Made by a program: the position numbers and the translations under genes | In this document: piece by piece, positions 1-64,000 of the stretch | Layout of the letters: the number at the start of each line of letters is the position of its first letter | Numbering within the stretch: position 1 is the stretch's first letter | Notes under the pieces: model-generated | Databases searched by the model: none | What the model saw: only the letters and a program-made list of their open reading frames with translations | What the model was told of the DNA's origin: nothing | NCBI RefSeq assembly: GCF_013032505.1 | Contig: NZ_WQCG01000002.1 | Span: 186,001 to 250,000, forward strand | DNA length: 64,000 nucleotides | Source of the DNA: Ruegeria atlantica | GTDB lineage: Bacteria; Pseudomonadota; Alphaproteobacteria; Rhodobacterales; Rhodobacteraceae | Reading direction: 5' to 3'

Positions 1-1
1 G

Positions 2-430
2 GTTTTTTCCAAACAAGATTCCCTATCAGGACGGGAACGCGGTGCGTGGGCCGCGGCTGGGTTTGACACTTTCTTCCAAACCTGGGGGCTTGGGGCCGGA
101 GTCGGCTCATTGCGGGGGAATGGCATTGCATCCGTTCTTTTGGGAAGTGTGGGCTTTCCCGGAACGATTGCTTTTTTGATGTTCATTTTCAGCGCAATTG
201 GTTTGCCAGCTACAGGAGCCGATCGCGGCACGCTACGGTTGTTTAGCGCTGGTCGCGTTTGCGCGCTGACATTATTGACAGCCATGTTAGTTTCAGCAAC
301 GACACCGGATCCAACTCTGCTTCTCATGGCGGTTTCGGGGCTGTGCGTCGTTGCCCGTGAACAGGTTTTCGCGGGCCGCACGATTGAGCCGCTAGCACCT
401 TCTGCCGAAGGGTTTTCGAATCGCGTTTAG
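2..430 (+). CDS. C-terminal part of an O-antigen ligase/polymerase-like membrane protein (partial)
   Basis: The reading frame is open from the first bases of the window to the stop at 430, so the gene starts to the left. About 142 residues are visible. They contain the signature FDTFFQTWGLGAGVGS, followed by hydrophobic segments (around GFPGTIAFLMFIFSAIG and ALTLLTAMLVSA). The pattern resembles the end of bacterial O-antigen ligase / exopolysaccharide polymerase (Wzy/ExoQ-like) proteins: an F-x-G-x-G-x-G stretch in a periplasmic loop followed by two or three terminal membrane helices. The priming transferase, glycosyltransferase and flippase genes downstream support a polysaccharide role. An internal TTG at 110 could be read as a start, but the continuous upstream frame and family-like residues argue that the gene is simply cut by the window edge. 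Confidence 0.6.
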   Translation, partial: VFSKQDSLSGRERGAWAAAGFDTFFQTWGLGAGVGSLRGNGIASVLLGSVGFPGTIAFLMFIFSAIGLPATGADRGTLRLFSAGRVCALTLLTAMLVSATTPDPTLLLMAVSGLCVVAREQVFAGRTIEPLAPSAEGFSNRV

Positions 431-674
431 CTTTGTTGGATTTTTTTGTCTGGAACAGTCCGGAGGTAAACTTGAGTACTGTTGATCTTCTGGCGACAAA
501 CTGACTTGAAGAAGTAGGTTATCCACAGGACGCCTGCTGCCCTTCCTCAATTTTACAAAAAAGTTGCGGCTTGGGCAGGGATTTACTTATACTTTGAATG
601 GCGGGGAATTGTACTGCGGGCCGATGTTTTCCGGGTCACGCGTGTTTTTTATTGTATTAACGATTGGCTGTGTA

Positions 675-1376
675 ATGAGAACGAATTTTAATCGTGGGGC
701 TGAGGTAGAGTCTTCATTGCTCAGTGGCTCATCTTCTGGTCGATTAAAGAAGTACAACGGTGGTTCAGACACTTTTCTCAAATCGTTGTTTGACCGCTTG
801 TTCGCATTTTTTGCGCTGATCTTTTTCTCCCCTTTTCTCATTCTGATCTCACTTGTCATTTTGATAACGGACGGTGGTCCCATTTTTTTTGGGCACAAAC
901 GCATCGGTCGAGATGGCAAAGAATTCAACTGCCTCAAATTTAGAACGATGGCACGAGACGCCGAAGAGCGTTTGGCAAAGATCCTGGAATCTGACGCCGA
1001 AGCACGCGCTCAGTGGGAAGCCCAACAGAAACTGGATGATGACCCGCGGATCACTACAGTTGGAGAATTTTTTCGCAAGACTAGCTTGGACGAACTGCCG
1101 CAATTCTGGAACGTCTTGGTGGGTGACATGGCGATTGTCGGACCTCGCCCGGTTGTTGCTGCGGAAGCGTCGCACTATGGCGAGCATTTCAGTGATTACC
1201 TTTCGGTCAAACCGGGGATTACCGGGTATTGGCAAGTCAGTGGGCGGAGCAACACTACCTATGCCGAAAGAGTACAAATGGATGTTGAATACGTGAACAA
1301 CCGGTCATTTGGACGCGACATCGAGATCATTCTCAAGACGATAAAAGTGATGATCATGAGCGATGGCGCTCGGTAG
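675..1376 (+). CDS. Undecaprenyl-phosphate sugar phosphotransferase (ExoY-like priming transferase)
   Basis: A bacterial sugar transferase of the polyisoprenyl-phosphate hexose-1-phosphate transferase family. It should start a repeat unit by moving a sugar phosphate onto undecaprenyl phosphate at the inner membrane. Visible features: one hydrophobic N-terminal helix ([20 protein letters not shown]), then [41 protein letters not shown], and a C-terminal [14 protein letters not shown] block, all typical of the ExoY/WbaP catalytic domain. From the ATG at 675 it is 233 residues, the usual size of a minimal monotopic transferase. The frame is open back to 564, giving 270 residues, but those extra residues look non-conserved and neither start has a strong ribosome binding site. 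The start is therefore uncertain. The 5' flank is AT-rich compared with the rest of the window. Confidence 0.85.
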
Positions 1377-1663
1377 CGGAACCCGGGACTGCGGTCAGAA
1401 GAAAACAAATAAAATCACGACTAACCAGAAGAGGAGACAACCGCCTATCACCAGCCTGCGTAGTAACTTAGGTGACGCGGATTCTATCATTTCGATGATG
1501 TTGAAACGCAACGTTTTATTCTCGTGAACGAGGGCCATTTGCTATGCTCGACTTTTCTTTTTCATGATTAATACCACGGCTACGCTGAGTTCGAATACCT
1601 GTCAACAATGCAGGCTGTGGCGGCGGTTTATCGGCAATATTATGTCTAAAGTGTGTTAGCATC

Positions 1664-2542
1664 ATGCGATTAATCGTTTCTATCCCGACTACAAACCGCC
1701 CGGAAATTGTGGTTCCTACAGTTTTGGACATAGCGCGCCAAAAGAGATTTCCAGATTTGGTAAATGTAGTTGTTGCCCGAGCCGACGACATTGACGCTCA
1801 AAAAATTGCGGATTTGCCATTCCCGGTCTGCATCGTTCAAAGCGAACGGGGCACTTGTATTCAACGAAATACAGCCTTGAGCATGCTGCACGAAGATGAT
1901 GTCCTGCTGTATTTAGATGACGATTTTTTAATGGCGCCGGATTATCTGGCGAACCTCGAACATCTGTTCAAGACGCGGAAAGATGTCGTTATGGCAACCG
2001 GTACAGTGTTGGCCGATGGAATACACGGTCCAGGAATTAGCCACTTGCGAGGATTGAGTATGGTCTCGCGAACAACGCCCACCAATACTCCCGACATTAC
2101 AGACGTCTACAATTGCTATGGTTGCAACATGGCGCTGCGTGCTGCACCAGCTTTGTTGGACAAAATACTATTTGATACGCGGCTCAAGCTTTATGCTTGG
2201 CTCGAGGATGTAGATTTCTCACGTCAGATGGCTGCGCATGGTCGCATCGTGCGTTCGAGCAATTTGCGAGGTGTCCATTTGGGAACCAAGGTTGGGCGAT
2301 CAAACGGGTTGTGTATTGGATACTCGCAAATTGCCAACCCGGTCTATCTGTATAAAAAACGGACCATGGCGTTTAATCGCGCTTTCAATATCATGTGGAG
2401 GAATCTGGCAAGCAATTTTGTCAGGTCATTCAAGGCCGAGCCTGAAATCGACCGGTTTGGACGCCTGAAAGGAAACCTGCATGCCTTCGGTGACTTGGCG
2501 CGCGGCAGGCTTAATCCTGAAGAAGTGGCGCGTTTCAAATGA
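1664..2542 (+). CDS. Family 2 glycosyltransferase
   Basis: A cytoplasmic GT-A type glycosyltransferase, 292 residues. The N-terminus RLIVSIPTTNRPEIVVPTVL is the nucleotide-sugar binding start of GT2 enzymes. The DDD of VLLYLDDDFL (about residue 87) is the DxD metal/nucleotide motif, and WLEDVDFSRQMAAHG matches the ED acceptor-base region. It should add one sugar to the lipid-linked repeat unit. The donor and linkage cannot be told from sequence. Its stop overlaps the next glycosyltransferase start (ATGA at 2539-2542), so the two are translationally coupled. The roughly 290 bases before it hold no gene that I can support. Confidence 0.85.
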   Translation: MRLIVSIPTTNRPEIVVPTVLDIARQKRFPDLVNVVVARADDIDAQKIADLPFPVCIVQSERGTCIQRNTALSMLHEDDVLLYLDDDFLMAPDYLANLEHLFKTRKDVVMATGTVLADGIHGPGISHLRGLSMVSRTTPTNTPDITDVYNCYGCNMALRAAPALLDKILFDTRLKLYAWLEDVDFSRQMAAHGRIVRSSNLRGVHLGTKVGRSNGLCIGYSQIANPVYLYKKRTMAFNRAFNIMWRNLASNFVRSFKAEPEIDRFGRLKGNLHAFGDLARGRLNPEEVARFK

Positions 2543-3807
2543 CGCGCCGTGCTCCAAGTCGCGTGGTAATACTTAGTGACTTCGCAAAAGTTCGAGGTGG
2601 GGCTTCCAAGCTTGCAGTTCTTCAGGCCGCGTTGATTGCAAGACAGGGCATCCCTGTTACATTTTTTTGTGGCGACGATGGCGATCAGATGCCTCTAGGT
2701 ATCGAGCTGATATCTATGGGTGGTCAAAGCCTGCTGGATCAGGGTGGATTGTCGGCAGCGGCGTCGGGACTTTGGAATCAGAAGGTTCAGAAGCGCTTAG
2801 CCGCATGGGTCAAAAGAAATGATTGCCCGGATACCCTCTACCATGTCCACGGGTATCACCAGACATTGTCGCCGTCGCTTTTGTGGCCTCTAAAGCCGGT
2901 GAGAGGCCGGGTAGTTATGCATGCCCACGACTACTTTCTAAGCTGCCCAAATGGTGCTTTTTTTGATTTCCGCAAGCAAAACACCTGTCCACGCGTTGCG
3001 ATGTCAGCGTCATGTATACTGCACAACTGTGACAAGCGTAGTTATGGACAGAAACTTTGGCGGGTGTCGCGGCAAGCGCTGCAAAATCAGGCACGACGCA
3101 AGTTACTACCGGACGTGACGACCTTGTTAATCCACCCGGGCATGGAACGCCTACTGTTTCCGAACGGCACGCCGGGCCCGGTCATTGCTATAGCCAACCC
3201 GTCAGAACCTCTGTTACCCCAACCGGTTACCAGCCAGTTGAACAGTGAGTTTCTATATGTTGGTGACATACACGCCTACAAAGGTGTTTTTGTGTTGGCC
3301 GAAGCAGGAAGGCAGGCCGGTGTAAAGGTGCGTTTTGTCGGGGACGGGCAAGATCTAATCCAGCTACGCGCCAGTTTTCCCGAACATCAGTTCGACGGTT
3401 GGCAAGACCGCGCCGGATTGCAACATGCGATGAGTGACGCGCGAATGCTTGTGGCGCCGACTTTAGGACCGGAGCCCTTTGGCTTGGCACCGGTCGAAGC
3501 TCTTCTGTGCGGTGTGCCAGTCCTTGCGTCTGATAGCCTATTGCTCAGCCAAGACATCCGATCGCAACACATGGGGGCCAGTTATTTGGCCGGTGACAGA
3601 GATGCGCTTGCGACAGCAATGCTCGAGTTTTCCAGGGATGATGCCACCATTGGGAAGATGGCTGGAAACGCTATTCGTGGAGGCCGCGAAATCTCCTTAA
3701 CGCCAGATAATTGGTGCGCAGAGTTGCTGAAATTGTACGGCAAAATACTGCGGGGGCAGAATGAACCACGGAGGGCTCTAGATGACTATTCCCGAGCTGT
3801 TTCGTGA
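2539..3807 (+). CDS. Family 4-type (GT-B) glycosyltransferase
   Basis: A 422-residue GT-B fold enzyme. The N-terminal half carries a glycine-rich acceptor-side segment (FAKVRGGASKLAVLQAALIA) and HAHDYFLSCPNGAFFD, common in GT4 enzymes of surface polysaccharide clusters. The C-terminal half has the donor-binding run: FLYVGDIHAYKGVFVLAEAG, VRFVGDGQD, then APTLGPEPFGLAPVEALLCG with the E-x7-E motif of retaining GT4 enzymes, followed by GVPVLAS. It lacks a signal peptide or membrane helix, consistent with action at the cytoplasmic face. It is coupled to the GT2 gene by a 4-base overlap and is followed after 62 bases by the flippase gene. Donor sugar unknown. Confidence 0.85.
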   Translation: MTRRAPSRVVILSDFAKVRGGASKLAVLQAALIARQGIPVTFFCGDDGDQMPLGIELISMGGQSLLDQGGLSAAASGLWNQKVQKRLAAWVKRNDCPDTLYHVHGYHQTLSPSLLWPLKPVRGRVVMHAHDYFLSCPNGAFFDFRKQNTCPRVAMSASCILHNCDKRSYGQKLWRVSRQALQNQARRKLLPDVTTLLIHPGMERLLFPNGTPGPVIAIANPSEPLLPQPVTSQLNSEFLYVGDIHAYKGVFVLAEAGRQAGVKVRFVGDGQDLIQLRASFPEHQFDGWQDRAGLQHAMSDARMLVAPTLGPEPFGLAPVEALLCGVPVLASDSLLLSQDIRSQHMGASYLAGDRDALATAMLEFSRDDATIGKMAGNAIRGGREISLTPDNWCAELLKLYGKILRGQNEPRRALDDYSRAVS

Positions 3808-3869
3808 AGGGAGTTTTAAAGTGGCCCGAGCATCTGCGCAATGGGTGCTTCATCCGTCAGGAATGACCA

Positions 3870-5354
3870 ATGACAGCGGCTAAGAAAGAAGAAAGTGTGC
3901 TGCAAGGCGGGCTTTGGACAATGGTGTCCAAAGTCTTCACCCAATTGACGCAGTTCGCAATCTTTATGGTAGCTGTGCGCCTGATGACGCCCGCCGAATT
4001 CGGTATCTTTGCGCTTGCCGCGGCAGTAGTGGTCATACTGACTCAGGTATCAACTGCTGGTTGGCCAGAGTACATCATGCAATGGCATGGGAATCCGGCC
4101 CGTATACGAGAAACCCTTAGCGTCGCAATTTTCTGCGGGGTCACAATTGCTGCGCTTGGTGTGGCCGGCGGTGGTGCAGTTGGAGCAATGGTCTCCGAAC
4201 CGGCCGCCAAACCGCTTATTCAGATTCTGTCGGTGAGTGTCATTTTTACTTCGATCGGCGCAGCCTATAGCGGAGTATTGATCTGGCAGAACCGGTTGAC
4301 AGCAGGCGCAATGCTCACGCTATTGGCAGACTTTGCAAACCTGATCATCGCAATCTGGGCTCTGATTGAGGGCTATGGTGTATTAGCCCTAGCGTGGGGC
4401 CGTCTATCCAGCGCAGTGATCTGGAGCGTCAGCGGCTTTGTTGTCTGCAGAGTCACGCCCAAAATGGTTGGTCCTGCGACACTGCGCGAGGCCGCTGAGT
4501 TTTCTTGGAAAATCATTTTGACCCGGGTCGTTGTGAATGTCCGAATTTACGCTGCGACTTTAATCATTGGAGGGTTTTTAGGAGCAACATCTGTTGGCTA
4601 TTTCCGGGCCGCCCAGAGAATTGTTGCAGCCTTTGAAGAGATCGTGAGCGAGCCCACGCGTGTATTGTCTTGGAACCTCTTCCGGCGGGTTCGCGACAAG
4701 TACGGCGGCCACGCAGGCTTTGGCGCGCTCTCTTTGCGGTTCTTCCCCATCCTGTACTACGGAGCCGTGCCTCTGTTTACTGGCGTGTTCATCATGGCGG
4801 ACATGCTTACCGCTGGAATTCTTGGACCCGGATGGGAGGCTGCCACGCCTGTGCTGCGCATTCTGGCCGTTGCGGCGCTGATCCGGTGTAACGGGCATGC
4901 GAGTTTGGCGATTTTAACTTTGGCCGGGCAAGTACGGCTTTTGCCTAGGGTGACGGCATTGTATTCGGTAATCGCGATAGGGGCGGTTCTTGCAGCAGCG
5001 CCTTTTGGAATCACAGCAATTGCCGCGGCTGAGTTGGTGGCGGCGGCAATTGTCTTTGTTATTAACGCCATCATCATGAAGCGCTATGCAGGGATTGCGT
5101 GGGAAACCATCCTGTTAAGATCATGGGCCGTCCTGCCGGCACTGGTCGTGGCGTGCCTTCCGGTATTTTTGGCAGACCATTTTGACCTTTTATCGGGCCT
5201 GCACGATCTGATCCGATTTGTGCTCATCGGGTTCTGCATGATGGTCTTCTTCGCACCAGCCATTTTAGTCTTTGACAGAAGCCTTTGGCCTGCATTGCGA
5301 AAGAGACATTTTCCGGAACCAGCGACAGCAGATGCGACCGAACACTCAGTCTAG
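3870..5354 (+). CDS. Polysaccharide repeat-unit flippase (Wzx / MOP family)
   Basis: A 494-residue, strongly hydrophobic protein with about 12-14 predicted membrane helices. The N-terminus (SVLQGGLWTMVSKVFTQLTQ, then VRLMTPAEFGIFALA) is the standard opening of Wzx-type lipopolysaccharide/exopolysaccharide flippases of the MOP superfamily. A second internal block (LGATSVGYFRAAQRI) repeats the family pattern. It should carry the lipid-linked oligosaccharide across the inner membrane for the polymerase whose end is seen at the window start. It is the last gene of the plus-strand polysaccharide group. Its stop overlaps by 4 bases the stop of the convergent LuxR-type regulator, leaving no room for a separate terminator. 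Confidence 0.88.
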   Translation: MTAAKKEESVLQGGLWTMVSKVFTQLTQFAIFMVAVRLMTPAEFGIFALAAAVVVILTQVSTAGWPEYIMQWHGNPARIRETLSVAIFCGVTIAALGVAGGGAVGAMVSEPAAKPLIQILSVSVIFTSIGAAYSGVLIWQNRLTAGAMLTLLADFANLIIAIWALIEGYGVLALAWGRLSSAVIWSVSGFVVCRVTPKMVGPATLREAAEFSWKIILTRVVVNVRIYAATLIIGGFLGATSVGYFRAAQRIVAAFEEIVSEPTRVLSWNLFRRVRDKYGGHAGFGALSLRFFPILYYGAVPLFTGVFIMADMLTAGILGPGWEAATPVLRILAVAALIRCNGHASLAILTLAGQVRLLPRVTALYSVIAIGAVLAAAPFGITAIAAAELVAAAIVFVINAIIMKRYAGIAWETILLRSWAVLPALVVACLPVFLADHFDLLSGLHDLIRFVLIGFCMMVFFAPAILVFDRSLWPALRKRHFPEPATADATEHSV

Positions 5355-5980
5355 TCGCGCGACATCTGCGAGGAGTAGAAATATGCAATGGCTTGTGTTC
5401 GGTTCTTCACGGCCAGTTTTTCATAGATGTTGGACAGGTGAAATTTGACCGTGTTGGTGGAAATCTGCAGCTCTTTTGACATATCCCGGTTGGACATGCC
5501 CTGTGCCAATGCCTCAAGAATGGCGCGTTCCTTGCGGGACAGGCTTTGGATGGGATCCTGCTGCATTTTGCGGACGTCAATGAATGGAAAAACCATCTTG
5601 CCGGCCGCAACGTCGGCGCAGGTTTTCAACAAGCCTTCGACCTCGCCAGATCGTGCAGCAAACCCTGCAGCCCCGGCTTGCATTGCCAGCCTTGGAACGT
5701 CACCGGAAGTATCGCCGTAAACTACAAATCGCGGGGCATTGGCCTGTTCGCGCAGCACCTCGATCAGTTTGGCCGCTCCAAGAATGGGAAGGTTCCAGTC
5801 GATAACGCCAACTTTCACAGGAACCCGCATCACCGTACCCAAAAACCCTTCGGCCGTCGCTGAGGTGGCCACAAGCGAGAATCGTGCGTCGCGTTCAAAT
5901 ATCTCGGACATGGCGGACAGGACCAAAGGATTACTATCGGCCAGCATGACGTCAATCGGTTCTTGTGTGGTTTCAACCAT
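5351..5980 (-). CDS. LuxR/NarL-type response regulator
   Basis: Two-domain regulator of about 209 residues from the ATG at 5980 (a TTG at 6004 is also in frame; GGTGAA precedes the ATG). The receiver-like domain starts DVMLADSNPLVLSAM and has the putative phospho-acceptor Asp in GVIDWNLP. The C-terminal LuxR helix-turn-helix is clear: LSRKERAILEALAQGMSNRD, then ISTNTVKFHLSNIYEKL. No sensor kinase lies nearby. It is transcribed away from the serine-cycle operon, and the shared 5981-6200 region holds strong inverted repeats, so it probably controls that operon and itself (inference). The receiver domain deviates from textbook CheY-like ones, so phosphorylation is not certain. Confidence 0.85.
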   Translation of the reverse strand: MVETTQEPIDVMLADSNPLVLSAMSEIFERDARFSLVATSATAEGFLGTVMRVPVKVGVIDWNLPILGAAKLIEVLREQANAPRFVVYGDTSGDVPRLAMQAGAAGFAARSGEVEGLLKTCADVAAGKMVFPFIDVRKMQQDPIQSLSRKERAILEALAQGMSNRDMSKELQISTNTVKFHLSNIYEKLAVKNRTQAIAYFYSSQMSRD

Positions 5981-6005
5981 TTGATATTCACCCAATTTCT
6001 GCAAA

Positions 6006-6068
6006 AACTACCCATATGGGTGGGTGGTTTTTTGGTATACTTTGGTATTTTTACCTGAATGGGTAGTT
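6006..6068. promoter_or_regulatory. Inverted repeats in the regulator / serine-cycle intergenic region
   Basis: AACTACCCAT at 6006-6015 is mirrored by ATGGGTAGTT at 6059-6068 (a perfect 10-base match). The left copy lies within a 12-base perfect palindrome, ACCCATATGGGT (6010-6021). Between them lies a GGTATAC / GGTATTTTTACC-rich stretch. The block sits 26 bases before the regulator ATG and about 130 bases before the aminotransferase ATG. This is where a LuxR-family protein would bind to control both directions. Assignment to that regulator is inference. Confidence 0.55.
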
Positions 6069-6200
6069 ATATCCCCACACAAATAGACATCCTAAAGCAG
6101 TAGTAAGTTACGTTGCGTCGTTGGGCAAGTCCGCGTTTCCTAATCGCCAATGCAACATGACGGGCTTTGGTGCCCGGTCCACAGCCGAGGATGTTAACAG

Positions 6201-7442
6201 ATGACAATTCAGATTTTCCCTCCGCTTGAGATCCCTGAGACTCTGGCTGCAGGTCCGGGACCAGGCAATACCGATGCACGTGTTCTGCAAGCCTTCGCCA
6301 ATGCGGGTGTGGCCGATCACATGCAGGGCGATGTCCTCAGAGGCATGGTTGAATGTAAGCATATGCTTCGCAAGATCTGGGGCACCCAGAATGCCTATAC
6401 GTTCGCCGTCGCCGGTACAGGTTGGAGCGCGTTGGACACTATGTTCTCTGCCGTTATGCCGGGCGACAAGGTCGTGGCTTTTGCCAATGGGACATTTTCC
6501 GGGATTGACGCGCTGACTTTGCGGATCAAAGCGGCCACGCCTCAGGAACATAAGGCCAATCCGCTGGATCCTCAGGCCGCTAGCGTCACCGTCATCAATG
6601 TTGCGCATGGCCAGCCGGTAACTGGTGAAATAGTCGAGACCACGTTGGCTGAACACCAGCCCAAGTGGGCTTTCATGGCGCATTGGGAAACCGGGTCTGG
6701 CCGTGTTAACGACCTGCGCGGCTTTTCGGATGCGTGTGAACGTCACGGCGTCATGGGTTTGATCGATGCGGTTTCATCGATGGGCGTCGAGGATTTTTCG
6801 ATTGACGACTATCCGGGGATCGCTGGTTGGGCCTCATGCCCGCAAAAGGGGCTTTGTTGCCTGCCACTGACATATGCGCCCGTCAGTTTTACGGACGCCT
6901 ATATCGAATCCCTCAGGACCACTGGTGCTTACACTTACGTACACAATCCGATTTTCGAAGCCCGGCACTGGGGCATTGTAGACGGTCAGGACGTTGAGAA
7001 AGGGACTTACCACAGAACCCATTCTGGCTACGCCGTCGCCGCATTCCATGAGGCTCTGCGACTGACATTGCTGGAAGGTTTGGCCAGGCGATCGACCTCG
7101 TACAAAACCCACGAACGTGTTCTGCGCGACGCCGTGACGGCCATGGGATGTCAGGTGACGTCGGATATGCCCAGCCTCGTTGTGCTCAATCTGCCGCCGG
7201 AACTGGCTGGTCGCGAGATGGAACTGGTGCAGAACTGCCGGGCAAGAGGATTTGGTATCTGGCCAACGCTCAGCGCGCCTGTGCAAGTGCGGATCGGTAT
7301 CCTTAATCAGCTCAACCGAGAGGCCGTCAGCCGCATCGTACGTCTCTTTGCCGAGGCGATGCAGGAATTGGGCTGTCAGGTCGATTTCGAAGAGATCGAG
7401 GCGCTGCTCGAAAGCCGGTACGGCACGTCGATCGCGGCTTAA
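6201..7442 (+). CDS. sga: Serine-glyoxylate aminotransferase (class V PLP enzyme)
   Basis: A 413-residue class V aminotransferase. It should transfer the amino group of serine to glyoxylate, giving hydroxypyruvate and glycine, a core serine-cycle step. PGPGNTDARVLQAFA near the N-terminus is the family opening. AGTGWSALDTMFSAVMPGDK, DAVSSMGVEDFSID and CPQKGLCCLP (PLP lysine in QKG) follow the alanine/serine-glyoxylate aminotransferase pattern. GAG-G precedes the ATG by about ten bases. Malate-CoA ligase, hydroxyacid dehydrogenase and malyl-CoA lyase follow on the same strand, which favours the serine cycle over the related aspartate-glyoxylate enzyme of the beta-hydroxyaspartate cycle (no dehydratase or aldolase partner is seen). 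Confidence 0.85.
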   Translation: MTIQIFPPLEIPETLAAGPGPGNTDARVLQAFANAGVADHMQGDVLRGMVECKHMLRKIWGTQNAYTFAVAGTGWSALDTMFSAVMPGDKVVAFANGTFSGIDALTLRIKAATPQEHKANPLDPQAASVTVINVAHGQPVTGEIVETTLAEHQPKWAFMAHWETGSGRVNDLRGFSDACERHGVMGLIDAVSSMGVEDFSIDDYPGIAGWASCPQKGLCCLPLTYAPVSFTDAYIESLRTTGAYTYVHNPIFEARHWGIVDGQDVEKGTYHRTHSGYAVAAFHEALRLTLLEGLARRSTSYKTHERVLRDAVTAMGCQVTSDMPSLVVLNLPPELAGREMELVQNCRARGFGIWPTLSAPVQVRIGILNQLNREAVSRIVRLFAEAMQELGCQVDFEEIEALLESRYGTSIAA

Positions 7443-7470
7443 TCACACTGCATGAACGGGAGGATTGCAG

Positions 7471-8667
7471 ATGGATATTCATGAATATCAGGCGAAAGAG
7501 GTTCTTTCGAATTTTGGTGTCGCCGTGCCGTCGGGCGCTTTGGCTTACAGCCCTGAACAGGCAGCCTACCGCGCGCGCGAACTGGGCGGTGACAAGTGGA
7601 TCGTCAAAGCGCAGGTCCATGCCGGTGGTCGCGGCAAAGCGGGCGGCGTCAAGCTGTGCAACACTGAAAACGAGATCTATCAAGCCTGCGACGATCTGTT
7701 TGGCCGCAAGCTTGTGACACATCAGACAGGCCCCGAAGGCAAGGGTATCTACCGCGTTTATGTCGAGTCTGCCGTGCCAATCGACCGCGAGATTTATCTG
7801 GGCTTCGTGCTGGATCGCTCCAGCCAGCGGGTGATGATCGTCGCGTCGTCTGAAGGTGGGATGGAGATCGAAGACATCTCGGCCGAGCGCCCCGACAGCA
7901 TCGTGCGGTCTATTGTGGAACCTGCCGTCGGCCTGCAAGAGTTTCAGGCGCGCGAGATCGCTTTCAACCTTGGGCTGGAACCGCGTCTGGTTCAGCAAAT
8001 GGTGAGGACATTGCAGGGTTGCTATGCCGCGTTCAGTGAGCTGGACGCCACGATGGTTGAAATCAACCCGCTGGTCGTCACAGGTGATGACCGCGTGTTG
8101 GCCCTGGATGCCAAGATGAGCTTTGATGACAACGCCCTGTTCCGGCATCCCCAGATTTCTGAACTGCGCGACAAAAGCCAGGAAGATCCGCGCGAAAGCC
8201 GCGCGGCGGATCGCGGTCTTTCCTATGTTGGGCTGGAAGGCAATATCGGTTGCATCGTGAACGGCGCCGGTTTGGCTATGGCCACGATGGATACGATCAA
8301 GCTGGCCGGAGGAGAGCCCGCAAACTTCCTCGACATCGGTGGTGGAGCGTCTCCAGAACGAGTAGCAAAGGCGTTCAGGCTGGTTCTGTCGGACAACAAT
8401 GTTCAGGCGGTACTGGTCAACATCTTCGCTGGGATCAATCGCTGTGACTGGGTTGCCGAAGGTGTCGTCCAGGCACTGCGCGAGATCGAGATCGACATTC
8501 CGGTCGTTGTGCGTCTTGCCGGAACGAATGTCGAAGAGGGTCAGAAAATTCTGGCCAAATCCGGCCTTCCGATCATCCGTGCCACTACTTTGATGGAGGC
8601 CGCAGAACGAGCGGTCGGCGCATGGCGCAATGACTTGTCCCAAAACACCAAGATGAGGGCTGTGTAA
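7471..8667 (+). CDS. mtkA: Malate-CoA ligase subunit beta (ATP-grasp)
   Basis: 398 residues from the ATG at 7471, chosen over a TTG at 7465 because GGGAGG lies seven bases ahead of the [41 protein letters not shown] and EINPLVV are the succinyl/malate-CoA ligase beta signatures. The C-terminal part has [20 protein letters not shown] and the [12 protein letters not shown]oA-ligase domain. By sequence alone it could be succinyl-CoA synthetase beta. The aminotransferase upstream and malyl-CoA lyase downstream point to malate as substrate: malate + CoA + ATP to malyl-CoA. One base overlaps mtkB (TAATG). Confidence 0.85.
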
Positions 8668-9557
8668 TGAGCATTCTTCTCGACCGCGACACGCGCGTTA
8701 TCGTTCAGGGCATCACCGGACGCATGGCGCGTTTCCATACAAAGGACATGCTGGCCTATGGGACAAACGTCGTTGGTGGTGTTGTCCCCGGCAAGGGTGG
8801 CGAATCCGTCGAAGGTGTGCCGGTATTTGACACCGTCAAGCAAGCCGTCGAAGCCACCGGAGCGGATGCCAGCCTTGTTTTCGTACCCCCACCGTTCGCC
8901 GCGGATTCCATTATGGAGGCGGCCGACGCAGGGATTCGCTATTGCGTGTGCATCACGGATGGCATCCCTGCCCAGGACATGATCCGGGTTAAACGCTACA
9001 TGTACCGCTATCCCAAGGACAAGCGTATGGTGCTGACTGGCCCGAACTGTGCCGGAACGATCAGCCCGGGCAAAGCGTTGCTGGGGATCATGCCTGGACA
9101 CATCTATTTGCCCGGCAATGTCGGGATCATTGGCCGCTCGGGCACCCTTGGGTACGAGGCCGCAGCCCAGCTCAAGGAACGCGGCATTGGCGTTTCTACA
9201 AGCGTGGGAATTGGTGGTGACCCCATCAACGGGTCTTCCTTCCGGGATATTCTTGAGCGGTTTGAACAGGACGAAAACACCGAAGTCATCGCCATGATCG
9301 GCGAGATTGGCGGTCCGCAAGAGGCCGAGGCCGCTGAGTACATCCGCAATCATGTGACCAAGCCGGTAGTCGCCTATGTCGCCGGTCTGACCGCACCCAA
9401 GGGCCGGACCATGGGCCATGCGGGCGCGATCATCTCGGCCTTTGGTGAAAGTGCGTCTGAAAAGGTTGAAATCCTGTCGGCCGCAGGTGTCACGGTTGCC
9501 GATAACCCGGCTGTCATCGGAGAAACGATCGCCCGCGTTTTGGGAAAGGCTGCGTGA
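8667..9557 (+). CDS. mtkB: Malate-CoA ligase subunit alpha
   Basis: A 296-residue SucD-like alpha subunit. It opens with a CoA-binding Rossmann domain (LDRDTRVIVQGITGRMARFH, then VPGKGGESVEGVPVF) and a second domain with SRSG-like GRSGTLGYEA, GIGGDPINGSSF and the active-site histidine motif MGHAGAI, which is transiently phosphorylated in this family. It forms the ligase with the beta subunit directly upstream; the single-base overlaps on both sides show tight coupling. The length matches known alpha subunits. The choice of malate over succinate rests on context. Confidence 0.87.
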   Translation: MSILLDRDTRVIVQGITGRMARFHTKDMLAYGTNVVGGVVPGKGGESVEGVPVFDTVKQAVEATGADASLVFVPPPFAADSIMEAADAGIRYCVCITDGIPAQDMIRVKRYMYRYPKDKRMVLTGPNCAGTISPGKALLGIMPGHIYLPGNVGIIGRSGTLGYEAAAQLKERGIGVSTSVGIGGDPINGSSFRDILERFEQDENTEVIAMIGEIGGPQEAEAAEYIRNHVTKPVVAYVAGLTAPKGRTMGHAGAIISAFGESASEKVEILSAAGVTVADNPAVIGETIARVLGKAA

Positions 9558-10528
9558 TGACAAAACCCTCTGTTCTTGTAACACGGCGTTGGCCTGCCGC
9601 CGTTGAGGCGCAACTGGCCGAGAGTTACAACGCCGTACTCAACACCGGGGACAAACCCATGTCTCCGTCTGAGATACGCGACGCGTTAAAGCGGTATGAT
9701 GCGGTTCTGCCCACGGTTACCGACACGCTGAACGCCGAAGCCTTGGATGTGACTGGCGCGCAGACTAAAATCCTTGCCAACTATGGCGTTGGCTACAGCC
9801 ATATCTGCGAACCCGCGGCGCGGGACTTGGGTATGACGGTGACAAACACACCTGACGTTCTGTCAGAGTGCACAGCTGACATTGCGATGACCTTGCTGCT
9901 GATGGTGGCCCGGCGCGCAGGCGAAGGTGAGCGTGAACTGCGCTCGGGCAACTGGACCGGCTGGCGGCCTACGCATCTGGTGGGTACGAAGGTCAGCGGC
10001 AAGACATTGGGCATCGTAGGGTACGGACGCATCGGACAAGAGATGGCGCGTCGTGCTCATCACGGCTTTGGTATGGACATCCTCGTCTACAATCGCAGCA
10101 AAGTGGCAAAGGATGTGCTGGCGCGGTGCAACGCAACTCAGGTAGAAGAGATTGATGATCTTCTGCCGCAGTGTGATTTTGTGTCGTTGCATTGCCCGGG
10201 CGGTGTTGCGAACCGGCACCTGATCAACTCGCGCCGGCTGAGCCTAATGAAGCCTGATGCCTTTCTTATCAACACCGCGCGCGGCGAGGTGATTGATGAA
10301 TGGGCGCTGATCCAGGCGTTGATGTTCGATATGATCGGCGGCGCGGCTTTGGACGTATTCGATGGCGAGCCCCGCATCAGTCCTGACCTGTTGCAATGCG
10401 ATAATCTTGTGATGCTGCCGCATCTGGGCAGCGCAACACGCGAGGCGCGCGAAGCGATGGGGTTCCGCGTTCTGGACAATCTCAGCGATTTTTTTGCTGG
10501 GCGCGCGCCGAGAGATCGCGTGATCTGA
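9557..10528 (+). CDS. D-2-hydroxyacid dehydrogenase (hydroxypyruvate/glyoxylate reductase type)
   Basis: 323 residues from the ATG at 9557, which overlaps the mtkB stop by one base (TGATG). The NAD(P) site is GKTLGIVGYGRIGQEMARRA. The catalytic triad is visible as Arg in NTARGEVIDE, Glu in FDGEPRI and His in LPHLGSATREA. In a serine-cycle operon the expected reaction is hydroxypyruvate to D-glycerate (the Hpr step) or glyoxylate to glycolate. Sequence is closest in style to GyaR-like glyoxylate/hydroxypyruvate reductases. The next cycle enzyme, glycerate kinase, is not in the window. Confidence 0.8.
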   Translation: MTKPSVLVTRRWPAAVEAQLAESYNAVLNTGDKPMSPSEIRDALKRYDAVLPTVTDTLNAEALDVTGAQTKILANYGVGYSHICEPAARDLGMTVTNTPDVLSECTADIAMTLLLMVARRAGEGERELRSGNWTGWRPTHLVGTKVSGKTLGIVGYGRIGQEMARRAHHGFGMDILVYNRSKVAKDVLARCNATQVEEIDDLLPQCDFVSLHCPGGVANRHLINSRRLSLMKPDAFLINTARGEVIDEWALIQALMFDMIGGAALDVFDGEPRISPDLLQCDNLVMLPHLGSATREAREAMGFRVLDNLSDFFAGRAPRDRVI

Positions 10529-10547
10529 GTGCATCCCCAACTTGGTC

Positions 10548-10582
10548 GCCTGCCGAACTGTCTCGGGTGGGCGGCTTTTTTG
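10548..10582 (+). terminator. Possible hairpin with T-tract after the dehydrogenase
   Basis: GCCTGCC (10548-10554) can pair, with two G-T pairs, with GGTGGGC (10566-10572); GGC and TTTTTT follow. It lies between the dehydrogenase stop and the lyase gene. It could be a weak terminator or attenuator, so malyl-CoA lyase may be partly independently expressed. Confidence 0.3.
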
Positions 10583-10673
10583 GACGACCCGTGATCAAAA
10601 CTGCCCCGTTTCAACAGTGGGTTTTTTACCCAATCCCCACACTTTGACCCTCTAAGACGAAGGACCAACAAAC

Positions 10674-11651
10674 ATGAGCTTTCATTCCATCGAACAAGCA
10701 CCCGCCCGCCTTAACCGCAGCGAATTGGCTGTTCCCGGCAGCCAGCCCGGTATGTTCGAAAAGGCCGCGAAATCGGATGTGGACGTCATTTTCCTTGATC
10801 TTGAAGACGCGGTCGCCCCTGACGAGAAAGAGCAGGCGCGCAAGAATATCATCGAGGCGCTAAATGACATTGATTGGGGCGCCAAGACCATGTCTGTGCG
10901 GATCAACGGACTGGACACACATTACATGTATCGCGACGTGGTCGATGTGGTCGAACAGGCTGGTGAGAGGCTGGACCTGATCATGATCCCCAAGGTTGGA
11001 ACCGCGGCCGATGTCTACGCCGTCGATATGCTGGTCACTCAGATCGAGGATGCCAAGGGATACAAGAAACGGATCGGTTTCGAGCACATCATCGAAACCG
11101 CATTGGGCATGCAGAATGTCGGTGAAATTGCTGCGGCTTCAAAACGCAATGAAAGCCTGCACTTCGGTGTGGCCGACTACGCCGCTTCAACCCGCGCGCG
11201 GACGACGATTATCGGTGGGGTGAACCCAGATTACTCGGTTCTGACAGATGCGGATGCGGATGGTGGCCGTCTGACCCATTGGGGCGACATGTGGCACTAT
11301 GCATTGGCCCGAATGGTGGTTGCAGCCCGCGCAAACGGTCTTCGCCCGATTGACGGGCCTTTCGGTGACTTCCAGGATCCTGACGGCTACACGGCGGCGG
11401 CAAAACGTGCGGCCGTTCTGGGTTGCGAAGGCAAATGGGCCATCCATCCCAGCCAGATCGCATTGGCGAATGAGGTCATGTCCCCATCCGACGCTGAAGT
11501 GAACAAAGCGCAGCGAATCCTTGTTGCCATGGCCGACGCTGAGGCATCCGGGAAAGGGGCCGTGTCGCTGGATGGAAGATTGATCGACTATGCCTCGATC
11601 CGTCAGGCAGAAGTATTGGTCGAAAAGGCCGGTCAAATTGCAGCGGCATGA
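10674..11651 (+). CDS. mclA: L-malyl-CoA / beta-methylmalyl-CoA lyase (HpcH/HpaI-CitE family)
   Basis: A 325-residue TIM-barrel lyase. The N-terminus (RSELAVPGSQPGMFEKAAKS, then DVIFLDLEDAVAPDEKEQAR) is the CitE/malyl-CoA lyase signature, with the metal-binding Glu of LDLEDAV. Further conserved parts are SVRINGLDT, LIMIPKVGTAADV, ETALGMQNVGEIA, FGVADYAAS and GKWAIHPSQI. It should split malyl-CoA into acetyl-CoA and glyoxylate, regenerating the aminotransferase acceptor. A GAAGGA motif precedes the ATG. The family also acts in the ethylmalonyl-CoA pathway common in this group, so dual use is possible. It is separated from the dehydrogenase by 145 bases. Confidence 0.85.
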   Translation: MSFHSIEQAPARLNRSELAVPGSQPGMFEKAAKSDVDVIFLDLEDAVAPDEKEQARKNIIEALNDIDWGAKTMSVRINGLDTHYMYRDVVDVVEQAGERLDLIMIPKVGTAADVYAVDMLVTQIEDAKGYKKRIGFEHIIETALGMQNVGEIAAASKRNESLHFGVADYAASTRARTTIIGGVNPDYSVLTDADADGGRLTHWGDMWHYALARMVVAARANGLRPIDGPFGDFQDPDGYTAAAKRAAVLGCEGKWAIHPSQIALANEVMSPSDAEVNKAQRILVAMADAEASGKGAVSLDGRLIDYASIRQAEVLVEKAGQIAAA

Positions 11652-11896
11652 GCCGTTGTAACTCAGGTTTTCCTCAGCGTGGGGGCTTCGGGTCCTGCGC
11701 TTTGGCATCTATGAATGCGGTTGGAAAGGTTTGACCGCAACGGCTGCAGCGGAAGGGTTGGCGGACTTGCGCCTTGCTTTCGGTCAAATGATCGGTTCAA
11801 ACTGGGTCCTCGCCAATTAATGTTCGGCTGCCCTCAAAAATGATCGGGTCTTTTTTGGGGCCATCGCGCTGGCAAAGAAGAATAAGATCTCGTCGA

Positions 11897-12862
11897 ATGT
11901 TAGCACCCACAGACAAACCAAATACCGAACAGCAGATAACGTTCGAGATTTTCGTTCAGGCAGAGTTTGCCTATCTGGAGCTGTCATCCATCATTGCCGT
12001 TTTGCAGACGGCCAACGATGTCCTTAACCGTGATCTCTTTCGATGGCAGATTAAGTCGGACACGCCTGGCCTGTTGTCCAGCAGTTCAGACCTGATTGTA
12101 CGGGCAAAACCCGCCATTGCCGACCAGTATTTAAGCGATTGTCTGTGTGTCGTTGGCGGCCGATTGGGCGATGTCAGCGCATGGATACGGCGCGTCCGAG
12201 CAATGCAAAAACACAACCGGCCAGTTGCGTTGTTTTCGGATGCAGCGCGCGAATACATAAAGGCTACAGCGCAACAGTCGGGACCGGTTACGGCGCATTG
12301 GCGCGACATTGGTTTGCTGCGCGAAATTGGCGATTACCCGACGCTTTCCGAAAGCCTGGTCGCCCGGAATGGAACAGTTTTGACCTGCGCCGGACACGGT
12401 CATACCGCCGAAGCGATCATCGGTATTCTGGCAGAGGTGTTGGAGCCTCAGGACAGGGCAGAACTGGCGTGTCAATTGATGCTGAACGACGTCCGTGGCC
12501 ACGCACAAGAGCAGCCTAAGGGCCTTAGTGCCAACCCGAATTTTCTGGAAAAGCGGTTGCAGAACGCAATCCGCATTATGGAAGAAAACACCGAACACCC
12601 GCTGCCAACAGCCAGCCTTGCCCGCCGTGTGGGCGTTTCTACCCGCCAGCTTGAACGCCAGTTCATGCTGCATCTGAGCACATCGCCCGGCAAATTTTAC
12701 CGAAAAATCAGGTTGAAAAAGGCCTTTACCTTGGTCTCGAATTCGCAAATGCCGATCATTGACATCGCCATTGCCTGTGGCTTCTCTTCAACATCTACGC
12801 TTGCCCAGACGTTTAAGTCAGAATACGGCAAGACTCCAAAGCAGTTGCGTCGTTCCGAGTGA
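11897..12862 (+). CDS. GlxA-type AraC transcriptional regulator
   Basis: 321 residues from the ATG at 11897; an earlier in-frame ATG at 11840 would add 19 basic, unconserved residues. Residues about 10-180 form a DJ-1/PfpI-like domain (FEIFVQAEFAYLELSSIIAV onwards), as in GlxA-family regulators. Its nucleophile-elbow region reads TCAGHGHTAEA, unlike an active amidotransferase. The C-terminus is a double helix-turn-helix AraC domain (LARRVGVSTRQLERQF and IAIACGFSSTSTLAQTFKSE). It lies 245 bases after malyl-CoA lyase on the same strand. Relatives often control amine or quaternary-ammonium catabolism in alphaproteobacteria. The target here is unknown. Confidence 0.82.
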   Translation: MLAPTDKPNTEQQITFEIFVQAEFAYLELSSIIAVLQTANDVLNRDLFRWQIKSDTPGLLSSSSDLIVRAKPAIADQYLSDCLCVVGGRLGDVSAWIRRVRAMQKHNRPVALFSDAAREYIKATAQQSGPVTAHWRDIGLLREIGDYPTLSESLVARNGTVLTCAGHGHTAEAIIGILAEVLEPQDRAELACQLMLNDVRGHAQEQPKGLSANPNFLEKRLQNAIRIMEENTEHPLPTASLARRVGVSTRQLERQFMLHLSTSPGKFYRKIRLKKAFTLVSNSQMPIIDIAIACGFSSTSTLAQTFKSEYGKTPKQLRRSE

Positions 12863-12908
12863 TACGATCGGCGCTTTAGGGTTTTCTGGTGCTATAAACC
12901 ACAGGGTT

Positions 12909-14771
12909 TTAGATTGGTTTGGCCTCGTCGGCATTGCCAATTTGATAGACATTCACCTTCTTCGACCGTCCTTTGACAGTGAATTCGCCGAAGTGGATCA
13001 GATGGAATGACGGGCTGATAAGGCGCGCCGTTGCGTCGCTGATTAATATCCGGGTTTGCTCATCGCTTGGCAGATCGCCAACCAGGGTTTCGATCCGGGC
13101 ACAGGTGTTCACCGTATCGCCGATCACGGTGTAGTTCATCCTATCAACCGCACCGATGTTACCAACAATCAACGGCCCGGTATGAACCGCGATTTTGACG
13201 CGGTAGTCGACCTCAGCCTCAGTTAACGCTTGCTTGATTGCTATTGCCGCCCGACAGGCGCGTTCCGCATGATCCGTTTGATCCTGCGGTGCCCCCCAAA
13301 ACGCCATCGCTGCGTCGCCGATGTATTTGTCGAGCGTCCCGCCCTCGGCCTCGATACAGCGGTTCAGGATTTCGAAATGACGGTTCAGCATTGCGGCCGT
13401 TGCTTGGGGGGTCATGGCTTCGGATGCAGGCGTAAATCCGACGATGTCGGCGAACATGACCGTCAGCTCGACTTCGCGGGGTTCGACAAGGTTGGTGTCC
13501 CCGGTCGTTAGCAACTGCCGCACAAGGGTCCGGGGTAGGTAGGTTTCAAACCAGCGCAACCCGTCGAGCATCTTGTTGAACGCGGATGCCTGTAGATTCA
13601 GTTCGGTAACGCGCGACGGTGGAAGATAGTCGATCTGATCCAGATTGAGTTCGCTGATCTTGGTGGCTTCTTCGGTTGATCTGCGGATTGGGGCCGCCAA
13701 TCTTCTTGCCAGTAGCAGTGCTGCGATAACAGAAACCAACAGCAGGCCAATGCTGACAAAGGCGGTATCACTCAGCCGCGTCCATTGATTGCTCCAGTCG
13801 CTGAGTGGGGAATACTGTCCAATAATCCAAGGTTCCGATCCGAAATCGTCAACAGTGACGGTCAGGATCAAGTGATCGCCTTCGGCGATTTCGACAACAT
13901 ACCCATCAAAATTGCCGTCGATGCCATGGAATTCGGGGGATTGCATAAGCATTTGTGTGATGACCGCATCGTCCAGTGCGGCGATTGAATGCAGGGGCGT
14001 GTCAGAATTCAGATCGTTTGCCGACAGCTCCAGTAATTTGGGATGAGCCAGAACCCGGTTATTGCCATAGAGGATGAAACCTGTTGCGCCAAATTTGCTT
14101 CCAAGCTCGCCAACAATGCCTGAGAAATGATGAACTGTAGAGGACACTAGAATTGCGCCGAGGAATTTGCCGTCTTTAAAAGCGGGAACAGCAGCTGAGA
14201 TATGTGTTCTGCCCTGATCGAAGAACGGCTCGTTCCAGAAAAATTCGCCATAATCTTTGACGTCCTGAAGATATCGAAGCGTGCCGGCTGCCGGTGGTTC
14301 AGTAGCTGAGACGAACGAAGGTCCGTCCGGACCAGCAATATGGGTTGTGATGAAAAGGCTGCCGTCAGGATAGACCACGGCAAGGTCTGTCAAATAGGGC
14401 GCCGACGCAGCTACACCTTTGAAATAGGCCTTTAGGAAATCGGTGTCGTTCAGATCGACTTCACCGATGCTTGCATCCTTTTGAAGAGCTTTCGTCAATT
14501 CCTCGATTGGAGTTGTCAGACTGAAGATATCGTCTTCGATTGATTCAACGATCATCGTGGCAGAGGTGTTCAGCAACTCGGATGTGTTCCGAATATTAGC
14601 GAATGTCGAAAGGAACAACACTGCGCCTGCCGAAATCGCCACAAGCCCACCGATGGTCAGCGCAAGCAGTGTAGAAATTTTGATTTTGAACTTTGACCGA
14701 GGGCTGTGACGCGGCACGGCATTGGGATCGACTTTGTCGGGACGTTCCAAATGTTCGACTTCATTGACCAT
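12909..14771 (-). CDS. Membrane-bound class III adenylate/guanylate cyclase with extracytoplasmic sensor
   Basis: 620 residues. A transmembrane helix (TLLALTIGGLVAISAGAVLF) is followed by a periplasmic region of about 300 residues with Cache-like features (LAVVYPDGSLFITT, GKFLGAILVS). A second helix comes next (FVSIGLLLVSVIAALLLARR), then a HAMP-like linker and the catalytic domain. Metal-binding aspartates are in VMFADIVGFT and DKYIGDAAMAFWG. NTCARIE holds the Asn/Arg pair that stabilises the transition state. All these residues are present, so it should be active, most likely making cAMP (the Lys of DKYIGD fits ATP use). The ligand sensed is unknown. It stands alone, converging on the AraC gene. 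Confidence 0.88.
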   Translation of the reverse strand: MVNEVEHLERPDKVDPNAVPRHSPRSKFKIKISTLLALTIGGLVAISAGAVLFLSTFANIRNTSELLNTSATMIVESIEDDIFSLTTPIEELTKALQKDASIGEVDLNDTDFLKAYFKGVAASAPYLTDLAVVYPDGSLFITTHIAGPDGPSFVSATEPPAAGTLRYLQDVKDYGEFFWNEPFFDQGRTHISAAVPAFKDGKFLGAILVSSTVHHFSGIVGELGSKFGATGFILYGNNRVLAHPKLLELSANDLNSDTPLHSIAALDDAVITQMLMQSPEFHGIDGNFDGYVVEIAEGDHLILTVTVDDFGSEPWIIGQYSPLSDWSNQWTRLSDTAFVSIGLLLVSVIAALLLARRLAAPIRRSTEEATKISELNLDQIDYLPPSRVTELNLQASAFNKMLDGLRWFETYLPRTLVRQLLTTGDTNLVEPREVELTVMFADIVGFTPASEAMTPQATAAMLNRHFEILNRCIEAEGGTLDKYIGDAAMAFWGAPQDQTDHAERACRAAIAIKQALTEAEVDYRVKIAVHTGPLIVGNIGAVDRMNYTVIGDTVNTCARIETLVGDLPSDEQTRILISDATARLISPSFHLIHFGEFTVKGRSKKVNVYQIGNADEAKPI

Positions 14772-14837
14772 CTTTGAACGATATTTAGCTTGGCGACCTG
14801 ATTCAACGCCTCGTTGGCGTACCGCGTCGGATCGCCA

Positions 14838-15530
14838 CTAGCCCAGATAGGCGCGTAGGCTAGGCGGTGGGTTTTCAAGAAGTTCTTCTGTCTGAGTGGG
14901 CGCAAACACCGTCTCGTCCGCGACAAGTACCGTTTGGTTGGCTATACGGCGTGCATCTTGAGGATCGTGGCTAACCATCAGCAGGGTCGTTTTGGTTTCG
15001 GCCACCAGATCCGCTACCAAATCCAGCATCTCGGCTTTCAAGGCCGGGCCAAGGGCGGCAAAAGGTTCGTCCAAAATCAGTAGTTCGCGCCGTTGCACCA
15101 GCACGCGGGCAAGCGCGACCCGGCTTTGCTGCCCTCCTGATAGCTCTGAGGGTTTGCGCTCGCCCATACCATGCAGTGCAACCCGGTCGAGAGCAGACCT
15201 AACCTGTGTTTGCTCTTCTTTCGTTAGACGGCCATTCGGGCGCAGACCCAAGGCAACGTTTTCATCTGCCGTCAGATGCGGGAACAGGTTTCCGTCCTGA
15301 AACAGCATCGCCATCGGGCGCTTGCCGGGATGTAGGTTGGAAATCTGTCGACCGTTCCAGAAGATTTGGCCCTGTTTCAGATCTCGAAATCCGGCGATGG
15401 TTTCCAGCAAAGTGGATTTGCCCGCCCCGGACGGACCTATAATGGCAACGCGGGTGCCAACCTTGATCTGAATATCGGCACTTAGTGTGAAATTCCCGTT
15501 TTCAATCACACAGCAATCAAGCTTCAGCAT
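14838..15530 (-). CDS. thiQ: Thiamine ABC transporter ATP-binding protein
   Basis: 230 residues from the ATG at 15530, the family length; the longer open frame is upstream noise inside thiP. Walker A is GPSGAGKST, the signature is LSGGQQSRVALARVL and Walker B is LLILDEPFAALG. It powers uptake of thiamine or its phosphates with ThiP and ThiB. It overlaps the thiP end by 14 bases. The riboswitch in front of thiB is the main reason for calling thiamine rather than another substrate. Confidence 0.88.
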   Translation of the reverse strand: MLKLDCCVIENGNFTLSADIQIKVGTRVAIIGPSGAGKSTLLETIAGFRDLKQGQIFWNGRQISNLHPGKRPMAMLFQDGNLFPHLTADENVALGLRPNGRLTKEEQTQVRSALDRVALHGMGERKPSELSGGQQSRVALARVLVQRRELLILDEPFAALGPALKAEMLDLVADLVAETKTTLLMVSHDPQDARRIANQTVLVADETVFAPTQTEELLENPPPSLRAYLG

Positions 15531-17064
15531 GCCAGCGCCCTCCTCGGTCCAAAAGCCAGAATGCGCCCATAGACAGCAACAAAAGCAGTAATGCCCCACC
15601 TGCAGCGGCCTGCATTTGATAGGCACCCATAAGGCGGTAGATTTGCAAAGGCAGGGTCGCGATCTGCGGATCGGCAAAAAGTGCAATGACACCCAGATCC
15701 CCCATCGACAGCGCCGCCCCGAGGCCTGCAGCGAAACCGATCTGCGGACGCATGCGCGGCAGTAAAACGCGAGTGAAAAACGTCCACTTTCCCATATCCA
15801 ATGAAAGCGCTAAGCGCCCGTGTCTCGCGGTTATGTCTTGGGCTGCGGGTACCAGAATTCGCAATGCAAAGGGCAGGGCCATTGCGGCATTCACCAGCGC
15901 AGTGACAGGCAATGCCAGTGTGGTCGGATTTGCAATGGGTCGGATTAGAATGAACAGGCCCGTACCGATGACCAGTGGAGATGCCGCCAAACCCAAAATA
16001 CCGCTGAGTTCCACAAATCCATACCGGCCGCTGGCCGCAGCGGTGGCCATTGGCAAGGCTAGCAAAAGCAGGACTGCGGTGCTTGCCGCGGCAACCAGGA
16101 CCGAGATCAGCGCGGCCCGAAACACGATCGCAGGCATATCAAAAAAACCAGCAATTCCTGAAATCACCACTGACGCCAACGGCAGCATCAGAAAGACCGC
16201 CGCTGCGAGTATCCAGAAGGTATCTATGGCAGGCAAGCCTCCGTCCCAACGGCGCAAGGCGCGATCTAGTCCGGTTCCAAATCCATCCCCGCGTGAGAAC
16301 TTTAGTGCCACCAAAGCGGTCGCAGCTGTCAGGGCAAGTTGTAGTGCGGATAACAGGGCTGCACGGCCAAGGTCGAAGTCGTAAGTGAAGGCCTGATAGA
16401 TCGCCAACTCGATCGTCGTGGCCCGTGGTCCTCCGCCCAAGGTCAAGGCAACTGCGAAACTGGTTAGGCAAATGGCGAAGATCACGGCCAGAACACCCGG
16501 TAGGGTCCGTTTAAGCATTGGCATTTCGATCAGCCGAAACATGGCCATTCCGTTGCAGCCCAGCTGCGCGGCCAGACGAAATCGTTCGGCGGGAATTTCT
16601 TGCCAGGCTTGCAGCACAAGTCGCGTGGCCAAAGGCAGATTGAAGAACACATGGGCCAACACGACGCCATGCAAGCCGTAGATCCGTATGGGGGGCAGGC
16701 CGAAAACGCCCATAATGTCCGAGATCCATCCGGACCGCCCAAAGACCTGTAAAAGACCAAGGATTGCGACAATCACCGGAAGGATGAAGGGTGCGCCCAG
16801 AAGTGCAATCAAAGCCCGGCGCCCGCGGAACCGCCTGCGGGCCAAAGCCCGCGCAACCGGTATGGCCAACGCCACGCTGAAAAATGCGGACATCGTGGCC
16901 TGGGTTAGCGTGAAGCGCAGTGCAGCCCAGTCGGCAGATGTGAAGCCGCCGCTGGTCTCAGCGCGAGCTGCAACCGCTGCCAGGGTGCCCAGGATCAGCG
17001 CAGCGACCAGGGCCGCCGCGCCAATGCCTGGCCATTGGCTTACTGGCTGAGCGCGTTCTGCCAT
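15517..17064 (-). CDS. thiP: Thiamine ABC transporter permease (two fused permease domains)
   Basis: 515 residues, about 12 membrane helices, with two binding-protein-dependent permease domains in tandem as in all ThiP proteins. EAA-type loops follow AWQEIPAERFRLAAQLGCNG in the first half and ARHGRLALSLDMGKWTFF in the second. It forms the channel at the inner membrane. Its start overlaps the end of thiB by 25 bases. Confidence 0.9.
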   Translation of the reverse strand: MAERAQPVSQWPGIGAAALVAALILGTLAAVAARAETSGGFTSADWAALRFTLTQATMSAFFSVALAIPVARALARRRFRGRRALIALLGAPFILPVIVAILGLLQVFGRSGWISDIMGVFGLPPIRIYGLHGVVLAHVFFNLPLATRLVLQAWQEIPAERFRLAAQLGCNGMAMFRLIEMPMLKRTLPGVLAVIFAICLTSFAVALTLGGGPRATTIELAIYQAFTYDFDLGRAALLSALQLALTAATALVALKFSRGDGFGTGLDRALRRWDGGLPAIDTFWILAAAVFLMLPLASVVISGIAGFFDMPAIVFRAALISVLVAAASTAVLLLLALPMATAAASGRYGFVELSGILGLAASPLVIGTGLFILIRPIANPTTLALPVTALVNAAMALPFALRILVPAAQDITARHGRLALSLDMGKWTFFTRVLLPRMRPQIGFAAGLGAALSMGDLGVIALFADPQIATLPLQIYRLMGAYQMQAAAGGALLLLLLSMGAFWLLDRGGRWHAEA

Positions 17065-18020
17065 TCTGCAAGTGCCTGATCCCGCACAGCGGCGGCTTCA
17101 TCGGGAGAAAACAGCAGAGACTTCGCCGGCACTGTCAGGGTGTCGAACCCTTTAGGCAAACCTTCTGCCGGGGTTACGGCCGGGTACATCCAGTTGGTTG
17201 TCGGAATAATTTGCTGGAACGCATCCGAGACCATGAACTGCAAAAACTGATCCGCCAATTCGGCCTGATCTGTTGCGGCCAGCTTTGCCGCAACCTCAAC
17301 TTGCAGATAGTTGCCCTCGTCAAAAGCAGACGCGGCCTTGCTGCCATCGTCCTCGGCAATCAGGTGATAAGCCGGAGATGTCGTGTAGCTGAGAACCATG
17401 TCCGACTCGCCCTCAAGGAACAGGCCGTACGCTTCGGACCAGCCTTTTGTGACCGTCACGATATTGTCGGAAAGACCAGCCCAGATTTCGGGTGCATCAT
17501 CACCATACGCCGCTTTTACCCACATCAACAGACCCAGACCGGGAGTGGACGAACGAGGATCCTGGATGATGATCTTGGTATCGCTATCCGCCAGCTCCCG
17601 GAAGTTCGCAGGCGCTGTCGCATCCGCTTTGTGAACAAACGCGAAGTAGCCCCAGTCATACGGAGTGAATGTGTCATCGGTCCATTCGATCGGCAGAGCG
17701 AAGTCGGCGGAGACAGAGTTGGGCGCAAACAGGCCGGTTTCCCGGGCCGCTGTAATCAGGTTGGTATCCAGCCCAAGCACGACGTCGGCGTCAGAGTTTT
17801 CACCCTCAAGCCGGATACGCGACAAAAGTGCGGCACCATCTTCGACGCCTACGAGGTTTAGCTCGCAGTCGCAGGTTGCCTCAAAGGCTTCTTTGACCTG
17901 CGGGCCGGGGCCCCAATCGGATACAAAGCTGTCATAGGTGTAAACGGTTAGCTGAGGCTTGTCGGCGGCGATGGCCGAAGTTGCACTCAGAAGTCCCGCA
18001 GCAATTAGCAGATGTTTCAT
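17040..18020 (-). CDS. thiB: Thiamine-binding periplasmic protein
   Basis: 326 residues from the ATG at 18020, which has GGAGG six bases ahead. MKHLLIAAGLLSATSAIAAD is a signal peptide with an AxA cleavage site. The mature part begins KPQLTVYTYDSFVSDWGPGP, the hallmark of ThiB, followed by FEATCDCELNLVGVEDGAAL and LGLDTNLI. It captures thiamine, TMP or TPP in the periplasm. First gene of thiBPQ, placed directly behind a TPP riboswitch. Confidence 0.92.
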   Translation of the reverse strand: MKHLLIAAGLLSATSAIAADKPQLTVYTYDSFVSDWGPGPQVKEAFEATCDCELNLVGVEDGAALLSRIRLEGENSDADVVLGLDTNLITAARETGLFAPNSVSADFALPIEWTDDTFTPYDWGYFAFVHKADATAPANFRELADSDTKIIIQDPRSSTPGLGLLMWVKAAYGDDAPEIWAGLSDNIVTVTKGWSEAYGLFLEGESDMVLSYTTSPAYHLIAEDDGSKAASAFDEGNYLQVEVAAKLAATDQAELADQFLQFMVSDAFQQIIPTTNWMYPAVTPAEGLPKGFDTLTVPAKSLLFSPDEAAAVRDQALAEWQNALSQ

Positions 18021-18065
18021 GTCATCCTCCATTGCGGCGAGAGGGTAAGGATGGATGAAACCGAA

Positions 18066-18153
18066 ACCCTTCCCTCCGCCGGTTCTAGCCGGTTCAGGTT
18101 CTACGGGTTCGCTTGATAAGCATCTCAGCGCGGCAGGCCGTGCTCCCCGAGGT
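18066..18153 (-). ncRNA. TPP riboswitch (thi box)
   Basis: Read on the minus strand, the conserved parts occur in order: ACCTCGGGGAGCA, CTGAGATG, ACCCGTAGAACCTGAACCGG and ACCGGCGGAGGGAAGGGT. These match the THI aptamer core (CUGAGA, the ACCUGA segment and the closing GCGNAGGGA). The first and last segments can pair as P1. It ends about 36 bases before the thiB ribosome binding site with no long U-run between, so translational control is more likely than termination. Confidence 0.93.
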
Positions 18154-18253
18154 GAGGCCGTCACTAGGGGGGATTGACCAAAAAGACAACCAAAATTGGT
18201 GTCTCAACGCCGTGTGATTTCCATTTGTCGGGGTAGGCCTGTCGGAACCAGAC

Positions 18254-18289
18254 GCCCTTTGAACCAGCAACACGTTTGGCTCAAAGGGC
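18254..18289 (-). terminator. Hairpin after the transporter gene
   Basis: GCCCTTTGA (18254-18262) and TCAAAGGGC (18281-18289) are perfect inverted copies. They lie eight bases after the minus-strand transporter stop. No clear T-run follows on the minus strand, so it may be a weak terminator or an mRNA 3' stabiliser. Confidence 0.5.
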
Positions 18290-18296
18290 TAAAGGG

Positions 18297-19661
18297 TCAG
18301 AAGTAGCGCAGCCAGATGTATACGTTTGCGATCATCAGGGTCAGGATCATGATCGGGAACGCGATCTTCGCAAAGGCGATAAAGCCGATAGGCTGCTTGG
18401 CCTTTTCTGCAAAAGCGGCCACCGTCAGGTTGGCGCTTGCCCCTAACAGTGTGCCGTTGCCGCCCAGACAGGCCCCAAGCGCCAGCGACCACCACAAAGG
18501 TTCAATCGCGTCCTTGCCGCCAAACGTGTCTGCGGTGGACTCGATCAGTGGGATCATCGTTGCGACGAAGGGAATGTTGTCGAGGATTGCGGACAAAATG
18601 CCGGAGGCCCAAAAGATGAAGAACGCGGTCCACATCATGTCGCCCTGGGTCAACTCCAGCACTTTCTCACCGAAGAATGCCAGCAGACCGACATGTTCAA
18701 CACCAGCAACAATGACGAATAGTCCGCCGAAGAAAAAGATCGTGACCCATTCGACTTCGCCAAAGATGTGGTGAACCGACTCGGATTGCTCTTCACCGCT
18801 TTGATGACCGTAGGCCAGCAACATCAATAGACCCGCTCCGGCCAGCGCCGACGTACCTGGTTGAATGCCGTAGCTATGCCCCAGCGTGAAGCCCAGCAAA
18901 ACCAGCGCCAAAACAGCCAGAGATTTGATCATCAGGACCACATCGGTGACCGCCTCGGATTCGTTGAACCCCATGATCCGTTCACTTGCCGATTTCGGAA
19001 TGCTGGCCAGTTCCTTACGGTTCATCAGGTAGATAATACCGGTCAGGACAACCAGACATATGGCCGAGATAGGGGCCAGGTTCACGACGAATTCGTTGAA
19101 GCTCAGGCCCGCTGCAGAGCCAATAATGATATTGGGCGGGTCACCGATAAGTGTGGCGGTGCCGCCGACGTTCGAAGCCAGAATCTCTGCGATGAAGAAC
19201 GGAAAGACCCGAGTTTCCAGTGCTTCGGTGATCAGCAGTGTAATCGGCGCGATCAACAAAACTGTTGTCACGTTATCCAGCAGTGCCGAGAATACAGCCG
19301 TGATAAGCGTAAGCATGATCAGGATGCCTGTGGGATTGGCTTTCACCGCTTTTGCAGCCTTAATCGCCACATATTGGAACAGTCCGCATTTGCTGGTGAT
19401 CCCCACGATCACCATCATACCGATAAGCAGAGCCAGAGTGTTGGCATCCACACCTGCTACGGCCTGTTCCTGATTGATGATGCCAAAAAGAACCATCAGC
19501 GACGCGCCCAGCATCGCCAAAATGGCGCGGTTGACCTTTTCGGTGATCAGAACCGCATACACCAAAATCAGAATTCCGGTCGCGATCCAAAGCGGATCAA
19601 TGCCCAATAGTTGTGGAACAGAGAGAGCGGCCTCTCCGTGTGACGTCGAATGCGTAGCCAA
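18297..19661 (-). CDS. ArsB/NhaD-superfamily ion transporter
   Basis: A 454-residue protein with about 11-12 membrane helices. The two half-repeats carry SALLDNVTTVLLIAPIT ... GDPPNIIIGS and AILDNIPFVATMIPLI ... CLGGNGTLLGASANLTV. These are the conserved Asp-Asn and Gly-Asp/Asn motifs of the ion transporter superfamily that includes NhaD sodium/proton antiporters and ArsB. The substrate (Na+, arsenite, anions) cannot be settled from sequence. The start appears to be TTG at 19661; no better ATG is nearby. It follows the CBS-domain gene by 24 bases, suggesting that the CBS protein senses a nucleotide or ionic state for it. Confidence 0.78.
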   Translation of the reverse strand: MATHSTSHGEAALSVPQLLGIDPLWIATGILILVYAVLITEKVNRAILAMLGASLMVLFGIINQEQAVAGVDANTLALLIGMMVIVGITSKCGLFQYVAIKAAKAVKANPTGILIMLTLITAVFSALLDNVTTVLLIAPITLLITEALETRVFPFFIAEILASNVGGTATLIGDPPNIIIGSAAGLSFNEFVVNLAPISAICLVVLTGIIYLMNRKELASIPKSASERIMGFNESEAVTDVVLMIKSLAVLALVLLGFTLGHSYGIQPGTSALAGAGLLMLLAYGHQSGEEQSESVHHIFGEVEWVTIFFFGGLFVIVAGVEHVGLLAFFGEKVLELTQGDMMWTAFFIFWASGILSAILDNIPFVATMIPLIESTADTFGGKDAIEPLWWSLALGACLGGNGTLLGASANLTVAAFAEKAKQPIGFIAFAKIAFPIMILTLMIANVYIWLRYF

Positions 19662-19685
19662 GGTATTTGTCCGGTTCGTATTAGG

Positions 19686-20174
19686 TTAGTCGAGTGCGCG
19701 ATCCAAAAGCGAGTTGGCGCTTACGGTGCCAACGAAACGGTTGGTTTCCGGTTCAACAAGGATCACGTGCCGTTTGTATTTGTAGATCAGGAAGATGCCT
19801 TCCATCACCGGTGTGTCGGGTGCAGCAACAGGGATGTTTGACGGCCTCGACATGTTGTCGCGAACTTTTTCGGACTTCAGCCGTTCCAGCTGTTGTTCGA
19901 AATCATCCCGCGTCAGGTTCATAAAACTCAGAGATTCAATCGGCACGCGCGACGCATCATCGTTCAAGCCAATTGTCGCTGCTTTCGGCAGGATCAGTTT
20001 CAGCAAAGTCGGAGCGGTAAAGACACCGACATAAGTTCCATCTTCGGCGACGACAGGCAGGAACCGTGCCCGGCTGTCTCTGATGATGTTAAAGGCCGTG
20101 GCGATGCTTTCATCCGGCAGAATGGTCTTTTGTACCTCTGGCGGTACCATCACGTCATAGCAGGTTAGGCCCAT
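19686..20174 (-). CDS. CBS-pair domain protein
   Basis: 162 residues with two CBS motifs: VMVPPEVQKTILPDESIATA through VVAEDGTYVGVFTAPTLLKL, and a second through FLIYKYKRHVILVEPETNRF and GTVSANSLLDRAL. CBS pairs bind adenine nucleotides and act as regulatory modules. No catalytic domain is attached. AGAGGA precedes the ATG. It is upstream of and probably co-transcribed with the ArsB/NhaD-type transporter, so it is a candidate regulator in trans of that transporter. Confidence 0.8.
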   Translation of the reverse strand: MGLTCYDVMVPPEVQKTILPDESIATAFNIIRDSRARFLPVVAEDGTYVGVFTAPTLLKLILPKAATIGLNDDASRVPIESLSFMNLTRDDFEQQLERLKSEKVRDNMSRPSNIPVAAPDTPVMEGIFLIYKYKRHVILVEPETNRFVGTVSANSLLDRALD

Positions 20175-20482
20175 GCTTTTCCTCTGACTTCAAGCGGCTT
20201 TCGGGTGAAGCGCCATCCTAAAGCCACAGAATACGCCCTGCGCGACTTACGAAAGCCGATTGGGGCGAATCAAAATTTGTTGATGCGCACTGATTTCATT
20301 GCCGGGCGGGATTGACCAGCCCAGTAATGAAATTAAGTCGCTAGGGCTTAGTCATTTGCTGGCCGGGCCATTGACGCGAGTTTGGTTTCAGTTTGCGTTT
20401 TGTTGGCAGGCCCGCGCGCCCTTGCAAGTAACTCGCGCTGCTTGTGAGTTATGGTCAGCCATTGTCGATCAAAGAAAGCCGA
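20175..20482. other. Intergenic region between the CBS gene and a crotonase gene
   Basis: 308 bases with no supported gene. It should hold the promoter of the CBS/transporter operon. One structure is visible: ATTTCATT (20293-20300) and AATGAAAT (20326-20333) are perfect inverted copies enclosing a partly self-complementary GGGC/GCCC stem. It may be the terminator of the minus-strand crotonase gene or a regulatory hairpin. Confidence 0.4.
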
Positions 20483-21247
20483 CTAGCCGTAGTTAGGTGC
20501 TCGTTTTTGTAGTTTGGCAGCAACGCTTTCGGCGAAATCTGCAGACTGCAGCTGCGCAGCAAAAATCTTGATTTCTGCGGCCATGTGTCCGGCAACTTCG
20601 TTACGCTGGTTGCGGATCAGCGCCTTGGACTGCCTGAGTGCAACTGGGGATGAAGCCGCAATAGCATATGCGATCGCCTGCACTTTGCCCATCAACTCGC
20701 TGTCGGGAAAGACACGCGCGACCAAACCATGGTTCAAGGCTTCGGCTGCGGTAAGGACCCGTCCGGCCAACAAGACGTCGTTCGCGACGGCCATGCCCAG
20801 CGATGCTGGCAGCAACATCGAGGATCCGGCCTCAGGCACCAGACCAAGTTGGACAAATGGCGCGCTGAAGGTGGCGCTTTGCGAGGAGTAGACCAAATCG
20901 CAGTGCAGTAGCATGGTTAAACCAACACCAATTGCAGGCCCGTTAACGGCGGCGATCAGGGGTTTCGGACAATCCCGGATTGCGTTCAGGAACCGTACGA
21001 TCGGATTTTCCTGGTCGCCCACGGGTAGGCCGCCTGTCATGAAGTCCTGCAGGTCATTCCCGGCTGTGAACATGTCCCCGGTACCAGTGATAACCAGCGC
21101 CCGGGCTTCATCGGTTTGACCGTATTTTTCGATGGTCTCTGCCATCTTGGAATACATGGCGAAAGTGATCGCATTTTTCTTTTCTTCGCGGGAAATCGTC
21201 ACTGTGGTGACGCGATCCTGAGTGCTGACGATGATGTTTTCGCTCAT
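20483..21247 (-). CDS. Enoyl-CoA hydratase/isomerase family protein
   Basis: 254 residues from the ATG at 21247 (the open frame upstream to 21331 is not family-like). Crotonase fold: TISREEKKNAITFAMYSKM, oxyanion-hole parts FTAGNDLQDF and AAVNGPAIGVGLTMLLHCD, and QLGLVPEAGSSMLLP, where the second catalytic Glu is expected. The first hydratase Glu is replaced in GPAIGVG, which is more typical of isomerase-like or unassigned crotonases. It is a single gene; the substrate is unknown. Confidence 0.8.
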   Translation of the reverse strand: MSENIIVSTQDRVTTVTISREEKKNAITFAMYSKMAETIEKYGQTDEARALVITGTGDMFTAGNDLQDFMTGGLPVGDQENPIVRFLNAIRDCPKPLIAAVNGPAIGVGLTMLLHCDLVYSSQSATFSAPFVQLGLVPEAGSSMLLPASLGMAVANDVLLAGRVLTAAEALNHGLVARVFPDSELMGKVQAIAYAIAASSPVALRQSKALIRNQRNEVAGHMAAEIKIFAAQLQSADFAESVAAKLQKRAPNYG

Positions 21248-21406
21248 GGAGTTATTCCTTGGGAGTTCAGCGAGGTCTGTGCCGCGTCGCGTGTTGGTTT
21301 CCTGCGTTTGGCCAAGTTCGTATGCGGGCAAACGGTTGTCGTCAACAAATCTGGGTGGTTACCTCACGTCGCTGCAGGATGGTGCGGTGTGATCCTCGCC
21401 TAAAGC

Positions 21407-22297
21407 TCAGTTGGTGGTTCCACTCTGGAGTGCGGCCACGACCATTTGAACACTTGGATGAGAGCTCAGTCTCTTTGGGTGCGCTATCCGGTAGTCCTGC
21501 TGCAGTGGGATTGGCGTCAATTTCATCCTGACAACGGTGCCCGATTTCAAATCCATCGCCGCCATTTCCTGCGGAACCAGAGCCACGCCCAAACTGCCGC
21601 GCGCAAAGCGTAACGCGGTGCTGCTGTGTCCTACAAGTTGCCCGGCCGAGCGGTCAATGATCCGCCGCCCGTCCAAGGCGGTGTTCCAGTCCGGGGAGGA
21701 GGCGAAACCCGGTCCCCAGTCTGTGTGAATAAAGTTCTGATCTGGTACATCATCAAGCTTGTGGTCGAACTGGACGGCATATTGCGGGGCGGCCACCGCG
21801 ATCATGACGTCGGAAAACAAAGGGACCACCTGAAAATCCCCATAAAGATCATGACCATAAAATACCCGCATGTCGATCTGGTCGGACTGAAAGTCCACGG
21901 GATCATCCTCGACGCGAATGTGTAGCGGGGTTTCAAGTTTGTTTAGGTCCAGTGTGGATAGCTTTGAGGCCAGCCATGTTTCGGCAACAGATGGGGGCGC
22001 GCTTAGGATCAGGCGCTTTCGGCGACTTGTTGTTCGCTGCATCCGGTCGGACAAATCCCACAGGCGCGTCATGGCGGCTGCAAGTTCAGGATAGGCCGTT
22101 TGCCCGGAATCCGTCAGCCAGATCCGGTTACCTTGCCGGATGAACAGCGTTTCCTCCCAAAACTCCTCCAGCAGTTTTACTTGCTGGCTAATGGCTGCCG
22201 AACTGACGTTCAATTCACGCGCGGCCTTGGTAAATGACCCGGTCCGGGCTGCGGCCTCAAACGCACGTAGCGCATTCAACGGGGCAATTCGCTTCAT
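21407..22297 (-). CDS. LysR-family regulator (GcvA-like)
   Basis: 296 residues from the ATG at 22297 (TTG at 22303 adds two residues). The N-terminal helix-turn-helix reads LNALRAFEAAARTGSFTKAA and ELNVSSAAISQQVKLLEEF, which is the GcvA-type subgroup. The effector domain follows. It is divergent from the oxygenase/DddP-like pair, so it most likely controls that pair and itself. The 99-base gap contains an inverted repeat. Confidence 0.85.
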   Translation of the reverse strand: MKRIAPLNALRAFEAAARTGSFTKAARELNVSSAAISQQVKLLEEFWEETLFIRQGNRIWLTDSGQTAYPELAAAMTRLWDLSDRMQRTTSRRKRLILSAPPSVAETWLASKLSTLDLNKLETPLHIRVEDDPVDFQSDQIDMRVFYGHDLYGDFQVVPLFSDVMIAVAAPQYAVQFDHKLDDVPDQNFIHTDWGPGFASSPDWNTALDGRRIIDRSAGQLVGHSSTALRFARGSLGVALVPQEMAAMDLKSGTVVRMKLTPIPLQQDYRIAHPKRLSSHPSVQMVVAALQSGTTN

Positions 22298-22312
22298 GTT
22301 CAACCTTTAGAA

Positions 22313-22336
22313 ATTCTTACGTATCATAAAAAGAAT
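22313..22336. promoter_or_regulatory. Inverted repeat, candidate LysR binding site
   Basis: ATTCTT at 22313-22318 and AAGAAT at 22331-22336 form a perfect inverted repeat with a 12-base spacer. It lies 16 bases before the LysR ATG and about 60 before the oxygenase ATG. Geometry and position fit a LysR-type operator; binding is inferred. Confidence 0.45.
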
Positions 22337-22396
22337 ACCTATTGATAAAACTCTGTTTCAAGTCCTACTCAGGATAGGAGACAGGGAGGGTCGAAG

Positions 22397-23182
22397 ATGC
22401 GCGAGATCATCAATCTGGACTTATATCCGCTGGACCAGCCGGGCAGCGCGGCTTGGCAAGACCTGATTGAACGGTGCAAGTCCGAGCTTTCACAGAACGG
22501 ATTGTTCAACTTGCCTGGTTTTGTTCGGGACAACGCACTGCAATCTGCGGTTTCTGATCTGCGGCCGGTTTTCGACGAAAACGCGTTTGTCCATGAGCGG
22601 CGGCACAACATCTATTTCAAGACGTCAATCGAGGGTCTCAGTAATGACCATCCGGCCCTGACCCAGTTTGAAACTTCCAACCGGACGATTTGTGCCGATC
22701 AGCTGGGGCAGGCCGTAGTGATACGTCTTTATGAGTGGCCGCCATTTTCGCAATTTTTGGCAGCAGTCATGGGAAAGCCCAAGCTTTTTGTCATGGACGA
22801 CCCGCTGGCCCGTGTGAACGTCATGGCATACTCAGCTGGGCAGGCCCTGAATTGGCATTTCGACAGGTCGGAATTCACCACAACACTACTGCTGCAGGCC
22901 CCGCTTGCGGGGGGTGAGTTTGAGTACGAAAAGGACCTGCGCGCAGATGACAACCCGAACTACAATGGGGTGGCGGATTTGCTGGAAGGCCGGCGCAAAC
23001 CAACACAGATGAAGCTCCAGCCTGGGATGTTGAACATCTTCAAGGGCAAAAACACGGCGCACCGTGTCACGCCTGTGCAAGGCAACCGCGACCGCATCAT
23101 CGCTGTGTTTTCATACTATGAACGGCCAAATGTCCAATTCACCGACGAAGAACGCATTGGATTTTATGGGCGCGCGTCGTGA
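22397..23182 (+). CDS. 2-oxoglutarate/Fe(II)-dependent oxygenase family protein
   Basis: 261 residues. Iron ligands appear as His154 and Asp156 in NWHFDRSEF and His222 in NTAHRVTPV, with an Arg just after (GNRDRIIAVFSY) in the place that binds 2-oxoglutarate. A double-stranded beta-helix is expected around residues 105-245. Substrate unknown: relatives include hydroxylases and halogenases of small molecules, and nothing fixes which. The stop overlaps the next gene's GTG start by 4 bases, so both products are made together and probably act on the same compound. Under divergent LysR control (inference). Confidence 0.75.
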   Translation: MREIINLDLYPLDQPGSAAWQDLIERCKSELSQNGLFNLPGFVRDNALQSAVSDLRPVFDENAFVHERRHNIYFKTSIEGLSNDHPALTQFETSNRTICADQLGQAVVIRLYEWPPFSQFLAAVMGKPKLFVMDDPLARVNVMAYSAGQALNWHFDRSEFTTTLLLQAPLAGGEFEYEKDLRADDNPNYNGVADLLEGRRKPTQMKLQPGMLNIFKGKNTAHRVTPVQGNRDRIIAVFSYYERPNVQFTDEERIGFYGRAS

Positions 23183-24429
23183 TCCGGGATGGCGCATTCA
23201 AGGACGAGCGTAAGCTGACCTACCTGAACAGCGAAGGCGCGGAGAAACCGCTGAAAAGCCCGGTGCCCGCTGTGGTTCTGGATAAGGCACGGGACTATCG
23301 GCTGCAGCGTCTTCGCCAGCAAATGGACAAGGTGAATTGTGCGGCGTTGCTGCTGTATGATCCCTGCAATATCCGCTATGCGTTCGACTGTTCCAACATG
23401 CAGGTTTGGACGTTGCATAACCCCATGCGTTATGCGCTGATCCTGAACAATGGCCCGTCTATTATGTTCGAGTTCAAGGGTTGCCTTCACCAAAGCGAAG
23501 GGTTGCCCGGGATCGATGAATTGAGGATCGCCAAAACCTGGATGTTCATGGCTTCAGGTGACAAGACGGACAGGGCAACAGACCTTTGGGCAGATGAGAT
23601 TGCGGACCTCGTCCGGCAGTATGGTGGGGATAATCTTAGGATTGCTTGCGACACGCTCGAAAGCAGCGGTGTCGAGGCTTTGAAAGCACGCGGTCTCAAT
23701 CCTATAGCAGGCTCGCCCCTTACAGAGATCGCGCGATCGATCAAATCAGATGATGAAATTGAGTTGATGCGCTGGACGATCCGCGTGTGCGAGGCGGGCA
23801 TGGCGCGGATCTACGAACATTCCACGCCCGGCAAGACTGAGCGCGAACTCTGGGCGCATCTGCATTTCGAAAACGCGCGATCGGGTGGTGATTGGCTTGA
23901 AACAAAGTTGCTGACATGTGGTCCAAGGACGAACCCTTGGTACCAAGAATGTTCGGATCGGCCCTGCCAGCTGGGCGAGATGATTTCATTCGACACCGAC
24001 ATGATCGGCCCGTACGGCTACTGCGCCGACCTTTCGCGGTCATGGACATGCGGTTACACGCCCATGTCTTCCGCACAGCGTCGCCTGTACGACACCGCAC
24101 TGCAGCAGATTCACCACAACCTTGAACTGGTGGGCCCGGGTGTCAGCTTTGCCGAATTCAACAACAAAAGCTGGCGGATACCTGATCCTTACATTCCGTA
24201 TCGGTATTCGTTGGCGGTTCACGGTGTCGGTATGGCCGACGAATGGCCGGTGGTTCCCTTGCATGTGGATTGGGGGGGTGGAGCAATGTCGGGGCGTTTT
24301 GAACCCGGCATGGTCGTGTGTGTCGAAAGCTTGATTGCCGAGCAGGGATCAGAAAGCATTAAACTGGAAACGCAGGTTCTTGTCACCGAAACAGGCAGCG
24401 AACGGCTGGATAGTTTTCCATTCGAATAG
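23179..24429 (+). CDS. DddP-like M24-family protein (candidate DMSP lyase or relative)
   Basis: 416 residues from a GTG start coupled to the oxygenase. It has the pita-bread fold of M24 peptidases. The motifs follow those I remember for the DMSP lyase DddP rather than ordinary aminopeptidase P: DPCNIRYAFDCSNMQVW, GPRTNPWYQEC, SFDTDMIGPYGYCADLSRSW, HGVGMADEWP, EPGMVVCVES and IKLETQVLV. All six metal ligands are present (Asp272, Asp274, Asp284, His348, Glu383, Glu397). The Asp that acts as catalytic base in DddP is also present (Asp354), as is Tyr343. It is somewhat shorter at the N-terminus than characterised DddP. Possible reaction: DMSP to DMS and acrylate. Pairing with a 2OG oxygenase is unusual, so a different sulfonium or betaine substrate is possible. 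Confidence 0.68.
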   Translation: MIRDGAFKDERKLTYLNSEGAEKPLKSPVPAVVLDKARDYRLQRLRQQMDKVNCAALLLYDPCNIRYAFDCSNMQVWTLHNPMRYALILNNGPSIMFEFKGCLHQSEGLPGIDELRIAKTWMFMASGDKTDRATDLWADEIADLVRQYGGDNLRIACDTLESSGVEALKARGLNPIAGSPLTEIARSIKSDDEIELMRWTIRVCEAGMARIYEHSTPGKTERELWAHLHFENARSGGDWLETKLLTCGPRTNPWYQECSDRPCQLGEMISFDTDMIGPYGYCADLSRSWTCGYTPMSSAQRRLYDTALQQIHHNLELVGPGVSFAEFNNKSWRIPDPYIPYRYSLAVHGVGMADEWPVVPLHVDWGGGAMSGRFEPGMVVCVESLIAEQGSESIKLETQVLVTETGSERLDSFPFE

Positions 24430-24491
24430 ATTTCTCCTGTTTCGCTTAAAAGCTGTACAGAAGCCATATGTATTGGGCATTCGTGTACGCG

Positions 24492-24550
24492 CACCGGGGA
24501 CAACAAGACGCGCCAACACAAGTGTACTAGATACCTTGTTGCCCCCGGTG
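24492..24550. repeat. Long imperfect inverted repeat between convergent genes
   Basis: CACCGGGGACAACAAG (24492-24507) pairs with CTTGTTGCCCCCGGTG (24535-24550): 15 of 16 positions, loop of 27 bases. It lies between the DddP-like gene (plus) and znuA (minus). It may serve as a bidirectional terminator, although it has no T-run. Confidence 0.6.
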
Positions 24551-24555
24551 ATAAC

Positions 24556-24588
24556 CAGCCCGTTCCGGAATTTAAACAAAACGGGCTG
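24556..24588 (-). terminator. Hairpin after znuA
   Basis: CAGCCCGTT (24556-24564) and AACGGGCTG (24580-24588) are perfect inverted copies, starting 11 bases beyond the znuA stop on the minus strand. It is probably the znuA 3' end. The following bases lack a strong T-run. Confidence 0.5.
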
Positions 24589-24598
24589 AGAGATCAGA

Positions 24599-25744
24599 TC
24601 ACAGGCAGTCAGCCAGTGTTTTCGCGATGTTCCGGATCATTTGCGGGTAGAGCGCCGCTCCGGGCTCAAGGTCAGAACCAAGCGGGTCAATCACTGCCGT
24701 TTTCGCCTCAGTCCCATCCATGACGGTGGCGACGAGGCCTTGGTTGAACTGAGGCTCTGACAGAACGCAATTTATCCCTTCTTCACGAATGCGTCCCTGG
24801 ACCTCGGCAATCCGCGCTGGGCTGGGGTCTGAAGCATCCCCGATGGAAATCGCACCTGACGCCGGGAAATCAAAGGCGTTCTCAAAGTACTGATAGGCAT
24901 CGTGAAAAACGATAAAGTTGCCACCGCGAACGGGTTCCAGAGCTTGGTTGATCTCTGCTGAGAGTGCTGCCATCTCTTCACGTGCCGCAGCTGCATTTGC
25001 GAAATAGGCGCCTGCATTGTCTGGGTCCGCCGCGGAAAGCTGCGCAGCAATCACGTTCAGCCAGTTGTTGGCATTTTCCGGCGAAAGCCAGGCATGCGGA
25101 TCGTGATCGCCATGCGCGTGGTCATGATGGTCATCGTGGCCAGCATGCTCGTCGCCGTGGTCATCATGATCTTCACCTTCGGCATGTTCGTCGCCGTGGT
25201 CATGGTCATCATGATCCTTGTCTTCGGCATGCTCATCGCCGTGGTCGTGATCGTCATGATCTTTTTCGTCAGCGTGATCCTCGTGATCGTGGTCGTCATG
25301 ATCTTCGCCTTCGGCATGCTCGTCGCCGTGGTCATCATGATCATCACCTTCAGCGTGCTCATCATCGCCGTGATCGTGCGCCTCAAACAGAGCACCTTCG
25401 CGGAAGTCCAGCAGGACGGTCCCGTCAGCTTCCAGCAGTGTTGTGACCGTTGCACCGTCGGCCAGCGTTTCGACTGCGCCTTCCATCCAAGGTGTCAGGT
25501 CTTCGCCAATCCAGAAGACCAGATCTGCGTTCTGAAGCGCGTCGGCCTCGGAAGGACGGAGGTTGTATTCATGCGGGGATGCGCCGGGTTGCACGATCAG
25601 GTTTGGTGTACCTACACCCTCCATTACGCGCGCCACCAGCGAATGCACCGGTGCAATATCAACTGCAACACTCGGGGCGTCGGCCATCGCTGTGCCCCCC
25701 ATCAACGCAGCCGTGATCGAAACAGGAAGAAGCTTTCTGGACAT
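24599..25744 (-). CDS. znuA: Zinc-binding periplasmic protein of the ZnuABC importer
   Basis: 381 residues from the ATG at 25744 (GAGGG just ahead; the TTG at 25747 is less likely). A signal peptide (ITAALMGGTAMAD) is followed by VDIAPVHSLVARVMEGVGTP and GASPHEYNLRPSEA with the first metal His. A very long acidic, histidine-rich loop (about residues 122-217) follows, then DPHAWLSP and FHDAYQYFENAF with further ligands. The loop is made of near-repeats of DHDDHDHGDEHAE type and is longer than usual. It collects Zn2+ for the permease encoded divergently. Control by Zur is expected. Confidence 0.92.
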   Translation of the reverse strand: MSRKLLPVSITAALMGGTAMADAPSVAVDIAPVHSLVARVMEGVGTPNLIVQPGASPHEYNLRPSEADALQNADLVFWIGEDLTPWMEGAVETLADGATVTTLLEADGTVLLDFREGALFEAHDHGDDEHAEGDDHDDHGDEHAEGEDHDDHDHEDHADEKDHDDHDHGDEHAEDKDHDDHDHGDEHAEGEDHDDHGDEHAGHDDHHDHAHGDHDPHAWLSPENANNWLNVIAAQLSAADPDNAGAYFANAAAAREEMAALSAEINQALEPVRGGNFIVFHDAYQYFENAFDFPASGAISIGDASDPSPARIAEVQGRIREEGINCVLSEPQFNQGLVATVMDGTEAKTAVIDPLGSDLEPGAALYPQMIRNIAKTLADCL

Positions 25745-25756
25745 CAAACCCTCTAT

Positions 25757-25802
25757 GTGATTTTATAACGTTGCCGGCGGCATACATGATATGGAATAAC
25801 AT
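25757..25802. promoter_or_regulatory. Two candidate Zur boxes between znuA and zur
   Basis: GTGATTTTATAAC at 25757-25769 and ATGATATGGAATAACAT at 25786-25802 are imperfect AT-rich palindromes (8 of 13 and 12 of 17 symmetrical positions). They lie 12 bases before the znuA ATG and across the zur start, respectively. Spacing and position between znuA and zur-znuCB fit zinc-dependent repression of both directions. Confidence 0.5.
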
Positions 25803-26313
25803 GACAAGTGAGACGAGACCTGCACCTGCTGATGACTCCGCCCTCGTCGGATTTCAAAAGCATGACCACTCCCATTGCGTCGAAAGCAGCCTTGCTGTTG
25901 CCGAAACTCGGTGCAAAGAAGAAGGTCTGCGCCTGACGCCCGTTCGGCGCAAGGTTCTGGAAATGCTGCTGCAGGAACATCGGGCCCTTGGCGCTTATTC
26001 GATACTAGATCGATTGCGCGACGAAGGCTTCGGGTCGCAGCCACCTGTAGCCTACCGCGCCCTCGATTTTTTGGTCGACAACGGGTTTGTCCACAAAATC
26101 GAACGTTTGAACGCGTTTGTCGCATGCGCCCACCCCGGGGCGACACATTCCCCGGCCTTCATGATCTGCAGGAAATGTGATGCCGTCGCCGAAACTCATT
26201 CCGCACCTGCAAAAGGAGAGCTGGGCGCGGCGGCACGGGCGGTGGGTTTCGAGATTGAACGGACCGTTGTAGAAGCCGAAGGTGTTTGCCCCGACTGCAC
26301 CGAAAAGGCGTAG
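25801..26313 (+). CDS. zur: Zinc uptake regulator (Fur family)
   Basis: 170 residues from the ATG at 25801 (an ATG at 25786 and a TTG at 25771 are in frame). It has a histidine-containing N-terminal tail (GFQKHDHSHCVES). The winged helix follows: EGLRLTPVRRKVLEMLLQEH, GAYSILDRLRDEG and VAYRALDFLVDNGFVHKIE. Zinc-site cysteines are in MICRKCDAV and GVCPDCTEKA. The znuA and znuCB neighbours make Zur the right Fur subfamily. znuC starts two bases after the stop. Confidence 0.9.
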   Translation: MTSETRPAPADDSALVGFQKHDHSHCVESSLAVAETRCKEEGLRLTPVRRKVLEMLLQEHRALGAYSILDRLRDEGFGSQPPVAYRALDFLVDNGFVHKIERLNAFVACAHPGATHSPAFMICRKCDAVAETHSAPAKGELGAAARAVGFEIERTVVEAEGVCPDCTEKA

Positions 26314-26315
26314 AA

Positions 26316-27062
26316 ATGAACCTGATTACCGTAGAAGACCTTAGCGTAAGCTATGGGGCCAATACTGTGTTGAAGCATGTCAACATGGGTGTCGAGCCTG
26401 GCGAAATCGTGACAATTGTCGGTCCCAACGGTTCGGGTAAGACAAGTCTTCTGCGCGCCATAATCGGTGCGACCAAACCGTCTGCAGGACAGGTAAAACG
26501 AAAGCCGGGGTTGAAAATTGGGTATGTCCCACAGAAGCTTCATATCGACCCGACCCTACCGATCACCGTTGAACGGTTCATGCGGTTGACCCATCGTGCG
26601 TCCAAGAAGGATTGCAAGACGGCGTTGGATACAGCGGGCGTACCTGATCTTCTCAAGCGCCAGATGTCGCAGCTTTCGGGTGGTCAGTTCCAGCGCGTGA
26701 TGCTGGCGCGGGCATTGATCAACCGACCAGAAATCCTGCTGTTGGATGAGGCTACGCAAGGGTTGGACCAGCCCGGATCGGCTGCGTTTTACCGCCAGAT
26801 CGAAGATGTGCGCCGCGAAACAGGGTGCGCAATCATCATGATAAGCCATGAACTACACGTGGTTATGAGTGCCTCCGACCGAGTGATCTGCCTCAACGGC
26901 CATGTCTGTTGCGAGGGATCTCCGGCGGTGGTGGCCTCGGCCCCGGAATACCGCGCGTTGTTCGGAACCGGAACGGGGGGTGCGCTGGCTCTTTACCGCC
27001 ATGACCATGATCACAACCACGATCATCATCATGGAAAAGACTCACAGGAAGCCGCAGAATAA
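26316..27062 (+). CDS. znuC: Zinc ABC transporter ATP-binding protein
   Basis: 248 residues from the ATG at 26316. Walker A is GPNGSGKTS, the signature LSGGQFQRVMLARAL and Walker B EILLLDEATQGLD. The C-terminal tail is histidine-rich (HDHDHNHDHHHGK), a common feature of ZnuC that may bind zinc. It supplies energy for ZnuB. It overlaps znuB by one base (TAATG). Confidence 0.92.
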   Translation: MNLITVEDLSVSYGANTVLKHVNMGVEPGEIVTIVGPNGSGKTSLLRAIIGATKPSAGQVKRKPGLKIGYVPQKLHIDPTLPITVERFMRLTHRASKKDCKTALDTAGVPDLLKRQMSQLSGGQFQRVMLARALINRPEILLLDEATQGLDQPGSAAFYRQIEDVRRETGCAIIMISHELHVVMSASDRVICLNGHVCCEGSPAVVASAPEYRALFGTGTGGALALYRHDHDHNHDHHHGKDSQEAAE

Positions 27063-27859
27063 TGCTTGATGATTTCATGACCCGGGCCACACTGGCCGGA
27101 GTGGGCGTGGCCTTTGCTGCAGCGCCGCTGGGGTGTTTCGTAGTATGGCGACGTATGGCCTATTTCGGCGATGCCACAGCGCACGCCGCCATCCTTGGCA
27201 TCGCCCTGTCGCTAACCTTTCAGATATCGGTTTTTACAGGAGCGTTGGCTGTTGCACTGCTGATGGCACTGACGGTGACATTGTTGGCAGGTCGCGGGTA
27301 CGCAATGGATACCTTGCTGGGGGTCATGGCGCATTCCGCTTTGGCATTTGGTCTTGTCGCGGTCTCATTCCTTTCTGGTGTCCGGATCGATTTGATGGCC
27401 TATTTGTTTGGCGATATCCTGGCCGTGTCACGCTCGGATCTGGCCGTTATCTGGGGTGGAGCCGCACTGGTCGTCGTTTTGATCGCCTGGCGCTGGTCCC
27501 AGCTGTTGACAGCGACGTTGAATGAAGAACTGGCCTATGCCAGTGGGTTCGACCCCAAGCGTGAACAATTGATCCTGACGATTGCACTGGCAATCACGGT
27601 GGCAGTTGCAATCAAGGTTGTGGGCGTTCTGTTGATCGCGGCGATGCTAATAATACCGGCCGCTGCAGCGCGCAGTCTGGCACGGTCGCCTGAAACCATG
27701 GCTCTGATTGCTGCAGCAATCGGGGCGACGTCCGCCGTAGCAGGGTTGCGGGCGGCCTATGTTTTTGACACGCCCGCAGGACCTTCCATCGTCTGTGTCG
27801 CCGCCATTTTGTTTGCCTTTTTCAGCTTGATTGGGTGGCAGCGTCATTCAAGGTCCTGA
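27062..27859 (+). CDS. znuB: Zinc ABC transporter permease
   Basis: 265 residues with about eight membrane helices. PLGCFVVWRRMAYFGDATAH is the typical ABC-3 family N-terminal motif. SALAFGLVAVSFLSGVRIDL, the FGDIL segment and KVVGVLLIAAMLIIPAAAAR follow. It forms the inner-membrane channel of the zinc importer and is translationally coupled to znuC. Confidence 0.92.
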   Translation: MLDDFMTRATLAGVGVAFAAAPLGCFVVWRRMAYFGDATAHAAILGIALSLTFQISVFTGALAVALLMALTVTLLAGRGYAMDTLLGVMAHSALAFGLVAVSFLSGVRIDLMAYLFGDILAVSRSDLAVIWGGAALVVVLIAWRWSQLLTATLNEELAYASGFDPKREQLILTIALAITVAVAIKVVGVLLIAAMLIIPAAAARSLARSPETMALIAAAIGATSAVAGLRAAYVFDTPAGPSIVCVAAILFAFFSLIGWQRHSRS

Positions 27860-27913
27860 ACATTATTCAAACATTGCTATCCTGCTGGTGTGACGCAAAC
27901 CGCCATCTGCGGG

Positions 27914-28651
27914 TCACAGGGCGTCGAACAGACGCCCGGGCAATGCTTCGTGTTGCGGCAGGTTCAATGCCTTCATCAGGCAGAAGACCATCGCTTGATT
28001 TGAGGTGATGACGGGTTTGTCCAGCGCGGCCTCAATTTGTTCGATCGCTTCGACTGAGCGCATGTCTGTGCAGCTTAGCACGATGGCTTGCGCATCCGGG
28101 TGATCGGCCTGGCAGGCCAGTTCAAAAACCTCGTCCGGGGTTAATTCACCTTGCCCATAATTGCCAAGTTCGCGGCCCACGTCTGCACAATTGACGGTCG
28201 AAATTCCGTTGCGGGCCATGAAATCCATCGCCTGTAAATTGATTTCGCCCAAATAGGGTGACGAAAAGCCAACCTTTGTCGCGCCGACGGCTTTGATCCC
28301 TGCGATCAGCGCACCCGCGGCGGTCAGAGAAATCGCGCCAGATCCTGCCTTAATCTGTTGTGCCAGTTCTGCGTCAAAGGATGGCCCATGCGTCAGCGTC
28401 GCCGAGGTGCAGCCATACAACACAACATCCGGTCGCACGCCCGAGATCATTCGCAAGTCGTGACTGATATCCGATGCGCCCAACCCCGCCATCTGGTCCG
28501 AGCCGGGGATTTCATCCACGTCATACCCGCCCATGCGTTGAAAATGGATTGTGGTATTAGGCGGTCTCAGTAATTCCAAATCCGGTTCTAGATTTGTGTT
28601 TGTGAAGGGCACCAGAACACCGATTTTTGCGGCAGTTCGTGTTTCGGTCAT
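27914..28651 (-). CDS. Maleate isomerase / Asp-Glu racemase family protein
   Basis: 245 residues from the ATG at 28651, which overlaps the aminotransferase stop (ATGA). Two catalytic cysteines are visible in the family positions: YGCTSATLTHG and LSCTDMRSVEAI. This is the pattern of the maleate cis-trans isomerase / arylmalonate decarboxylase group. Others of this fold are hydantoin or Asp/Glu racemases. As the last gene behind hydantoinase A and B genes, it could racemise a hydantoin or amino-acid product, or isomerise an unsaturated diacid. Motifs favour the maleate isomerase branch; the actual substrate is open. Confidence 0.72.
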   Translation of the reverse strand: MTETRTAAKIGVLVPFTNTNLEPDLELLRPPNTTIHFQRMGGYDVDEIPGSDQMAGLGASDISHDLRMISGVRPDVVLYGCTSATLTHGPSFDAELAQQIKAGSGAISLTAAGALIAGIKAVGATKVGFSSPYLGEINLQAMDFMARNGISTVNCADVGRELGNYGQGELTPDEVFELACQADHPDAQAIVLSCTDMRSVEAIEQIEAALDKPVITSNQAMVFCLMKALNLPQHEALPGRLFDAL

Positions 28652-29715
28652 GCGAGCGCTCCTTTTAAGGCTAAAAGGCATCGATCCATGACCGCTTCCT
28701 CGCATATTGTGGCGCGCAGGCAGTCGCTTAGACCGTAACCTCCCATGCCGCGCATCAGAAGATTGTCGGCCCGCAGCGCTAAATCTGCCCGTTGTGCCTC
28801 TTGGGTCGAGGCAAAACGCAATAGCACAAAGTTCGTGTGGCTTTGGGGAACGGTCAGGCCCAACGCGCGACATTCTTCGGCATATCGGTCTCGTATTTCA
28901 CCCGTTCGGGCAACCACATCCTGCATATGCGCCTGATCGCGGATCGCAGCCGCCGCCGCTGCCTGCGAAGCAATGGAAATATTGTTCGGGTTGAGCAATT
29001 TGCGCAGCTCCGTCGCAATCTCTGAGGGGAAATACCCCCACCCTGCGCGCGCAGCCGCCAGACCATAAGCTTTGGAAAAGGTGCGTAAGACCACTGTGTC
29101 CCCCCGATCGGTCAGCGAGAAGACTTCTGCCGGGTCATGTATCTGATCGGCAAATTCAGCATAGGCCTGATCAACGACTAGTAGAACATCAGCGGGCAAG
29201 CCGTCTCGCAAGCGTAAGATTTCGGAGTTGGGGATCAGAGTGCCGGTCGGGTTGCCGGGGTTGCAAACAAACACGATCCGCGTTTCGGGGGTCACCGCGA
29301 CAATGATATCGTCTACGGATACTGTCAGGTCCACCTCGCGCGCCCTGACGTAGTCGGCCTGAACCTGAGCAGACGCTGAGGCGACAAAAGCATACCCATA
29401 ATCTGTGCCGAGAACCCTGTCGCCGCGCCCGGAAAAAGCGCGGATCAAACAGCCAATAAGCTCCATCGAGCCCGCACCGCAAAGCACTCGTGTCGGATCG
29501 ACGTTATGCACTTCGGCGATTGCAGCGCGTAGGTCCGACCATTCCGGATCGGGGTACAGTTGCAGATCGCTCATTGCGTCGCGGCCCGCTTTGATGGCAG
29601 CGGGGCTTGTGGGAAAAGCGCTTTCATTCTGGGCCAGCGAGATGGTGTCTTCATCTCCAAGGTCGGCCAAAGCATAGGCCGCCATCGACCCAATGTGCGG
29701 AACCGGACGGATCAT
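28648..29715 (-). CDS. HisC-like class I/II PLP aminotransferase
   Basis: 355 residues resembling histidinol-phosphate aminotransferase: ISLAQNESAFPTSPAA, SMELIGCLIRAFSG, VFVCNPGNPTGTL, VDQAYAEFAD, RTFSKAYGLAAARAGWGYF (PLP lysine in FSKAYGLA) and LLMRGMGGYGLSDCLRATI. It sits inside a hydantoinase operon, coupled on both sides by 4-base overlaps. It is therefore probably a catabolic aminotransferase for the amino acid released by ring opening, rather than the histidine-pathway enzyme. Confidence 0.8.
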   Translation of the reverse strand: MIRPVPHIGSMAAYALADLGDEDTISLAQNESAFPTSPAAIKAGRDAMSDLQLYPDPEWSDLRAAIAEVHNVDPTRVLCGAGSMELIGCLIRAFSGRGDRVLGTDYGYAFVASASAQVQADYVRAREVDLTVSVDDIIVAVTPETRIVFVCNPGNPTGTLIPNSEILRLRDGLPADVLLVVDQAYAEFADQIHDPAEVFSLTDRGDTVVLRTFSKAYGLAAARAGWGYFPSEIATELRKLLNPNNISIASQAAAAAAIRDQAHMQDVVARTGEIRDRYAEECRALGLTVPQSHTNFVLLRFASTQEAQRADLALRADNLLMRGMGGYGLSDCLRATICEEAVMDRCLLALKGALA

Positions 29716-31367
29716 GATGTACCTCTGTAAGAGTTTGCGCCTTCTGCGCTGATCAGCCCTCGATGCAGATCAAGGGAAATTGCCTGCGGATCCCGTTGAA
29801 CCGGGTCGCCAAAACCACCGCCGCCAGGAGTTTCAAAGATCAGATAGTCGCCGGCTTCGACGCGCAGTTCCCCTTTGCCTGGGATGTCGTTATCACCATC
29901 GCGGAAACGGATACGCCCTGGTGCGCCGGGGCGCCCGCCCATGCGACCAAGGGCGGGGAACTTGAGGCGCTCGACCGACAAGAATACGATGAATGGCGCC
30001 CCATTGGCTGATGTCATCTCAATTCGCTGGCCCAGACCACCGCGATACTTGCCTGCGCCCCCGGAGTCCGGGCGCAACTCGCGCTTCCAGATAGTGACGG
30101 GGGCCACGCTTTCCGTGATTTCGACTTGTGATCCGAACACGCCTGAAGGGTATGCGGTTGCGGACAGGCCGTCCGCGTGTGGCCGCGCGCCGGTGCCGCC
30201 ATTATGCACAGGCTCGACCGCGAATTCCTGACCGCCGTCGCGGGCCACTTCGGGGGCGTGCCGCATCGGCAGATCAAACATGCAGGACGCACCCTCGGCG
30301 GGCACTTGATCTGGTAGGGCCTGATGTAGGCAACCCAGCACCAGATCTGGTGTGACCTGCCCAAGCGTGTGCCGCATCGCGACTGGTACAGGGCGCTGAG
30401 CGTTCAGGATGCACCCTATTGGACCGTCCACAGTAAATGGCTCCAATGATCCGGCGTTATTCGGGATATCGGACCCCACGATACAGCGCAGGGCGAATAC
30501 GGTATAGGCAGTGGCATAGTTCAATGGAACATTGATGCCCTTACGCGAACAGCCCGAGGTTCCGGTAAAGTCCACGTGCATACCCTGCGCGCTGACCGTC
30601 AAGGTAGCGTGCAGCTCCAACTCGCTTTCATAGCCGTCCATCTTCAAGAGGTTTTCATAAACACCTGCCGGAACTTCAGCGATCGCCTCAAGCGTTCCGC
30701 GACGCGAGGTGTCGATAATATAGCTGCCCAGTTGATCCAGATCGCCAACCCCGAACTCATCCATCATTGAGAGCAGACGAACACCGCCCGCTTCACAGCA
30801 GGCGATCAGCGCGTATATGTCGCCTTCATTTGCGATGGGCTCGCGGCTGTTGGCGCGGACAATGTCCAGCAGCAGGGCGTTCGGCACTCCTTGATCGACC
30901 AGCTTGCAAGGCGGGATCAGCAGGCCCTCATCATAGATATCAGACCCTTCAGGTCCCATGCCAAGACCGCCAAGATCCACAAGATGCGATGTGCACGAGG
31001 TAAAGCCAACGACCCGCCCGTTTTTGAAAACGGGCATCATCAGCAGAAAGTCGTTCAAATGCCCCGAGGCCAACCATGGGTCATTGGTCATGTAGATATC
31101 GCCGGGCTTCATGTCCTGAACCGGGAAATGGTCGCGCAGGTGCATCACGGCCGCGGCCATCGTGTTGATGTGTCCCGGTGTTCCAGTGACCGCCTGTGCG
31201 AGCATCCGACCTTCGGCGTCAAAGATTCCGGCTGAGATATCACCGCATTCCCGCACAATGGGTGAGAACGCGGCGCGGATCAGTGTCTGGCCCTGTTCTT
31301 CGACCACCGCAAGCAGTCGGTTCCACATGACTTGCAGGTGGGCAGGGGAAAGATCGGCAGCCATCAT
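29712..31367 (-). CDS. hyuB: Hydantoinase B / oxoprolinase beta-type subunit
   Basis: 551 residues of the HyuB family: LAVVEEQGQTLIRAAFSPIV, DISAGIFDAEGRMLAQAVTG, GDIYMTNDPWLASGHLNDF, RKGINVPLNYATAYTVFALR and GGAGKYRGGLGQRIEM. With HyuA it forms an ATP-dependent cyclic-amide hydrolase (N-methylhydantoin, 5-oxoproline or similar rings). AAGGAGG precedes two successive ATGs (31367 and 31364); the second is better spaced. It overlaps hyuA and the aminotransferase gene. Confidence 0.87.
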   Translation of the reverse strand: MMAADLSPAHLQVMWNRLLAVVEEQGQTLIRAAFSPIVRECGDISAGIFDAEGRMLAQAVTGTPGHINTMAAAVMHLRDHFPVQDMKPGDIYMTNDPWLASGHLNDFLLMMPVFKNGRVVGFTSCTSHLVDLGGLGMGPEGSDIYDEGLLIPPCKLVDQGVPNALLLDIVRANSREPIANEGDIYALIACCEAGGVRLLSMMDEFGVGDLDQLGSYIIDTSRRGTLEAIAEVPAGVYENLLKMDGYESELELHATLTVSAQGMHVDFTGTSGCSRKGINVPLNYATAYTVFALRCIVGSDIPNNAGSLEPFTVDGPIGCILNAQRPVPVAMRHTLGQVTPDLVLGCLHQALPDQVPAEGASCMFDLPMRHAPEVARDGGQEFAVEPVHNGGTGARPHADGLSATAYPSGVFGSQVEITESVAPVTIWKRELRPDSGGAGKYRGGLGQRIEMTSANGAPFIVFLSVERLKFPALGRMGGRPGAPGRIRFRDGDNDIPGKGELRVEAGDYLIFETPGGGGFGDPVQRDPQAISLDLHRGLISAEGANSYRGTS

Positions 31368-33460
31368 GCGCCTCCTTTCTTGTCTTGGATAAGGATGAGG
31401 TTACCCATTGCGTCCACATGCGCGGAGAAATCAGCTGAGACCAAAGTGGTGGTCTGCGTTTCCGTAATCAGCGCTGGTCCGTAGATCCGGTCGCCAGGAT
31501 TCAGGATGTCGCGTGACACAAAACCAGCTTGTTTGATCTGACCATCCACGTCGCAGATGATCGGGCGGGTTTGGGCAGGAGTGATCGTTGTCAAAGTAGG
31601 TGTTTCCGGCAACATTGGAATTTCCGCGTCAGGTGTCGCGGCCCGGACGGCCCAATTCAGGATCTCGATTTGCATCCCCGGTACTGGGCGCGAGAATTGC
31701 TTGCGATACTCCGCCTCGAACGCAGCGGTGAGAGGTTCCACATCGTTCAAGTTTAAGTCTCGGTCGGGCAGGGCGATTTCGATCTCGTGCCCCTGACCGT
31801 TATAGCGCATGAAGGCTGTGCGTTGTACTCTGGTGGGCGCACCACCTGCGCCTTGGGCAACTACGCCGCTTGCCTCATCGATCATGTCGGAGAGCAGGGT
31901 ATTGACGCCGTTTAGATCCAACGTTTCAAGCAGAGAATAGCGAGATCTGACGATCTCAAAACTGACCGGAGCAAACAGAAATCCGACTGCCGAGCCGACG
32001 CCCGGATTGGGCGGAATCACGATGCGGCTAACCCCGGCTGAACGCGCCACTCGGCTTGCGTGCAGGGGCCCGTTGCCACCAAACGCGATCATCGTACGCG
32101 ATCCAAGGTCCTTGCCCGATTCCACGGCATGCATCCGGCCAGCGCTGGCCATGCTTTCATCGACGATACGACTGACACCGTCGGCGGCCCCTGCGGCGTC
32201 TGTCTCCAGTCGCGCCCCGATGACCCGGCTCAGCGCGGCTTTCGGTGCTTCTGAATCGATTTTGATAAACCCTTCGGCAAATGTGTCGGGTACGATATAG
32301 CCCAAGGTTATGTCGCTGTCGGTCACGGTTGGTTCGGTACCCCCACGGCCAAAGGCAACGGGACCGGGTTCTGATCCGGCCGATTTTGGGCCCACAGTCA
32401 AACGCCCCAGCCGGTCGACCCCGGCGATGGAACCGCCACCCGCCCCGATCTCAATCATTTCGACAACAGGGATGCGCACAGGCATGCCCGATCCCTTGAT
32501 GAACCGCGCCGCGCGCGCGATTTCAAACTGACGCGAAGTTTGCGGCTTTGCCTTGTCAATCAGGCAAAGCTTCGCGGTCGTCCCGCCCATGTCGAAAGAC
32601 AACACCCCGTCAATCCCGGATCGCGCTGCGATGCGTGCGGCCAAAATTGCCCCGCCTGCCGGGCCGCTTTCGACCAGGCGGATCGGAAAGCGCGAGGCCG
32701 TCTGAACGGTGCACATTCCGCCACTGGCCGTCATCATCAGGATCGGACATTTCACGCCTTCTGCCTGAAACCGAGTGGCAAACCGCGCCAGGTAACTTTC
32801 CATCAACGGTTGGATGTAGGCATTGGCGACCGTAGTGCAAAGCCGGTCAAACTCGCGCGCCTCTGGGCTTACATCAGAGGAAATTGAAACTGTCAGGCTG
32901 GGGCGTTTTTCCGCCAGAATGTCGCGCAACCTGCGTTCGTGCGATGGGTTGGCATAGGCATGCAACAAACAGATTGCGACAGCATCCGCCCCGCTGGCAT
33001 CCAATTCAATCAGCAGCGCATCAATTGCGCTGGTGTCCAACGGGATCAGTACATCCCCTCCGGCATCCATCCGTTCGCGAATGGTCAACGCCCGTTCGCG
33101 TGGCACCAGCAGGTCTGGCTTTTCAAGGTTGATGTTATATTGCGCATACCGCCGCTCATACGCGATTTCCAGAATATCGCGAAAACCTTCGGTCGTGACG
33201 GTCGCCACAACAGAGCCGCGACGTTCGATCAACGCGTTGGTCGCCAGTGTCGTGCCGTGGATGAAGCCAGTCACCTCATTCAGCGACCGGCGCGATTGTG
33301 CCATGACACGTTTTGCGCCCTCCATCGCGCCATCGGCTGGATTTTGATGCGTCGTGAGCGTCTTGGTCGAGGCTAATATGGCCTCTTCGCCCGAGACGAG
33401 TACTGTATCGGTAAAGGTGCCGCCGATATCTATGGCCAGGCGCAGGGATTGAGATGTCAT
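31364..33460 (-). CDS. hyuA: Hydantoinase A / oxoprolinase alpha-type subunit
   Basis: 698 residues from the ATG at 33460. RLAIDIGGTFTDTVLV is the N-terminal ATP-binding signature, followed by FIHGTTLATNALIERRG, ESGPAGGAILAARIAARSGI, SFDMGGTTAKLCLI and a C-terminal HyuA domain. It phosphorylates the ring substrate so that the B subunit can hydrolyse it. It is the first gene of a four-gene coupled operon (hyuA, hyuB, aminotransferase, racemase-like). The promoter should lie in 33461-33710. The upstream open frame to 33523 is not family-like. Confidence 0.87.
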   Translation of the reverse strand: MTSQSLRLAIDIGGTFTDTVLVSGEEAILASTKTLTTHQNPADGAMEGAKRVMAQSRRSLNEVTGFIHGTTLATNALIERRGSVVATVTTEGFRDILEIAYERRYAQYNINLEKPDLLVPRERALTIRERMDAGGDVLIPLDTSAIDALLIELDASGADAVAICLLHAYANPSHERRLRDILAEKRPSLTVSISSDVSPEAREFDRLCTTVANAYIQPLMESYLARFATRFQAEGVKCPILMMTASGGMCTVQTASRFPIRLVESGPAGGAILAARIAARSGIDGVLSFDMGGTTAKLCLIDKAKPQTSRQFEIARAARFIKGSGMPVRIPVVEMIEIGAGGGSIAGVDRLGRLTVGPKSAGSEPGPVAFGRGGTEPTVTDSDITLGYIVPDTFAEGFIKIDSEAPKAALSRVIGARLETDAAGAADGVSRIVDESMASAGRMHAVESGKDLGSRTMIAFGGNGPLHASRVARSAGVSRIVIPPNPGVGSAVGFLFAPVSFEIVRSRYSLLETLDLNGVNTLLSDMIDEASGVVAQGAGGAPTRVQRTAFMRYNGQGHEIEIALPDRDLNLNDVEPLTAAFEAEYRKQFSRPVPGMQIEILNWAVRAATPDAEIPMLPETPTLTTITPAQTRPIICDVDGQIKQAGFVSRDILNPGDRIYGPALITETQTTTLVSADFSAHVDAMGNLILIQDKKGGA

Positions 33461-33584
33461 GAAGCTGTCCGAAGTGTCCGTTATCTGGGCAGAAAGCAAT
33501 GGGCGCTGAACGCCTGCGATCATCCACTGACGACGAGGTCACAACCGGTTGCACGGCGATCCAGAGGGTTTGGACTACTGAGCG

Positions 33585-33607
33585 GTGTCATATACGCAGT
33601 TTGACAC
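33585..33607. promoter_or_regulatory. Inverted repeat upstream of hyuA
   Basis: GTGTCA (33585-33590) and TGACAC (33602-33607) form a perfect 6-base inverted repeat with 11 bases between, about 125 bases ahead of the hyuA ATG. It is a candidate operator for the hydantoinase operon; the regulator is unknown. The rest of the 250-base gap shows nothing I can support. Confidence 0.3.
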
Positions 33608-33710
33608 GGCCGCTAAGTGCCGCAAGTTGGTTTGCGACCAAATAGCCCAGAAGCGACAGGAACTTGCGCTTGGAACTCAGGGGGGTTGCATATAGGCCAA
33701 CTAGGGTGAC

Positions 33711-34682
33711 TCAGGACTTCTTCGCCGAGCCTGCTTCTGCCAAAACCCCATCCATGATGAGCGCCTTCAGACTGGTCCTGATCTCGCTTTCCGGGAACTT
33801 TCCGATGCTCCAATGCCGGAGTGACCAGACGTTGCACAGGAAATACAGATAGTTGGCCATCAACTCTGTGTTCATGGGGCGGAACACTTTCTGCTCGACC
33901 CCTTTGTCCAGAATACCTTTCCAGCGCCCCATGAAATCACGTTCCATATCGAAAACGCGCGCACGGTTCTCAGCGGACATCGACCGGGTTTCCGAATAGA
34001 CCAGATTGATATAGCGGCGGTTTTTCCCGATGTAGTCGATGTACCGATCTATCGCTTTTTCAAGGTTCTGATCCGCGGGTCCTGTAAACAGCTTCCCGGT
34101 ATCGAAAAAGTCGATGATGTCCTGCATGCACATCGTCGTGATCAGGTGCAGTATGTCGTCCTTGTCCTTGATATATTTGTACATCAGCGGAACCGACAGG
34201 CCGGATTCTTTGGCGATCTCGCGCATGGAAGCATTGCCGAATCCGTGTTTGGCAATCACTTTGCACGCGCCCTCAAATATCTGCCGTCTCCGCTCCTCGG
34301 CGGTGTCCGACAGAGCGCGGGGCGGCTTTTCGGGCAGAGCGGGTTTTGGCGTCTCTGCCAGTTGCGCATCGACAGAGAACGTGCACGTCACTTCCATCAG
34401 CGTGGTGGCCTCGCCAGGATTGTGCCCGGCTTGAACGATCGAGACACGGTACGAACTCAGCGACGAATCCTCTGGCGACATGCGCATGGCCTGAGCTTCG
34501 ACCTGCCCCTGTCCAGGGGTTGCCAGATTCGTCGCGGAAGTATTGACCAGTGTCGGGCGCAGTGTTTCCCCAAGGCGTTTGAGTTCTTCGCGTGCGGCTT
34601 CAATCGCTAACGCGACACAAACGCCATCCAGCTGCGATTTCTTAATAAATTCATCAACTTGCGCGGCGGAATACAAAAACAC
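33711..34682 (-). CDS. TetR-family regulator with an extra N-terminal domain
   Basis: 323 residues from a GTG at 34682, supported by AAGGAGG eight bases ahead. The helix-turn-helix is far inside the protein, at residues 131-177 (RRRQIFEGACKVIAKHGFGN, then ASMREIAKESGLSVPLMYKY), followed by a normal TetR ligand domain. Residues 1-125 are an added module (VCVALAIEAAREELKRLGET, ATTLMEVTCTFSV) that I do not recognise, ending in a proline-rich linker. It is divergent from the monooxygenase operon. A near-perfect palindrome lies between, so it likely represses that operon. The ligand may be a substrate or acyl-CoA intermediate. Confidence 0.85.
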   Translation of the reverse strand: MFLYSAAQVDEFIKKSQLDGVCVALAIEAAREELKRLGETLRPTLVNTSATNLATPGQGQVEAQAMRMSPEDSSLSSYRVSIVQAGHNPGEATTLMEVTCTFSVDAQLAETPKPALPEKPPRALSDTAEERRRQIFEGACKVIAKHGFGNASMREIAKESGLSVPLMYKYIKDKDDILHLITTMCMQDIIDFFDTGKLFTGPADQNLEKAIDRYIDYIGKNRRYINLVYSETRSMSAENRARVFDMERDFMGRWKGILDKGVEQKVFRPMNTELMANYLYFLCNVWSLRHWSIGKFPESEIRTSLKALIMDGVLAEAGSAKKS

Positions 34683-34823
34683 CCGGTCTGCCTCCTTGGG
34701 TCCTTACCTGAAGGCAACATGTTGAAATCCCTATGTGTTGTCCAGTTGGAAATCGTCGCAGCATCGTGGCGACGTCGGGAAACTCATTTCGGGGCTTGAC
34801 GGAATTACTGGTCATATGGGAAT

Positions 34824-34843
34824 GTTAGTGAACGTTCAGTAAC
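34824..34843. promoter_or_regulatory. TetR-type operator in front of the monooxygenase operon
   Basis: GTTAGTGAACGTTCAGTAAC is a 20-base palindrome with 18 of 20 symmetrical positions and a TGAACGTTCA core. It lies 19 bases before the monooxygenase ATG and 142 bases before the TetR GTG, where a repressor would block the promoter. A related site occurs at 52669-52686. Confidence 0.75.
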
Positions 34844-34861
34844 ACGCTGGGAGACGCCTGC

Positions 34862-35995
34862 ATGAAGTTCAAGATTCTCGCCATTCCATTCGCACGCCAA
34901 CATGGTGAGGACACTCAGCTTGCCGGACGTGATCCAGCGCGGTTTAACAAGATGATGCTCACCCTGCGTGATCAGATGGTTCTGGCCGAAGAGCTTGGGT
35001 ATGATGGCTTCTGTCTGACCGAACATCACATGCAGGTCGAAGGCGTTGAATGCACCACGAACCCGCTGTTCTGGAATATGTACATCGCCCAGCACACCAA
35101 GAACTTCACGGTGGGTCAGTTGGGGATGAACCTGACCGCGATGAACCCAATCAAAACGGCTGAAGACATCGCAATGCTGGACCACATGACCGGCGGCCGC
35201 GTGTTCGCAGGTTTCTCGCGGGGGAACACGCCGCGCTGGACCGCAACCATGGGCCAGCATCTGGACATCACCTCGGCTGAATCCGACAAATCCGAGGCCG
35301 ATCAGCGCAACCGCCGCGCGCTGTATGAAAACTGGCGCCTGATCAAGTCGCTATGGACCGACGACCTGACCGAACATCAGGGCGAGTTCTGGAACTTCCC
35401 GTCGAACGTCGAGTGGGAGTTCAACCCGACAAAGCTGTGGGGTGGTGACAGCCCGGTTGATGAAAACAAGATTCTGCGCAAGTCGGGCATCGTTCCGCGC
35501 CCGCTGCAGAAGCCACACCCGAAAGTGTACGCGCCGTTCTCCTACTCGATGGAAACCGCCAAGTTCTGGGCGTCGGAAGGGGCCAAGATGGTATCCTTCG
35601 TAACCGCCGATAAAGAAGAATTCATGCCGGTGATCCTTGAGAGCTGTCTGAAGGCCGCACATGAAAACGGGCTGCCGCAAACCACCAACAACGATGTTCT
35701 AGCACTGGGTGCGCATCTGATGATGGGCAAGACCCCAGCCAAGACCAAACAGTATCGCGAAATGTTCGATAACCTTTGGTTCTCGGCCTATGACGCGCCG
35801 CCGTATCACGTGCCGCTGGGTCGCGTCTGGGATGGTTCGCGCCAGCAGGTTCTGGATCAGGTCGGTGAACTGGCCGAGCGGTATCAGATCGAGGAATTCT
35901 TTGTCTGGCACCACGTGAATTACTTTGGCGATGAGATCGAGCAGGAAGCCCTGATCGAATTTGCCGAAGGCGTTATCAAACCTCTGAACGGATAA
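34862..35995 (+). CDS. Luciferase-like (LLM) flavin-dependent monooxygenase
   Basis: 377 residues with the LLM TIM-barrel pattern: LAEELGYDGFCLTEHHMQ, GQLGMNLTAMNPIKTAEDIA, DHMTGGRVFAGFSRGNTPRW and YENWRLIKSLW. It uses reduced FMN and oxygen. No flavin reductase gene is in this operon, so electrons must come from elsewhere. It is the first gene of a long operon followed by RibB, a SnoaL-like protein and an amidase, a layout that suggests oxygenation of a nitrogen-containing compound followed by amide hydrolysis. Alkane/aldehyde or F420-linked members share the fold, so the substrate is inferred from context only. Confidence 0.82.
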   Translation: MKFKILAIPFARQHGEDTQLAGRDPARFNKMMLTLRDQMVLAEELGYDGFCLTEHHMQVEGVECTTNPLFWNMYIAQHTKNFTVGQLGMNLTAMNPIKTAEDIAMLDHMTGGRVFAGFSRGNTPRWTATMGQHLDITSAESDKSEADQRNRRALYENWRLIKSLWTDDLTEHQGEFWNFPSNVEWEFNPTKLWGGDSPVDENKILRKSGIVPRPLQKPHPKVYAPFSYSMETAKFWASEGAKMVSFVTADKEEFMPVILESCLKAAHENGLPQTTNNDVLALGAHLMMGKTPAKTKQYREMFDNLWFSAYDAPPYHVPLGRVWDGSRQQVLDQVGELAERYQIEEFFVWHHVNYFGDEIEQEALIEFAEGVIKPLNG

Positions 35996-36005
35996 GGGGA
36001 AGACA

Positions 36006-36653
36006 ATGTTTGACCTGCATGAGGTTTACCGGCTGTCGCCCATCGAGGAGATCATCGCGGATTGTGAACAAGGCCGCATGGTGATCCTTGTCGACGATGA
36101 AAGCCGCGAAAACGAAGGCGATCTGGTGATCCCGGCAGCCTGCGCGGATGCGGCCGCTGTGAACTTCATGGCAAGATATGGCCGGGGTCTGATCTGCATG
36201 GCTATTCCGCCCCATCGGGCGGAGCAGTTCAGCCTTAGGCCGATGACAGCGTTCAACACGGATCCGCATCATACGGCGTTCACCATTTCGGTAGACGCGA
36301 AAGAGGGAACCACCACCGGTATTTCCGCCAGCGATCGGGCGCGGACCATCGCGCTTTTGGCGTCCGATAGCGGTTGTTCGACAGATCTGATCTCACCCGG
36401 GCACATGTTTCCATTGGTGGCGCAACCGGATGGCGTTCTGCAGCGCGAAGGCCATACCGAGGCCGCAGTCGATCTGGCCCGTCTGTCCGGGCAGGGAGAT
36501 TCCGGTGTGATCTGCGAGATAATGAATGATGAGGGTGAAATGGCGCGCCTGCCAGATCTGCTCGAGTTTGGAGCCCGACATGGCCTGAAGGTCGGCTCGA
36601 TTGAAGACCTGAAAAGGTACCGTCGGGCTTTGCTTGCCGACAAGGCGGCCTGA
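36006..36653 (+). CDS. ribB: 3,4-Dihydroxy-2-butanone-4-phosphate synthase
   Basis: 215 residues, monofunctional RibB. DDESRENEGDLVIPA, GRGLICMAI, TTTGISASDRARTI and PGHMFPLVAQPDGVLQREGH are the metal and substrate motifs. It makes the four-carbon riboflavin precursor from ribulose 5-phosphate. A copy placed 10 bases behind a flavin monooxygenase gene is probably not the housekeeping one; it would raise FMN supply when the operon is induced. Confidence 0.9.
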   Translation: MFDLHEVYRLSPIEEIIADCEQGRMVILVDDESRENEGDLVIPAACADAAAVNFMARYGRGLICMAIPPHRAEQFSLRPMTAFNTDPHHTAFTISVDAKEGTTTGISASDRARTIALLASDSGCSTDLISPGHMFPLVAQPDGVLQREGHTEAAVDLARLSGQGDSGVICEIMNDEGEMARLPDLLEFGARHGLKVGSIEDLKRYRRALLADKAA

Positions 36654-36701
36654 CGGCCAACGCCATCCGCGTTTCACGACACTCACGACCAAGGACATAG
36701 C

Positions 36702-37079
36702 ATGACCGCATTCGCCGAGATTGAAACCCTTATGCAGGCGTACATCAAAAACCTGCATGACGGAGACATCAGCAAAACCGACCAAATGTTTCTGCCGGAG
36801 TGTGATCTTTGCTGTGCCAACGAGGATGGCAGTTATACCCACATGACGCTGAAGAAATACAAAGAGGTTATCGGCGGCCGCGAAAGCCCGAAATCCAAAG
36901 GATATCCGGTTTATGGCCATACAATCTCGATCGACCAATCAGGGCCGAACACGGCCTTTGTCAAGATCGACTGCGCAGTTCAGCCGCGATACTTCATCGA
37001 CTACCTGTCGCTGGTGCGCACTGTCGAGGGCTGGAAGATTGCAGCCAAGGTCTACTACGTCCAGCGCACCGAAGACTGA
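36702..37079 (+). CDS. SnoaL-like / NTF2-like small protein
   Basis: 125 residues with a cone-shaped alpha+beta fold pattern: EIETLMQAYIKNLHDGDISK, then MFLPECDLCCANEDG, FVKIDCAVQPRYFIDYLSLV and GWKIAAKVYYVQR. It resembles the putative lumazine-binding / SnoaL-like family. Members are cyclases, isomerases or ligand carriers. The role here may be handling the product of the monooxygenase, but no catalytic residues can be assigned with confidence. Lies between ribB and the amidase gene. Confidence 0.65.
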   Translation: MTAFAEIETLMQAYIKNLHDGDISKTDQMFLPECDLCCANEDGSYTHMTLKKYKEVIGGRESPKSKGYPVYGHTISIDQSGPNTAFVKIDCAVQPRYFIDYLSLVRTVEGWKIAAKVYYVQRTED

Positions 37080-37113
37080 TCCCCCCTATCTGATCGAGCC
37101 AGTATTCCAACAA

Positions 37114-38502
37114 ATGACGGCCCCTTATTCTCAACTTTCGGCGCGTGCCATGGTGCAGGCCTTTGCCCGGATGGAGCTTTCCCCGGTCGAGGTCACGCAG
37201 GCTGCGCTGGACCGTATCGAAGCGGTCAATCCCCAGATCAATGCGATTTACCATGTGGATGCCGAGCATGCGCTTGATGTAGCCAGAGCGTCGGAAAAGC
37301 GTTGGCACGACAACATTCCGTTGGGGCCGCTGGACGGCGTGCCAACAACAGTCAAAGACGCAATAGATTGTGTCGGTATGCCCGCCTATCGCGGATCGGC
37401 AGCAGGCGAAGTCGTGATCAGCACAACTGATCACCCGACCGTTGCGCGTATGCGCGAGGCCGGATCCGTGATCCTGGGCAAGAACACAATGTGCGACTAT
37501 GGCATTCTTGCGGGTGGCGTGAGTTCAAAGCACGGCGTTACCCGCAATCCATGGGATGTGTCGCGCACGACGGGTGCATCGTCTTCGGGGGCGTCCGCGA
37601 GTGTTGCCGCGGGGATCGAGCCGGTTTCAATTGGCACCGATATAGTGGGATCGATCCGCCTTCCGGCCTCGTATTGCGGGTTAACCGCCCTGAAACCCAG
37701 CCAGGGACGGGTGCCCTACTATGTCTGCAACAGCCCGGCGATCACGGCAGGGCCATTGGCGCGCAATTTTGGCGATGTCGCGCTGCATATGAACGTGCTG
37801 ACCGGTGAAGATCCGCGCGATTTCGCGGCTTTAGAGCGGGACGGCGTGAACTATGTCTCGCGTCTGACGCGGGGAGACAATAATGGCATGTCGGTTCTGG
37901 TTGTCCCCGAGCTTGGTCTGGGCGAACCGGTGGCTGAGGATGTGCAGGCGGCGCTGGAACGGACAGCGCAGGTTTTGCGAGATATGGGCGTTCGGATCTC
38001 TTATCTTGAAGCCGCGCCGTTCAGCCGTACAGATTGGGCCCCTACCGAAGCGTTCTACAAGATCCGAACTCTGTCCGAACTGATGCGTCGGCCCGAGACT
38101 GAGCAGGCAAAAACGACCTACATCCGGAACTGGACCAATGATGCACGCGCTTTATCTGCGGTCGAGCATCAGCGGAACTACGACCATACGCAGGCATTGC
38201 GTGAACGGGCGCTGGCGCTGATTGACGGTTATGATTTTGTCCTGCTGCCGTCGACCCCTGACACCGCTTTTGCTGCCGAACTGCCGGGGTCTGATCCCAA
38301 AAAACCGTTCGAAAGCTGGGCCAATACATTTCTCTTCAACCTGACCGAGCAACCCGCATCCAGCATCCCGGTCGGACTGGACCGAAACGGTCTGCCGATC
38401 GGTATTCAATTGGTCGGACGCCGCTTTGACGATCTGGGCGTCTTGCAGATGTCCTGGCAGATCGAACAGGACATCGGAGAAATGCCAACCGCACCTCTGT
38501 GA
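37114..38502 (+). CDS. Amidase-signature family hydrolase
   Basis: 462 residues from the ATG at 37114 (the open frame before it overlaps the previous gene). The Ser-Ser-Lys triad is visible: Lys in TTVKDAIDCVG, the glycine/serine-rich GASSSGASASVAAG, and the nucleophile region GTDIVGSIRLPA. The C-terminal FLFNLTEQPASSIPVGLDRN is also typical. It would hydrolyse a carboxamide to acid and ammonia. In this operon it stands between a monooxygenase and an acyl-CoA ligase, so its product is probably the acid that is activated next. Confidence 0.87.
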   Translation: MTAPYSQLSARAMVQAFARMELSPVEVTQAALDRIEAVNPQINAIYHVDAEHALDVARASEKRWHDNIPLGPLDGVPTTVKDAIDCVGMPAYRGSAAGEVVISTTDHPTVARMREAGSVILGKNTMCDYGILAGGVSSKHGVTRNPWDVSRTTGASSSGASASVAAGIEPVSIGTDIVGSIRLPASYCGLTALKPSQGRVPYYVCNSPAITAGPLARNFGDVALHMNVLTGEDPRDFAALERDGVNYVSRLTRGDNNGMSVLVVPELGLGEPVAEDVQAALERTAQVLRDMGVRISYLEAAPFSRTDWAPTEAFYKIRTLSELMRRPETEQAKTTYIRNWTNDARALSAVEHQRNYDHTQALRERALALIDGYDFVLLPSTPDTAFAAELPGSDPKKPFESWANTFLFNLTEQPASSIPVGLDRNGLPIGIQLVGRRFDDLGVLQMSWQIEQDIGEMPTAPL

Positions 38503-38541
38503 CCGACACAGTTGCGCGGCAATACCCATTGGGAGTTACGA

Positions 38542-40191
38542 ATGAGCACTGAAAAGACAACGCTAACCGGCCAGATCATGACGATGCCGCTGACTGTGAC
38601 CAGCATCTTCCGTCACGGAATGGGTGCTCATCCCGAGGCTCAGATCGTTTGGCGCAATACGGACATGACCATTGACCGCTACACTTTTGCGGACATGGGT
38701 CGGCGGACACAACAACTGGCACATGCTTTGACCGAGCTGGGCGTGGGGCCGGGTGACCGTGTGTCGACGTTGGCCTGGAACAACAATCGCCATCTTGAAT
38801 TGTACTATGCGTTGGCTTGCATCGGCGCGATCTGTCACACGATCAACCCGCGTCTGCATCCTGATCAGATCGCGTTCATCATCAATGACGCCGAAGATAT
38901 GCATATGTTCTTCGACACGACTTTTTCGCCGCTGATTGATGCGGTCTCGGCTCGCTGCCCCAGCGTTCGCGGTTGGTACAGCCTGACCTGCCCGGATCAG
39001 GTGCCCCAGATGAGGACAACAGTCAGCGATTATGAATCCCTGATTGCGGGCAGGCCCGAGACCTATGATTGGCCTGACCTGGACGAAAATGCAGCCATGG
39101 CGCTGTGCTACACATCTGGCACAACCGGCAATCCCAAAGGTGTTCTGTATTCCCACCGTGGAACCGTGTTGCATGCTATGGGCGTGTCCGGCGGCGACTG
39201 GCTGGCGCTGAGTTCTCGCGACGCCACCTTGCCGGTGGTGCCCATGTTCCACGCCTGTGCCTGGGGAATTCCTTATGCGGCCGTGATGAACGGCACCAAG
39301 CTGGTTATGCCGGGACCGGGGATGGACCCGGCCTCTCTTCTGGAACTAATGGACGATGAAGAGGTCTCGATTATCTCGGGTGTGCCGACTGTCTGGCTGG
39401 CCTTGTTTGAATACTTGGATCAGCAGGGCACCACTTTGAAAACGGTCAAACGCGCGATGATGGGGGGATCGGCCGCGCCGCTGTCCCTGATCGAGCAAAT
39501 CGAGAAAGGGCACGGGATCGACGTTGTGCATGGTTGGGGCATGACCGAATTGAGCCCCGTCGGCACGCTTTCGGTGCCCAAATGGGGCGAGGATAAACTG
39601 CCGATCGATGACCGCCTCGCACTGAAGACCAAACAGGGGCGCGCGCTTTATGGCGTCGAGATGCGTATCGTCAATGACGAAGGCGAGCGGCTGCCACATG
39701 ACGGTGTTGCCTCTGGCATGTTGCAGGTGCGCGGCCATTGGGTTGCTGAAAGCTATTGGGGTGGGGCCGGTGCCGATGCCTTTACCGCAGACGGCTGGTT
39801 CATCACCGGTGATGTCGCGGCGATCGACCCCAAGGGCTATCTGCGTCTGACGGATCGGACCAAGGATGTCGTCAAATCGGGCGGCGAATGGATTTCGTCG
39901 ATTGATCTTGAAAACATCGCCATGAGCCACCCGGACATTCTGGAAGCCGCCTGTATCGCCGCCAAGCACCGAAAATGGGATGAACGCCCGTTAATCGTTG
40001 CGGTCAAGCGTGAGGGATCGGATGTTCGCCGCGAGGATGTTCTGGCGCTCTATGACGGTCAAATTGCCAAGTGGTGGACACCCGACGATGTGGTGTTCCA
40101 GGCCGAGCTTCCGCACACCGCGACTGGCAAGGTCTCGAAGCTGCACCTGCGTGAGCAATTCGCGAACTACAAGCTTCCAACAGACAACTAA
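38542..40191 (+). CDS. Acyl-CoA synthetase (medium/long-chain type)
   Basis: 549 residues from the ATG at 38542 with GGGAG ahead. ATP-binding P-loop [20 protein letters not shown], then [35 protein letters not shown] and [16 protein letters not shown] of the adenylate-forming family. The C-terminal catalytic Lys is in [17 protein letters not shown] context ([10 protein letters not shown]). It activates a carboxylic acid to its CoA thioester, apparently the amidase product, feeding the three beta-oxidation genes that follow. Confidence 0.88.
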
Positions 40192-40215
40192 TTTCTGCCT
40201 TCAAGGATCAAAACC

Positions 40216-41397
40216 ATGCGTTCTGCCGTTATCGTCTCGACCGCCCGTACAGCCATTGGCAAAGCCTTCCGCGGTGCCTTCAATGACACGCACCCCGCCG
40301 TCTATGGTGGCTACGCCGTTTCCGAGGCAGTTAAACGCGCCGGTGTTGATCCGTCCGAGATCGAAGATGTGATCATTGGTAACGCCGTGCCGGAAGGGGC
40401 GAATGGCGGAAATCTGGGCCGCCAGGTTGCCATGCGCGCCGGCCTGCCCGTCACCGCGTCGGGCCAGACGATCAATCGGTTCTGCTCGTCGGGCCTTGAG
40501 GCTTTGACACGCGCCTGTTCACGGGTCATGGTCGACGGCTGTGACATGGTTGTCGGCGGTGGTGCCGAGAGCATCTCGCTGGTGATGGGGCGCGACAACA
40601 CCTATCGACTGAAAGAGGGCTGGATCGACCAAAACATCCCCGGTTTCTATGATCCGATGATCCAGACCGCTGATACCGTTGCCGACCGCTACGGTATCAG
40701 CCGCGAGGCGCAGGACGCGTTTGCCCTGCAGTCGCAACAGCGCACTGCCGCGGCGCAAGAGGCGGGCAAGTTCGATGACGAGATCGTTCCGATCACCGTC
40801 ACCAAAGCGAACAAGAACAAGGAAACCGGCGAGATCACCTATGAAGAGGTCACGCTGGCTCAGGATGAATGCAACCGCCCGTCGACCACGCTGGAAAGCT
40901 TGCAGGCTCTGGCTCCGGTCATGGGTGAGGACAAATGGATCACGGCCGGGAACGCCTCGCAGCTGTCCGACGGTGGCTCGGCGCAGGTCGTGATGGAAGA
41001 AAAGCTGGCCGAAAAGCGGGGACTGGAACCGCTGGGTCGTTATGTGGGCTATGTCGTTGCAGGCTGCGAACCCGATGAGATGGGTATTGGCCCGGTGTTT
41101 GCAGTGCCGAAATTGCTGGAACGCAATGGCCTCAAGATGGACGATATAGGCCTGTGGGAACTGAACGAGGCGTTTGCGTCACAGGCCCTGTATTGCCGTG
41201 ACAAACTTGGTATCCCGAATGAAATCTTGAACGTCGATGGCGGCGCGATTTCCGTGGGCCACCCCTATGGCATGTCGGGCACTCGCATGGTCGGCCACGC
41301 GCTGATCGAGGGCAAGAAACGCGGCGCGAAGTATGTTGTCGCCACCATGTGTATTGGCGGCGGCATGGGCGCGGCTGGCCTGTTTGAGGTCCTGTAA
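40216..41397 (+). CDS. Acetyl-CoA acyltransferase (beta-ketothiolase)
   Basis: 393 residues. The nucleophilic Cys is in [14 protein letters not shown]; the C-terminal His and Cys are in [16 protein letters not shown] and [13 protein letters not shown]. It performs the thiolytic last step of beta-oxidation. It ends one base before the FadB-like gene (TAAATG), so the two probably form the trifunctional complex. All catalytic residues are intact, unlike the thiolase-like protein at 47516-48664. Confidence 0.92.
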
Positions 41398-43698
41398 ATG
41401 AGCGAGATTAACAAAGTCGCAGTTATCGGCTCGGGCGTTATGGGCGCGGGTATCGCCGCGCATTTCGCCAATGCCGGCGCGCAGGTGGTTCTGCTGGATA
41501 TTGTGCCCGAAGGGGCAGAGGATCGTTCTGCGCTGGCCAAGGGCGCCATCGCACGTATGACCAAGGGCCTCACTCCGCAACTGGCTGATCCCGCTTACGC
41601 GGGGCGGCTAACAGCTGGCAATCTGGACGATGATCTGGATCAGCTTTCGACGTGCGATTGGGTGGTCGAAGTTGTGTTGGAGGATGTCGGGGTCAAACGT
41701 GAGCTCTATTCCAAAATCGCACCGAATTTGCGCGATGACGCTATCCTGAGCTCGAATACCTCGACAATACCGCTGGCAGATCTGGTGGCTGATTTGGATG
41801 AAGGGTTGGGCAGACGATTTATTATCACCCATTTCTTCAACCCACCGCGATATATGCGCCTTCTTGAGCTCGTGACGGGTCCCGACACCGATCCGTCGGT
41901 TGCGGAACGCGCACGTGCCTATAGTGATGAACGACTGGGCAAAACCGTTGTGCCCTGCAACGACCGCCCTGGATTTATCGCCAACCGTCTGGGCGGACTG
42001 TGGATGAACGCTGCTGTCCGAGAGGCCGTCGCGCGTGGTATCGCGGTTGAAGAGGCCGACGCCGTTCTGTCGCGCCCCTTCGGTGTTCCCGGAACTGGGA
42101 TTTTTGGTCTGTTCGACCTGGTAGGCATCGACCTGATGGGCAAGTCGCGCCTGTCGATGCGGTCGCTGCTTGAGGCCGACGATCCGCAACAGATCCACAC
42201 CGAGGGTGTCGATACGTTCGATCGGATGGCGGCAAAAGGTTATGTCGGGCGTAAAGGTGATGGATCGGGGTTTTATCGCCGGTCCAGAGACGTGGCGGGA
42301 AAGACCGTTGCCCAAGCCATCGACCTTACCACGCTGGAGTACCGCCCTCGAACCAAGGCGCCGGAACTGGCGAAGACTTTTGGAATTGATTTCATCGACC
42401 AAAAGGGTGACCGGCTGGCTGACTACGCCTGGGCCGTTATGAGTGCGACCCTTTCCTATGCTGCCTATTGCGTGCCTGAAATCACCGGCAGCCCGGCGGC
42501 CGTCGATGCGGGGATGGAGTTGGGATACAACTGGCGCATGGGCCCGTTCCGCCTGATGGATAAGATCGGCGTAGCCAAGATTGTTGCCCGTCTTGCTGAA
42601 GAAGGTCAGGACGTACCGCCCTTGCTGGCATTGGCGGCGGAACGTGGCGGCTTCTATTCGGGGCAGGGCCGGGATCGCAAAGTTCTGCTGCCCTTAGGTC
42701 AACAGGCGGATGTACCGCGCGGACCCGGAGTGATCTTTGCGTCGGACCTCACGGATGATCCGGTTTTCTCCACCGAAGCCGTTGCCCTGCGTGACATGGG
42801 CGATGGTGTCGCGCTGCTGACGATCACCGCTCCCAATGCGGCCCTGGACGATCAGGTCATGACCGGCGTCGGTGATGTGCTGGAAATTGTCGGGCGTGAT
42901 TTCAGTGCGATGGTCATCGGTTCGGACGGCAATCACTTTTCGGTTGGTGCCAACCTTAAAAAGGCGTTGGACCGCGCAGATGCCGGAGAGCTGGCTCTGG
43001 TCGAAGGGCAACTTGCCATCGGTCAGGCTACGATGCGCAAGATCAAATACGCGCCGTTTCCTGTTATCTCGGCTGCCTGCGGACTGGCCCTGGGTGGTGG
43101 ATGTGAAATCCTGATGCATTCAGATCGGGTCGTGGCCGCGCTGGAAAGCAACATCGGATTGGTCGAGGCCAATGTGGGTCTGTTGCCCGCCTGGGGTGGA
43201 ACCACGGCCCTGTTGCTGCGCAAGACAGCGGAATTGGGCGATCCGGTAAAAGGGGCCGAAGCTGCATTTGATGTCATCTCGAAGGCGCTGATGGTGGGGT
43301 CTGCCCCCATGGCGCAACATGCCGGCTATCTGCGTACAGGCGATGGTGTGGTGATGAACCGGGACCGGTTGTTGGCGGACGCGAAATCGGCCGCCTTGGA
43401 ACTGGTCAATGGCTATGCCGCTCCGGCCAAGGCCGAAATCGCGCTGGACGCTGCTGCGATCAACGCTGCGCTGGAACCAAAGCTGGCCGCTTTGGCCGAA
43501 GCGACGGCAGATGCGCCCTATACGGTCGAGATCGCTCGTGAAACGGCGCATGTTCTGGCTGGTGGCGATGGTGGCACGCTGGATGAAGAAGCGCTGCATA
43601 AGCTGGAAGCCGAGGGCATGATGCGTCTGATCCGCCAGGACAAGACGATCGAGCGGATGCGCCACACTATGACCACTGGCAAACCGCTGAAAAATTAA
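41398..43698 (+). CDS. 3-Hydroxyacyl-CoA dehydrogenase / enoyl-CoA hydratase fusion
   Basis: 766 residues. The NAD-binding dehydrogenase domain is at the N-terminus (VAVIGSGVMGAGIAAHFANA, then SSNTSTIPL and FFNPPRYMRLLELV). The crotonase domain is at the C-terminus (PFPVISAACGLALGGGCEIL, GLVEANVGLLPAWGG). This is the reverse of E. coli FadB but is common in alphaproteobacterial and actinobacterial versions. It carries out hydration and oxidation of enoyl-CoA. It lies between thiolase and acyl-CoA dehydrogenase genes in the same operon. Confidence 0.92.
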   Translation: MSEINKVAVIGSGVMGAGIAAHFANAGAQVVLLDIVPEGAEDRSALAKGAIARMTKGLTPQLADPAYAGRLTAGNLDDDLDQLSTCDWVVEVVLEDVGVKRELYSKIAPNLRDDAILSSNTSTIPLADLVADLDEGLGRRFIITHFFNPPRYMRLLELVTGPDTDPSVAERARAYSDERLGKTVVPCNDRPGFIANRLGGLWMNAAVREAVARGIAVEEADAVLSRPFGVPGTGIFGLFDLVGIDLMGKSRLSMRSLLEADDPQQIHTEGVDTFDRMAAKGYVGRKGDGSGFYRRSRDVAGKTVAQAIDLTTLEYRPRTKAPELAKTFGIDFIDQKGDRLADYAWAVMSATLSYAAYCVPEITGSPAAVDAGMELGYNWRMGPFRLMDKIGVAKIVARLAEEGQDVPPLLALAAERGGFYSGQGRDRKVLLPLGQQADVPRGPGVIFASDLTDDPVFSTEAVALRDMGDGVALLTITAPNAALDDQVMTGVGDVLEIVGRDFSAMVIGSDGNHFSVGANLKKALDRADAGELALVEGQLAIGQATMRKIKYAPFPVISAACGLALGGGCEILMHSDRVVAALESNIGLVEANVGLLPAWGGTTALLLRKTAELGDPVKGAEAAFDVISKALMVGSAPMAQHAGYLRTGDGVVMNRDRLLADAKSAALELVNGYAAPAKAEIALDAAAINAALEPKLAALAEATADAPYTVEIARETAHVLAGGDGGTLDEEALHKLEAEGMMRLIRQDKTIERMRHTMTTGKPLKN

Positions 43699-43710
43699 GG
43701 GAAGCGCAGA

Positions 43711-45480
43711 ATGGATTATCAACTTCCCCAACGGGATATCGCGTTTCTGCTGGATGAGGTGCTGGACCTCGACAGAACTCTGGCGCTGCCGGGCTACGAG
43801 CATTGCGACAAGGACACGTTCTTTGCCGTTGTAGATGCGATCAATGGTTTCGTGCGCGATAATCTCGCCACCTGCAACGAGGCCGGCGACAACCCCGGCG
43901 CTCGGCTGGTAGATGGCCAGGTCTATGCCGCCCCCGGGTTTGGCGACGCTTACAAAGTGTTCTGCGAAGACGGCTGGAATGCGTTGGCGCTGGAGGAAGA
44001 GTATGGCGGTCAGCAACTGCCCTTTGTCCTGCACGCAGCCCTGCGCGAAGGCATGGCCGGAACCAATCTGGCGTTCGCGTTGATCCACGAGTTGAATTTC
44101 GGCGTTGTTGAGGCCTTGATGGCCTATGGTTCGGACGAGCAGAAGATCGTTTATTGCCAACAACTAACCAGCGGCAATTGGGCCGGGACCATGAACCTAA
44201 CCGAGCCGCATTGCGGCACCGACCTTGGTCTGATCCGCACCAAGGCCGTCCGCAATGATGACGGGTATTATGCCATCACCGGCAACAAGATCTTCATCAC
44301 CTGGGGCGATCACGACATGTCGGAAAATGTCGCCCACCTGATCCTTGCACGGGTCGAAGGGGCCCAGCCTGGCCCAAGTGGGCTGTCGCTGTTTCTGGCG
44401 CCGAAATACATGCTGGATGCAGACCACAACACAACGAACGAGCAAAACACGATCACCATTGCCAGGATCGAGAACAAGATGGGTATCCACGGATCACCCA
44501 CCTGCGCCATTTCCTTCGAGGGCACTAAAGCCTGGCTTGTCGGCGAAGAGGGCAAGGGTCTGGCCGCGATGTTCGTGATGATGAACGCCGCGCGCCTGTC
44601 CGTTGGCCTGCAAGGGTTGGGCGTGGCTGAAGCTGCAGTTCAGACTGCGACATCATATGCCCACGAACGCCTTCAGGGACGCGCGGACAGGGAACCTATG
44701 AACCCGATGGGTCCGGCTGATCCGCTGATTGCCCATGCGGATGTGCGTCGCCGGTTGCTTACCGCGCAGGGCGAACTGGATGCTGCCCGTGCGATGGCCT
44801 ACTATAGCGCTGGTCTGTTGGACGCGGCGCATCGCGCCAATACGCCTGAACAGCGCAAAGAGGCGGATGCGCGTCTGTCGCTGCTGACTCCGGTGGTTAA
44901 ATCCTATCTGTCTGACATGGGATCCCGCATGGCAAATGAGGCTGTGCAGATGCATGGTGGGCACGGTTTCATTAAGGATTATGGGGTCGAGCAATTGGTG
45001 CGCGACGTTCGGATTACTGCGATCTACGAGGGGACAAACGCCGTTCAGGCCCGCGATTTGGTCATGCGCAAAGTGCGCGGCGACAATGGTGCCGTGGTCA
45101 AGGGACTGATCGCCGACATGCTGGACGAGGCGGGTCACCTGGGTGAAGACCTTTCGGATGTCGAAAGTAACCTGCGCGATGCGGCATCCCGACTTGGGCG
45201 TACGACTGACTGGGTCCTGAGCACCGCGCAAGGCGACGTGCTCTCTGGCGCGTGCGACTATCTGGAAATTGTGGCGCTGAGCGTATCGGCTTGGATGTCG
45301 GCCCGGATTGCGCGTGCGGCCAAGGTTGCCGGTGGGTCACAATCGCCAGAATACTATGCAGATCGGATAGATGCTGCGCGCGCCTTCATGTCACGGGCAT
45401 TGCCACGTGCTGTCAGTCACGAAATGATCATGCAGGCCGGCGAACCCGGCGTTGTATTCCGAGCCAATCGCTGTTTGTAA
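43711..45480 (+). CDS. Acyl-CoA dehydrogenase (large, FadE5-like)
   Basis: 589 residues with the extra C-terminal domain of the larger acyl-CoA dehydrogenases. NLTEPHCGTDLGLIRTKAV, GNKIFITWGDHDMSENVAHL and NKMGIHGSPTCAISFEG bind FAD and substrate. The catalytic Glu is expected in AIYEGTNAVQARDLV. It makes the first double bond in beta-oxidation. It is the last gene of the operon that starts at 34862; a strong terminator follows 28 bases after its stop. Confidence 0.9.
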   Translation: MDYQLPQRDIAFLLDEVLDLDRTLALPGYEHCDKDTFFAVVDAINGFVRDNLATCNEAGDNPGARLVDGQVYAAPGFGDAYKVFCEDGWNALALEEEYGGQQLPFVLHAALREGMAGTNLAFALIHELNFGVVEALMAYGSDEQKIVYCQQLTSGNWAGTMNLTEPHCGTDLGLIRTKAVRNDDGYYAITGNKIFITWGDHDMSENVAHLILARVEGAQPGPSGLSLFLAPKYMLDADHNTTNEQNTITIARIENKMGIHGSPTCAISFEGTKAWLVGEEGKGLAAMFVMMNAARLSVGLQGLGVAEAAVQTATSYAHERLQGRADREPMNPMGPADPLIAHADVRRRLLTAQGELDAARAMAYYSAGLLDAAHRANTPEQRKEADARLSLLTPVVKSYLSDMGSRMANEAVQMHGGHGFIKDYGVEQLVRDVRITAIYEGTNAVQARDLVMRKVRGDNGAVVKGLIADMLDEAGHLGEDLSDVESNLRDAASRLGRTTDWVLSTAQGDVLSGACDYLEIVALSVSAWMSARIARAAKVAGGSQSPEYYADRIDAARAFMSRALPRAVSHEMIMQAGEPGVVFRANRCL

Positions 45481-45508
45481 CTCCTCCTTCTTTACAGGCA
45501 GCGGTACT

Positions 45509-45541
45509 AAAGGGCGTTCTGGAAACAGAGCGCCCTTTTTG
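45509..45541 (+). terminator. Rho-independent terminator of the monooxygenase/beta-oxidation operon
   Basis: AAAGGGCG (45509-45516) pairs with CGCCCTTT (45531-45538) around a 14-base loop, and the T-run continues directly to 45540. Classic form, placed just after the last gene. Confidence 0.85.
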
Positions 45542-46076
45542 CATTATATATGAATCAAACAATATTCAGCTTAGGAGTTCGAAATTAGCGTTTACTTATC
45601 GAACATTGAACACGGGTAATGCCTTGAAAACGCAACTCTTGTTCAACCTTATACACACTCAAAGTGCGAAGCCGCACTGTTGCCAGGCTTGGACCCGGAT
45701 CGAGACTCCAACTAATCCGCTTTTTGGAAAAAACACACTGCTGCTAGTCCCAAGAACCTGATGGGTAGGCAGGTATGCAAGGCGCTGCCGGAGCGCCAAC
45801 CGAAGCGTGGGCCGAACAAAACAATCGCGACTTCGAAAATCTGTTTAACTTTGCCAATAACGCACCCCGTATCATGTGCCGACGAGGTTTGTCTGGAAAG
45901 ACAACGTGAAACAGACAACGCTTGACGCCGACCAGAAGGTCTTGACACAAGCACTCTAATATCGCTTGTATACTAATGAAAATCGACAAGGAAAGCCTGA
46001 CAGCCGAGCGGCTTGTTGGTGCGACTTCCTTGGCTCGGATTTGGACCATGATTTGACACGCCAAATGGGGGATCAG
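45542..46076. other. Intergenic region before the enamidase gene
   Basis: About 535 AT-richer bases. An antisense open frame runs through part of it, but its residues look random and it continues through the enamidase gene, so I do not call it. The only signal I can support is the MarR-type site at 45966-45976, about 100 bases ahead of the enamidase start, which marks the likely promoter. Confidence 0.5.
45966..45976. promoter_or_regulatory. MarR-type operator upstream of enamidase
   Basis: TTGTATACTAA; on the minus strand this is TTAGTATACAA, identical over 11 bases to the site upstream of ferredoxin (55564-55574). It lies about 100 bases before the enamidase ATG. It links this gene to the sites in the 52.6-57.4 kb region. 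Confidence 0.6.
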
Positions 46077-47246
46077 ATGGCTGACGCACCAAAAGACACG
46101 CCGGAAAAGGGTCGCACACTCATCCGGAACATCAGTTTGCTTCTGACGGGTGATCTGGATGCGCCTATTGCCGACAGCGATTGCCTTCTCATTGAGGATG
46201 GCGTGATTGTGGGTTTTGAGGGTGGCGATGCGGATCGCATCATTGATGCCTCTGGCTGTGCGGTCGCGCCGGGTCTGATTGATGGGCATTGCCACCCGGT
46301 ATTCGGCGATTGGACCCCACGCCAAAGTCAGCTTGGCTGGATTGAAATGAATGTGAACGGTGGCGTCACAAGCTTTATCTCGGCGGGCGAAGTTCACCTG
46401 CCCGGCCGCCCCAAGGACGCCGAAGGCGTCAAGGCGTTGGCGATGGTGGCGCAACGTTGTTATTCGAACTTCCGGCCTGCCGGTGCCAAGGTTCTGGCGG
46501 GCGCGCCCGTGCCGGAACTTGATTTTGACCGCAATTTCTACGCCGAAATCAAAACGGCTGGAATTCGGCATATCGGAGAGATTGGTCTCGGAACCGTGGC
46601 AAAAGGCCCGGACGCTGCACGCGTTACCGGTTGGTGTCGGGAATTGGGAATTGAGACCATCATGCACACTGGTGGCCCTTCGATCGCAGGCTCTCATGAT
46701 GTGCGTGCTGCTGACGTGCTTGAGGCGCAACCGGATGTGGTCAGCCATATCAATGGCGGCCCGACGTCAATTTCCCAGGATGAAATCCGAGAGCTCTGCC
46801 GTCACGCAAAAGGTGCACTTGAAGCCGTACATAACGGTAATGAAAAATCCGTAATCGTAACGCTGGAGGGGGCGCTGGCCGAAGACCGTTTGGCCGATTT
46901 CCTGATCGGAACCGACGCACCGGCAGGATCGGGTGTGCAGCCGAACGGAATGCTGCGCATGGCAACTCTGCTGGCCAGTTTTGGCGGATTGCCTGCCGAA
47001 CAAGCGTGGTGCTGCGGAACCGGGAACGTGGCAAAAAGACGGGATCTGGCGCAGGGAATCGTCGCGCCCGGCCGACCAGCCGATCTGGTGTTCATGGATC
47101 GTCCCGACGGATCGGTTGGCAAGAATGTTTTGGAAGCCATGGCAGTGGGCAACATCCCCGGAGTTGGGGCCGTTATGATTGATGGCAAGATGCGTACCGG
47201 ACGCTCGCGTTCCACCCCACCTGCGGCGCGTGTACCGATTGCTTAG
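46077..47246 (+). CDS. Enamidase-like amidohydrolase
   Basis: 389 residues from the ATG at 46077, with GGGG six bases ahead. Two-metal amidohydrolase: His71 and His73 in LIDGHCHPVFGDW, bridging Glu168 in HIGEIGLGT, His197 in IMHTGG, His224 in SHINGG and Asp280 in IGTDAPAGSG. A Glu in place of the usual carboxylated Lys, together with this spacing, fits what I recall of enamidase from nicotinate fermentation, which opens 6-oxo-tetrahydronicotinate to 2-formylglutarate. The length also fits. The exact substrate may be another cyclic enamide. It is monocistronic, with a MarR-type site upstream and terminators behind. Confidence 0.78.
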   Translation: MADAPKDTPEKGRTLIRNISLLLTGDLDAPIADSDCLLIEDGVIVGFEGGDADRIIDASGCAVAPGLIDGHCHPVFGDWTPRQSQLGWIEMNVNGGVTSFISAGEVHLPGRPKDAEGVKALAMVAQRCYSNFRPAGAKVLAGAPVPELDFDRNFYAEIKTAGIRHIGEIGLGTVAKGPDAARVTGWCRELGIETIMHTGGPSIAGSHDVRAADVLEAQPDVVSHINGGPTSISQDEIRELCRHAKGALEAVHNGNEKSVIVTLEGALAEDRLADFLIGTDAPAGSGVQPNGMLRMATLLASFGGLPAEQAWCCGTGNVAKRRDLAQGIVAPGRPADLVFMDRPDGSVGKNVLEAMAVGNIPGVGAVMIDGKMRTGRSRSTPPAARVPIA

Positions 47247-47273
47247 AAACCCAACAACGTAGGCTAGTAGTTT

Positions 47274-47304
47274 GACCGACCATCTAAACGGTGGTCGGCC
47301 TTTT
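47274..47304 (+). terminator. Terminator after enamidase
   Basis: CCGACCA (47276-47282) pairs with TGGTCGG (47292-47298), followed by CCTTTT. It starts about 30 bases after the stop. Confidence 0.65.
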
Positions 47305-47486
47305 GGGCAATCTGTAGATACGATTTTGGAGTGATTGAATCTATCGGTACCTGACACTTGCGGAGGATTCCTCTTGGGCAGGCGGCGCTCAAACGCGGCG
47401 ATATGTACGGCGGGTTCGACCGGTGTCTACACCAAGCATTTGAAGCCCGTCTGACAAACGGTTTTCTGCACTTTAAGTGTTGGGGT

Positions 47487-47509
47487 GGGGGCACAAATGC
47501 CCCCTTTTT
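47487..47509 (+). terminator. Strong hairpin with T-run between convergent genes
   Basis: GGGGGCA (47487-47493), loop CAAA, TGCCCCC (47498-47504), then TTTTT. It sits seven bases beyond the stop of the minus-strand thiolase-like gene and has its T-run in the plus direction. It isolates the enamidase transcript from the operon on the other strand. Confidence 0.75.
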
Positions 47510-47515
47510 GTTTGC

Positions 47516-48664
47516 TTAAAGCGACGCTTCGCTCCCCAGAATGGTTGTGAATTCGTTCGAGAACGTACCGCCATTTCCATGCGCAATTGCGATGTTCACA
47601 TTGTCGATCTGCCGGTCTCCGCCATCGCCCCGGATTTGGGTTGCTGCCTCGATCAGGCAGAACAAGCCATACATGCCGGGGTGCACGCAGCTTAGCCCGC
47701 CGCCATTGGTGTTCACCGGCAGCGAGCCGCCTGGCGCGATGTTGCCATCGGCCACAAATGCCCCGGCCTCGCCCTTTTTCACAAAGCCCATATCTTCGAG
47801 GAACAGCAGCGTGTTGATGGTAAAGGCGTCATAAAGCTCGACCACGTCCACATCCTTGGTGGTGACACCGGCCATCTCGAACGCACGTTTCGAACTTTCG
47901 GCCGCACAGGTGGTGGTCAGGGTCGCAGCCTGACTGATCTCGCGATGGGAAATGGCATTGCCGCCACCCAGGAAATAGGCAGGCTTTTCCTGATAATCCT
48001 TTGCGCGGTCGGCTGAGGTCACGATGATCGCGGCACCGCCATCCGACATCAGGCAGCAATCCAGAACGGCCAGTGGATCGGCAACCATGGGCGAGTTCAG
48101 ATACTCCTCCATCGTCAGGTCATCCTGCATTGTCGCGTCGGGGTTCAGCTGGGCCCATTTCCGGGCCGAGATGGCGACATGACCGAAATGCTCTTTGGGC
48201 ACGTTGAATTCGTGCATATAGCGTTGCGCGGTAAAGGCATAACCCGGGACCGGGACCATTGGCTCATAGGCGCGTTCCCATTGGGGGGTTTCAATCAACC
48301 CGTTGAGGTCACGTGCAGATTTCGCGTTTGATCCGTAGCAGATCAAAACATTCTTACACAGGCCTGCTTGAATCGCCATGGTGGCCTCGACCAGATAGGA
48401 CATGAAGGACGAGCCACCCACCATGTCCGAATTCGCCCATGTCGGTTTTATGCCCAAATACTCGGCAATCGAAAGGGTCGGAAAGAAGTGGTAGAATGTG
48501 CCGCCACAAACGCCGTCGATTTCGGACAAATCCATGCCAGCATCGGCCAGCGCGTTTTGCGTTGCCTTGGCGATCAGTTCCATAGGTGAGGTGTTTGGCG
48601 TTTTGCCAAGACCCCAATAGCCTTTGCCGACGATTGCGGATTTGCCGCGAAGTGCATGTGCCAT
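47516..48664 (-). CDS. Thiolase-like protein (SCP-x/Ltp2 type) lacking the usual nucleophilic cysteine
   Basis: 382 residues with thiolase folds at both ends. Where thiolases have the acyl-accepting Cys at the start of the helix after the second strand, this protein reads DMVGGSSFMSYLV (residues 80-92) with no Cys. The C-terminal half has VELYDAFTIN, CVHPGMYGLFCL and IAHGNGGTFS. This set is closer to the Ltp2-type aldolases that work with a DUF35 partner than to true thiolases. It could cleave a beta-hydroxyacyl-CoA by a retro-aldol reaction. The DUF35 gene directly upstream in the operon supports a complex. It is the last gene of the ligase operon. Confidence 0.75.
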   Translation of the reverse strand: MAHALRGKSAIVGKGYWGLGKTPNTSPMELIAKATQNALADAGMDLSEIDGVCGGTFYHFFPTLSIAEYLGIKPTWANSDMVGGSSFMSYLVEATMAIQAGLCKNVLICYGSNAKSARDLNGLIETPQWERAYEPMVPVPGYAFTAQRYMHEFNVPKEHFGHVAISARKWAQLNPDATMQDDLTMEEYLNSPMVADPLAVLDCCLMSDGGAAIIVTSADRAKDYQEKPAYFLGGGNAISHREISQAATLTTTCAAESSKRAFEMAGVTTKDVDVVELYDAFTINTLLFLEDMGFVKKGEAGAFVADGNIAPGGSLPVNTNGGGLSCVHPGMYGLFCLIEAATQIRGDGGDRQIDNVNIAIAHGNGGTFSNEFTTILGSEASL

Positions 48665-48675
48665 GTTTGAATTCC

Positions 48676-49089
48676 CTATTCCGCGGGCTTGAAGAACACG
48701 GCGGCTTCGCCGGATTTTGCGTTGGGGCCGAAATCGGGGGTCATCACCACGGCCTGTACTTTCATGCCAATGGTGATCGCTTCGTTGTCCACGTCCAAAA
48801 TGCGGCTGAACATGCGTGGGCCTTCATCCAGATCAATCAGCACGTTGTTGATGTCACCGCCATACTTTGCAGCGCGCCGGATAATGGTCGAGGCAAAGAC
48901 GGTGCCGCGGCCCGAGGCTTCGACCCATTCCAGATCGTCTGCTCCGGTGGTGGGGGAGAGGGCCCGTGGGTAGAAATTGTACTCGCCCGTGGTTTTTGAA
49001 CGCTGGATCAGGAATTTGCCAGCAGCAAGACCGGAACGGAATGCCGCGTCGGCCTGAGGGCTGGCTTTGGGAAGCGAAAGGTCAGTCAT
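48676..49089 (-). CDS. DUF35 / OB-fold protein with degenerate zinc ribbon
   Basis: 137 residues from the ATG at 49089. The normal N-terminal rubredoxin-like knuckle (RCxxCG ... CPxCG) is recognisable but reads RSKTTG (residues 30-35) and SPTTG (residues 45-49), so all four Cys are replaced by Ser or Thr. The OB-fold part (WVEASGRGTVFASTIIRR, then GMKVQAVVMTPDFG) is intact. DUF35 proteins partner thiolase-like enzymes such as Ltp2 or BbsB. Here zinc binding must be lost, while the CoA-handling OB domain may persist. It lies between the acyl-CoA dehydrogenase and thiolase-like genes. Confidence 0.78.
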   Translation of the reverse strand: MTDLSLPKASPQADAAFRSGLAAGKFLIQRSKTTGEYNFYPRALSPTTGADDLEWVEASGRGTVFASTIIRRAAKYGGDINNVLIDLDEGPRMFSRILDVDNEAITIGMKVQAVVMTPDFGPNAKSGEAAVFFKPAE

Positions 49090-49105
49090 GTGTCGTCCTT
49101 GATTT

Positions 49106-50734
49106 TCACGCGGCAAAGATCGCCGCAGAATGCGTAGGTTCTGGATTGAGGATAAGATGCCGCAGCAACCCGGCTTCAGGCAGGATGCGCGCCCGGACGT
49201 GGGCTGCGGCTGCGCGCAACAATTCGGGTTCCGGGGCCTCATCCGCGGCAGCTTCGAGATCGGCCCAGACGCGACCGAAATAAACCAGGCCGGTCAGGCG
49301 CATGTAATCTGTGGCAGATGGTCCGATGTCGGCGCTTGCCTGCATGGCCTTGGTGGCCGCCTTCCAGGCGTCGATGGCGTCTGCCAGTTCCAGGGAGGTT
49401 GGCCCCTCTGCTACCAATTCGACAAATGCATTTGCCGCCGCGCCATCGTTTGCCCGAATTGCGCGGCGGGCCACTCCGGTGGCCAGAACACCATTGGTGC
49501 CTTCGTAGATGGCCATGATGCGGCTGTCGCGCATGATCTGTTCAACCCGGTATTCCTTGCAGAACCCGTAGCCACCGTGGATTTGCACCGCCTGGCTTGA
49601 GGCCGCATTGACCGCATCGGTTGCAAACGCCTTGCAGGTCGGCGTCAGGATATCCAGCAGGCCCTGATCTGCACCCAGATCCATGTCCACAAAGGTACGA
49701 TACGCCATGGCCCGGCAGCCCAGCGTATAGGCGTAAATATCCAGCAGCATACGCTGCACATCGCCGTGTTCAGTGATCAGCGCGGTGCCCTGGGGCGTGG
49801 TGCCCTGACGTCGACCGGCGGCGTGGGTCCGAGCCCGCTGAAACGCGACATCCATCTGACCAACGGCTTGGAGGGTCACGTCCAGACGTTCGGCATTCAT
49901 CATGGTGAACATGGTGGCCAGTCCTTGACCTTCCTTGCCCAGCAATTCAGCCTGTGCGCAATCGAATGCCATCTGACAGGTGGGTGAGCCGTGCATGCCC
50001 ATCTTTTCTTCGATGCGGACCGTTTGAACCGTGTTGCGTGTTCCGTTCGGTAACACTGCGGGGCAGGCAAACAGGCTTAGCCCACGCACGCCGGGCGCGG
50101 CATCCGGTGTCCGCGCGAGCACAAGATGCAACACATTGTCGGTGTAATCGTGGTCGCCGCCCGAAATAAAGATCTTGTTTCCGCTGAGCGTGTAACCATT
50201 ACCCTCAGGTGTCGCCGTGGTCTTGATCCGGCCCAGATCTGACCCCGCATCCGGTTCGGTCAGACACATGGAGGCCATCCATTCACCCGATACCAGCGGC
50301 GGTAGCAGCCGTGCCTTTTGGTCTTCATTGCCGGAAGCACTTACGGTTCGGATGCACCCCTGCGCCAGGCTCAGTACCATCTCATAGGAAATACAGGCGC
50401 CAGCCAGCATGTCTGCCAGAACGGCACCCAGAATGTGTGGCAACTCCTGTCCGCCAAACTCTTCTGGTGCGCAAAGGCCCGTCCAACCCGCTTCGGCATA
50501 GCGCTTATAGGCGGTGACCATTTCAGGTGGCATCCGCACACGGCCATTTTCCAGCCGCGCGCCTTGCTCCTCGCCGATCATGTCCAGAGGCGCAATCTCG
50601 GTGTTGATGAAACGGCCTAGGGCGGAAATTAGGGCCTCGGCCAGATCGTCGCTCCAATCCGGCAAACGCTCAGGTCGGCTGGTGTGCTTGAGGACAAAGG
50701 CAATCTCAGCCTCTGAAGCGGTGTAGTCGATCAT
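49106..50734 (-). CDS. Acyl-CoA dehydrogenase
   Basis: 542 residues. CLTEPDAGSDLGRIKTTATP, GNKIFISGGDHDYTDNVLHL and EEKMGMHGSPTCQMAFD are FAD and substrate motifs. The catalytic Glu is expected in AIYEGTNGVLATGVA. It has the longer C-terminus also seen in the dehydrogenase at 43711. It introduces a double bond into the CoA ester made by the ligase with which it is coupled (4-base overlap). The substrate is probably not a plain fatty acid, given its neighbours. Confidence 0.88.
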   Translation of the reverse strand: MIDYTASEAEIAFVLKHTSRPERLPDWSDDLAEALISALGRFINTEIAPLDMIGEEQGARLENGRVRMPPEMVTAYKRYAEAGWTGLCAPEEFGGQELPHILGAVLADMLAGACISYEMVLSLAQGCIRTVSASGNEDQKARLLPPLVSGEWMASMCLTEPDAGSDLGRIKTTATPEGNGYTLSGNKIFISGGDHDYTDNVLHLVLARTPDAAPGVRGLSLFACPAVLPNGTRNTVQTVRIEEKMGMHGSPTCQMAFDCAQAELLGKEGQGLATMFTMMNAERLDVTLQAVGQMDVAFQRARTHAAGRRQGTTPQGTALITEHGDVQRMLLDIYAYTLGCRAMAYRTFVDMDLGADQGLLDILTPTCKAFATDAVNAASSQAVQIHGGYGFCKEYRVEQIMRDSRIMAIYEGTNGVLATGVARRAIRANDGAAANAFVELVAEGPTSLELADAIDAWKAATKAMQASADIGPSATDYMRLTGLVYFGRVWADLEAAADEAPEPELLRAAAAHVRARILPEAGLLRHLILNPEPTHSAAIFAA

Positions 50735-52575
50735 GAGGCACCCTTTCCTGGCACGATCACATCCTCGCTTTCGTCATAGAGCGCGACGACCGCATCGGCC
50801 CGCAGCTCCAGTGCAAGGCGTTGATTGATGTACCCTTTGTCGGTGATTTCGTTCTTTTGAACCGACGGGGCATCACGTTCGACGCGAACACGTTTCACGC
50901 GTGTGGCGCTGCCGGTTTGTCTGGCGTTGTACGCGACCAACCGCTCGGAAATAAACGCGCGCACAGCAGGATCGTCGGCATAACTTGCCAAAGTGTCATT
51001 GCGTCCGGTAAGGGCTTTGCACTCATCTGCATTGAGGAACAGTAGCGCGCCAATTTCGGTCCGGTCATGGCCGGTAATGACCGCATCAGACGCAATCGGG
51101 CTAAGCGCTTGCAGTAAGGCAACACGTAGGTTGCCCACGGCGACCCAGGTGCCCGTCATCAGTTTGAAGTTTTCCGAGATGCGGCCATCAAAAACGATGC
51201 CCTGCGATGGATCATCGGGATCCTGCAGCCGTCCCGCATCGCCTGTCAGGAAGTACCCTTCGTCATCAAATGCCTCAATGGCTTTTTCGGGGTTGTTCAG
51301 ATAGCCTGTTGTCACATGCGGCCCACGCACGCGCATCTCCAGCTTGCCGCCGTTGGGCAGGAACTTGAGTTCGGACCCCGGCCCGGGCACGCCGATAACG
51401 TCCGCCTTGTCGATTGGGAAATGCACACAGGTGGCCATCATCGCCTCGGTCAGGCCCCAGGCGCTGACAAACGGGATATTTTCGCCGCGTTCCTGAACGC
51501 CCAATTGTTCCAGGCCTTCCCAAAGATGGTCCGGTAGCCCGGCACCTGAGAAAAAGATCAGATCAAGCCGTTTGAAAAAGGCGCTGCGAAAGGCAGTGTC
51601 TTCGCGCAGGACCGGCAACAGCATGTCAAAACCGCGCGGGACGTTGAAAAACAGGGTGGGTGAGACATCGCGCACGTTGCGAATTGTCTTTTCAATTTCT
51701 CCCGGCACGGGTTTGCCATCATCGACATAAAAGCTGCCGCCGTTGCGCAGCATCATGTTGAAGTTGAAGTTGCCGCCGAACGTATGGTTCCAAGGCAACC
51801 AATCTACCACGACAGGCGGGGCGCTTTCCAGAAACGGCCAGATCTGGGCTACGGCTTCTTGCGTCGCCAGCATCATGCGCTGCGAGACGATCACTCCCTT
51901 GGGCAATCCGGTCGAGCCGGAGGTGAAAAGGATCTTGGCCAACGTGTCGTGATCGATCGCTGCCCGCGCTTGGGCAACCTGTTCACCAGCTATGAATTCA
52001 AGGGCGTGGTCAAACGTTAGCGCGCCATTGTCCGACAGCTGTTCGATGTCTTCCGAGGCGAGGTATTCGAAAGCCCGGGCAAAGTCTTTGGCATCATCCG
52101 CATAGGCCATTCCGGGGTTGGTGGTCCGAATGATATGGCGAAGTTTGGTCAACGACTCGTCGAACAGAGAATACGGAACGGATACCGGCACCACCGGAAT
52201 GCCTACGTGCATAGCGGCCAGCATCAGTAGGCCATGCCGGACCGAATTGCCGGACAGGATCAACAGCGGGCGATCTTTGCCCAAGCCCTTGCTGAGAAGA
52301 AATGCAGCCAGTGAGCGGGTTTGAGCCAAAGCTTCGGAATAGGTGACGTTAATCCATTCACCGTCCCGCCCGCGTTCGGCCAGAAACAGGCGATCAGGAG
52401 TTTCTTCGGCCCAGCGTTCCAAATATTCGGAAACACATTGTACATCCATATTCAGCGGGTAGGGGCTGCGCAGGACAAAGGCGCCGTCACCCAGGTCTTC
52501 ACGTAACACCTGTGAAGGCGCGAATTTTTCGAGATACACCAAGCCGTTTTCTTTTTGTCGGGCTGAAATGCTCAT
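50731..52575 (-). CDS. Feruloyl-CoA-synthase-like acyl-CoA ligase
   Basis: 614 residues from the ATG at 52575 with GAGAGGA ahead. P-loop KILFTSGSTGLPKGVIVS; DWLPWNHTFGGNFNFNMML, SAWGLTEAMMATCVHF and GYFLTGDAGRLQDPDDPSQG; SENFKLMTGTWVAVGNLR and QKNEITDKGYINQR close the C-terminal domain. This layout belongs to the feruloyl-CoA synthase family. No vanillin or protocatechuate genes are nearby, so the acid may be a different aromatic or cyclic one. First gene of a ligase-dehydrogenase-DUF35-thiolase-like operon with MarR- and TetR-type sites in its promoter. Confidence 0.82.
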   Translation of the reverse strand: MSISARQKENGLVYLEKFAPSQVLREDLGDGAFVLRSPYPLNMDVQCVSEYLERWAEETPDRLFLAERGRDGEWINVTYSEALAQTRSLAAFLLSKGLGKDRPLLILSGNSVRHGLLMLAAMHVGIPVVPVSVPYSLFDESLTKLRHIIRTTNPGMAYADDAKDFARAFEYLASEDIEQLSDNGALTFDHALEFIAGEQVAQARAAIDHDTLAKILFTSGSTGLPKGVIVSQRMMLATQEAVAQIWPFLESAPPVVVDWLPWNHTFGGNFNFNMMLRNGGSFYVDDGKPVPGEIEKTIRNVRDVSPTLFFNVPRGFDMLLPVLREDTAFRSAFFKRLDLIFFSGAGLPDHLWEGLEQLGVQERGENIPFVSAWGLTEAMMATCVHFPIDKADVIGVPGPGSELKFLPNGGKLEMRVRGPHVTTGYLNNPEKAIEAFDDEGYFLTGDAGRLQDPDDPSQGIVFDGRISENFKLMTGTWVAVGNLRVALLQALSPIASDAVITGHDRTEIGALLFLNADECKALTGRNDTLASYADDPAVRAFISERLVAYNARQTGSATRVKRVRVERDAPSVQKNEITDKGYINQRLALELRADAVVALYDESEDVIVPGKGAS

Positions 52576-52652
52576 TTTTCCTCTCCCTGCCATCGGGTCG
52601 CGCTGGGCGCGGCATGATGCATCATTTGAAAATCAAGCTATCTAAAAGTTTG

Positions 52653-52664
52653 TTAGTATGCAAA
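52653..52664. promoter_or_regulatory. MarR-type operator in the ligase/SDR promoter
   Basis: TTAGTATGCAAA; together with the flank (GTTAGTATGCAAATG) it matches the ferredoxin site GTTAGTATACAAATG at 14 of 15 positions. It lies between the divergent ligase and SDR genes, 78 bases before the ligase ATG. Confidence 0.6.
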
Positions 52665-52668
52665 TGTA

Positions 52669-52686
52669 TTATTGATCGTTCACTAA
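52669..52686. promoter_or_regulatory. Second TetR-type operator
   Basis: TTATTGATCGTTCACTAA matches the inner 18 bases of the site at 34824-34843 at 15-16 positions (allowing for its asymmetric positions) and is palindromic at 14 of 18. It begins five bases after the MarR-type site, so both repressors may act on the ligase/SDR promoter. Confidence 0.55.
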
Positions 52687-52783
52687 TTGGCGATTCAATG
52701 GGTATGATGCAACAGGAAATCGTTCAAGACAGGAGCTTGATTTCGTTGCGTCATGGCTTTCGAAGCGTACAGGGAGATTTGAA

Positions 52784-53545
52784 TTGAGAATCGAAAACGC
52801 ATCCGCAATCGTGACTGGCGGTGCTTCAGGGCTGGGGTTTGCGACGGCCGAATATCTTGCATCCTGCGGGGCGAAAGTGGCCTTGTTTGACTTGCCCGGC
52901 GATAAGCTGGACGAGGCGGCAGAGAAACTGGGGGTCATAGCCGCGCCCTGCGACATCACCAATGAGGAACAGGTCACAGCGGCGCTGGACACGGCGATTG
53001 CCGCCAATGGTTTGCCCCGCGTTATCGTCAATTGCGCCGGCGTTACGCATGGCGAGCGGATCGTTGGGCGCAACGGCCCGGCCGCGCTGGGCGGGTTCGC
53101 CCGAACCGTACAGATCAACTTGATCGGTACCTTCAACGTTATGCGTCTGGCGGCCGAGCGGATTATGCAAAACGACCCGCTTGAGGATAACGAGCGCGGG
53201 ATCATCATCAACGCCGCTTCAGCTGCTGCTTTTGAAGGGCAGGTCGGGCAGGCGGCCTACTCCGCTTCGAAAGGTGGCGTCGCGAGCCTGACCCTGCCGG
53301 CAGCGCGCGAGTTCGCGCGTTCAGGTATTCGGGTGATGGCGATTGCGCCGGGTATATTCTCGACGCCAATGATGGATTTGCTGCCGCAAGAGGTTCAGGA
53401 CAGCCTGGGCGCCAAGGTACCTTTCCCGGCGCGCCTTGGAAAGCCGGCTGAATTTGCGCGCTTGGCTGCGCACATGATCGAGAACACCATGCTGAACGGC
53501 GAGTGCGTTCGCCTGGACGGTGCGATCCGTCTTGAACCCAAGTAG
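52784..53545 (+). CDS. SDR-family 3-hydroxyacyl-CoA dehydrogenase-like protein
   Basis: 253 residues, TTG start with AGGGAG seven bases ahead. TGGASGLGFATAEYL binds NAD; NAASAAAFEGQVGQ holds the catalytic Ser region and YSASKGG the Tyr/Lys. PGIFSTPMM and GKPAEFARLA follow the type-10 hydroxysteroid / 2-methyl-3-hydroxybutyryl-CoA dehydrogenase pattern, so oxidation of a 3-hydroxyacyl-CoA (branched or ring-bearing) is likely. Divergent from the ligase operon; the crotonase follows after nine bases. Confidence 0.85.
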   Translation: MRIENASAIVTGGASGLGFATAEYLASCGAKVALFDLPGDKLDEAAEKLGVIAAPCDITNEEQVTAALDTAIAANGLPRVIVNCAGVTHGERIVGRNGPAALGGFARTVQINLIGTFNVMRLAAERIMQNDPLEDNERGIIINAASAAAFEGQVGQAAYSASKGGVASLTLPAAREFARSGIRVMAIAPGIFSTPMMDLLPQEVQDSLGAKVPFPARLGKPAEFARLAAHMIENTMLNGECVRLDGAIRLEPK

Positions 53546-53554
53546 GTCTTTGCA

Positions 53555-54325
53555 ATGGAATACACACATATCACCTCAGAAACAGACGGCCCAGTCGGTA
53601 TCCTAACCATGGACCGACCCGCCAAGTTCAATGCGATCAATCACGGTCTGCTGTTCGACATCGAGCATTATTTCGATACCCTTCCCGATGAGATCGGCGC
53701 CGTGGTGATCCGCAGTTCCGGCGAGCATTTCTGCGCCGGGCTGGACCTGTTAGAACATTCGATGCGCGACGCGGCCGGGGCCATGCATGAATGCCGCCTA
53801 TGGCACCGGATTTTCGACAAGATCGAATACGGCCGGGTTCCGGTTGTTGCCGCATTGAACGGCGGTGTGCTGGGCGGCGGGATGGAACTGGCCATGACCG
53901 CTCATATCCGGGTTTCGCAACAGGACACATTCTATGAACTGCCAGAAGGACGGCGCGCGATCTTTGTAGGCGGCGGCGCCACCGTACGTGTTGGCCGGAT
54001 CATTGGGGCCAGCCGGATGATGGAGATGATGCTGACCGGTCGCCGATACGGTTCGGACGAAGGGCTGCAGCTCGGGCTCGCACATTATGTTGAGCCGGAC
54101 GGAACCGTGTTCGATAAGGCGATGGAGCTTGCCCGGCGTGTGACCGAGAATGCGCCTTTGTCCAACTACATGATGATGCAGGCGATCACGCGCATTAACG
54201 ATATGTCGGCCAGTGATGGCTTATTTACTGAAAGCCTGGCTGCCGCGATTGCCCAATCCTCACCCGAAGCCCGGGCCGGAATGGAGGCGTTTCTGAACAA
54301 GACGGGAAAGCGGGACAATCAGTAA
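53555..54325 (+). CDS. Crotonase-family enoyl-CoA hydratase/isomerase
   Basis: 256 residues. ILTMDRPAKFNAINHGLLFD, oxyanion-hole motifs HFCAGLDLLEH and AALNGGVLGGGMELAMTAHI, and YELPEGRRAIFVGGGATVRV with a catalytic Glu. It likely hydrates the unsaturated CoA ester made by the dehydrogenase of the divergent operon. It is not a clear hydroxycinnamoyl-CoA hydratase-lyase. A strong terminator follows. Confidence 0.82.
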   Translation: MEYTHITSETDGPVGILTMDRPAKFNAINHGLLFDIEHYFDTLPDEIGAVVIRSSGEHFCAGLDLLEHSMRDAAGAMHECRLWHRIFDKIEYGRVPVVAALNGGVLGGGMELAMTAHIRVSQQDTFYELPEGRRAIFVGGGATVRVGRIIGASRMMEMMLTGRRYGSDEGLQLGLAHYVEPDGTVFDKAMELARRVTENAPLSNYMMMQAITRINDMSASDGLFTESLAAAIAQSSPEARAGMEAFLNKTGKRDNQ

Positions 54326-54332
54326 GCCCCGA

Positions 54333-54398
54333 GACACGCGGGATCCGGTGTGAGAGCATTTCACCGGATCCCGGTGTCGGGCCGGGGCAGAGCCCCGG
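54333..54398. terminator. Double hairpin between convergent crotonase and ferredoxin reductase genes
   Basis: GGGATCCGGTG (54340-54350) pairs perfectly with CACCGGATCCC (54362-54372), extended by GACAC/GTGTC outside a small bulge. A second hairpin CCGGGGC-AGA-GCCCCGG follows at 54382-54398. It lies between two stops, so it probably ends transcripts from both sides. Confidence 0.7.
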
Positions 54399-54402
54399 TT
54401 GG

Positions 54403-55209
54403 TCAATCGACAAAGGCGCGTTCGACCACAAAAGTTGCAGGTTTGTTATTCGCGCCTTCTTCCAGCCCGAACCCCTCCAGTGCGGCCTTGGTATCCTGCA
54501 GCATCGCCATCGAGCCGCAGATCATCCCCCGATCCGTTTCAGGTGAGATTGGCGACAGGCCCAGATCGTCGAACACTTTGCCGGATGCCATCAGATCGGT
54601 GATCCGGCCTGTGAACGGATAATCCTCACGCGTTAGGGTGCAATAGTGCCGCAAATTCTGCGCCATCTCGCCGACCAGCGGATCTGATCTGAGCGCGGCG
54701 ACAAGTTCCTTGCCATAGTCCAGCTCGCCCTGTTCTCGGCAGGTGTGCGTTAGGATCACTTCGTCGAACTTCTCATAAGTTTCAGGGTCGCGGATCAGCG
54801 ATGCAAAAGGCGCAATGCCGGTTCCGGTCGAGAACATCCACAGCCGTTTACCCGGCAATAGCGCATCATTGACCAATGTGCCGGTGGGCTTTTTGCGCAT
54901 CAAAATCGTGTCGCCTTCGCGGATTTTCTGCAGGTGTTCAGTCAGCGGGCCGCCGGGCACCTTGATCGAATAGAACTCGATCTCTTCGTCCCAGTTGGGG
55001 GATGCAATGGAATAGGCACGGAACACGGGTTTTTCCGCATTTGGCAGGCCAATCATCACAAACTCACCGGAGCGAAACCGGAAAGATGCTGGGCGGGTGA
55101 TGCGGAATTTGAACAACCGGTCGGTGTAGTGCTTCACCTCGGTCACGGTTTCGGCGAACACGCCCGCGGGAACTGGGAATTCGGCCTTGGTCGTAGAATC
55201 CAGCGACAT
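54403..55209 (-). CDS. fpr: Ferredoxin-NADP reductase
   Basis: 268 residues, bacterial subclass I type. FAD-binding RAYSIASP, NADP-binding STGTGIAPFASLI, ICGSMAML and the C-terminal VVERAFVD. It moves electrons between NADPH and ferredoxin. It is coupled to the ferredoxin gene upstream (nine-base gap), with a MarR-type site in front, which suggests electron supply for an enzyme of the same regulon rather than only housekeeping. Confidence 0.9.
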   Translation of the reverse strand: MSLDSTTKAEFPVPAGVFAETVTEVKHYTDRLFKFRITRPASFRFRSGEFVMIGLPNAEKPVFRAYSIASPNWDEEIEFYSIKVPGGPLTEHLQKIREGDTILMRKKPTGTLVNDALLPGKRLWMFSTGTGIAPFASLIRDPETYEKFDEVILTHTCREQGELDYGKELVAALRSDPLVGEMAQNLRHYCTLTREDYPFTGRITDLMASGKVFDDLGLSPISPETDRGMICGSMAMLQDTKAALEGFGLEEGANNKPATFVVERAFVD

Positions 55210-55218
55210 CTTGATCTC

Positions 55219-55548
55219 CTATTCTGCTGGGGCTTCGGAGAAAAGCGCCAGCTTCCCCTCTTTGCCGTTCCAGTCGTCTGCGTCGGGCATTGGGTCTTTC
55301 TTTTCGGTGATGACAGGCCAGGCTTCCGCGAATTTTCCGTTTAGCTCGACCCATACCTCCATCCCGTCTTCTGTGTCGGGGCGGATTGCGTCGGCTGGGC
55401 ATTCCGGTTCACACACACCGCAGTCGATGCATTCGTCGGGATGGATGACCAGCGTATTCTCGCCCTCGTAGAAGCAATCCACAGGGCAAACTTCCACACA
55501 ATCAGTGAATTTGCAGTTGATGCAGTTATCGGTGACGACGTAAGTCAT
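55219..55548 (-). CDS. fdxA: Seven-iron ferredoxin (FdxA type)
   Basis: 109 residues. [20 protein letters not shown] and [14 protein letters not shown] give the [3Fe-4S]/[4Fe-4S] pattern, followed by the C-terminal extension typical of FdxA (ferredoxin II). Soluble electron carrier. The start is 15 bases from a MarR-type site. In the regulon it could feed a reductase or oxygenase that is outside the window. Confidence 0.92.
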
Positions 55549-55563
55549 AGGGCTGCCTAATTG

Positions 55564-55575
55564 TTAGTATACAAA
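55564..55575. promoter_or_regulatory. MarR-type operator upstream of ferredoxin
   Basis: TTAGTATACAAA, one mismatch from the perfect palindrome TTAGTATACTAA at 55667. Only 15 bases before the ferredoxin ATG, a position suited to repression. Confidence 0.65.
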
Positions 55576-55666
55576 TGAGTATTGTGAGAATTACCTGCCT
55601 GTCAATACGTTTCTGTGCAAAGGAAGTCTTCCCGGGGTGGGACTCTTGACCGGAAAGAGAAAAAAA

Positions 55667-55678
55667 TTAGTATACTAA
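55667..55678. promoter_or_regulatory. Perfect MarR-type palindrome upstream of the CaiB gene
   Basis: TTAGTATACTAA is a perfect 12-base palindrome, flanked by ACAAA on the right. It lies about 140 bases before the CoA-transferase ATG and about 120 before the ferredoxin ATG, so it may serve both directions. Confidence 0.68.
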
Positions 55679-55818
55679 CAAAAAAGAGCGCTTTTGCAGG
55701 GTGGTGTGGCAGGCAAGCCGTTTGTCATGACGTCGGGCTCATCCTGTAGGGCAAGACATCGGATTCGGTCCTGGAAGCAACCTGGCTGATCGTAATAGAA
55801 TTTTGAAAGGTTCAGGCC

Positions 55819-56931
55819 ATGAGCACCCCCTTGCACGGATTGAAAGTGATCGAGTTGGCCCGCATTCTGGCCGGGCCGTGGATCGGGCAGACACTGGCTG
55901 ATCTGGGAGCAGATGTACTAAAGGTCGAAAGCCCCGAGGGGGATGATACACGCAAATGGGGCCCTCCGTTCATCGAGCGCGACGGCGACAGGACGGCTGC
56001 CTATTTCCACGCGGCCAATCGGGGCAAAGACAGTATCGCGCTGGATTTCCGGGATGAGGTTGACCGGGCGAAGCTGTTGGATCTGATCCGCGATGCGGAT
56101 GTGCTGATTGAAAACTTCAAGGTCGGCGGGTTGAAGAAATTCGGTTTGGATTATGACAGCGTGAAGCAGGTCAATCCCCGGCTGGTCTATGCGTCTGTCA
56201 CTGGCTTCGGTCAGGATGGCCCTTATGCCCATCGCGCGGGTTACGATTTTCTGATCCAGGGCATGAGCGGGATCATGGACCTGACGGGCGACCCGGAAGG
56301 CGAGCCGCAAAAGATCGGAGTGGCTTTTGCCGACATATTCACAGGCCTGTATGGCGTGATCGGCATTCAGGCCGCGCTTGCCGAACGAGAGCGATCGGGG
56401 CAGGGGCAGCACGTAGATTTGAGCTTGCTGGACTGCATGACGGGCGTTCTGGCCAATCAGGCGATGAACTATCTGGCTTCGGGCAAGTGCCCAACACGGT
56501 TGGGCAATGCCCATCCCAACATCGTCCCTTACCAAGTGTTTCCGGTGGCAGATGGGCATATCATCATTGCCTGCGGAAACGACCGGCAATATGCAAGCCT
56601 GTGCGAAATACTCGGCCTGTCCGGTCTGATCGACGATGCACGGTTCAAATCCAATGCGGATCGCGTGGAAAATCGCGCCGCATTGACAGATCTGCTGACG
56701 AATTCATGTCGGAAATGGAATAAGGCAGATTTTTTGGCGGCACTTGAACAGCGCGGTGTGCCGGGCGGTCCGATCAACTCTGTCCACGAGGCGCTGAGCG
56801 ACCCGCAGTTTCAGCATCGCGAGATGCAGATCAGCCCGGAAGGTGTGCCTGGTTTACGCACTCCGATCCGGTTCTCCCGATCTGAATTGCGGTTGGACAA
56901 GGCGTCGGCCAAACGGCCTGTGAAATCATGA
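55819..56931 (+). CDS. CaiB/BaiF family CoA-transferase
   Basis: 370 residues, type III CoA-transferase. LKVIELARILAGPWIGQTLA, DLGADVLKVESPEGDDTRKW, NRGKDSIALDF and ENFKVGGLKKFGLDYDSVK; the catalytic Asp is expected in the MDLTGDPEG region. It moves CoA between acids without ATP, often from succinyl-CoA or formyl-CoA to a dicarboxylic acid. It could activate the diacid formed after ring opening. The stop overlaps the convergent MarR gene by six bases. Confidence 0.87.
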   Translation: MSTPLHGLKVIELARILAGPWIGQTLADLGADVLKVESPEGDDTRKWGPPFIERDGDRTAAYFHAANRGKDSIALDFRDEVDRAKLLDLIRDADVLIENFKVGGLKKFGLDYDSVKQVNPRLVYASVTGFGQDGPYAHRAGYDFLIQGMSGIMDLTGDPEGEPQKIGVAFADIFTGLYGVIGIQAALAERERSGQGQHVDLSLLDCMTGVLANQAMNYLASGKCPTRLGNAHPNIVPYQVFPVADGHIIIACGNDRQYASLCEILGLSGLIDDARFKSNADRVENRAALTDLLTNSCRKWNKADFLAALEQRGVPGGPINSVHEALSDPQFQHREMQISPEGVPGLRTPIRFSRSELRLDKASAKRPVKS

Positions 56932-57351
56932 GATTTTTCGTAGAATACGGATCAGGTTTCGCCGTTCGGCCGCCGTTAACGGCTTGAGCGTTTCGTTAGT
57001 GATTTGTTGGCCGACCTCTTTCATCTGCGCGACCATCGCCTCGCCTTCCGGGGATAGCGAAATCAACGTGCGCCGTTTGTCGTCCGGATCGGGTTCGACA
57101 ACCGTCAATCCTTTTTGGCGCAGGCGATCAACGACCCCTTTGATTGTCGCAACATCCATCGCCGCCAGCCGCCCCAACCGGTTTTGAGAACACTTGCCCA
57201 AATCGGCAATGCGGATCAGGGCGGCAAACTGCGTGGGCGTCAGGCCTTCCAAAGTGTGCGATTGGAATATCGCTGCGTGGCGTTGGTTGGCCAACCGCAG
57301 CAAATAGCCGACCTGCTCGTCAAGCGCATAGCTTTCAATGGATTCCGTCAT
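56926..57351 (-). CDS. MarR-family regulator
   Basis: 141 residues from the ATG at 57351 (AGGGG ahead; an ATG at 57372 would add seven). Winged helix: GLTPTQFAALIRIADLGKCS, RLAAMDVATIKGVVDRLRQK and GLTVVEPDPDDKRRTLISLS. MarR proteins beside feruloyl/coumaroyl-CoA ligases usually sense the CoA thioester. The repeated TTAGTATACTAA-type sites make it the natural candidate for their ligand-sensitive repressor (inference). It lies just downstream of livF on the same strand. Confidence 0.85.
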   Translation of the reverse strand: MTESIESYALDEQVGYLLRLANQRHAAIFQSHTLEGLTPTQFAALIRIADLGKCSQNRLGRLAAMDVATIKGVVDRLRQKGLTVVEPDPDDKRRTLISLSPEGEAMVAQMKEVGQQITNETLKPLTAAERRNLIRILRKIS

Positions 57352-57372
57352 GACGGCCCCTGCCTGATTCAT

Positions 57373-57395
57373 TTGTTTGTACTACAATAAACAAA
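57373..57395. promoter_or_regulatory. Inverted repeats at the MarR start
   Basis: TTGTA-C-TACAA (57377-57387) is a perfect palindrome around one base, inside an outer repeat TTGTTT ... AAACAA (57373-57378 and 57389-57394). It is similar to, but not the same as, the TTAGTATACTAA sites. Probably autoregulation. Confidence 0.45.
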
Positions 57396-57423
57396 GGCCA
57401 GTCCCTCCCACAAGGTCAAGGTA

Positions 57424-58125
57424 TTAGACAGCAAGATAGGTGTTTGAAATTTCTGGATTTTCGTCGAGATCAGCAAAGCTGCCCTCGAACCGCATTTCGC
57501 CTTTTTCGATGATGTACGCTCTGTCCGACACGATCCGCGCAAAGTGCAGGTTCTGTTCGCTGATCAGCACCGACAACCCTTCTCGTTTCAGCTCCGCAAT
57601 CACGCGTGCCATTTGTTCGACAATAACCGGCGCGATCCCTTCTGATGGTTCGTCCAATAGGACAAGTTTGGGATTGCCCATCAACGTGCGGGCGATGGTT
57701 AGCATTTGCTGTTCACCGCCCGAGAGTTGCTTGCCCAGATTCTTGCGGCGTTCGGCCAAATTGGGAAACAACTCGAACAGATGTTTCAGAGTCCATTCGG
57801 GCGCATCCGGGCGCGGTTCGCGGCGCCCAACTTCGAGGTTTTCTTCTATGGTCAGGTCGCCGAAAATCCGACGGTCTTCGGGGACGTAGCCCAACCCAAG
57901 GCGGCAGATGGCATGAGGGGTCTGTCTCTGAATCTCGTTCTCGGCATAGCGGATGGTGCCATCAATGTGGCGCACCAATCCCATGATAGATTTCATTGTG
58001 GTTGATTTACCGGCACCATTTCGGCCCATCAGCGCAACCACTTCGTTTTCGCCGACGTTCAGCGAAACACCATTTAGAATTTGTGCACGACCGTACCACG
58101 CGCCAAGGTTCATGACATCAAGCAT
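57424..58125 (-). CDS. livF: Branched-chain-type ABC transporter ATPase (LivF)
   Basis: 233 residues from the ATG at 58125. Walker A GRNGAGKST, signature LSGGEQQMLTIARTL and Walker B LVLLDEPSEGIAP. It opens LDVMNLGAWYGRAQILNGVS as in LivF. It overlaps livG by eight bases. The transporter belongs to the HAAT family, whose members carry amino acids, amides, aromatic acids and other acids. The context suggests the substrate of the catabolic system. Confidence 0.9.
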   Translation of the reverse strand: MLDVMNLGAWYGRAQILNGVSLNVGENEVVALMGRNGAGKSTTMKSIMGLVRHIDGTIRYAENEIQRQTPHAICRLGLGYVPEDRRIFGDLTIEENLEVGRREPRPDAPEWTLKHLFELFPNLAERRKNLGKQLSGGEQQMLTIARTLMGNPKLVLLDEPSEGIAPVIVEQMARVIAELKREGLSVLISEQNLHFARIVSDRAYIIEKGEMRFEGSFADLDENPEISNTYLAV

Positions 58126-58891
58126 GGCTGTTCTCCGCTTCAAAGACCGTGCCGCCGCCTAGATAGACCTCTTGGACCAGCGGGTTGGTGCGGATTTCAG
58201 ATCCTGTGCCCTCGGCGATCAATTCGCCACGGTTCAGGACCAAGATTCGATGGGCATGGGCAAAAACGACGTCCATGTCATGTTCGGTAAACACCACGCT
58301 GACGCCACCCTTGGCCACGATTTCAGCTGTCAATGCCATCAGGGCAAGCCGTTCGGACGGCGCCATGCCTGCGGTTGGTTCATCCATCAAAAGAAGGGCA
58401 GGGTCGTGGGCCAGCGCAATCGCCAGTTCCAGGCGTTTCAGGTCGCCATAGGCCAGTTCCGAGCAAGCCCGGCCGGCCTGATCCTGCATCGAGACCAGCT
58501 CTAGTAAGGCCATCGCCTCATCCGCGTATAGCCGCGTGGCCCGTGAAAACAGGTCGAACACCCGGCGGTGATGCGAGATCAACGCCATCTGGACGTTTTC
58601 TACGACAGTCATAGATAGAAACGTCGCTGTAATCTGAAACGTACGGCCAACGCCCATACGCCAAATCTTGCGCGGAGGATGGCCGATCAAAGCCTTGCCA
58701 CGTAATGATACCGAGCCGGTATTGGGTTTCAAATAGCCGTTCAGCATGTTGAAGCAAGTCGTCTTTCCGGCGCCGTTAGGGCCGATGAGAGCAAGAAACT
58801 CGCCCTCCTTCAGGTCAAAATTGACATCCTTGACTGCGTGTACGCCGCCGAAGGATTTGGACAGATTGCGAACCTCGAGAACGTTGGTCAT
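58118..58891 (-). CDS. livG: Branched-chain-type ABC transporter ATPase (LivG)
   Basis: 257 residues from the ATG at 58891, which overlaps the permease stop (ATGA). LEVRNLSKSFGGVHAVKDVN, Walker A GPNGAGKTT, MGVGRTFQITATFLSMTVVE, ELAYGDLKRLELAIALA and LLLMDEPTAGMAPSE are the LivG features. Works with LivF and the fused permease. Confidence 0.9.
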   Translation of the reverse strand: MTNVLEVRNLSKSFGGVHAVKDVNFDLKEGEFLALIGPNGAGKTTCFNMLNGYLKPNTGSVSLRGKALIGHPPRKIWRMGVGRTFQITATFLSMTVVENVQMALISHHRRVFDLFSRATRLYADEAMALLELVSMQDQAGRACSELAYGDLKRLELAIALAHDPALLLMDEPTAGMAPSERLALMALTAEIVAKGGVSVVFTEHDMDVVFAHAHRILVLNRGELIAEGTGSEIRTNPLVQEVYLGGGTVFEAENSHA

Positions 58892-60732
58892 GCCCGACCG
58901 CCTTTCAGACCACGCAGCAGCCGTTGAATACCGCCCGCAATTCCATCTGGCGCCAGTAGAACAACGATCAGAATGATGGCTCCGAAAATAAAGCGCCAGT
59001 AATCCAGTCGCGTGACCCAATCTTCAATCAGGACAAAGGCGCCGGCCCCGAGGACTGGACCCGCTAACGCGTGAATGCCACCAAGCAGAACCATGATCAG
59101 ACCGTCGATACTCAACCCGATGCTGAGGCTGTCGGGAAAGACGCTGCCTTTCGAGAACGCAAAGACGACCCCGGCCAAACCGGCAAAGCTGCCAGCCAGC
59201 ACAAAGCCCATCCATTGATGGAACCGGGTGTCGATGCCGATCGACTCCGCCCGGGTCTGGCTGTCGCGAATACCGCGCAGGATATAGCCGAACGGAGAAA
59301 AGGCCACGCGGCGCAAAGCCCATATTCCGCCGATACAAAGAACGAACGCGATGTAGAAGTAGACATTGTCAGAGCTGGCCCATTTGGCAGGCCACACGCC
59401 AAGTATTCCGTCATCACCGCCGGTGAATTCCTGCCACTGGAACGTGACTCCCCATAGAATCTGGGCCGCCGCCAAGGTCAACATTGCAAGGTAAACGCCA
59501 GATAGTCGAACGCAGAACCAACCGAAGAACAGCGCCGCAATGGCCGCGCAAACCGGACCGAAGAGCATTGCCGAGATCATGCCCAGCCCAAGCAGTTTGA
59601 CCGCCATCGCAGCGCCATAAGCGCCAACGCCGAAGTAAGCAGCGTGCCCGAAGCTGACCATGCCGCCGACCCCCATCATGAAGTGCAGCGACACGGCAAA
59701 TAGGGTTGCGACCATCACATCGACCATTAGGACAGAGGTAAAGTCAGCAGTGAACAAGGGGCTAAGTGCCAGAACCAATAACGCTGCCATCAGAACCATT
59801 GCCGATTTCTGATCCATCAGCGCCAATGGTTGATCCGGCTCCTCCGGCGCGCCTTTTTCGCTGCCTGGTTTGCCAAACAACCCATGGGGGCGGAAGATCA
59901 GGACAATCGCCATGATGATGAAGGGCAGTACAATTGAGATTTGTGGGAAGATCAGGATCGCAAACGCGTTCAGGACCGAGATCAGAACCGCCGCAACAAA
60001 CGCGCCGGACACGCTGCCCATGCCGCCGATGACAACCACGACGAAGGCTTCACCAATAATAGACAAGTCCATTTGTAGTGATACCGCCTCGCGTGGGATT
60101 TGCAGCGCACCTCCCAGCCCTGCCAGGAACGAGCCCAACACGAAGGCGGCGGAAAACAACCAGGCCTGATTGACGCCAAGTGCCCCGACCATCTCTCGGT
60201 CTTGGGTCGCGGCACGCACCAGAACGCCCCAGCGGGTTTTGTGAAACAAGAGCCAGATAGCTAGCAAAACAACCGGCCCGATGGCAATTAGGGCAAGGTC
60301 GTATTCGGGAATTGGTTCGCCCATGATCCGGACCGCACTATCTAACCCCGGCGCGCGCGGGCCCAGCAAGTCTTCAGCGCCCCAGATTGCCAGCGTGGCA
60401 TCCTGAAAGATCAGTACGACGCCGAATGTCGCCACCAACTGGAACAACTCAGGCGCATGGTAAATTCGGCGCAGGATGGTGAGTTCGATGATAAGGCCGA
60501 TCATTCCAACGATCATGGCTGCCAGAATAACGCTGACCCAGAAACCAAGGATGCTGCCGCTCCAGAGAGTGACAAGCGTGTAAGCGAGGTAAGCGCCGAT
60601 CATGTAGAAAGAACCATGCGCAAAGTTCACAATCCGGGTAACGCCAAAGATGATCGAAAGCCCGGATGCGATAAGAAAAAGCGACGAAGCGTTCGCCAAC
60701 CCAGTCAGAAGCTGCGCAAAATAGAACCCCAT
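58888..60732 (-). CDS. Fused LivH-LivM permease
   Basis: 614 residues from the ATG at 60732. The first half is LivH-like (LIASGLSIIFGVTRIVNFAH, then VVVIGGMGSVSGAFVAAVLI and IIMAIVLIFRPHGLFG). A polar linker near residue 300 (KGAPEEPDQP) leads to a LivM-like half (ATLFAVSLHFMMGVGGMVSF, GHAAYFGVGAYGAA, IRDSQTRAESIGI). Most transporters of this class keep the two as separate genes. The fusion is in frame without signs of damage and fixes the two permeases 1:1. Confidence 0.9.
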   Translation of the reverse strand: MGFYFAQLLTGLANASSLFLIASGLSIIFGVTRIVNFAHGSFYMIGAYLAYTLVTLWSGSILGFWVSVILAAMIVGMIGLIIELTILRRIYHAPELFQLVATFGVVLIFQDATLAIWGAEDLLGPRAPGLDSAVRIMGEPIPEYDLALIAIGPVVLLAIWLLFHKTRWGVLVRAATQDREMVGALGVNQAWLFSAAFVLGSFLAGLGGALQIPREAVSLQMDLSIIGEAFVVVVIGGMGSVSGAFVAAVLISVLNAFAILIFPQISIVLPFIIMAIVLIFRPHGLFGKPGSEKGAPEEPDQPLALMDQKSAMVLMAALLVLALSPLFTADFTSVLMVDVMVATLFAVSLHFMMGVGGMVSFGHAAYFGVGAYGAAMAVKLLGLGMISAMLFGPVCAAIAALFFGWFCVRLSGVYLAMLTLAAAQILWGVTFQWQEFTGGDDGILGVWPAKWASSDNVYFYIAFVLCIGGIWALRRVAFSPFGYILRGIRDSQTRAESIGIDTRFHQWMGFVLAGSFAGLAGVVFAFSKGSVFPDSLSIGLSIDGLIMVLLGGIHALAGPVLGAGAFVLIEDWVTRLDYWRFIFGAIILIVVLLAPDGIAGGIQRLLRGLKGGRA

Positions 60733-60798
60733 CGTGCCACCGTCCCTTGTTTGAGTTCTTATAGTGGGGCGGGGCACCTATGCCCCGCCGAAGCCGAC

Positions 60799-62013
60799 CT
60801 ATTCCGCCGGGCGCAGGGCTGCTGCTTCGTCTTCGCTAGGCAGGTAGTCTGTACCGTCGGCATAGACCCAATCCACCATCGCAGGCTTGCCGTCGACCAT
60901 TCCGGTCTTTCCGACATAGGCACCCATTGTGGATTGATGGTCAGCTGCACGGAAAGTGAATGGGCCCGTCGGGCTGCTTTCGACGGCCAAACCCTCCATT
61001 GCCGCCAGCAGGGCGTCAGTGTCGGTGGATCCGGCTTTTTGCAGTGCTGCGGCGATGGCAAGGATCGAGTTATAGCCAACGATGGAGCCTGTTTTGGGCG
61101 CTTCGCCGAACTTCTCAATATAGGCTTCTGCGAATGCCGTGTGGTCATCCGTAGCGATATCGGTTGAGGGGTACCCGGTGACGATCCATCCCTCGGGCGC
61201 TTCTGCCCCAAGTGGGTCAAGATATTCGGGTTCCCCGGTCAGCAATGACGCGACATCGCGATCCTCGAACAGGAATCGCAGCGAGCCTTCGCGAACAAAT
61301 TTCGCCAGATCGCCACCGAAGGTCACGTTGTAAATCGCATCCGGCTTTGCAGCCTCAAGCGCGCGGACGGTAGAACCGGCGTCGATTTTAAACAGCGGTG
61401 GCCATTGTTCTTCCACAAACTCAACATCGGGGCGAAGCTTGGTTAGTTCGGATTTGAACGCCTTCACCGCATCCTGCCCGTAGGCATAGTTAGGCGCGAC
61501 CGTTGCCCATTTCACAGCGTCCAGCTTTGCTGCCTGTTCGGCCAGCATAGCGGCCTGCATGTGCGTCGATGGGCGCAGGCGATAGGTGTACTTGTTGCCC
61601 TTAGACCAGACAATCGCGTCCGACAGAGGCTCAGAGGCCAGGAACAGAACTTCTTTCTGCTTTGCGAAATCCGAGACTGCCAATCCGATGTTGGACAGGA
61701 ATGTTCCAAAGATCAGAACCGCGCCGTCTTTCGAGACCAGTTCTTCGGCGATCCGGATCGCGGTGGCTGGATCACCGGTATCATCCCGACTGATCACTTC
61801 CAGTTGCTTGCCGTCGATCCCACCTGCGGCGTTGATCTGTTCGACCGCCAATTGCCAACCCTTCTTATAAGGTTCGGTAAAGGCGGGCAGGCGGGTATAG
61901 CTGTTCACTTCACCCAACACGATCGTGTCCTGCGCCAGGGTAATCCCGGCGGTCAAACCGGAAAAGGGCAGAGCAGCAAGCGCGCCCAGTACCGTGCGTC
62001 TGATCAGGTTCAT
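60799..62013 (-). CDS. Branched-chain-type ABC transporter substrate-binding protein
   Basis: 404 residues. N-terminal export signal with twin Arg (MNLIRRTVLGALAALPFSG) ending near TLAQD. The mature part has GWQLAVEQINAAGGIDGKQL, SRDDTGDPATAIRIAEELVS and KWATVAPNYAYGQDAVKAFK, as in HAAT-family binding proteins. GGGAGG precedes the ATG. It delivers the substrate to the fused permease. The ligand is unknown; relatives bind amino acids, amides or aromatic acids. Confidence 0.88.
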   Translation of the reverse strand: MNLIRRTVLGALAALPFSGLTAGITLAQDTIVLGEVNSYTRLPAFTEPYKKGWQLAVEQINAAGGIDGKQLEVISRDDTGDPATAIRIAEELVSKDGAVLIFGTFLSNIGLAVSDFAKQKEVLFLASEPLSDAIVWSKGNKYTYRLRPSTHMQAAMLAEQAAKLDAVKWATVAPNYAYGQDAVKAFKSELTKLRPDVEFVEEQWPPLFKIDAGSTVRALEAAKPDAIYNVTFGGDLAKFVREGSLRFLFEDRDVASLLTGEPEYLDPLGAEAPEGWIVTGYPSTDIATDDHTAFAEAYIEKFGEAPKTGSIVGYNSILAIAAALQKAGSTDTDALLAAMEGLAVESSPTGPFTFRAADHQSTMGAYVGKTGMVDGKPAMVDWVYADGTDYLPSEDEAAALRPAE

Positions 62014-62101
62014 AACGAATTCCTCCCAATGATCTTTATTCGCGGCCAGTTATCCCGGCTTCTTAAAGTATTGTCAGCCCTAAAGAGCGTAACTGCTACA
62101 T

Positions 62102-62683
62102 TCAGCGCAGCCCGTCCTTGCCTTCTGCCTCTTCATTCGTCAGTCCGCCTACGCGTGGCAGCGGCCGTCCGCTGTCCGTCACGGCTACTGCCACCATGAT
62201 CTCATTCGCGCGCGGGGCGTCGTTTAGTTGCACCTCAATCCCGTCGAAATGGCTGCGCACGTAGGCCGCGTCCTTGTGACCCAATGGAACGTCCAGCACC
62301 TGCCCAGGGCTGCCCATCTTCTTTGACGAGGGCACTAACGCGGCGCCTTTTTCGACTTCTTTTCGCAATGGCGCGCCGAGCTTGGGGTGCAGGATGGCAG
62401 CGGCATGTTCCAACTCGCCATTCTCGCCCACCATCGCTGATTTGCCGTAGCTTTCGGCTTGTTCCGGCGCGATGCCAAGGGCCTTGACGCAGCGGCGGCC
62501 AAGTAGGGCCCCCAACTCTGCCCCGGTGTCCATCAGGGGTGTCAGATCCTCGACATATTGCCCGGCAAAGGGGTTTTCGATCACGGCCACCGCGACCGCT
62601 TTGCGGGTCGCGGGCGAGATCTCACGGCCTGCCTCGATATGGGTTTCTTCAATATTGACGGCGATTTTTCGGATCTTTGTCAT
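62102..62683 (-). CDS. DUF1185 ('amino acid synthesis') family protein, copy 1
   Basis: 193 residues from the ATG at 62683, coupled to copy 2 by ATGA. VAVAVIENPFAGQYVEDLTP, YGKSAMVGENGELEHAAAIL and AALVPSSKKMGSPGQVLDVP mark the family. The function is not established despite the name. The many conserved Gly/Asn/Lys residues suggest a small-molecule enzyme. It lies upstream of the transporter binding-protein gene. Confidence 0.82.
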   Translation of the reverse strand: MTKIRKIAVNIEETHIEAGREISPATRKAVAVAVIENPFAGQYVEDLTPLMDTGAELGALLGRRCVKALGIAPEQAESYGKSAMVGENGELEHAAAILHPKLGAPLRKEVEKGAALVPSSKKMGSPGQVLDVPLGHKDAAYVRSHFDGIEVQLNDAPRANEIMVAVAVTDSGRPLPRVGGLTNEEAEGKDGLR

Positions 62684-63261
62684 CTTAGCCCGTCCTCTCC
62701 TTTGATGTCCCAAGCCTCAAGCCCGCCCGAGCGCGAATGCACCCGCGGTCCGGTTGTCATGACCAGAGAAAATGCCAGTTCGCCGGCCCGAGGGGCGTCA
62801 TTGCAGCCGACTTCCATGCTATCGAAGTGACTACGTACATATGAGGCGTTGATATGCGTGATTGGAACGTCCAGCCGCGCACCCACGCCGCCGACTTTCT
62901 TGGATGAGGGCACAATCGCGTTGGCCGTGCCCAGCAACTGGCGCATCGCGTAGCCGCCGGGGGCGTGCCACAGTGCACCGTGTTCCAGCTCACCGCCTTC
63001 ACCAACCAAGGAACCTTTGCCATAGCCTTGGACGTTTTCCGGACCGCCCAGCATGTCGATCAGGGCTTGTGCCATTTCCAGACCCAGAGGTTTGAGGTCT
63101 TCCATAAAGCCCTGAATTTCGGGTTCGTACCGGCCTGCAAACGGGTTGGCGATCACGGCCATTGCGGCCACTCGCACCAGCGGCGCGTCGGACACCGGTC
63201 CGCCTTCGTGATAAATTTCTTCAAGCGAAAACAGCTTTTTTCGCAGTTGAACGTCAGGCAT
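62680..63261 (-). CDS. DUF1185 ('amino acid synthesis') family protein, copy 2
   Basis: 193 residues. MAVIANPFAGRYEPEIQGFM, YGKGSLVGEGGELEHGALWH and NAIVPSSKKVGGVGARLDVP align with copy 1, and both end in a GEDGLR/GKDGLR tail. The two are clearly paralogous and tandem, so they probably form a hetero-oligomer or act on related substrates. Overlaps the UPF0280 gene by eight bases. Confidence 0.82.
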   Translation of the reverse strand: MPDVQLRKKLFSLEEIYHEGGPVSDAPLVRVAAMAVIANPFAGRYEPEIQGFMEDLKPLGLEMAQALIDMLGGPENVQGYGKGSLVGEGGELEHGALWHAPGGYAMRQLLGTANAIVPSSKKVGGVGARLDVPITHINASYVRSHFDSMEVGCNDAPRAGELAFSLVMTTGPRVHSRSGGLEAWDIKGEDGLR

Positions 63262-64000
63262 TTTCTGGAACCTTCTGAGGGATTGTATTCACCAGCCGGG
63301 ACGCGCCCGCCTGGCAGGAGTGTGCGCCAAGTGACAGATGAGCAGCGGTGATGAAACCGCGCTTCAGCATAGTTTCAGCAGTGTTCAGGCCGTGCGACAG
63401 GGCATCTTGCATGTCATCCGCGGACAGTTGACCGACTGAAACCGGAACGGGTAGGTCGCCCAGATCGCTGTCGTCGTTCAGTTGACTGGCTGGAACCCGC
63501 CGGATGGCCGTATGCCCGGGCAGATCGACCGCATTGGCGATCAAGGTGGCGGCAACATCGGCCATTGCTGTGTTGCTGGCCAGTACTGTCACGCTGTCGG
63601 CGATGCCAAGGCTCAGACTGCGCCCGCCGCAACCCGATGTGGCGATACCGCCAACCTTGTCGTCTGAATGGATGGAAATGCGCCCCAGATCACGCCCATC
63701 AAGCCCTTTCATAGCGATGTGGAATTTCTGACCGTGATCCAAGTGAATAGCGATATCGCCGCCATTATTGACGGACGCGCGATTCAGCGGCGCGGCTTGC
63801 AGCATGGCTGCCAGAATTTCGTCTGCAACGGCTCCTGCAACGGCGGCCATGCGGGTCACGAACACGTTCGAATGGGGACGGGCAGCATCATCCATGCGTC
63901 GCGCCACCGGTCCATTCGGGCGGGTGGCGTCAGCCGTCAAAGGCGATTTCAACAGTGCCAGTTCGTCAACCAAACCTTTCAGGATCGTTTCGAACCTTAC
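63254..64000 (-). CDS. UPF0280 family protein (ApbE-like fold), 5' end outside the window
   Basis: The frame is open to the right edge (249 codons visible), and the residues ahead of the first possible start (RFETILKGLVDEL) look family-like, so the gene begins beyond 64000. RASVNNGGDIAIHLDHGQKF, GIATSGCGGRSLSLGIADSV and AMADVAATLIANAVDLPG are UPF0280 motifs; the NNGGD block is shared with ApbE flavin transferases. Function not established. Position with two DUF1185 genes and a transporter suggests a flavin-modifying or related role for a neighbouring reductase (inference). Confidence 0.8.
   Translation of the reverse strand, partial: VRFETILKGLVDELALLKSPLTADATRPNGPVARRMDDAARPHSNVFVTRMAAVAGAVADEILAAMLQAAPLNRASVNNGGDIAIHLDHGQKFHIAMKGLDGRDLGRISIHSDDKVGGIATSGCGGRSLSLGIADSVTVLASNTAMADVAATLIANAVDLPGHTAIRRVPASQLNDDSDLGDLPVPVSVGQLSADDMQDALSHGLNTAETMLKRGFITAAHLSLGAHSCQAGASRLVNTIPQKVPENA

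Follow-up and report, generated by a model that had tools for sequence, protein, structure and literature searches.

A palindrome that stands in promoter regions of a 64,000-nucleotide stretch of Ruegeria atlantica DNA (the window) appears, from the genes that it marks, to be the signature of nicotinate (vitamin B3) breakdown via ring reduction. We propose, with a probability of about 0.86, that a BpsR/NicR-type MarR repressor, encoded at 56926-57372 and released by 6-hydroxynicotinate, controls a nicotinate regulon through the operator T(C/T)(G/A)TTNGTATACNAA(C/T)(G/A)A. The palindromes themselves are real, lie in promoters and, genome-wide, are far above chance.

The first-pass annotation had placed this palindrome at 45966, 52653, 55564 and 55667, where all four copies were indeed found (S1 to S4, Table 1). 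The looser relative that it saw at 57377 (S5) is present before the MarR gene but weak in the window, its counterparts scoring 13-14/18 in five relatives.

Table 1. Operator sites and genes of the marked region (window coordinates)
Feature	Position	Strand	Remarks
S1, TCGCTTGTATACTAATGA	45962..45979	+	about 98 bp 5' of the enamidase ATG; same letters in G009, G424 and G434
S2, TTGTTAGTATGCAAATGT	52650..52667	+	between the ligase and SDR genes, which are divergent; 7/8 genomes at ≤2 mismatches
S3, TTGTTAGTATACAAATGA	55561..55578	-	immediately after TTGACA-16-AATACT of the proposed ferredoxin promoter
S4, AAATTAGTATACTAACAA	55664..55681	+	18-mer includes a perfect 12-bp palindrome; over the proposed -10 (TTGACC-16-TAGTAT) of the CoA-transferase promoter
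S5 (weak)	57373..57390	-	at the MarR start; 12/18, 3 mismatches to the 18-mer
Enamidase	46077..47246	+	319 bits to enamidase 2vun
SCP2-type thiolase, ligase module	47516..48664	-	
OB-fold (ChsH2 C-terminal domain type) thiolase partner	48676..49092	-	PF01796; start inferred
Acyl-CoA dehydrogenase	49106..50734	-	
Feruloyl-CoA-synthase-like CoA ligase	50731..52593	-	
SDR oxidoreductase	52784..53545	+	
Enoyl-CoA hydratase family protein	53555..54325	+	
Ferredoxin-NADP reductase	54403..55209	-	near HNR in Sulfitobacter and Neorhizobium too
Ferredoxin FdxA	55219..55548	-	171 bits, cut-off 135
Class III CoA-transferase	55819..56931	+	resembles succinate-glutarate type, yet 528 bits to NF052585, below the equivalog cut-off of 750
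MarR regulator, BpsR/NicR-like	56926..57372	-	57351 a possible alternative start
Liv-type ABC transporter genes (F, G, HM, K)	57424..62013	-	in many loci, orthologues lie close to HNR
Two 'amino acid synthesis' family genes (PF06684)	62102..63261	-	homologues in 50 and 43 of 67 HNR loci
UPF0280 gene	63254..63973	-	directly 3' of HNR; homologue in 67/67 HNR loci; true start may lie further upstream

Counted in the window alone, the 12-mer at ≤3 mismatches is not significant (7 seen against 3.87 expected; 7 or more in 8 of 100 shuffles). Genome-wide, the 15-mer TTTGTATACTAACAA at ≤3 mismatches gave 31 matches, fewer than the 68 of its reversed control, so that loose matching by itself shows nothing. 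Stricter scans of the genome, the genus and the class were therefore made. The core GTATACTAA has four matches in the 5.12-Mb genome, all of them window sites, against 17 for the pattern written backwards. With 0-1 mismatch the 15-mer matches three times, each time at a window site; at exactly two mismatches it matches twice, once at C1:376284 and once 5.2 kb beyond the window, at the head of an operon for nicotinate-dehydrogenase-like proteins and 6-hydroxynicotinate reductase (HNR).

Within the genus, all 13 genomes with HNR but one of the 41 without it had the operator at ≤1 mismatch (p 1.3e-11, Fisher, phylogeny ignored); for the reversed pattern the figures were 5/13 and 13/41. The 31 sites in the genomes with HNR all lay within 19 kb of that gene. 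Across the class, the exact 18-mer occurred in 19/68 HNR-positive and 4/317 HNR-negative genomes, again by Fisher tests that ignore phylogeny. Sites in HNR-negative G101, G194, G222, G281 and G421 had no query genes in the fetched flanks and were treated as background. By the time the 18-mer was fixed, the loci of all 13 genus genomes with HNR had been viewed, as had those of 43 among the 68 HNR-positive genomes of the class (our own included); the other 25 served as the held-out set. In these 25 alphaproteobacterial loci the operator stood ahead of nic genes in 11 (8/22 without three loci that already showed an exact class-scan match before retrieval), with 0/25 for the reversed pattern and 0/109 in gene bodies. 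No operator was seen at ≤2 mismatches in 19 of 67 HNR loci, nor in 14 of the 25 held-out ones. G019, a genome of the genus, carries the MarR gene and lacks HNR.

According to the first-pass annotation, its reading would fall if the sites were missing from orthologous promoters or scattered at random through coding regions; since they occupy orthologous promoters among 72 related loci and 0/589 gene-body windows, neither is the case. Within 200 bp upstream (≤2 mismatches) the operator precedes the FAD subunit in 36/57 cases, enamidase in 20/38, ferredoxin in 9/9, and ligase and SDR in 7/8 each, but none of the UPF0280, PF06684 or transporter genes; the reversed control matched once overall (ferredoxin, 1/9). 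These and the held-out counts disregard matches below 40% identity as well as upstream windows that were short; Ruegeria loci L021-L023, near-duplicates of genus genomes, are left out of all counts. We considered the possibility that the sites are AT-rich palindromes arisen by chance, or else bare promoter elements without a regulator, a reading in line with the window-only count, the loose genome scan and the finding that promoter-like matches in the region are no more frequent than in shuffles. It is refuted by the counts of the core in the whole genome and of the operator in genus, class and held-out loci, together with their reversed controls; chance and coding-region explanations were rejected, and we give the former next to no credence. 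The same operator appears to mark the nicotinate pathway in many other Alphaproteobacteria.

The pathway, called uncharacterised at first pass, contains nicotinate dehydrogenase-like, HNR and enamidase genes. The HNR gene starts just beyond the window end, and its product is 83% identical to a Sulfitobacter protein whose 6-hydroxynicotinate reductase name is an annotation, not an assay. Adjoining it are Mo-hydroxylase domains and an FAD subunit; the structure matches include nicotinate dehydrogenase (3hrd), but aldehyde oxidoreductase scores higher, so that the assignment of nicotinate as substrate rests on context. Enamidase catalyzes the ring opening of 6-oxo-1,4,5,6-tetrahydronicotinate, and its gene likely starts at the ATG at 46077 rather than at a TTG at 45966 within the operator. 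Together with enamidase, ferredoxin and ferredoxin reductase, the HNR operon would constitute the reductive nicotinate pathway of Eubacterium barkeri and Azorhizobium. The proposal of one compact regulon over several transcription units was supported; the regulon is larger than first stated, ending near 69.2 kb on the numbering of the window. In the neighbourhood search of HNR loci, rows for the queries LIVG and MOFES were left out.

Like the E. barkeri and Azorhizobium clusters, the Ruegeria locus has HNR and enamidase. It differs from those of E. barkeri, Azorhizobium caulinodans and Bradyrhizobiaceae SG-6C in that one operator is shared by the CoA-transferase, the ligase module and the ferredoxin/reductase operon; the words MarR, ferredoxin and enamidase are absent from the main text of the nicotinate-cluster paper PMC3511419. 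In composition (ligase, dehydrogenase, hydratase, SDR, and thiolase with an OB-fold partner) the ligase module resembles bacterial feruloyl-CoA and side-chain beta-oxidation modules. Unlike these, it bears the nicotinate operator, and within the genus its ligase (≥80% identity) is found in eight genomes, every one HNR-positive. By its shared operator, the module is a co-marked, predicted part of the regulon. That it feeds pyridine-propanoid or 3-alkylpyridine compounds into nicotinate is a speculative suggestion that we consider unlikely.

The adjacent MarR protein, proposed earlier as candidate repressor, is supported as the likely regulator. It has the winged-helix domain (PF01047, E 1.4e-10), and among solved structures it matches 2nnn (131 bits), named only 'probable transcriptional regulator', and BpsR (6pcp, 101 bits), its closest characterised relative; the next scores 50 bits. 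BpsR of Bordetella and NicR of Pseudomonas are likewise encoded alongside nicotinate genes, but control the oxidative nic pathway, whereas the Ruegeria gene goes with the reductive HNR pathway. BpsR lets go of DNA on 6-hydroxynicotinate, and NicR of P. putida is said in the BpsR structure paper not to conserve the contacts with this ligand (Tyr15, His23, Arg26 and His32). Of these four BpsR residues the window MarR keeps three, position 23 being Tyr; in the sequences compared, Tyr15 and Arg26 are present in 55/55, His32 in 42/55 and His at 23 in only 9/55.

The first-pass annotation expected release by a CoA thioester of a CoA-ligase pathway. This would agree with the operator at the ligase/SDR promoter in 7/8 genomes and with a weak match (27 bits) of our protein to CouR, the MarR of a CoA-thioester pathway. 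Yet MarR is far nearer BpsR than CouR, and the ligase is found in only 8 of the 13 HNR-positive genus genomes, all 13 of which have the operator; we regard a CoA-thioester ligand as very unlikely. Because the regulon holds nicotinate dehydrogenase-like, HNR and enamidase genes and the MarR is BpsR-like, 6-hydroxynicotinate is indicated as the likelier inducer.

Another regulator might read the operator, MarR being a mere neighbour. Among the 15 HNR loci whose fetched stretch holds no MarR homologue, five nevertheless have the operator, though the MarR gene could be located elsewhere in the genome. MarR recurs, however, in 52/67 HNR loci, 43 of these 52 with the site (matches below 40% identity excluded), is BpsR-like and has a degenerate site copy at its own start. 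A different reader is therefore improbable in our estimation, and the adjacent MarR is most likely the regulator of the marked promoters, presumably acting also on its own gene via S5.

The geometry fits this role: TTGAC turned up 71 times within 60 bp of operators, and in 39 of these cases it starts 26-28 bp before the operator, as expected for a repressor site. In the mechanism we propose, a MarR dimer without ligand would cover the -10/start region of its targets, namely the nicotinate dehydrogenase-HNR-UPF0280-AA_synth operon, enamidase, ferredoxin with its reductase, the CoA-transferase, the ligase and SDR operons, which diverge, and, weakly, the MarR gene itself. Release from DNA would be brought about by 6-hydroxynicotinate, the first intermediate. 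Reduced ferredoxin would then drive reduction of 6-hydroxynicotinate, enamidase would open the ring, and the C5 acid would pass to the glutarate-type CoA-transferase. What the sequence shows is where the sites lie, that they are conserved and co-occur with HNR, the promoter geometry and the gene identities; binding, repression, the ligand and the transcription-unit boundaries are what we infer from them.

Plasmid loci around related MarR genes, picked for comparison, had the motif (≤2 mismatches) in 3/13: in none of a first eight (Rhizobium, two Pantoea, Paraburkholderia, Caballeronia, Halomonas, Pseudosulfitobacter and Roseomonas, three of them unannotated and the Pseudosulfitobacter stretch beginning inside HNR, hence without that operon's promoter) and in 3/5 of a second set. 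The operator is missing from two Pantoea loci and an Azospirillum locus that carry oxidative nic genes and have a different palindrome; it is thus not universal for this MarR branch. This sister palindrome was derived from four of the loci for which it is reported and recurred in 1/5 loci fetched later, at 4 mismatches. In other lineages the operator also stands ahead of other ferredoxin-reducing enzymes and of a caprolactamase-like protein (distal sites picked by hand from site lists; L077 and L084, the same genomes as L131 and L136, left out of the counts). We would give even odds to a joint, class-wide reading: one operator would define the reductive-nicotinate regulon, with exchangeable modules filling two demanding steps. 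HNR would be supplied with reduced ferredoxin by ferredoxin-NADP reductase, aldehyde:ferredoxin oxidoreductase, 2-oxoacid:ferredoxin oxidoreductase or a large flavoprotein whose parts resemble GltD and PRK06222; ring opening would fall to either of two enamidase types or to a caprolactamase-like ATP-dependent lactamase; and related oxidative-nic MarRs would read the sister palindrome, which has the same centre (TATAGCGTRTACGCTATA).

In the portions consulted, open-licence literature about the regulator, HNR, enamidase and the catabolism of nicotinate in Ruegeria (including PMC6837509, PMC3511419 and PMC10269826) names no such operator, and the BpsR structure paper calls the BpsR recognition sequence unclear. 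A BpsR-like regulator would now have a precise operator. Loosely annotated CoA and ferredoxin genes of Ruegeria relatives become one predicted vitamin B3 catabolic regulon, and the operator, which led to ferredoxin-reducing enzymes and to a candidate second ring-opening enzyme, offers a route to further, as yet unknown components of the alphaproteobacterial reductive pathway.

The four strong palindromes that the first-pass annotation had placed in promoter regions (S1, 45962-45979; S2, 52650-52667; S3, 55561-55578; S4, 55664-55681) were all confirmed at those positions. A 12-mer allowing up to three mismatches gave 7 matches within the window against 3.87 expected, which is not unusual. The core GTATACTAA is found four times in the 5,124,961 bases of the genome-wide scan, every time at a strong window site, whereas the backward pattern matches 17 times. 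With up to three mismatches allowed, the 15-mer TTTGTATACTAACAA gave 31 matches genome-wide versus 68 in the reversed control, and loose matches were therefore taken as background. All three genomic matches to TTTGTATACTAACAA with no or one mismatch are window sites; of the two with two mismatches, one lies at window coordinate 69209, 5.2 kb beyond the window end, and the other elsewhere in the genome.

The site at 69209 stands upstream of a minus-strand operon encoding an FAD subunit, a molybdenum/iron-sulphur hydroxylase and a 497-residue protein. Matches of the hydroxylase include nicotinate dehydrogenase (3hrd), with aldehyde oxidoreductases scoring higher. For the 497-residue protein, Pfam, NCBIfam and the PDB gave no match at E 0.001, but it matched 26 plasmid records, the top one (Sulfitobacter, 83% identity) being annotated as 6-hydroxynicotinate reductase (HNR). 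This gene is followed 3' by UPF0280, two PF06684 genes, a Liv-type transporter and the MarR gene. In E. barkeri, the electron donor of HNR is ferredoxin, which would explain why ferredoxin and ferredoxin-NADP reductase are under the same operator. The enamidase (46077..47246) scored 319 bits with enamidase 2vun, its nearest named relatives being three Ruegeria records (93-95% identical), and the CoA-transferase is of the succinate-glutarate type (528 bits, under the equivalog cut-off of 750 bits). PMC3511419 describes such a reductive nicotinate cluster for E. barkeri, Azorhizobium and Bradyrhizobiaceae; the pathway, initially annotated as uncharacterised, is thus already known.

The association of the operator with HNR extended across the genus and the class. 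In 72 loci (1.70 Mb), 67 of them with HNR, the window-derived palindrome TTGTTAGTATACTAACAA had 119 matches of at least 13/18, versus 29 in reversed sequences. The 18-mer TYRTTNGTATACNAAYRA, with at most one mismatch, was present in 13/13 HNR-positive and 1/41 HNR-negative genus genomes (Fisher p 1.3e-11, not corrected for phylogeny), and all 31 sites in the HNR-positive genomes were within 19 kb of HNR; the reversed pattern occurred in 5/13 and 13/41, respectively. Across the class, own genome included, the exact 18-mer was found in 19/68 HNR-positive versus 4/317 HNR-negative genomes, and its reverse in 2/385.

An operator with at most two mismatches lay within 200 bp upstream of the genes for the FAD subunit (36/57), enamidase (20/38), ferredoxin (9/9), ligase (7/8), SDR (7/8) and ferredoxin reductase (8/19), and of those for HNR (6/67), MarR (5/55) and CoA-transferase (1/10). 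None preceded the UPF0280, PF06684, transporter, thiolase, OB-fold, dehydrogenase or hydratase genes, none fell in 589 gene bodies, and the reversed control matched once overall (ferredoxin, 1/9). In 11 of 25 loci outside the motif derivation, a nic gene had a site no more than 300 bp away (0/25 for the reversed control, 0/109 for gene bodies). At two mismatches or fewer, 19/67 HNR loci were free of sites, as were 14/25 in the held-out set. The best site in held-out loci L188, L194, L195 and L198 has drifted, for instance to TCATATGTGTACAAACGA or ATATATGTACACATATGA; such drift perhaps follows regulator changes in some lineages. In L034:5940-6063, which separates the dehydrogenase operon from a second, divergently oriented Liv-type transporter, a half-site-like TTGACACACTAACAA is present, and this intergenic position scores 13/18 in six genus relatives.

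Sites distant from HNR genes were inspected by hand (at most two mismatches within 300 bp, two duplicate rows removed). The operator preceded aldehyde:ferredoxin oxidoreductase (3/4 genes), a flavoprotein of 1170-1180 residues with GltD-like and PRK06222-like parts (3/3, one in a held-out HNR locus), ferredoxin reductase (7/15, most others sitting behind a site-bearing ferredoxin gene), 2-oxoacid:ferredoxin oxidoreductase (2/8) and hydantoinase A, with caprolactamase alpha as best match (6/26); the reversed control gave 0 before all these gene types. Most genes of the hydantoinase and 2-oxoacid oxidoreductase types are therefore without a site; in two more oxidoreductase ORFs it begins 288 and 308 bp upstream, outside the 300-bp test. 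Enamidase alone was found in 33 of the 67 HNR loci, hydantoinase alone in 13, neither in the fetched stretch in 19 and both in 2, where the hydantoinases are only 34-43% identical. We infer that hydantoinase A may replace enamidase, which makes it a candidate for a second type of ring-opening enzyme. Positions 27914-33523 of the window also encode hydantoinase A/B, with an aminotransferase and an arylmalonate-decarboxylase-like gene; no operator scoring at least 13/18 was found there, and this hydantoinase A shares just 34% identity with its HNR-linked counterpart. A VanA-type Rieske oxygenase gene (L025:13293-14441) has an operator 24 bp upstream, and annotated ring-hydroxylating dioxygenases precede transporter genes in Sulfitobacter clusters. 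A possible role is demethylation of N-methylnicotinate (trigonelline).

Coordinates of operator-linked hydantoinases and of the sister palindrome
Feature	Location	Context
Caprolactamase-alpha-like hydantoinase A, operator upstream	L051:21620-23725	HNR locus
Caprolactamase-alpha-like hydantoinase A, operator upstream	L150:2943-5018	HNR locus
Caprolactamase-alpha-like hydantoinase A, operator upstream	L158:2999-5083	Other contig of HNR-positive genome
TATAGCGTRTACGCTATA copies	L173:6599, 6775; L178:6588, 6764; L179:7632, 7764; L176:7845; L202:6352, 6561	Loci with oxidative nic genes, or the vicinity of related MarR genes

The best PDB scores of MarR were with 2nnn (131 bits) and BpsR (101 bits), the next distinct protein reaching 50 bits. 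According to PMC6837509, BpsR binds nic promoters, 6-hydroxynicotinate abolishes this binding and is contacted by Tyr15, His23, Arg26 and His32, and the precise recognition sequence is called unclear. The window MarR shares Tyr15, Arg26 and His32 with BpsR but has Tyr in place of His23. The loci yielded 55 MarR sequences, counting the window MarR; all 55 have Tyr15 and Arg26, 42 have His32 and 9 have His23. MarR would thus be the putative repressor binding the operator, with 6-hydroxynicotinate as presumed ligand. Genus genome G019, in which no HNR was found, has a 92% identical MarR (G019:C18:114470-114910, L004) and the start-site palindrome, which looks like a leftover from cluster loss.

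The window-type motif was absent from loci in which a related MarR gene occurs together with oxidative nic genes. A different palindrome sharing the GTRTAC centre, TATAGCGTRTACGCTATA, occurred there at up to three mismatches, with two copies in each of two Pantoea loci and in Roseomonas and one in Halomonas; its reverse matched once at up to four mismatches over 13 loci, and the 72 HNR-set loci held one match. Since TATAGCGTRTACGCTATA was derived from the very loci in which it is reported, it is a lead. Five loci were fetched after its derivation. Among them, Azospirillum alone carries an annotation of oxidative nic genes, and two copies with four mismatches lie there between genes resembling nicC and nicX; the remaining four loci had none, and three of these (two Rhizobium, Phyllobacterium) carry the window-type motif. 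TATAGCGTRTACGCTATA is possibly the operator of the oxidative-nic MarR branch, and a lead for BpsR.

The proposed ferredoxin promoter (TTGACA-16-AATACT) is immediately followed by S3, and the -10 of the proposed divergent CoA-transferase promoter (TTGACC-16-TAGTAT) lies within S4. Promoter-like matches in the region numbered 4, no more than in shuffles (5.3). Both -35 elements were kept in 8 aligned genomes. Of the 71 TTGAC occurrences within 60 bp (111 promoter matches, all loci; rows overlap where genes diverge), 39 started 26-28 bp ahead of the operator. An operator lying where the -10 ends is consistent with a repressor site.

The ligase module comprises ligase, dehydrogenase, OB-fold protein, thiolase, SDR and hydratase, a gene content like that of a side-chain beta-oxidation pathway. 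Feruloyl-CoA synthase (45.5%) was the best plasmid-record match of the ligase among the 25 of 39 matches listed, and ligase orthologues (at least 80%) occur in 8 genus genomes, every one HNR-positive.

Genomes G000 (own), G009, G424 and G434 carry a different type of enamidase, which has an operator to itself; the two types share about 49% identity. The enamidase position is the ferredoxin/CoA-transferase junction in G002, G012, G023 and G432, and beside MarR in four more genus genomes. Enamidase is exchanged within the genus, with the operator retained. UPF0280 recurs beside HNR in 67/67 HNR loci, and the two PF06684 genes in 50/67 and 43/67; the UPF0280 and PF06684 genes (together 62102-63973 in the window) are likely components of the nicotinate pathway.
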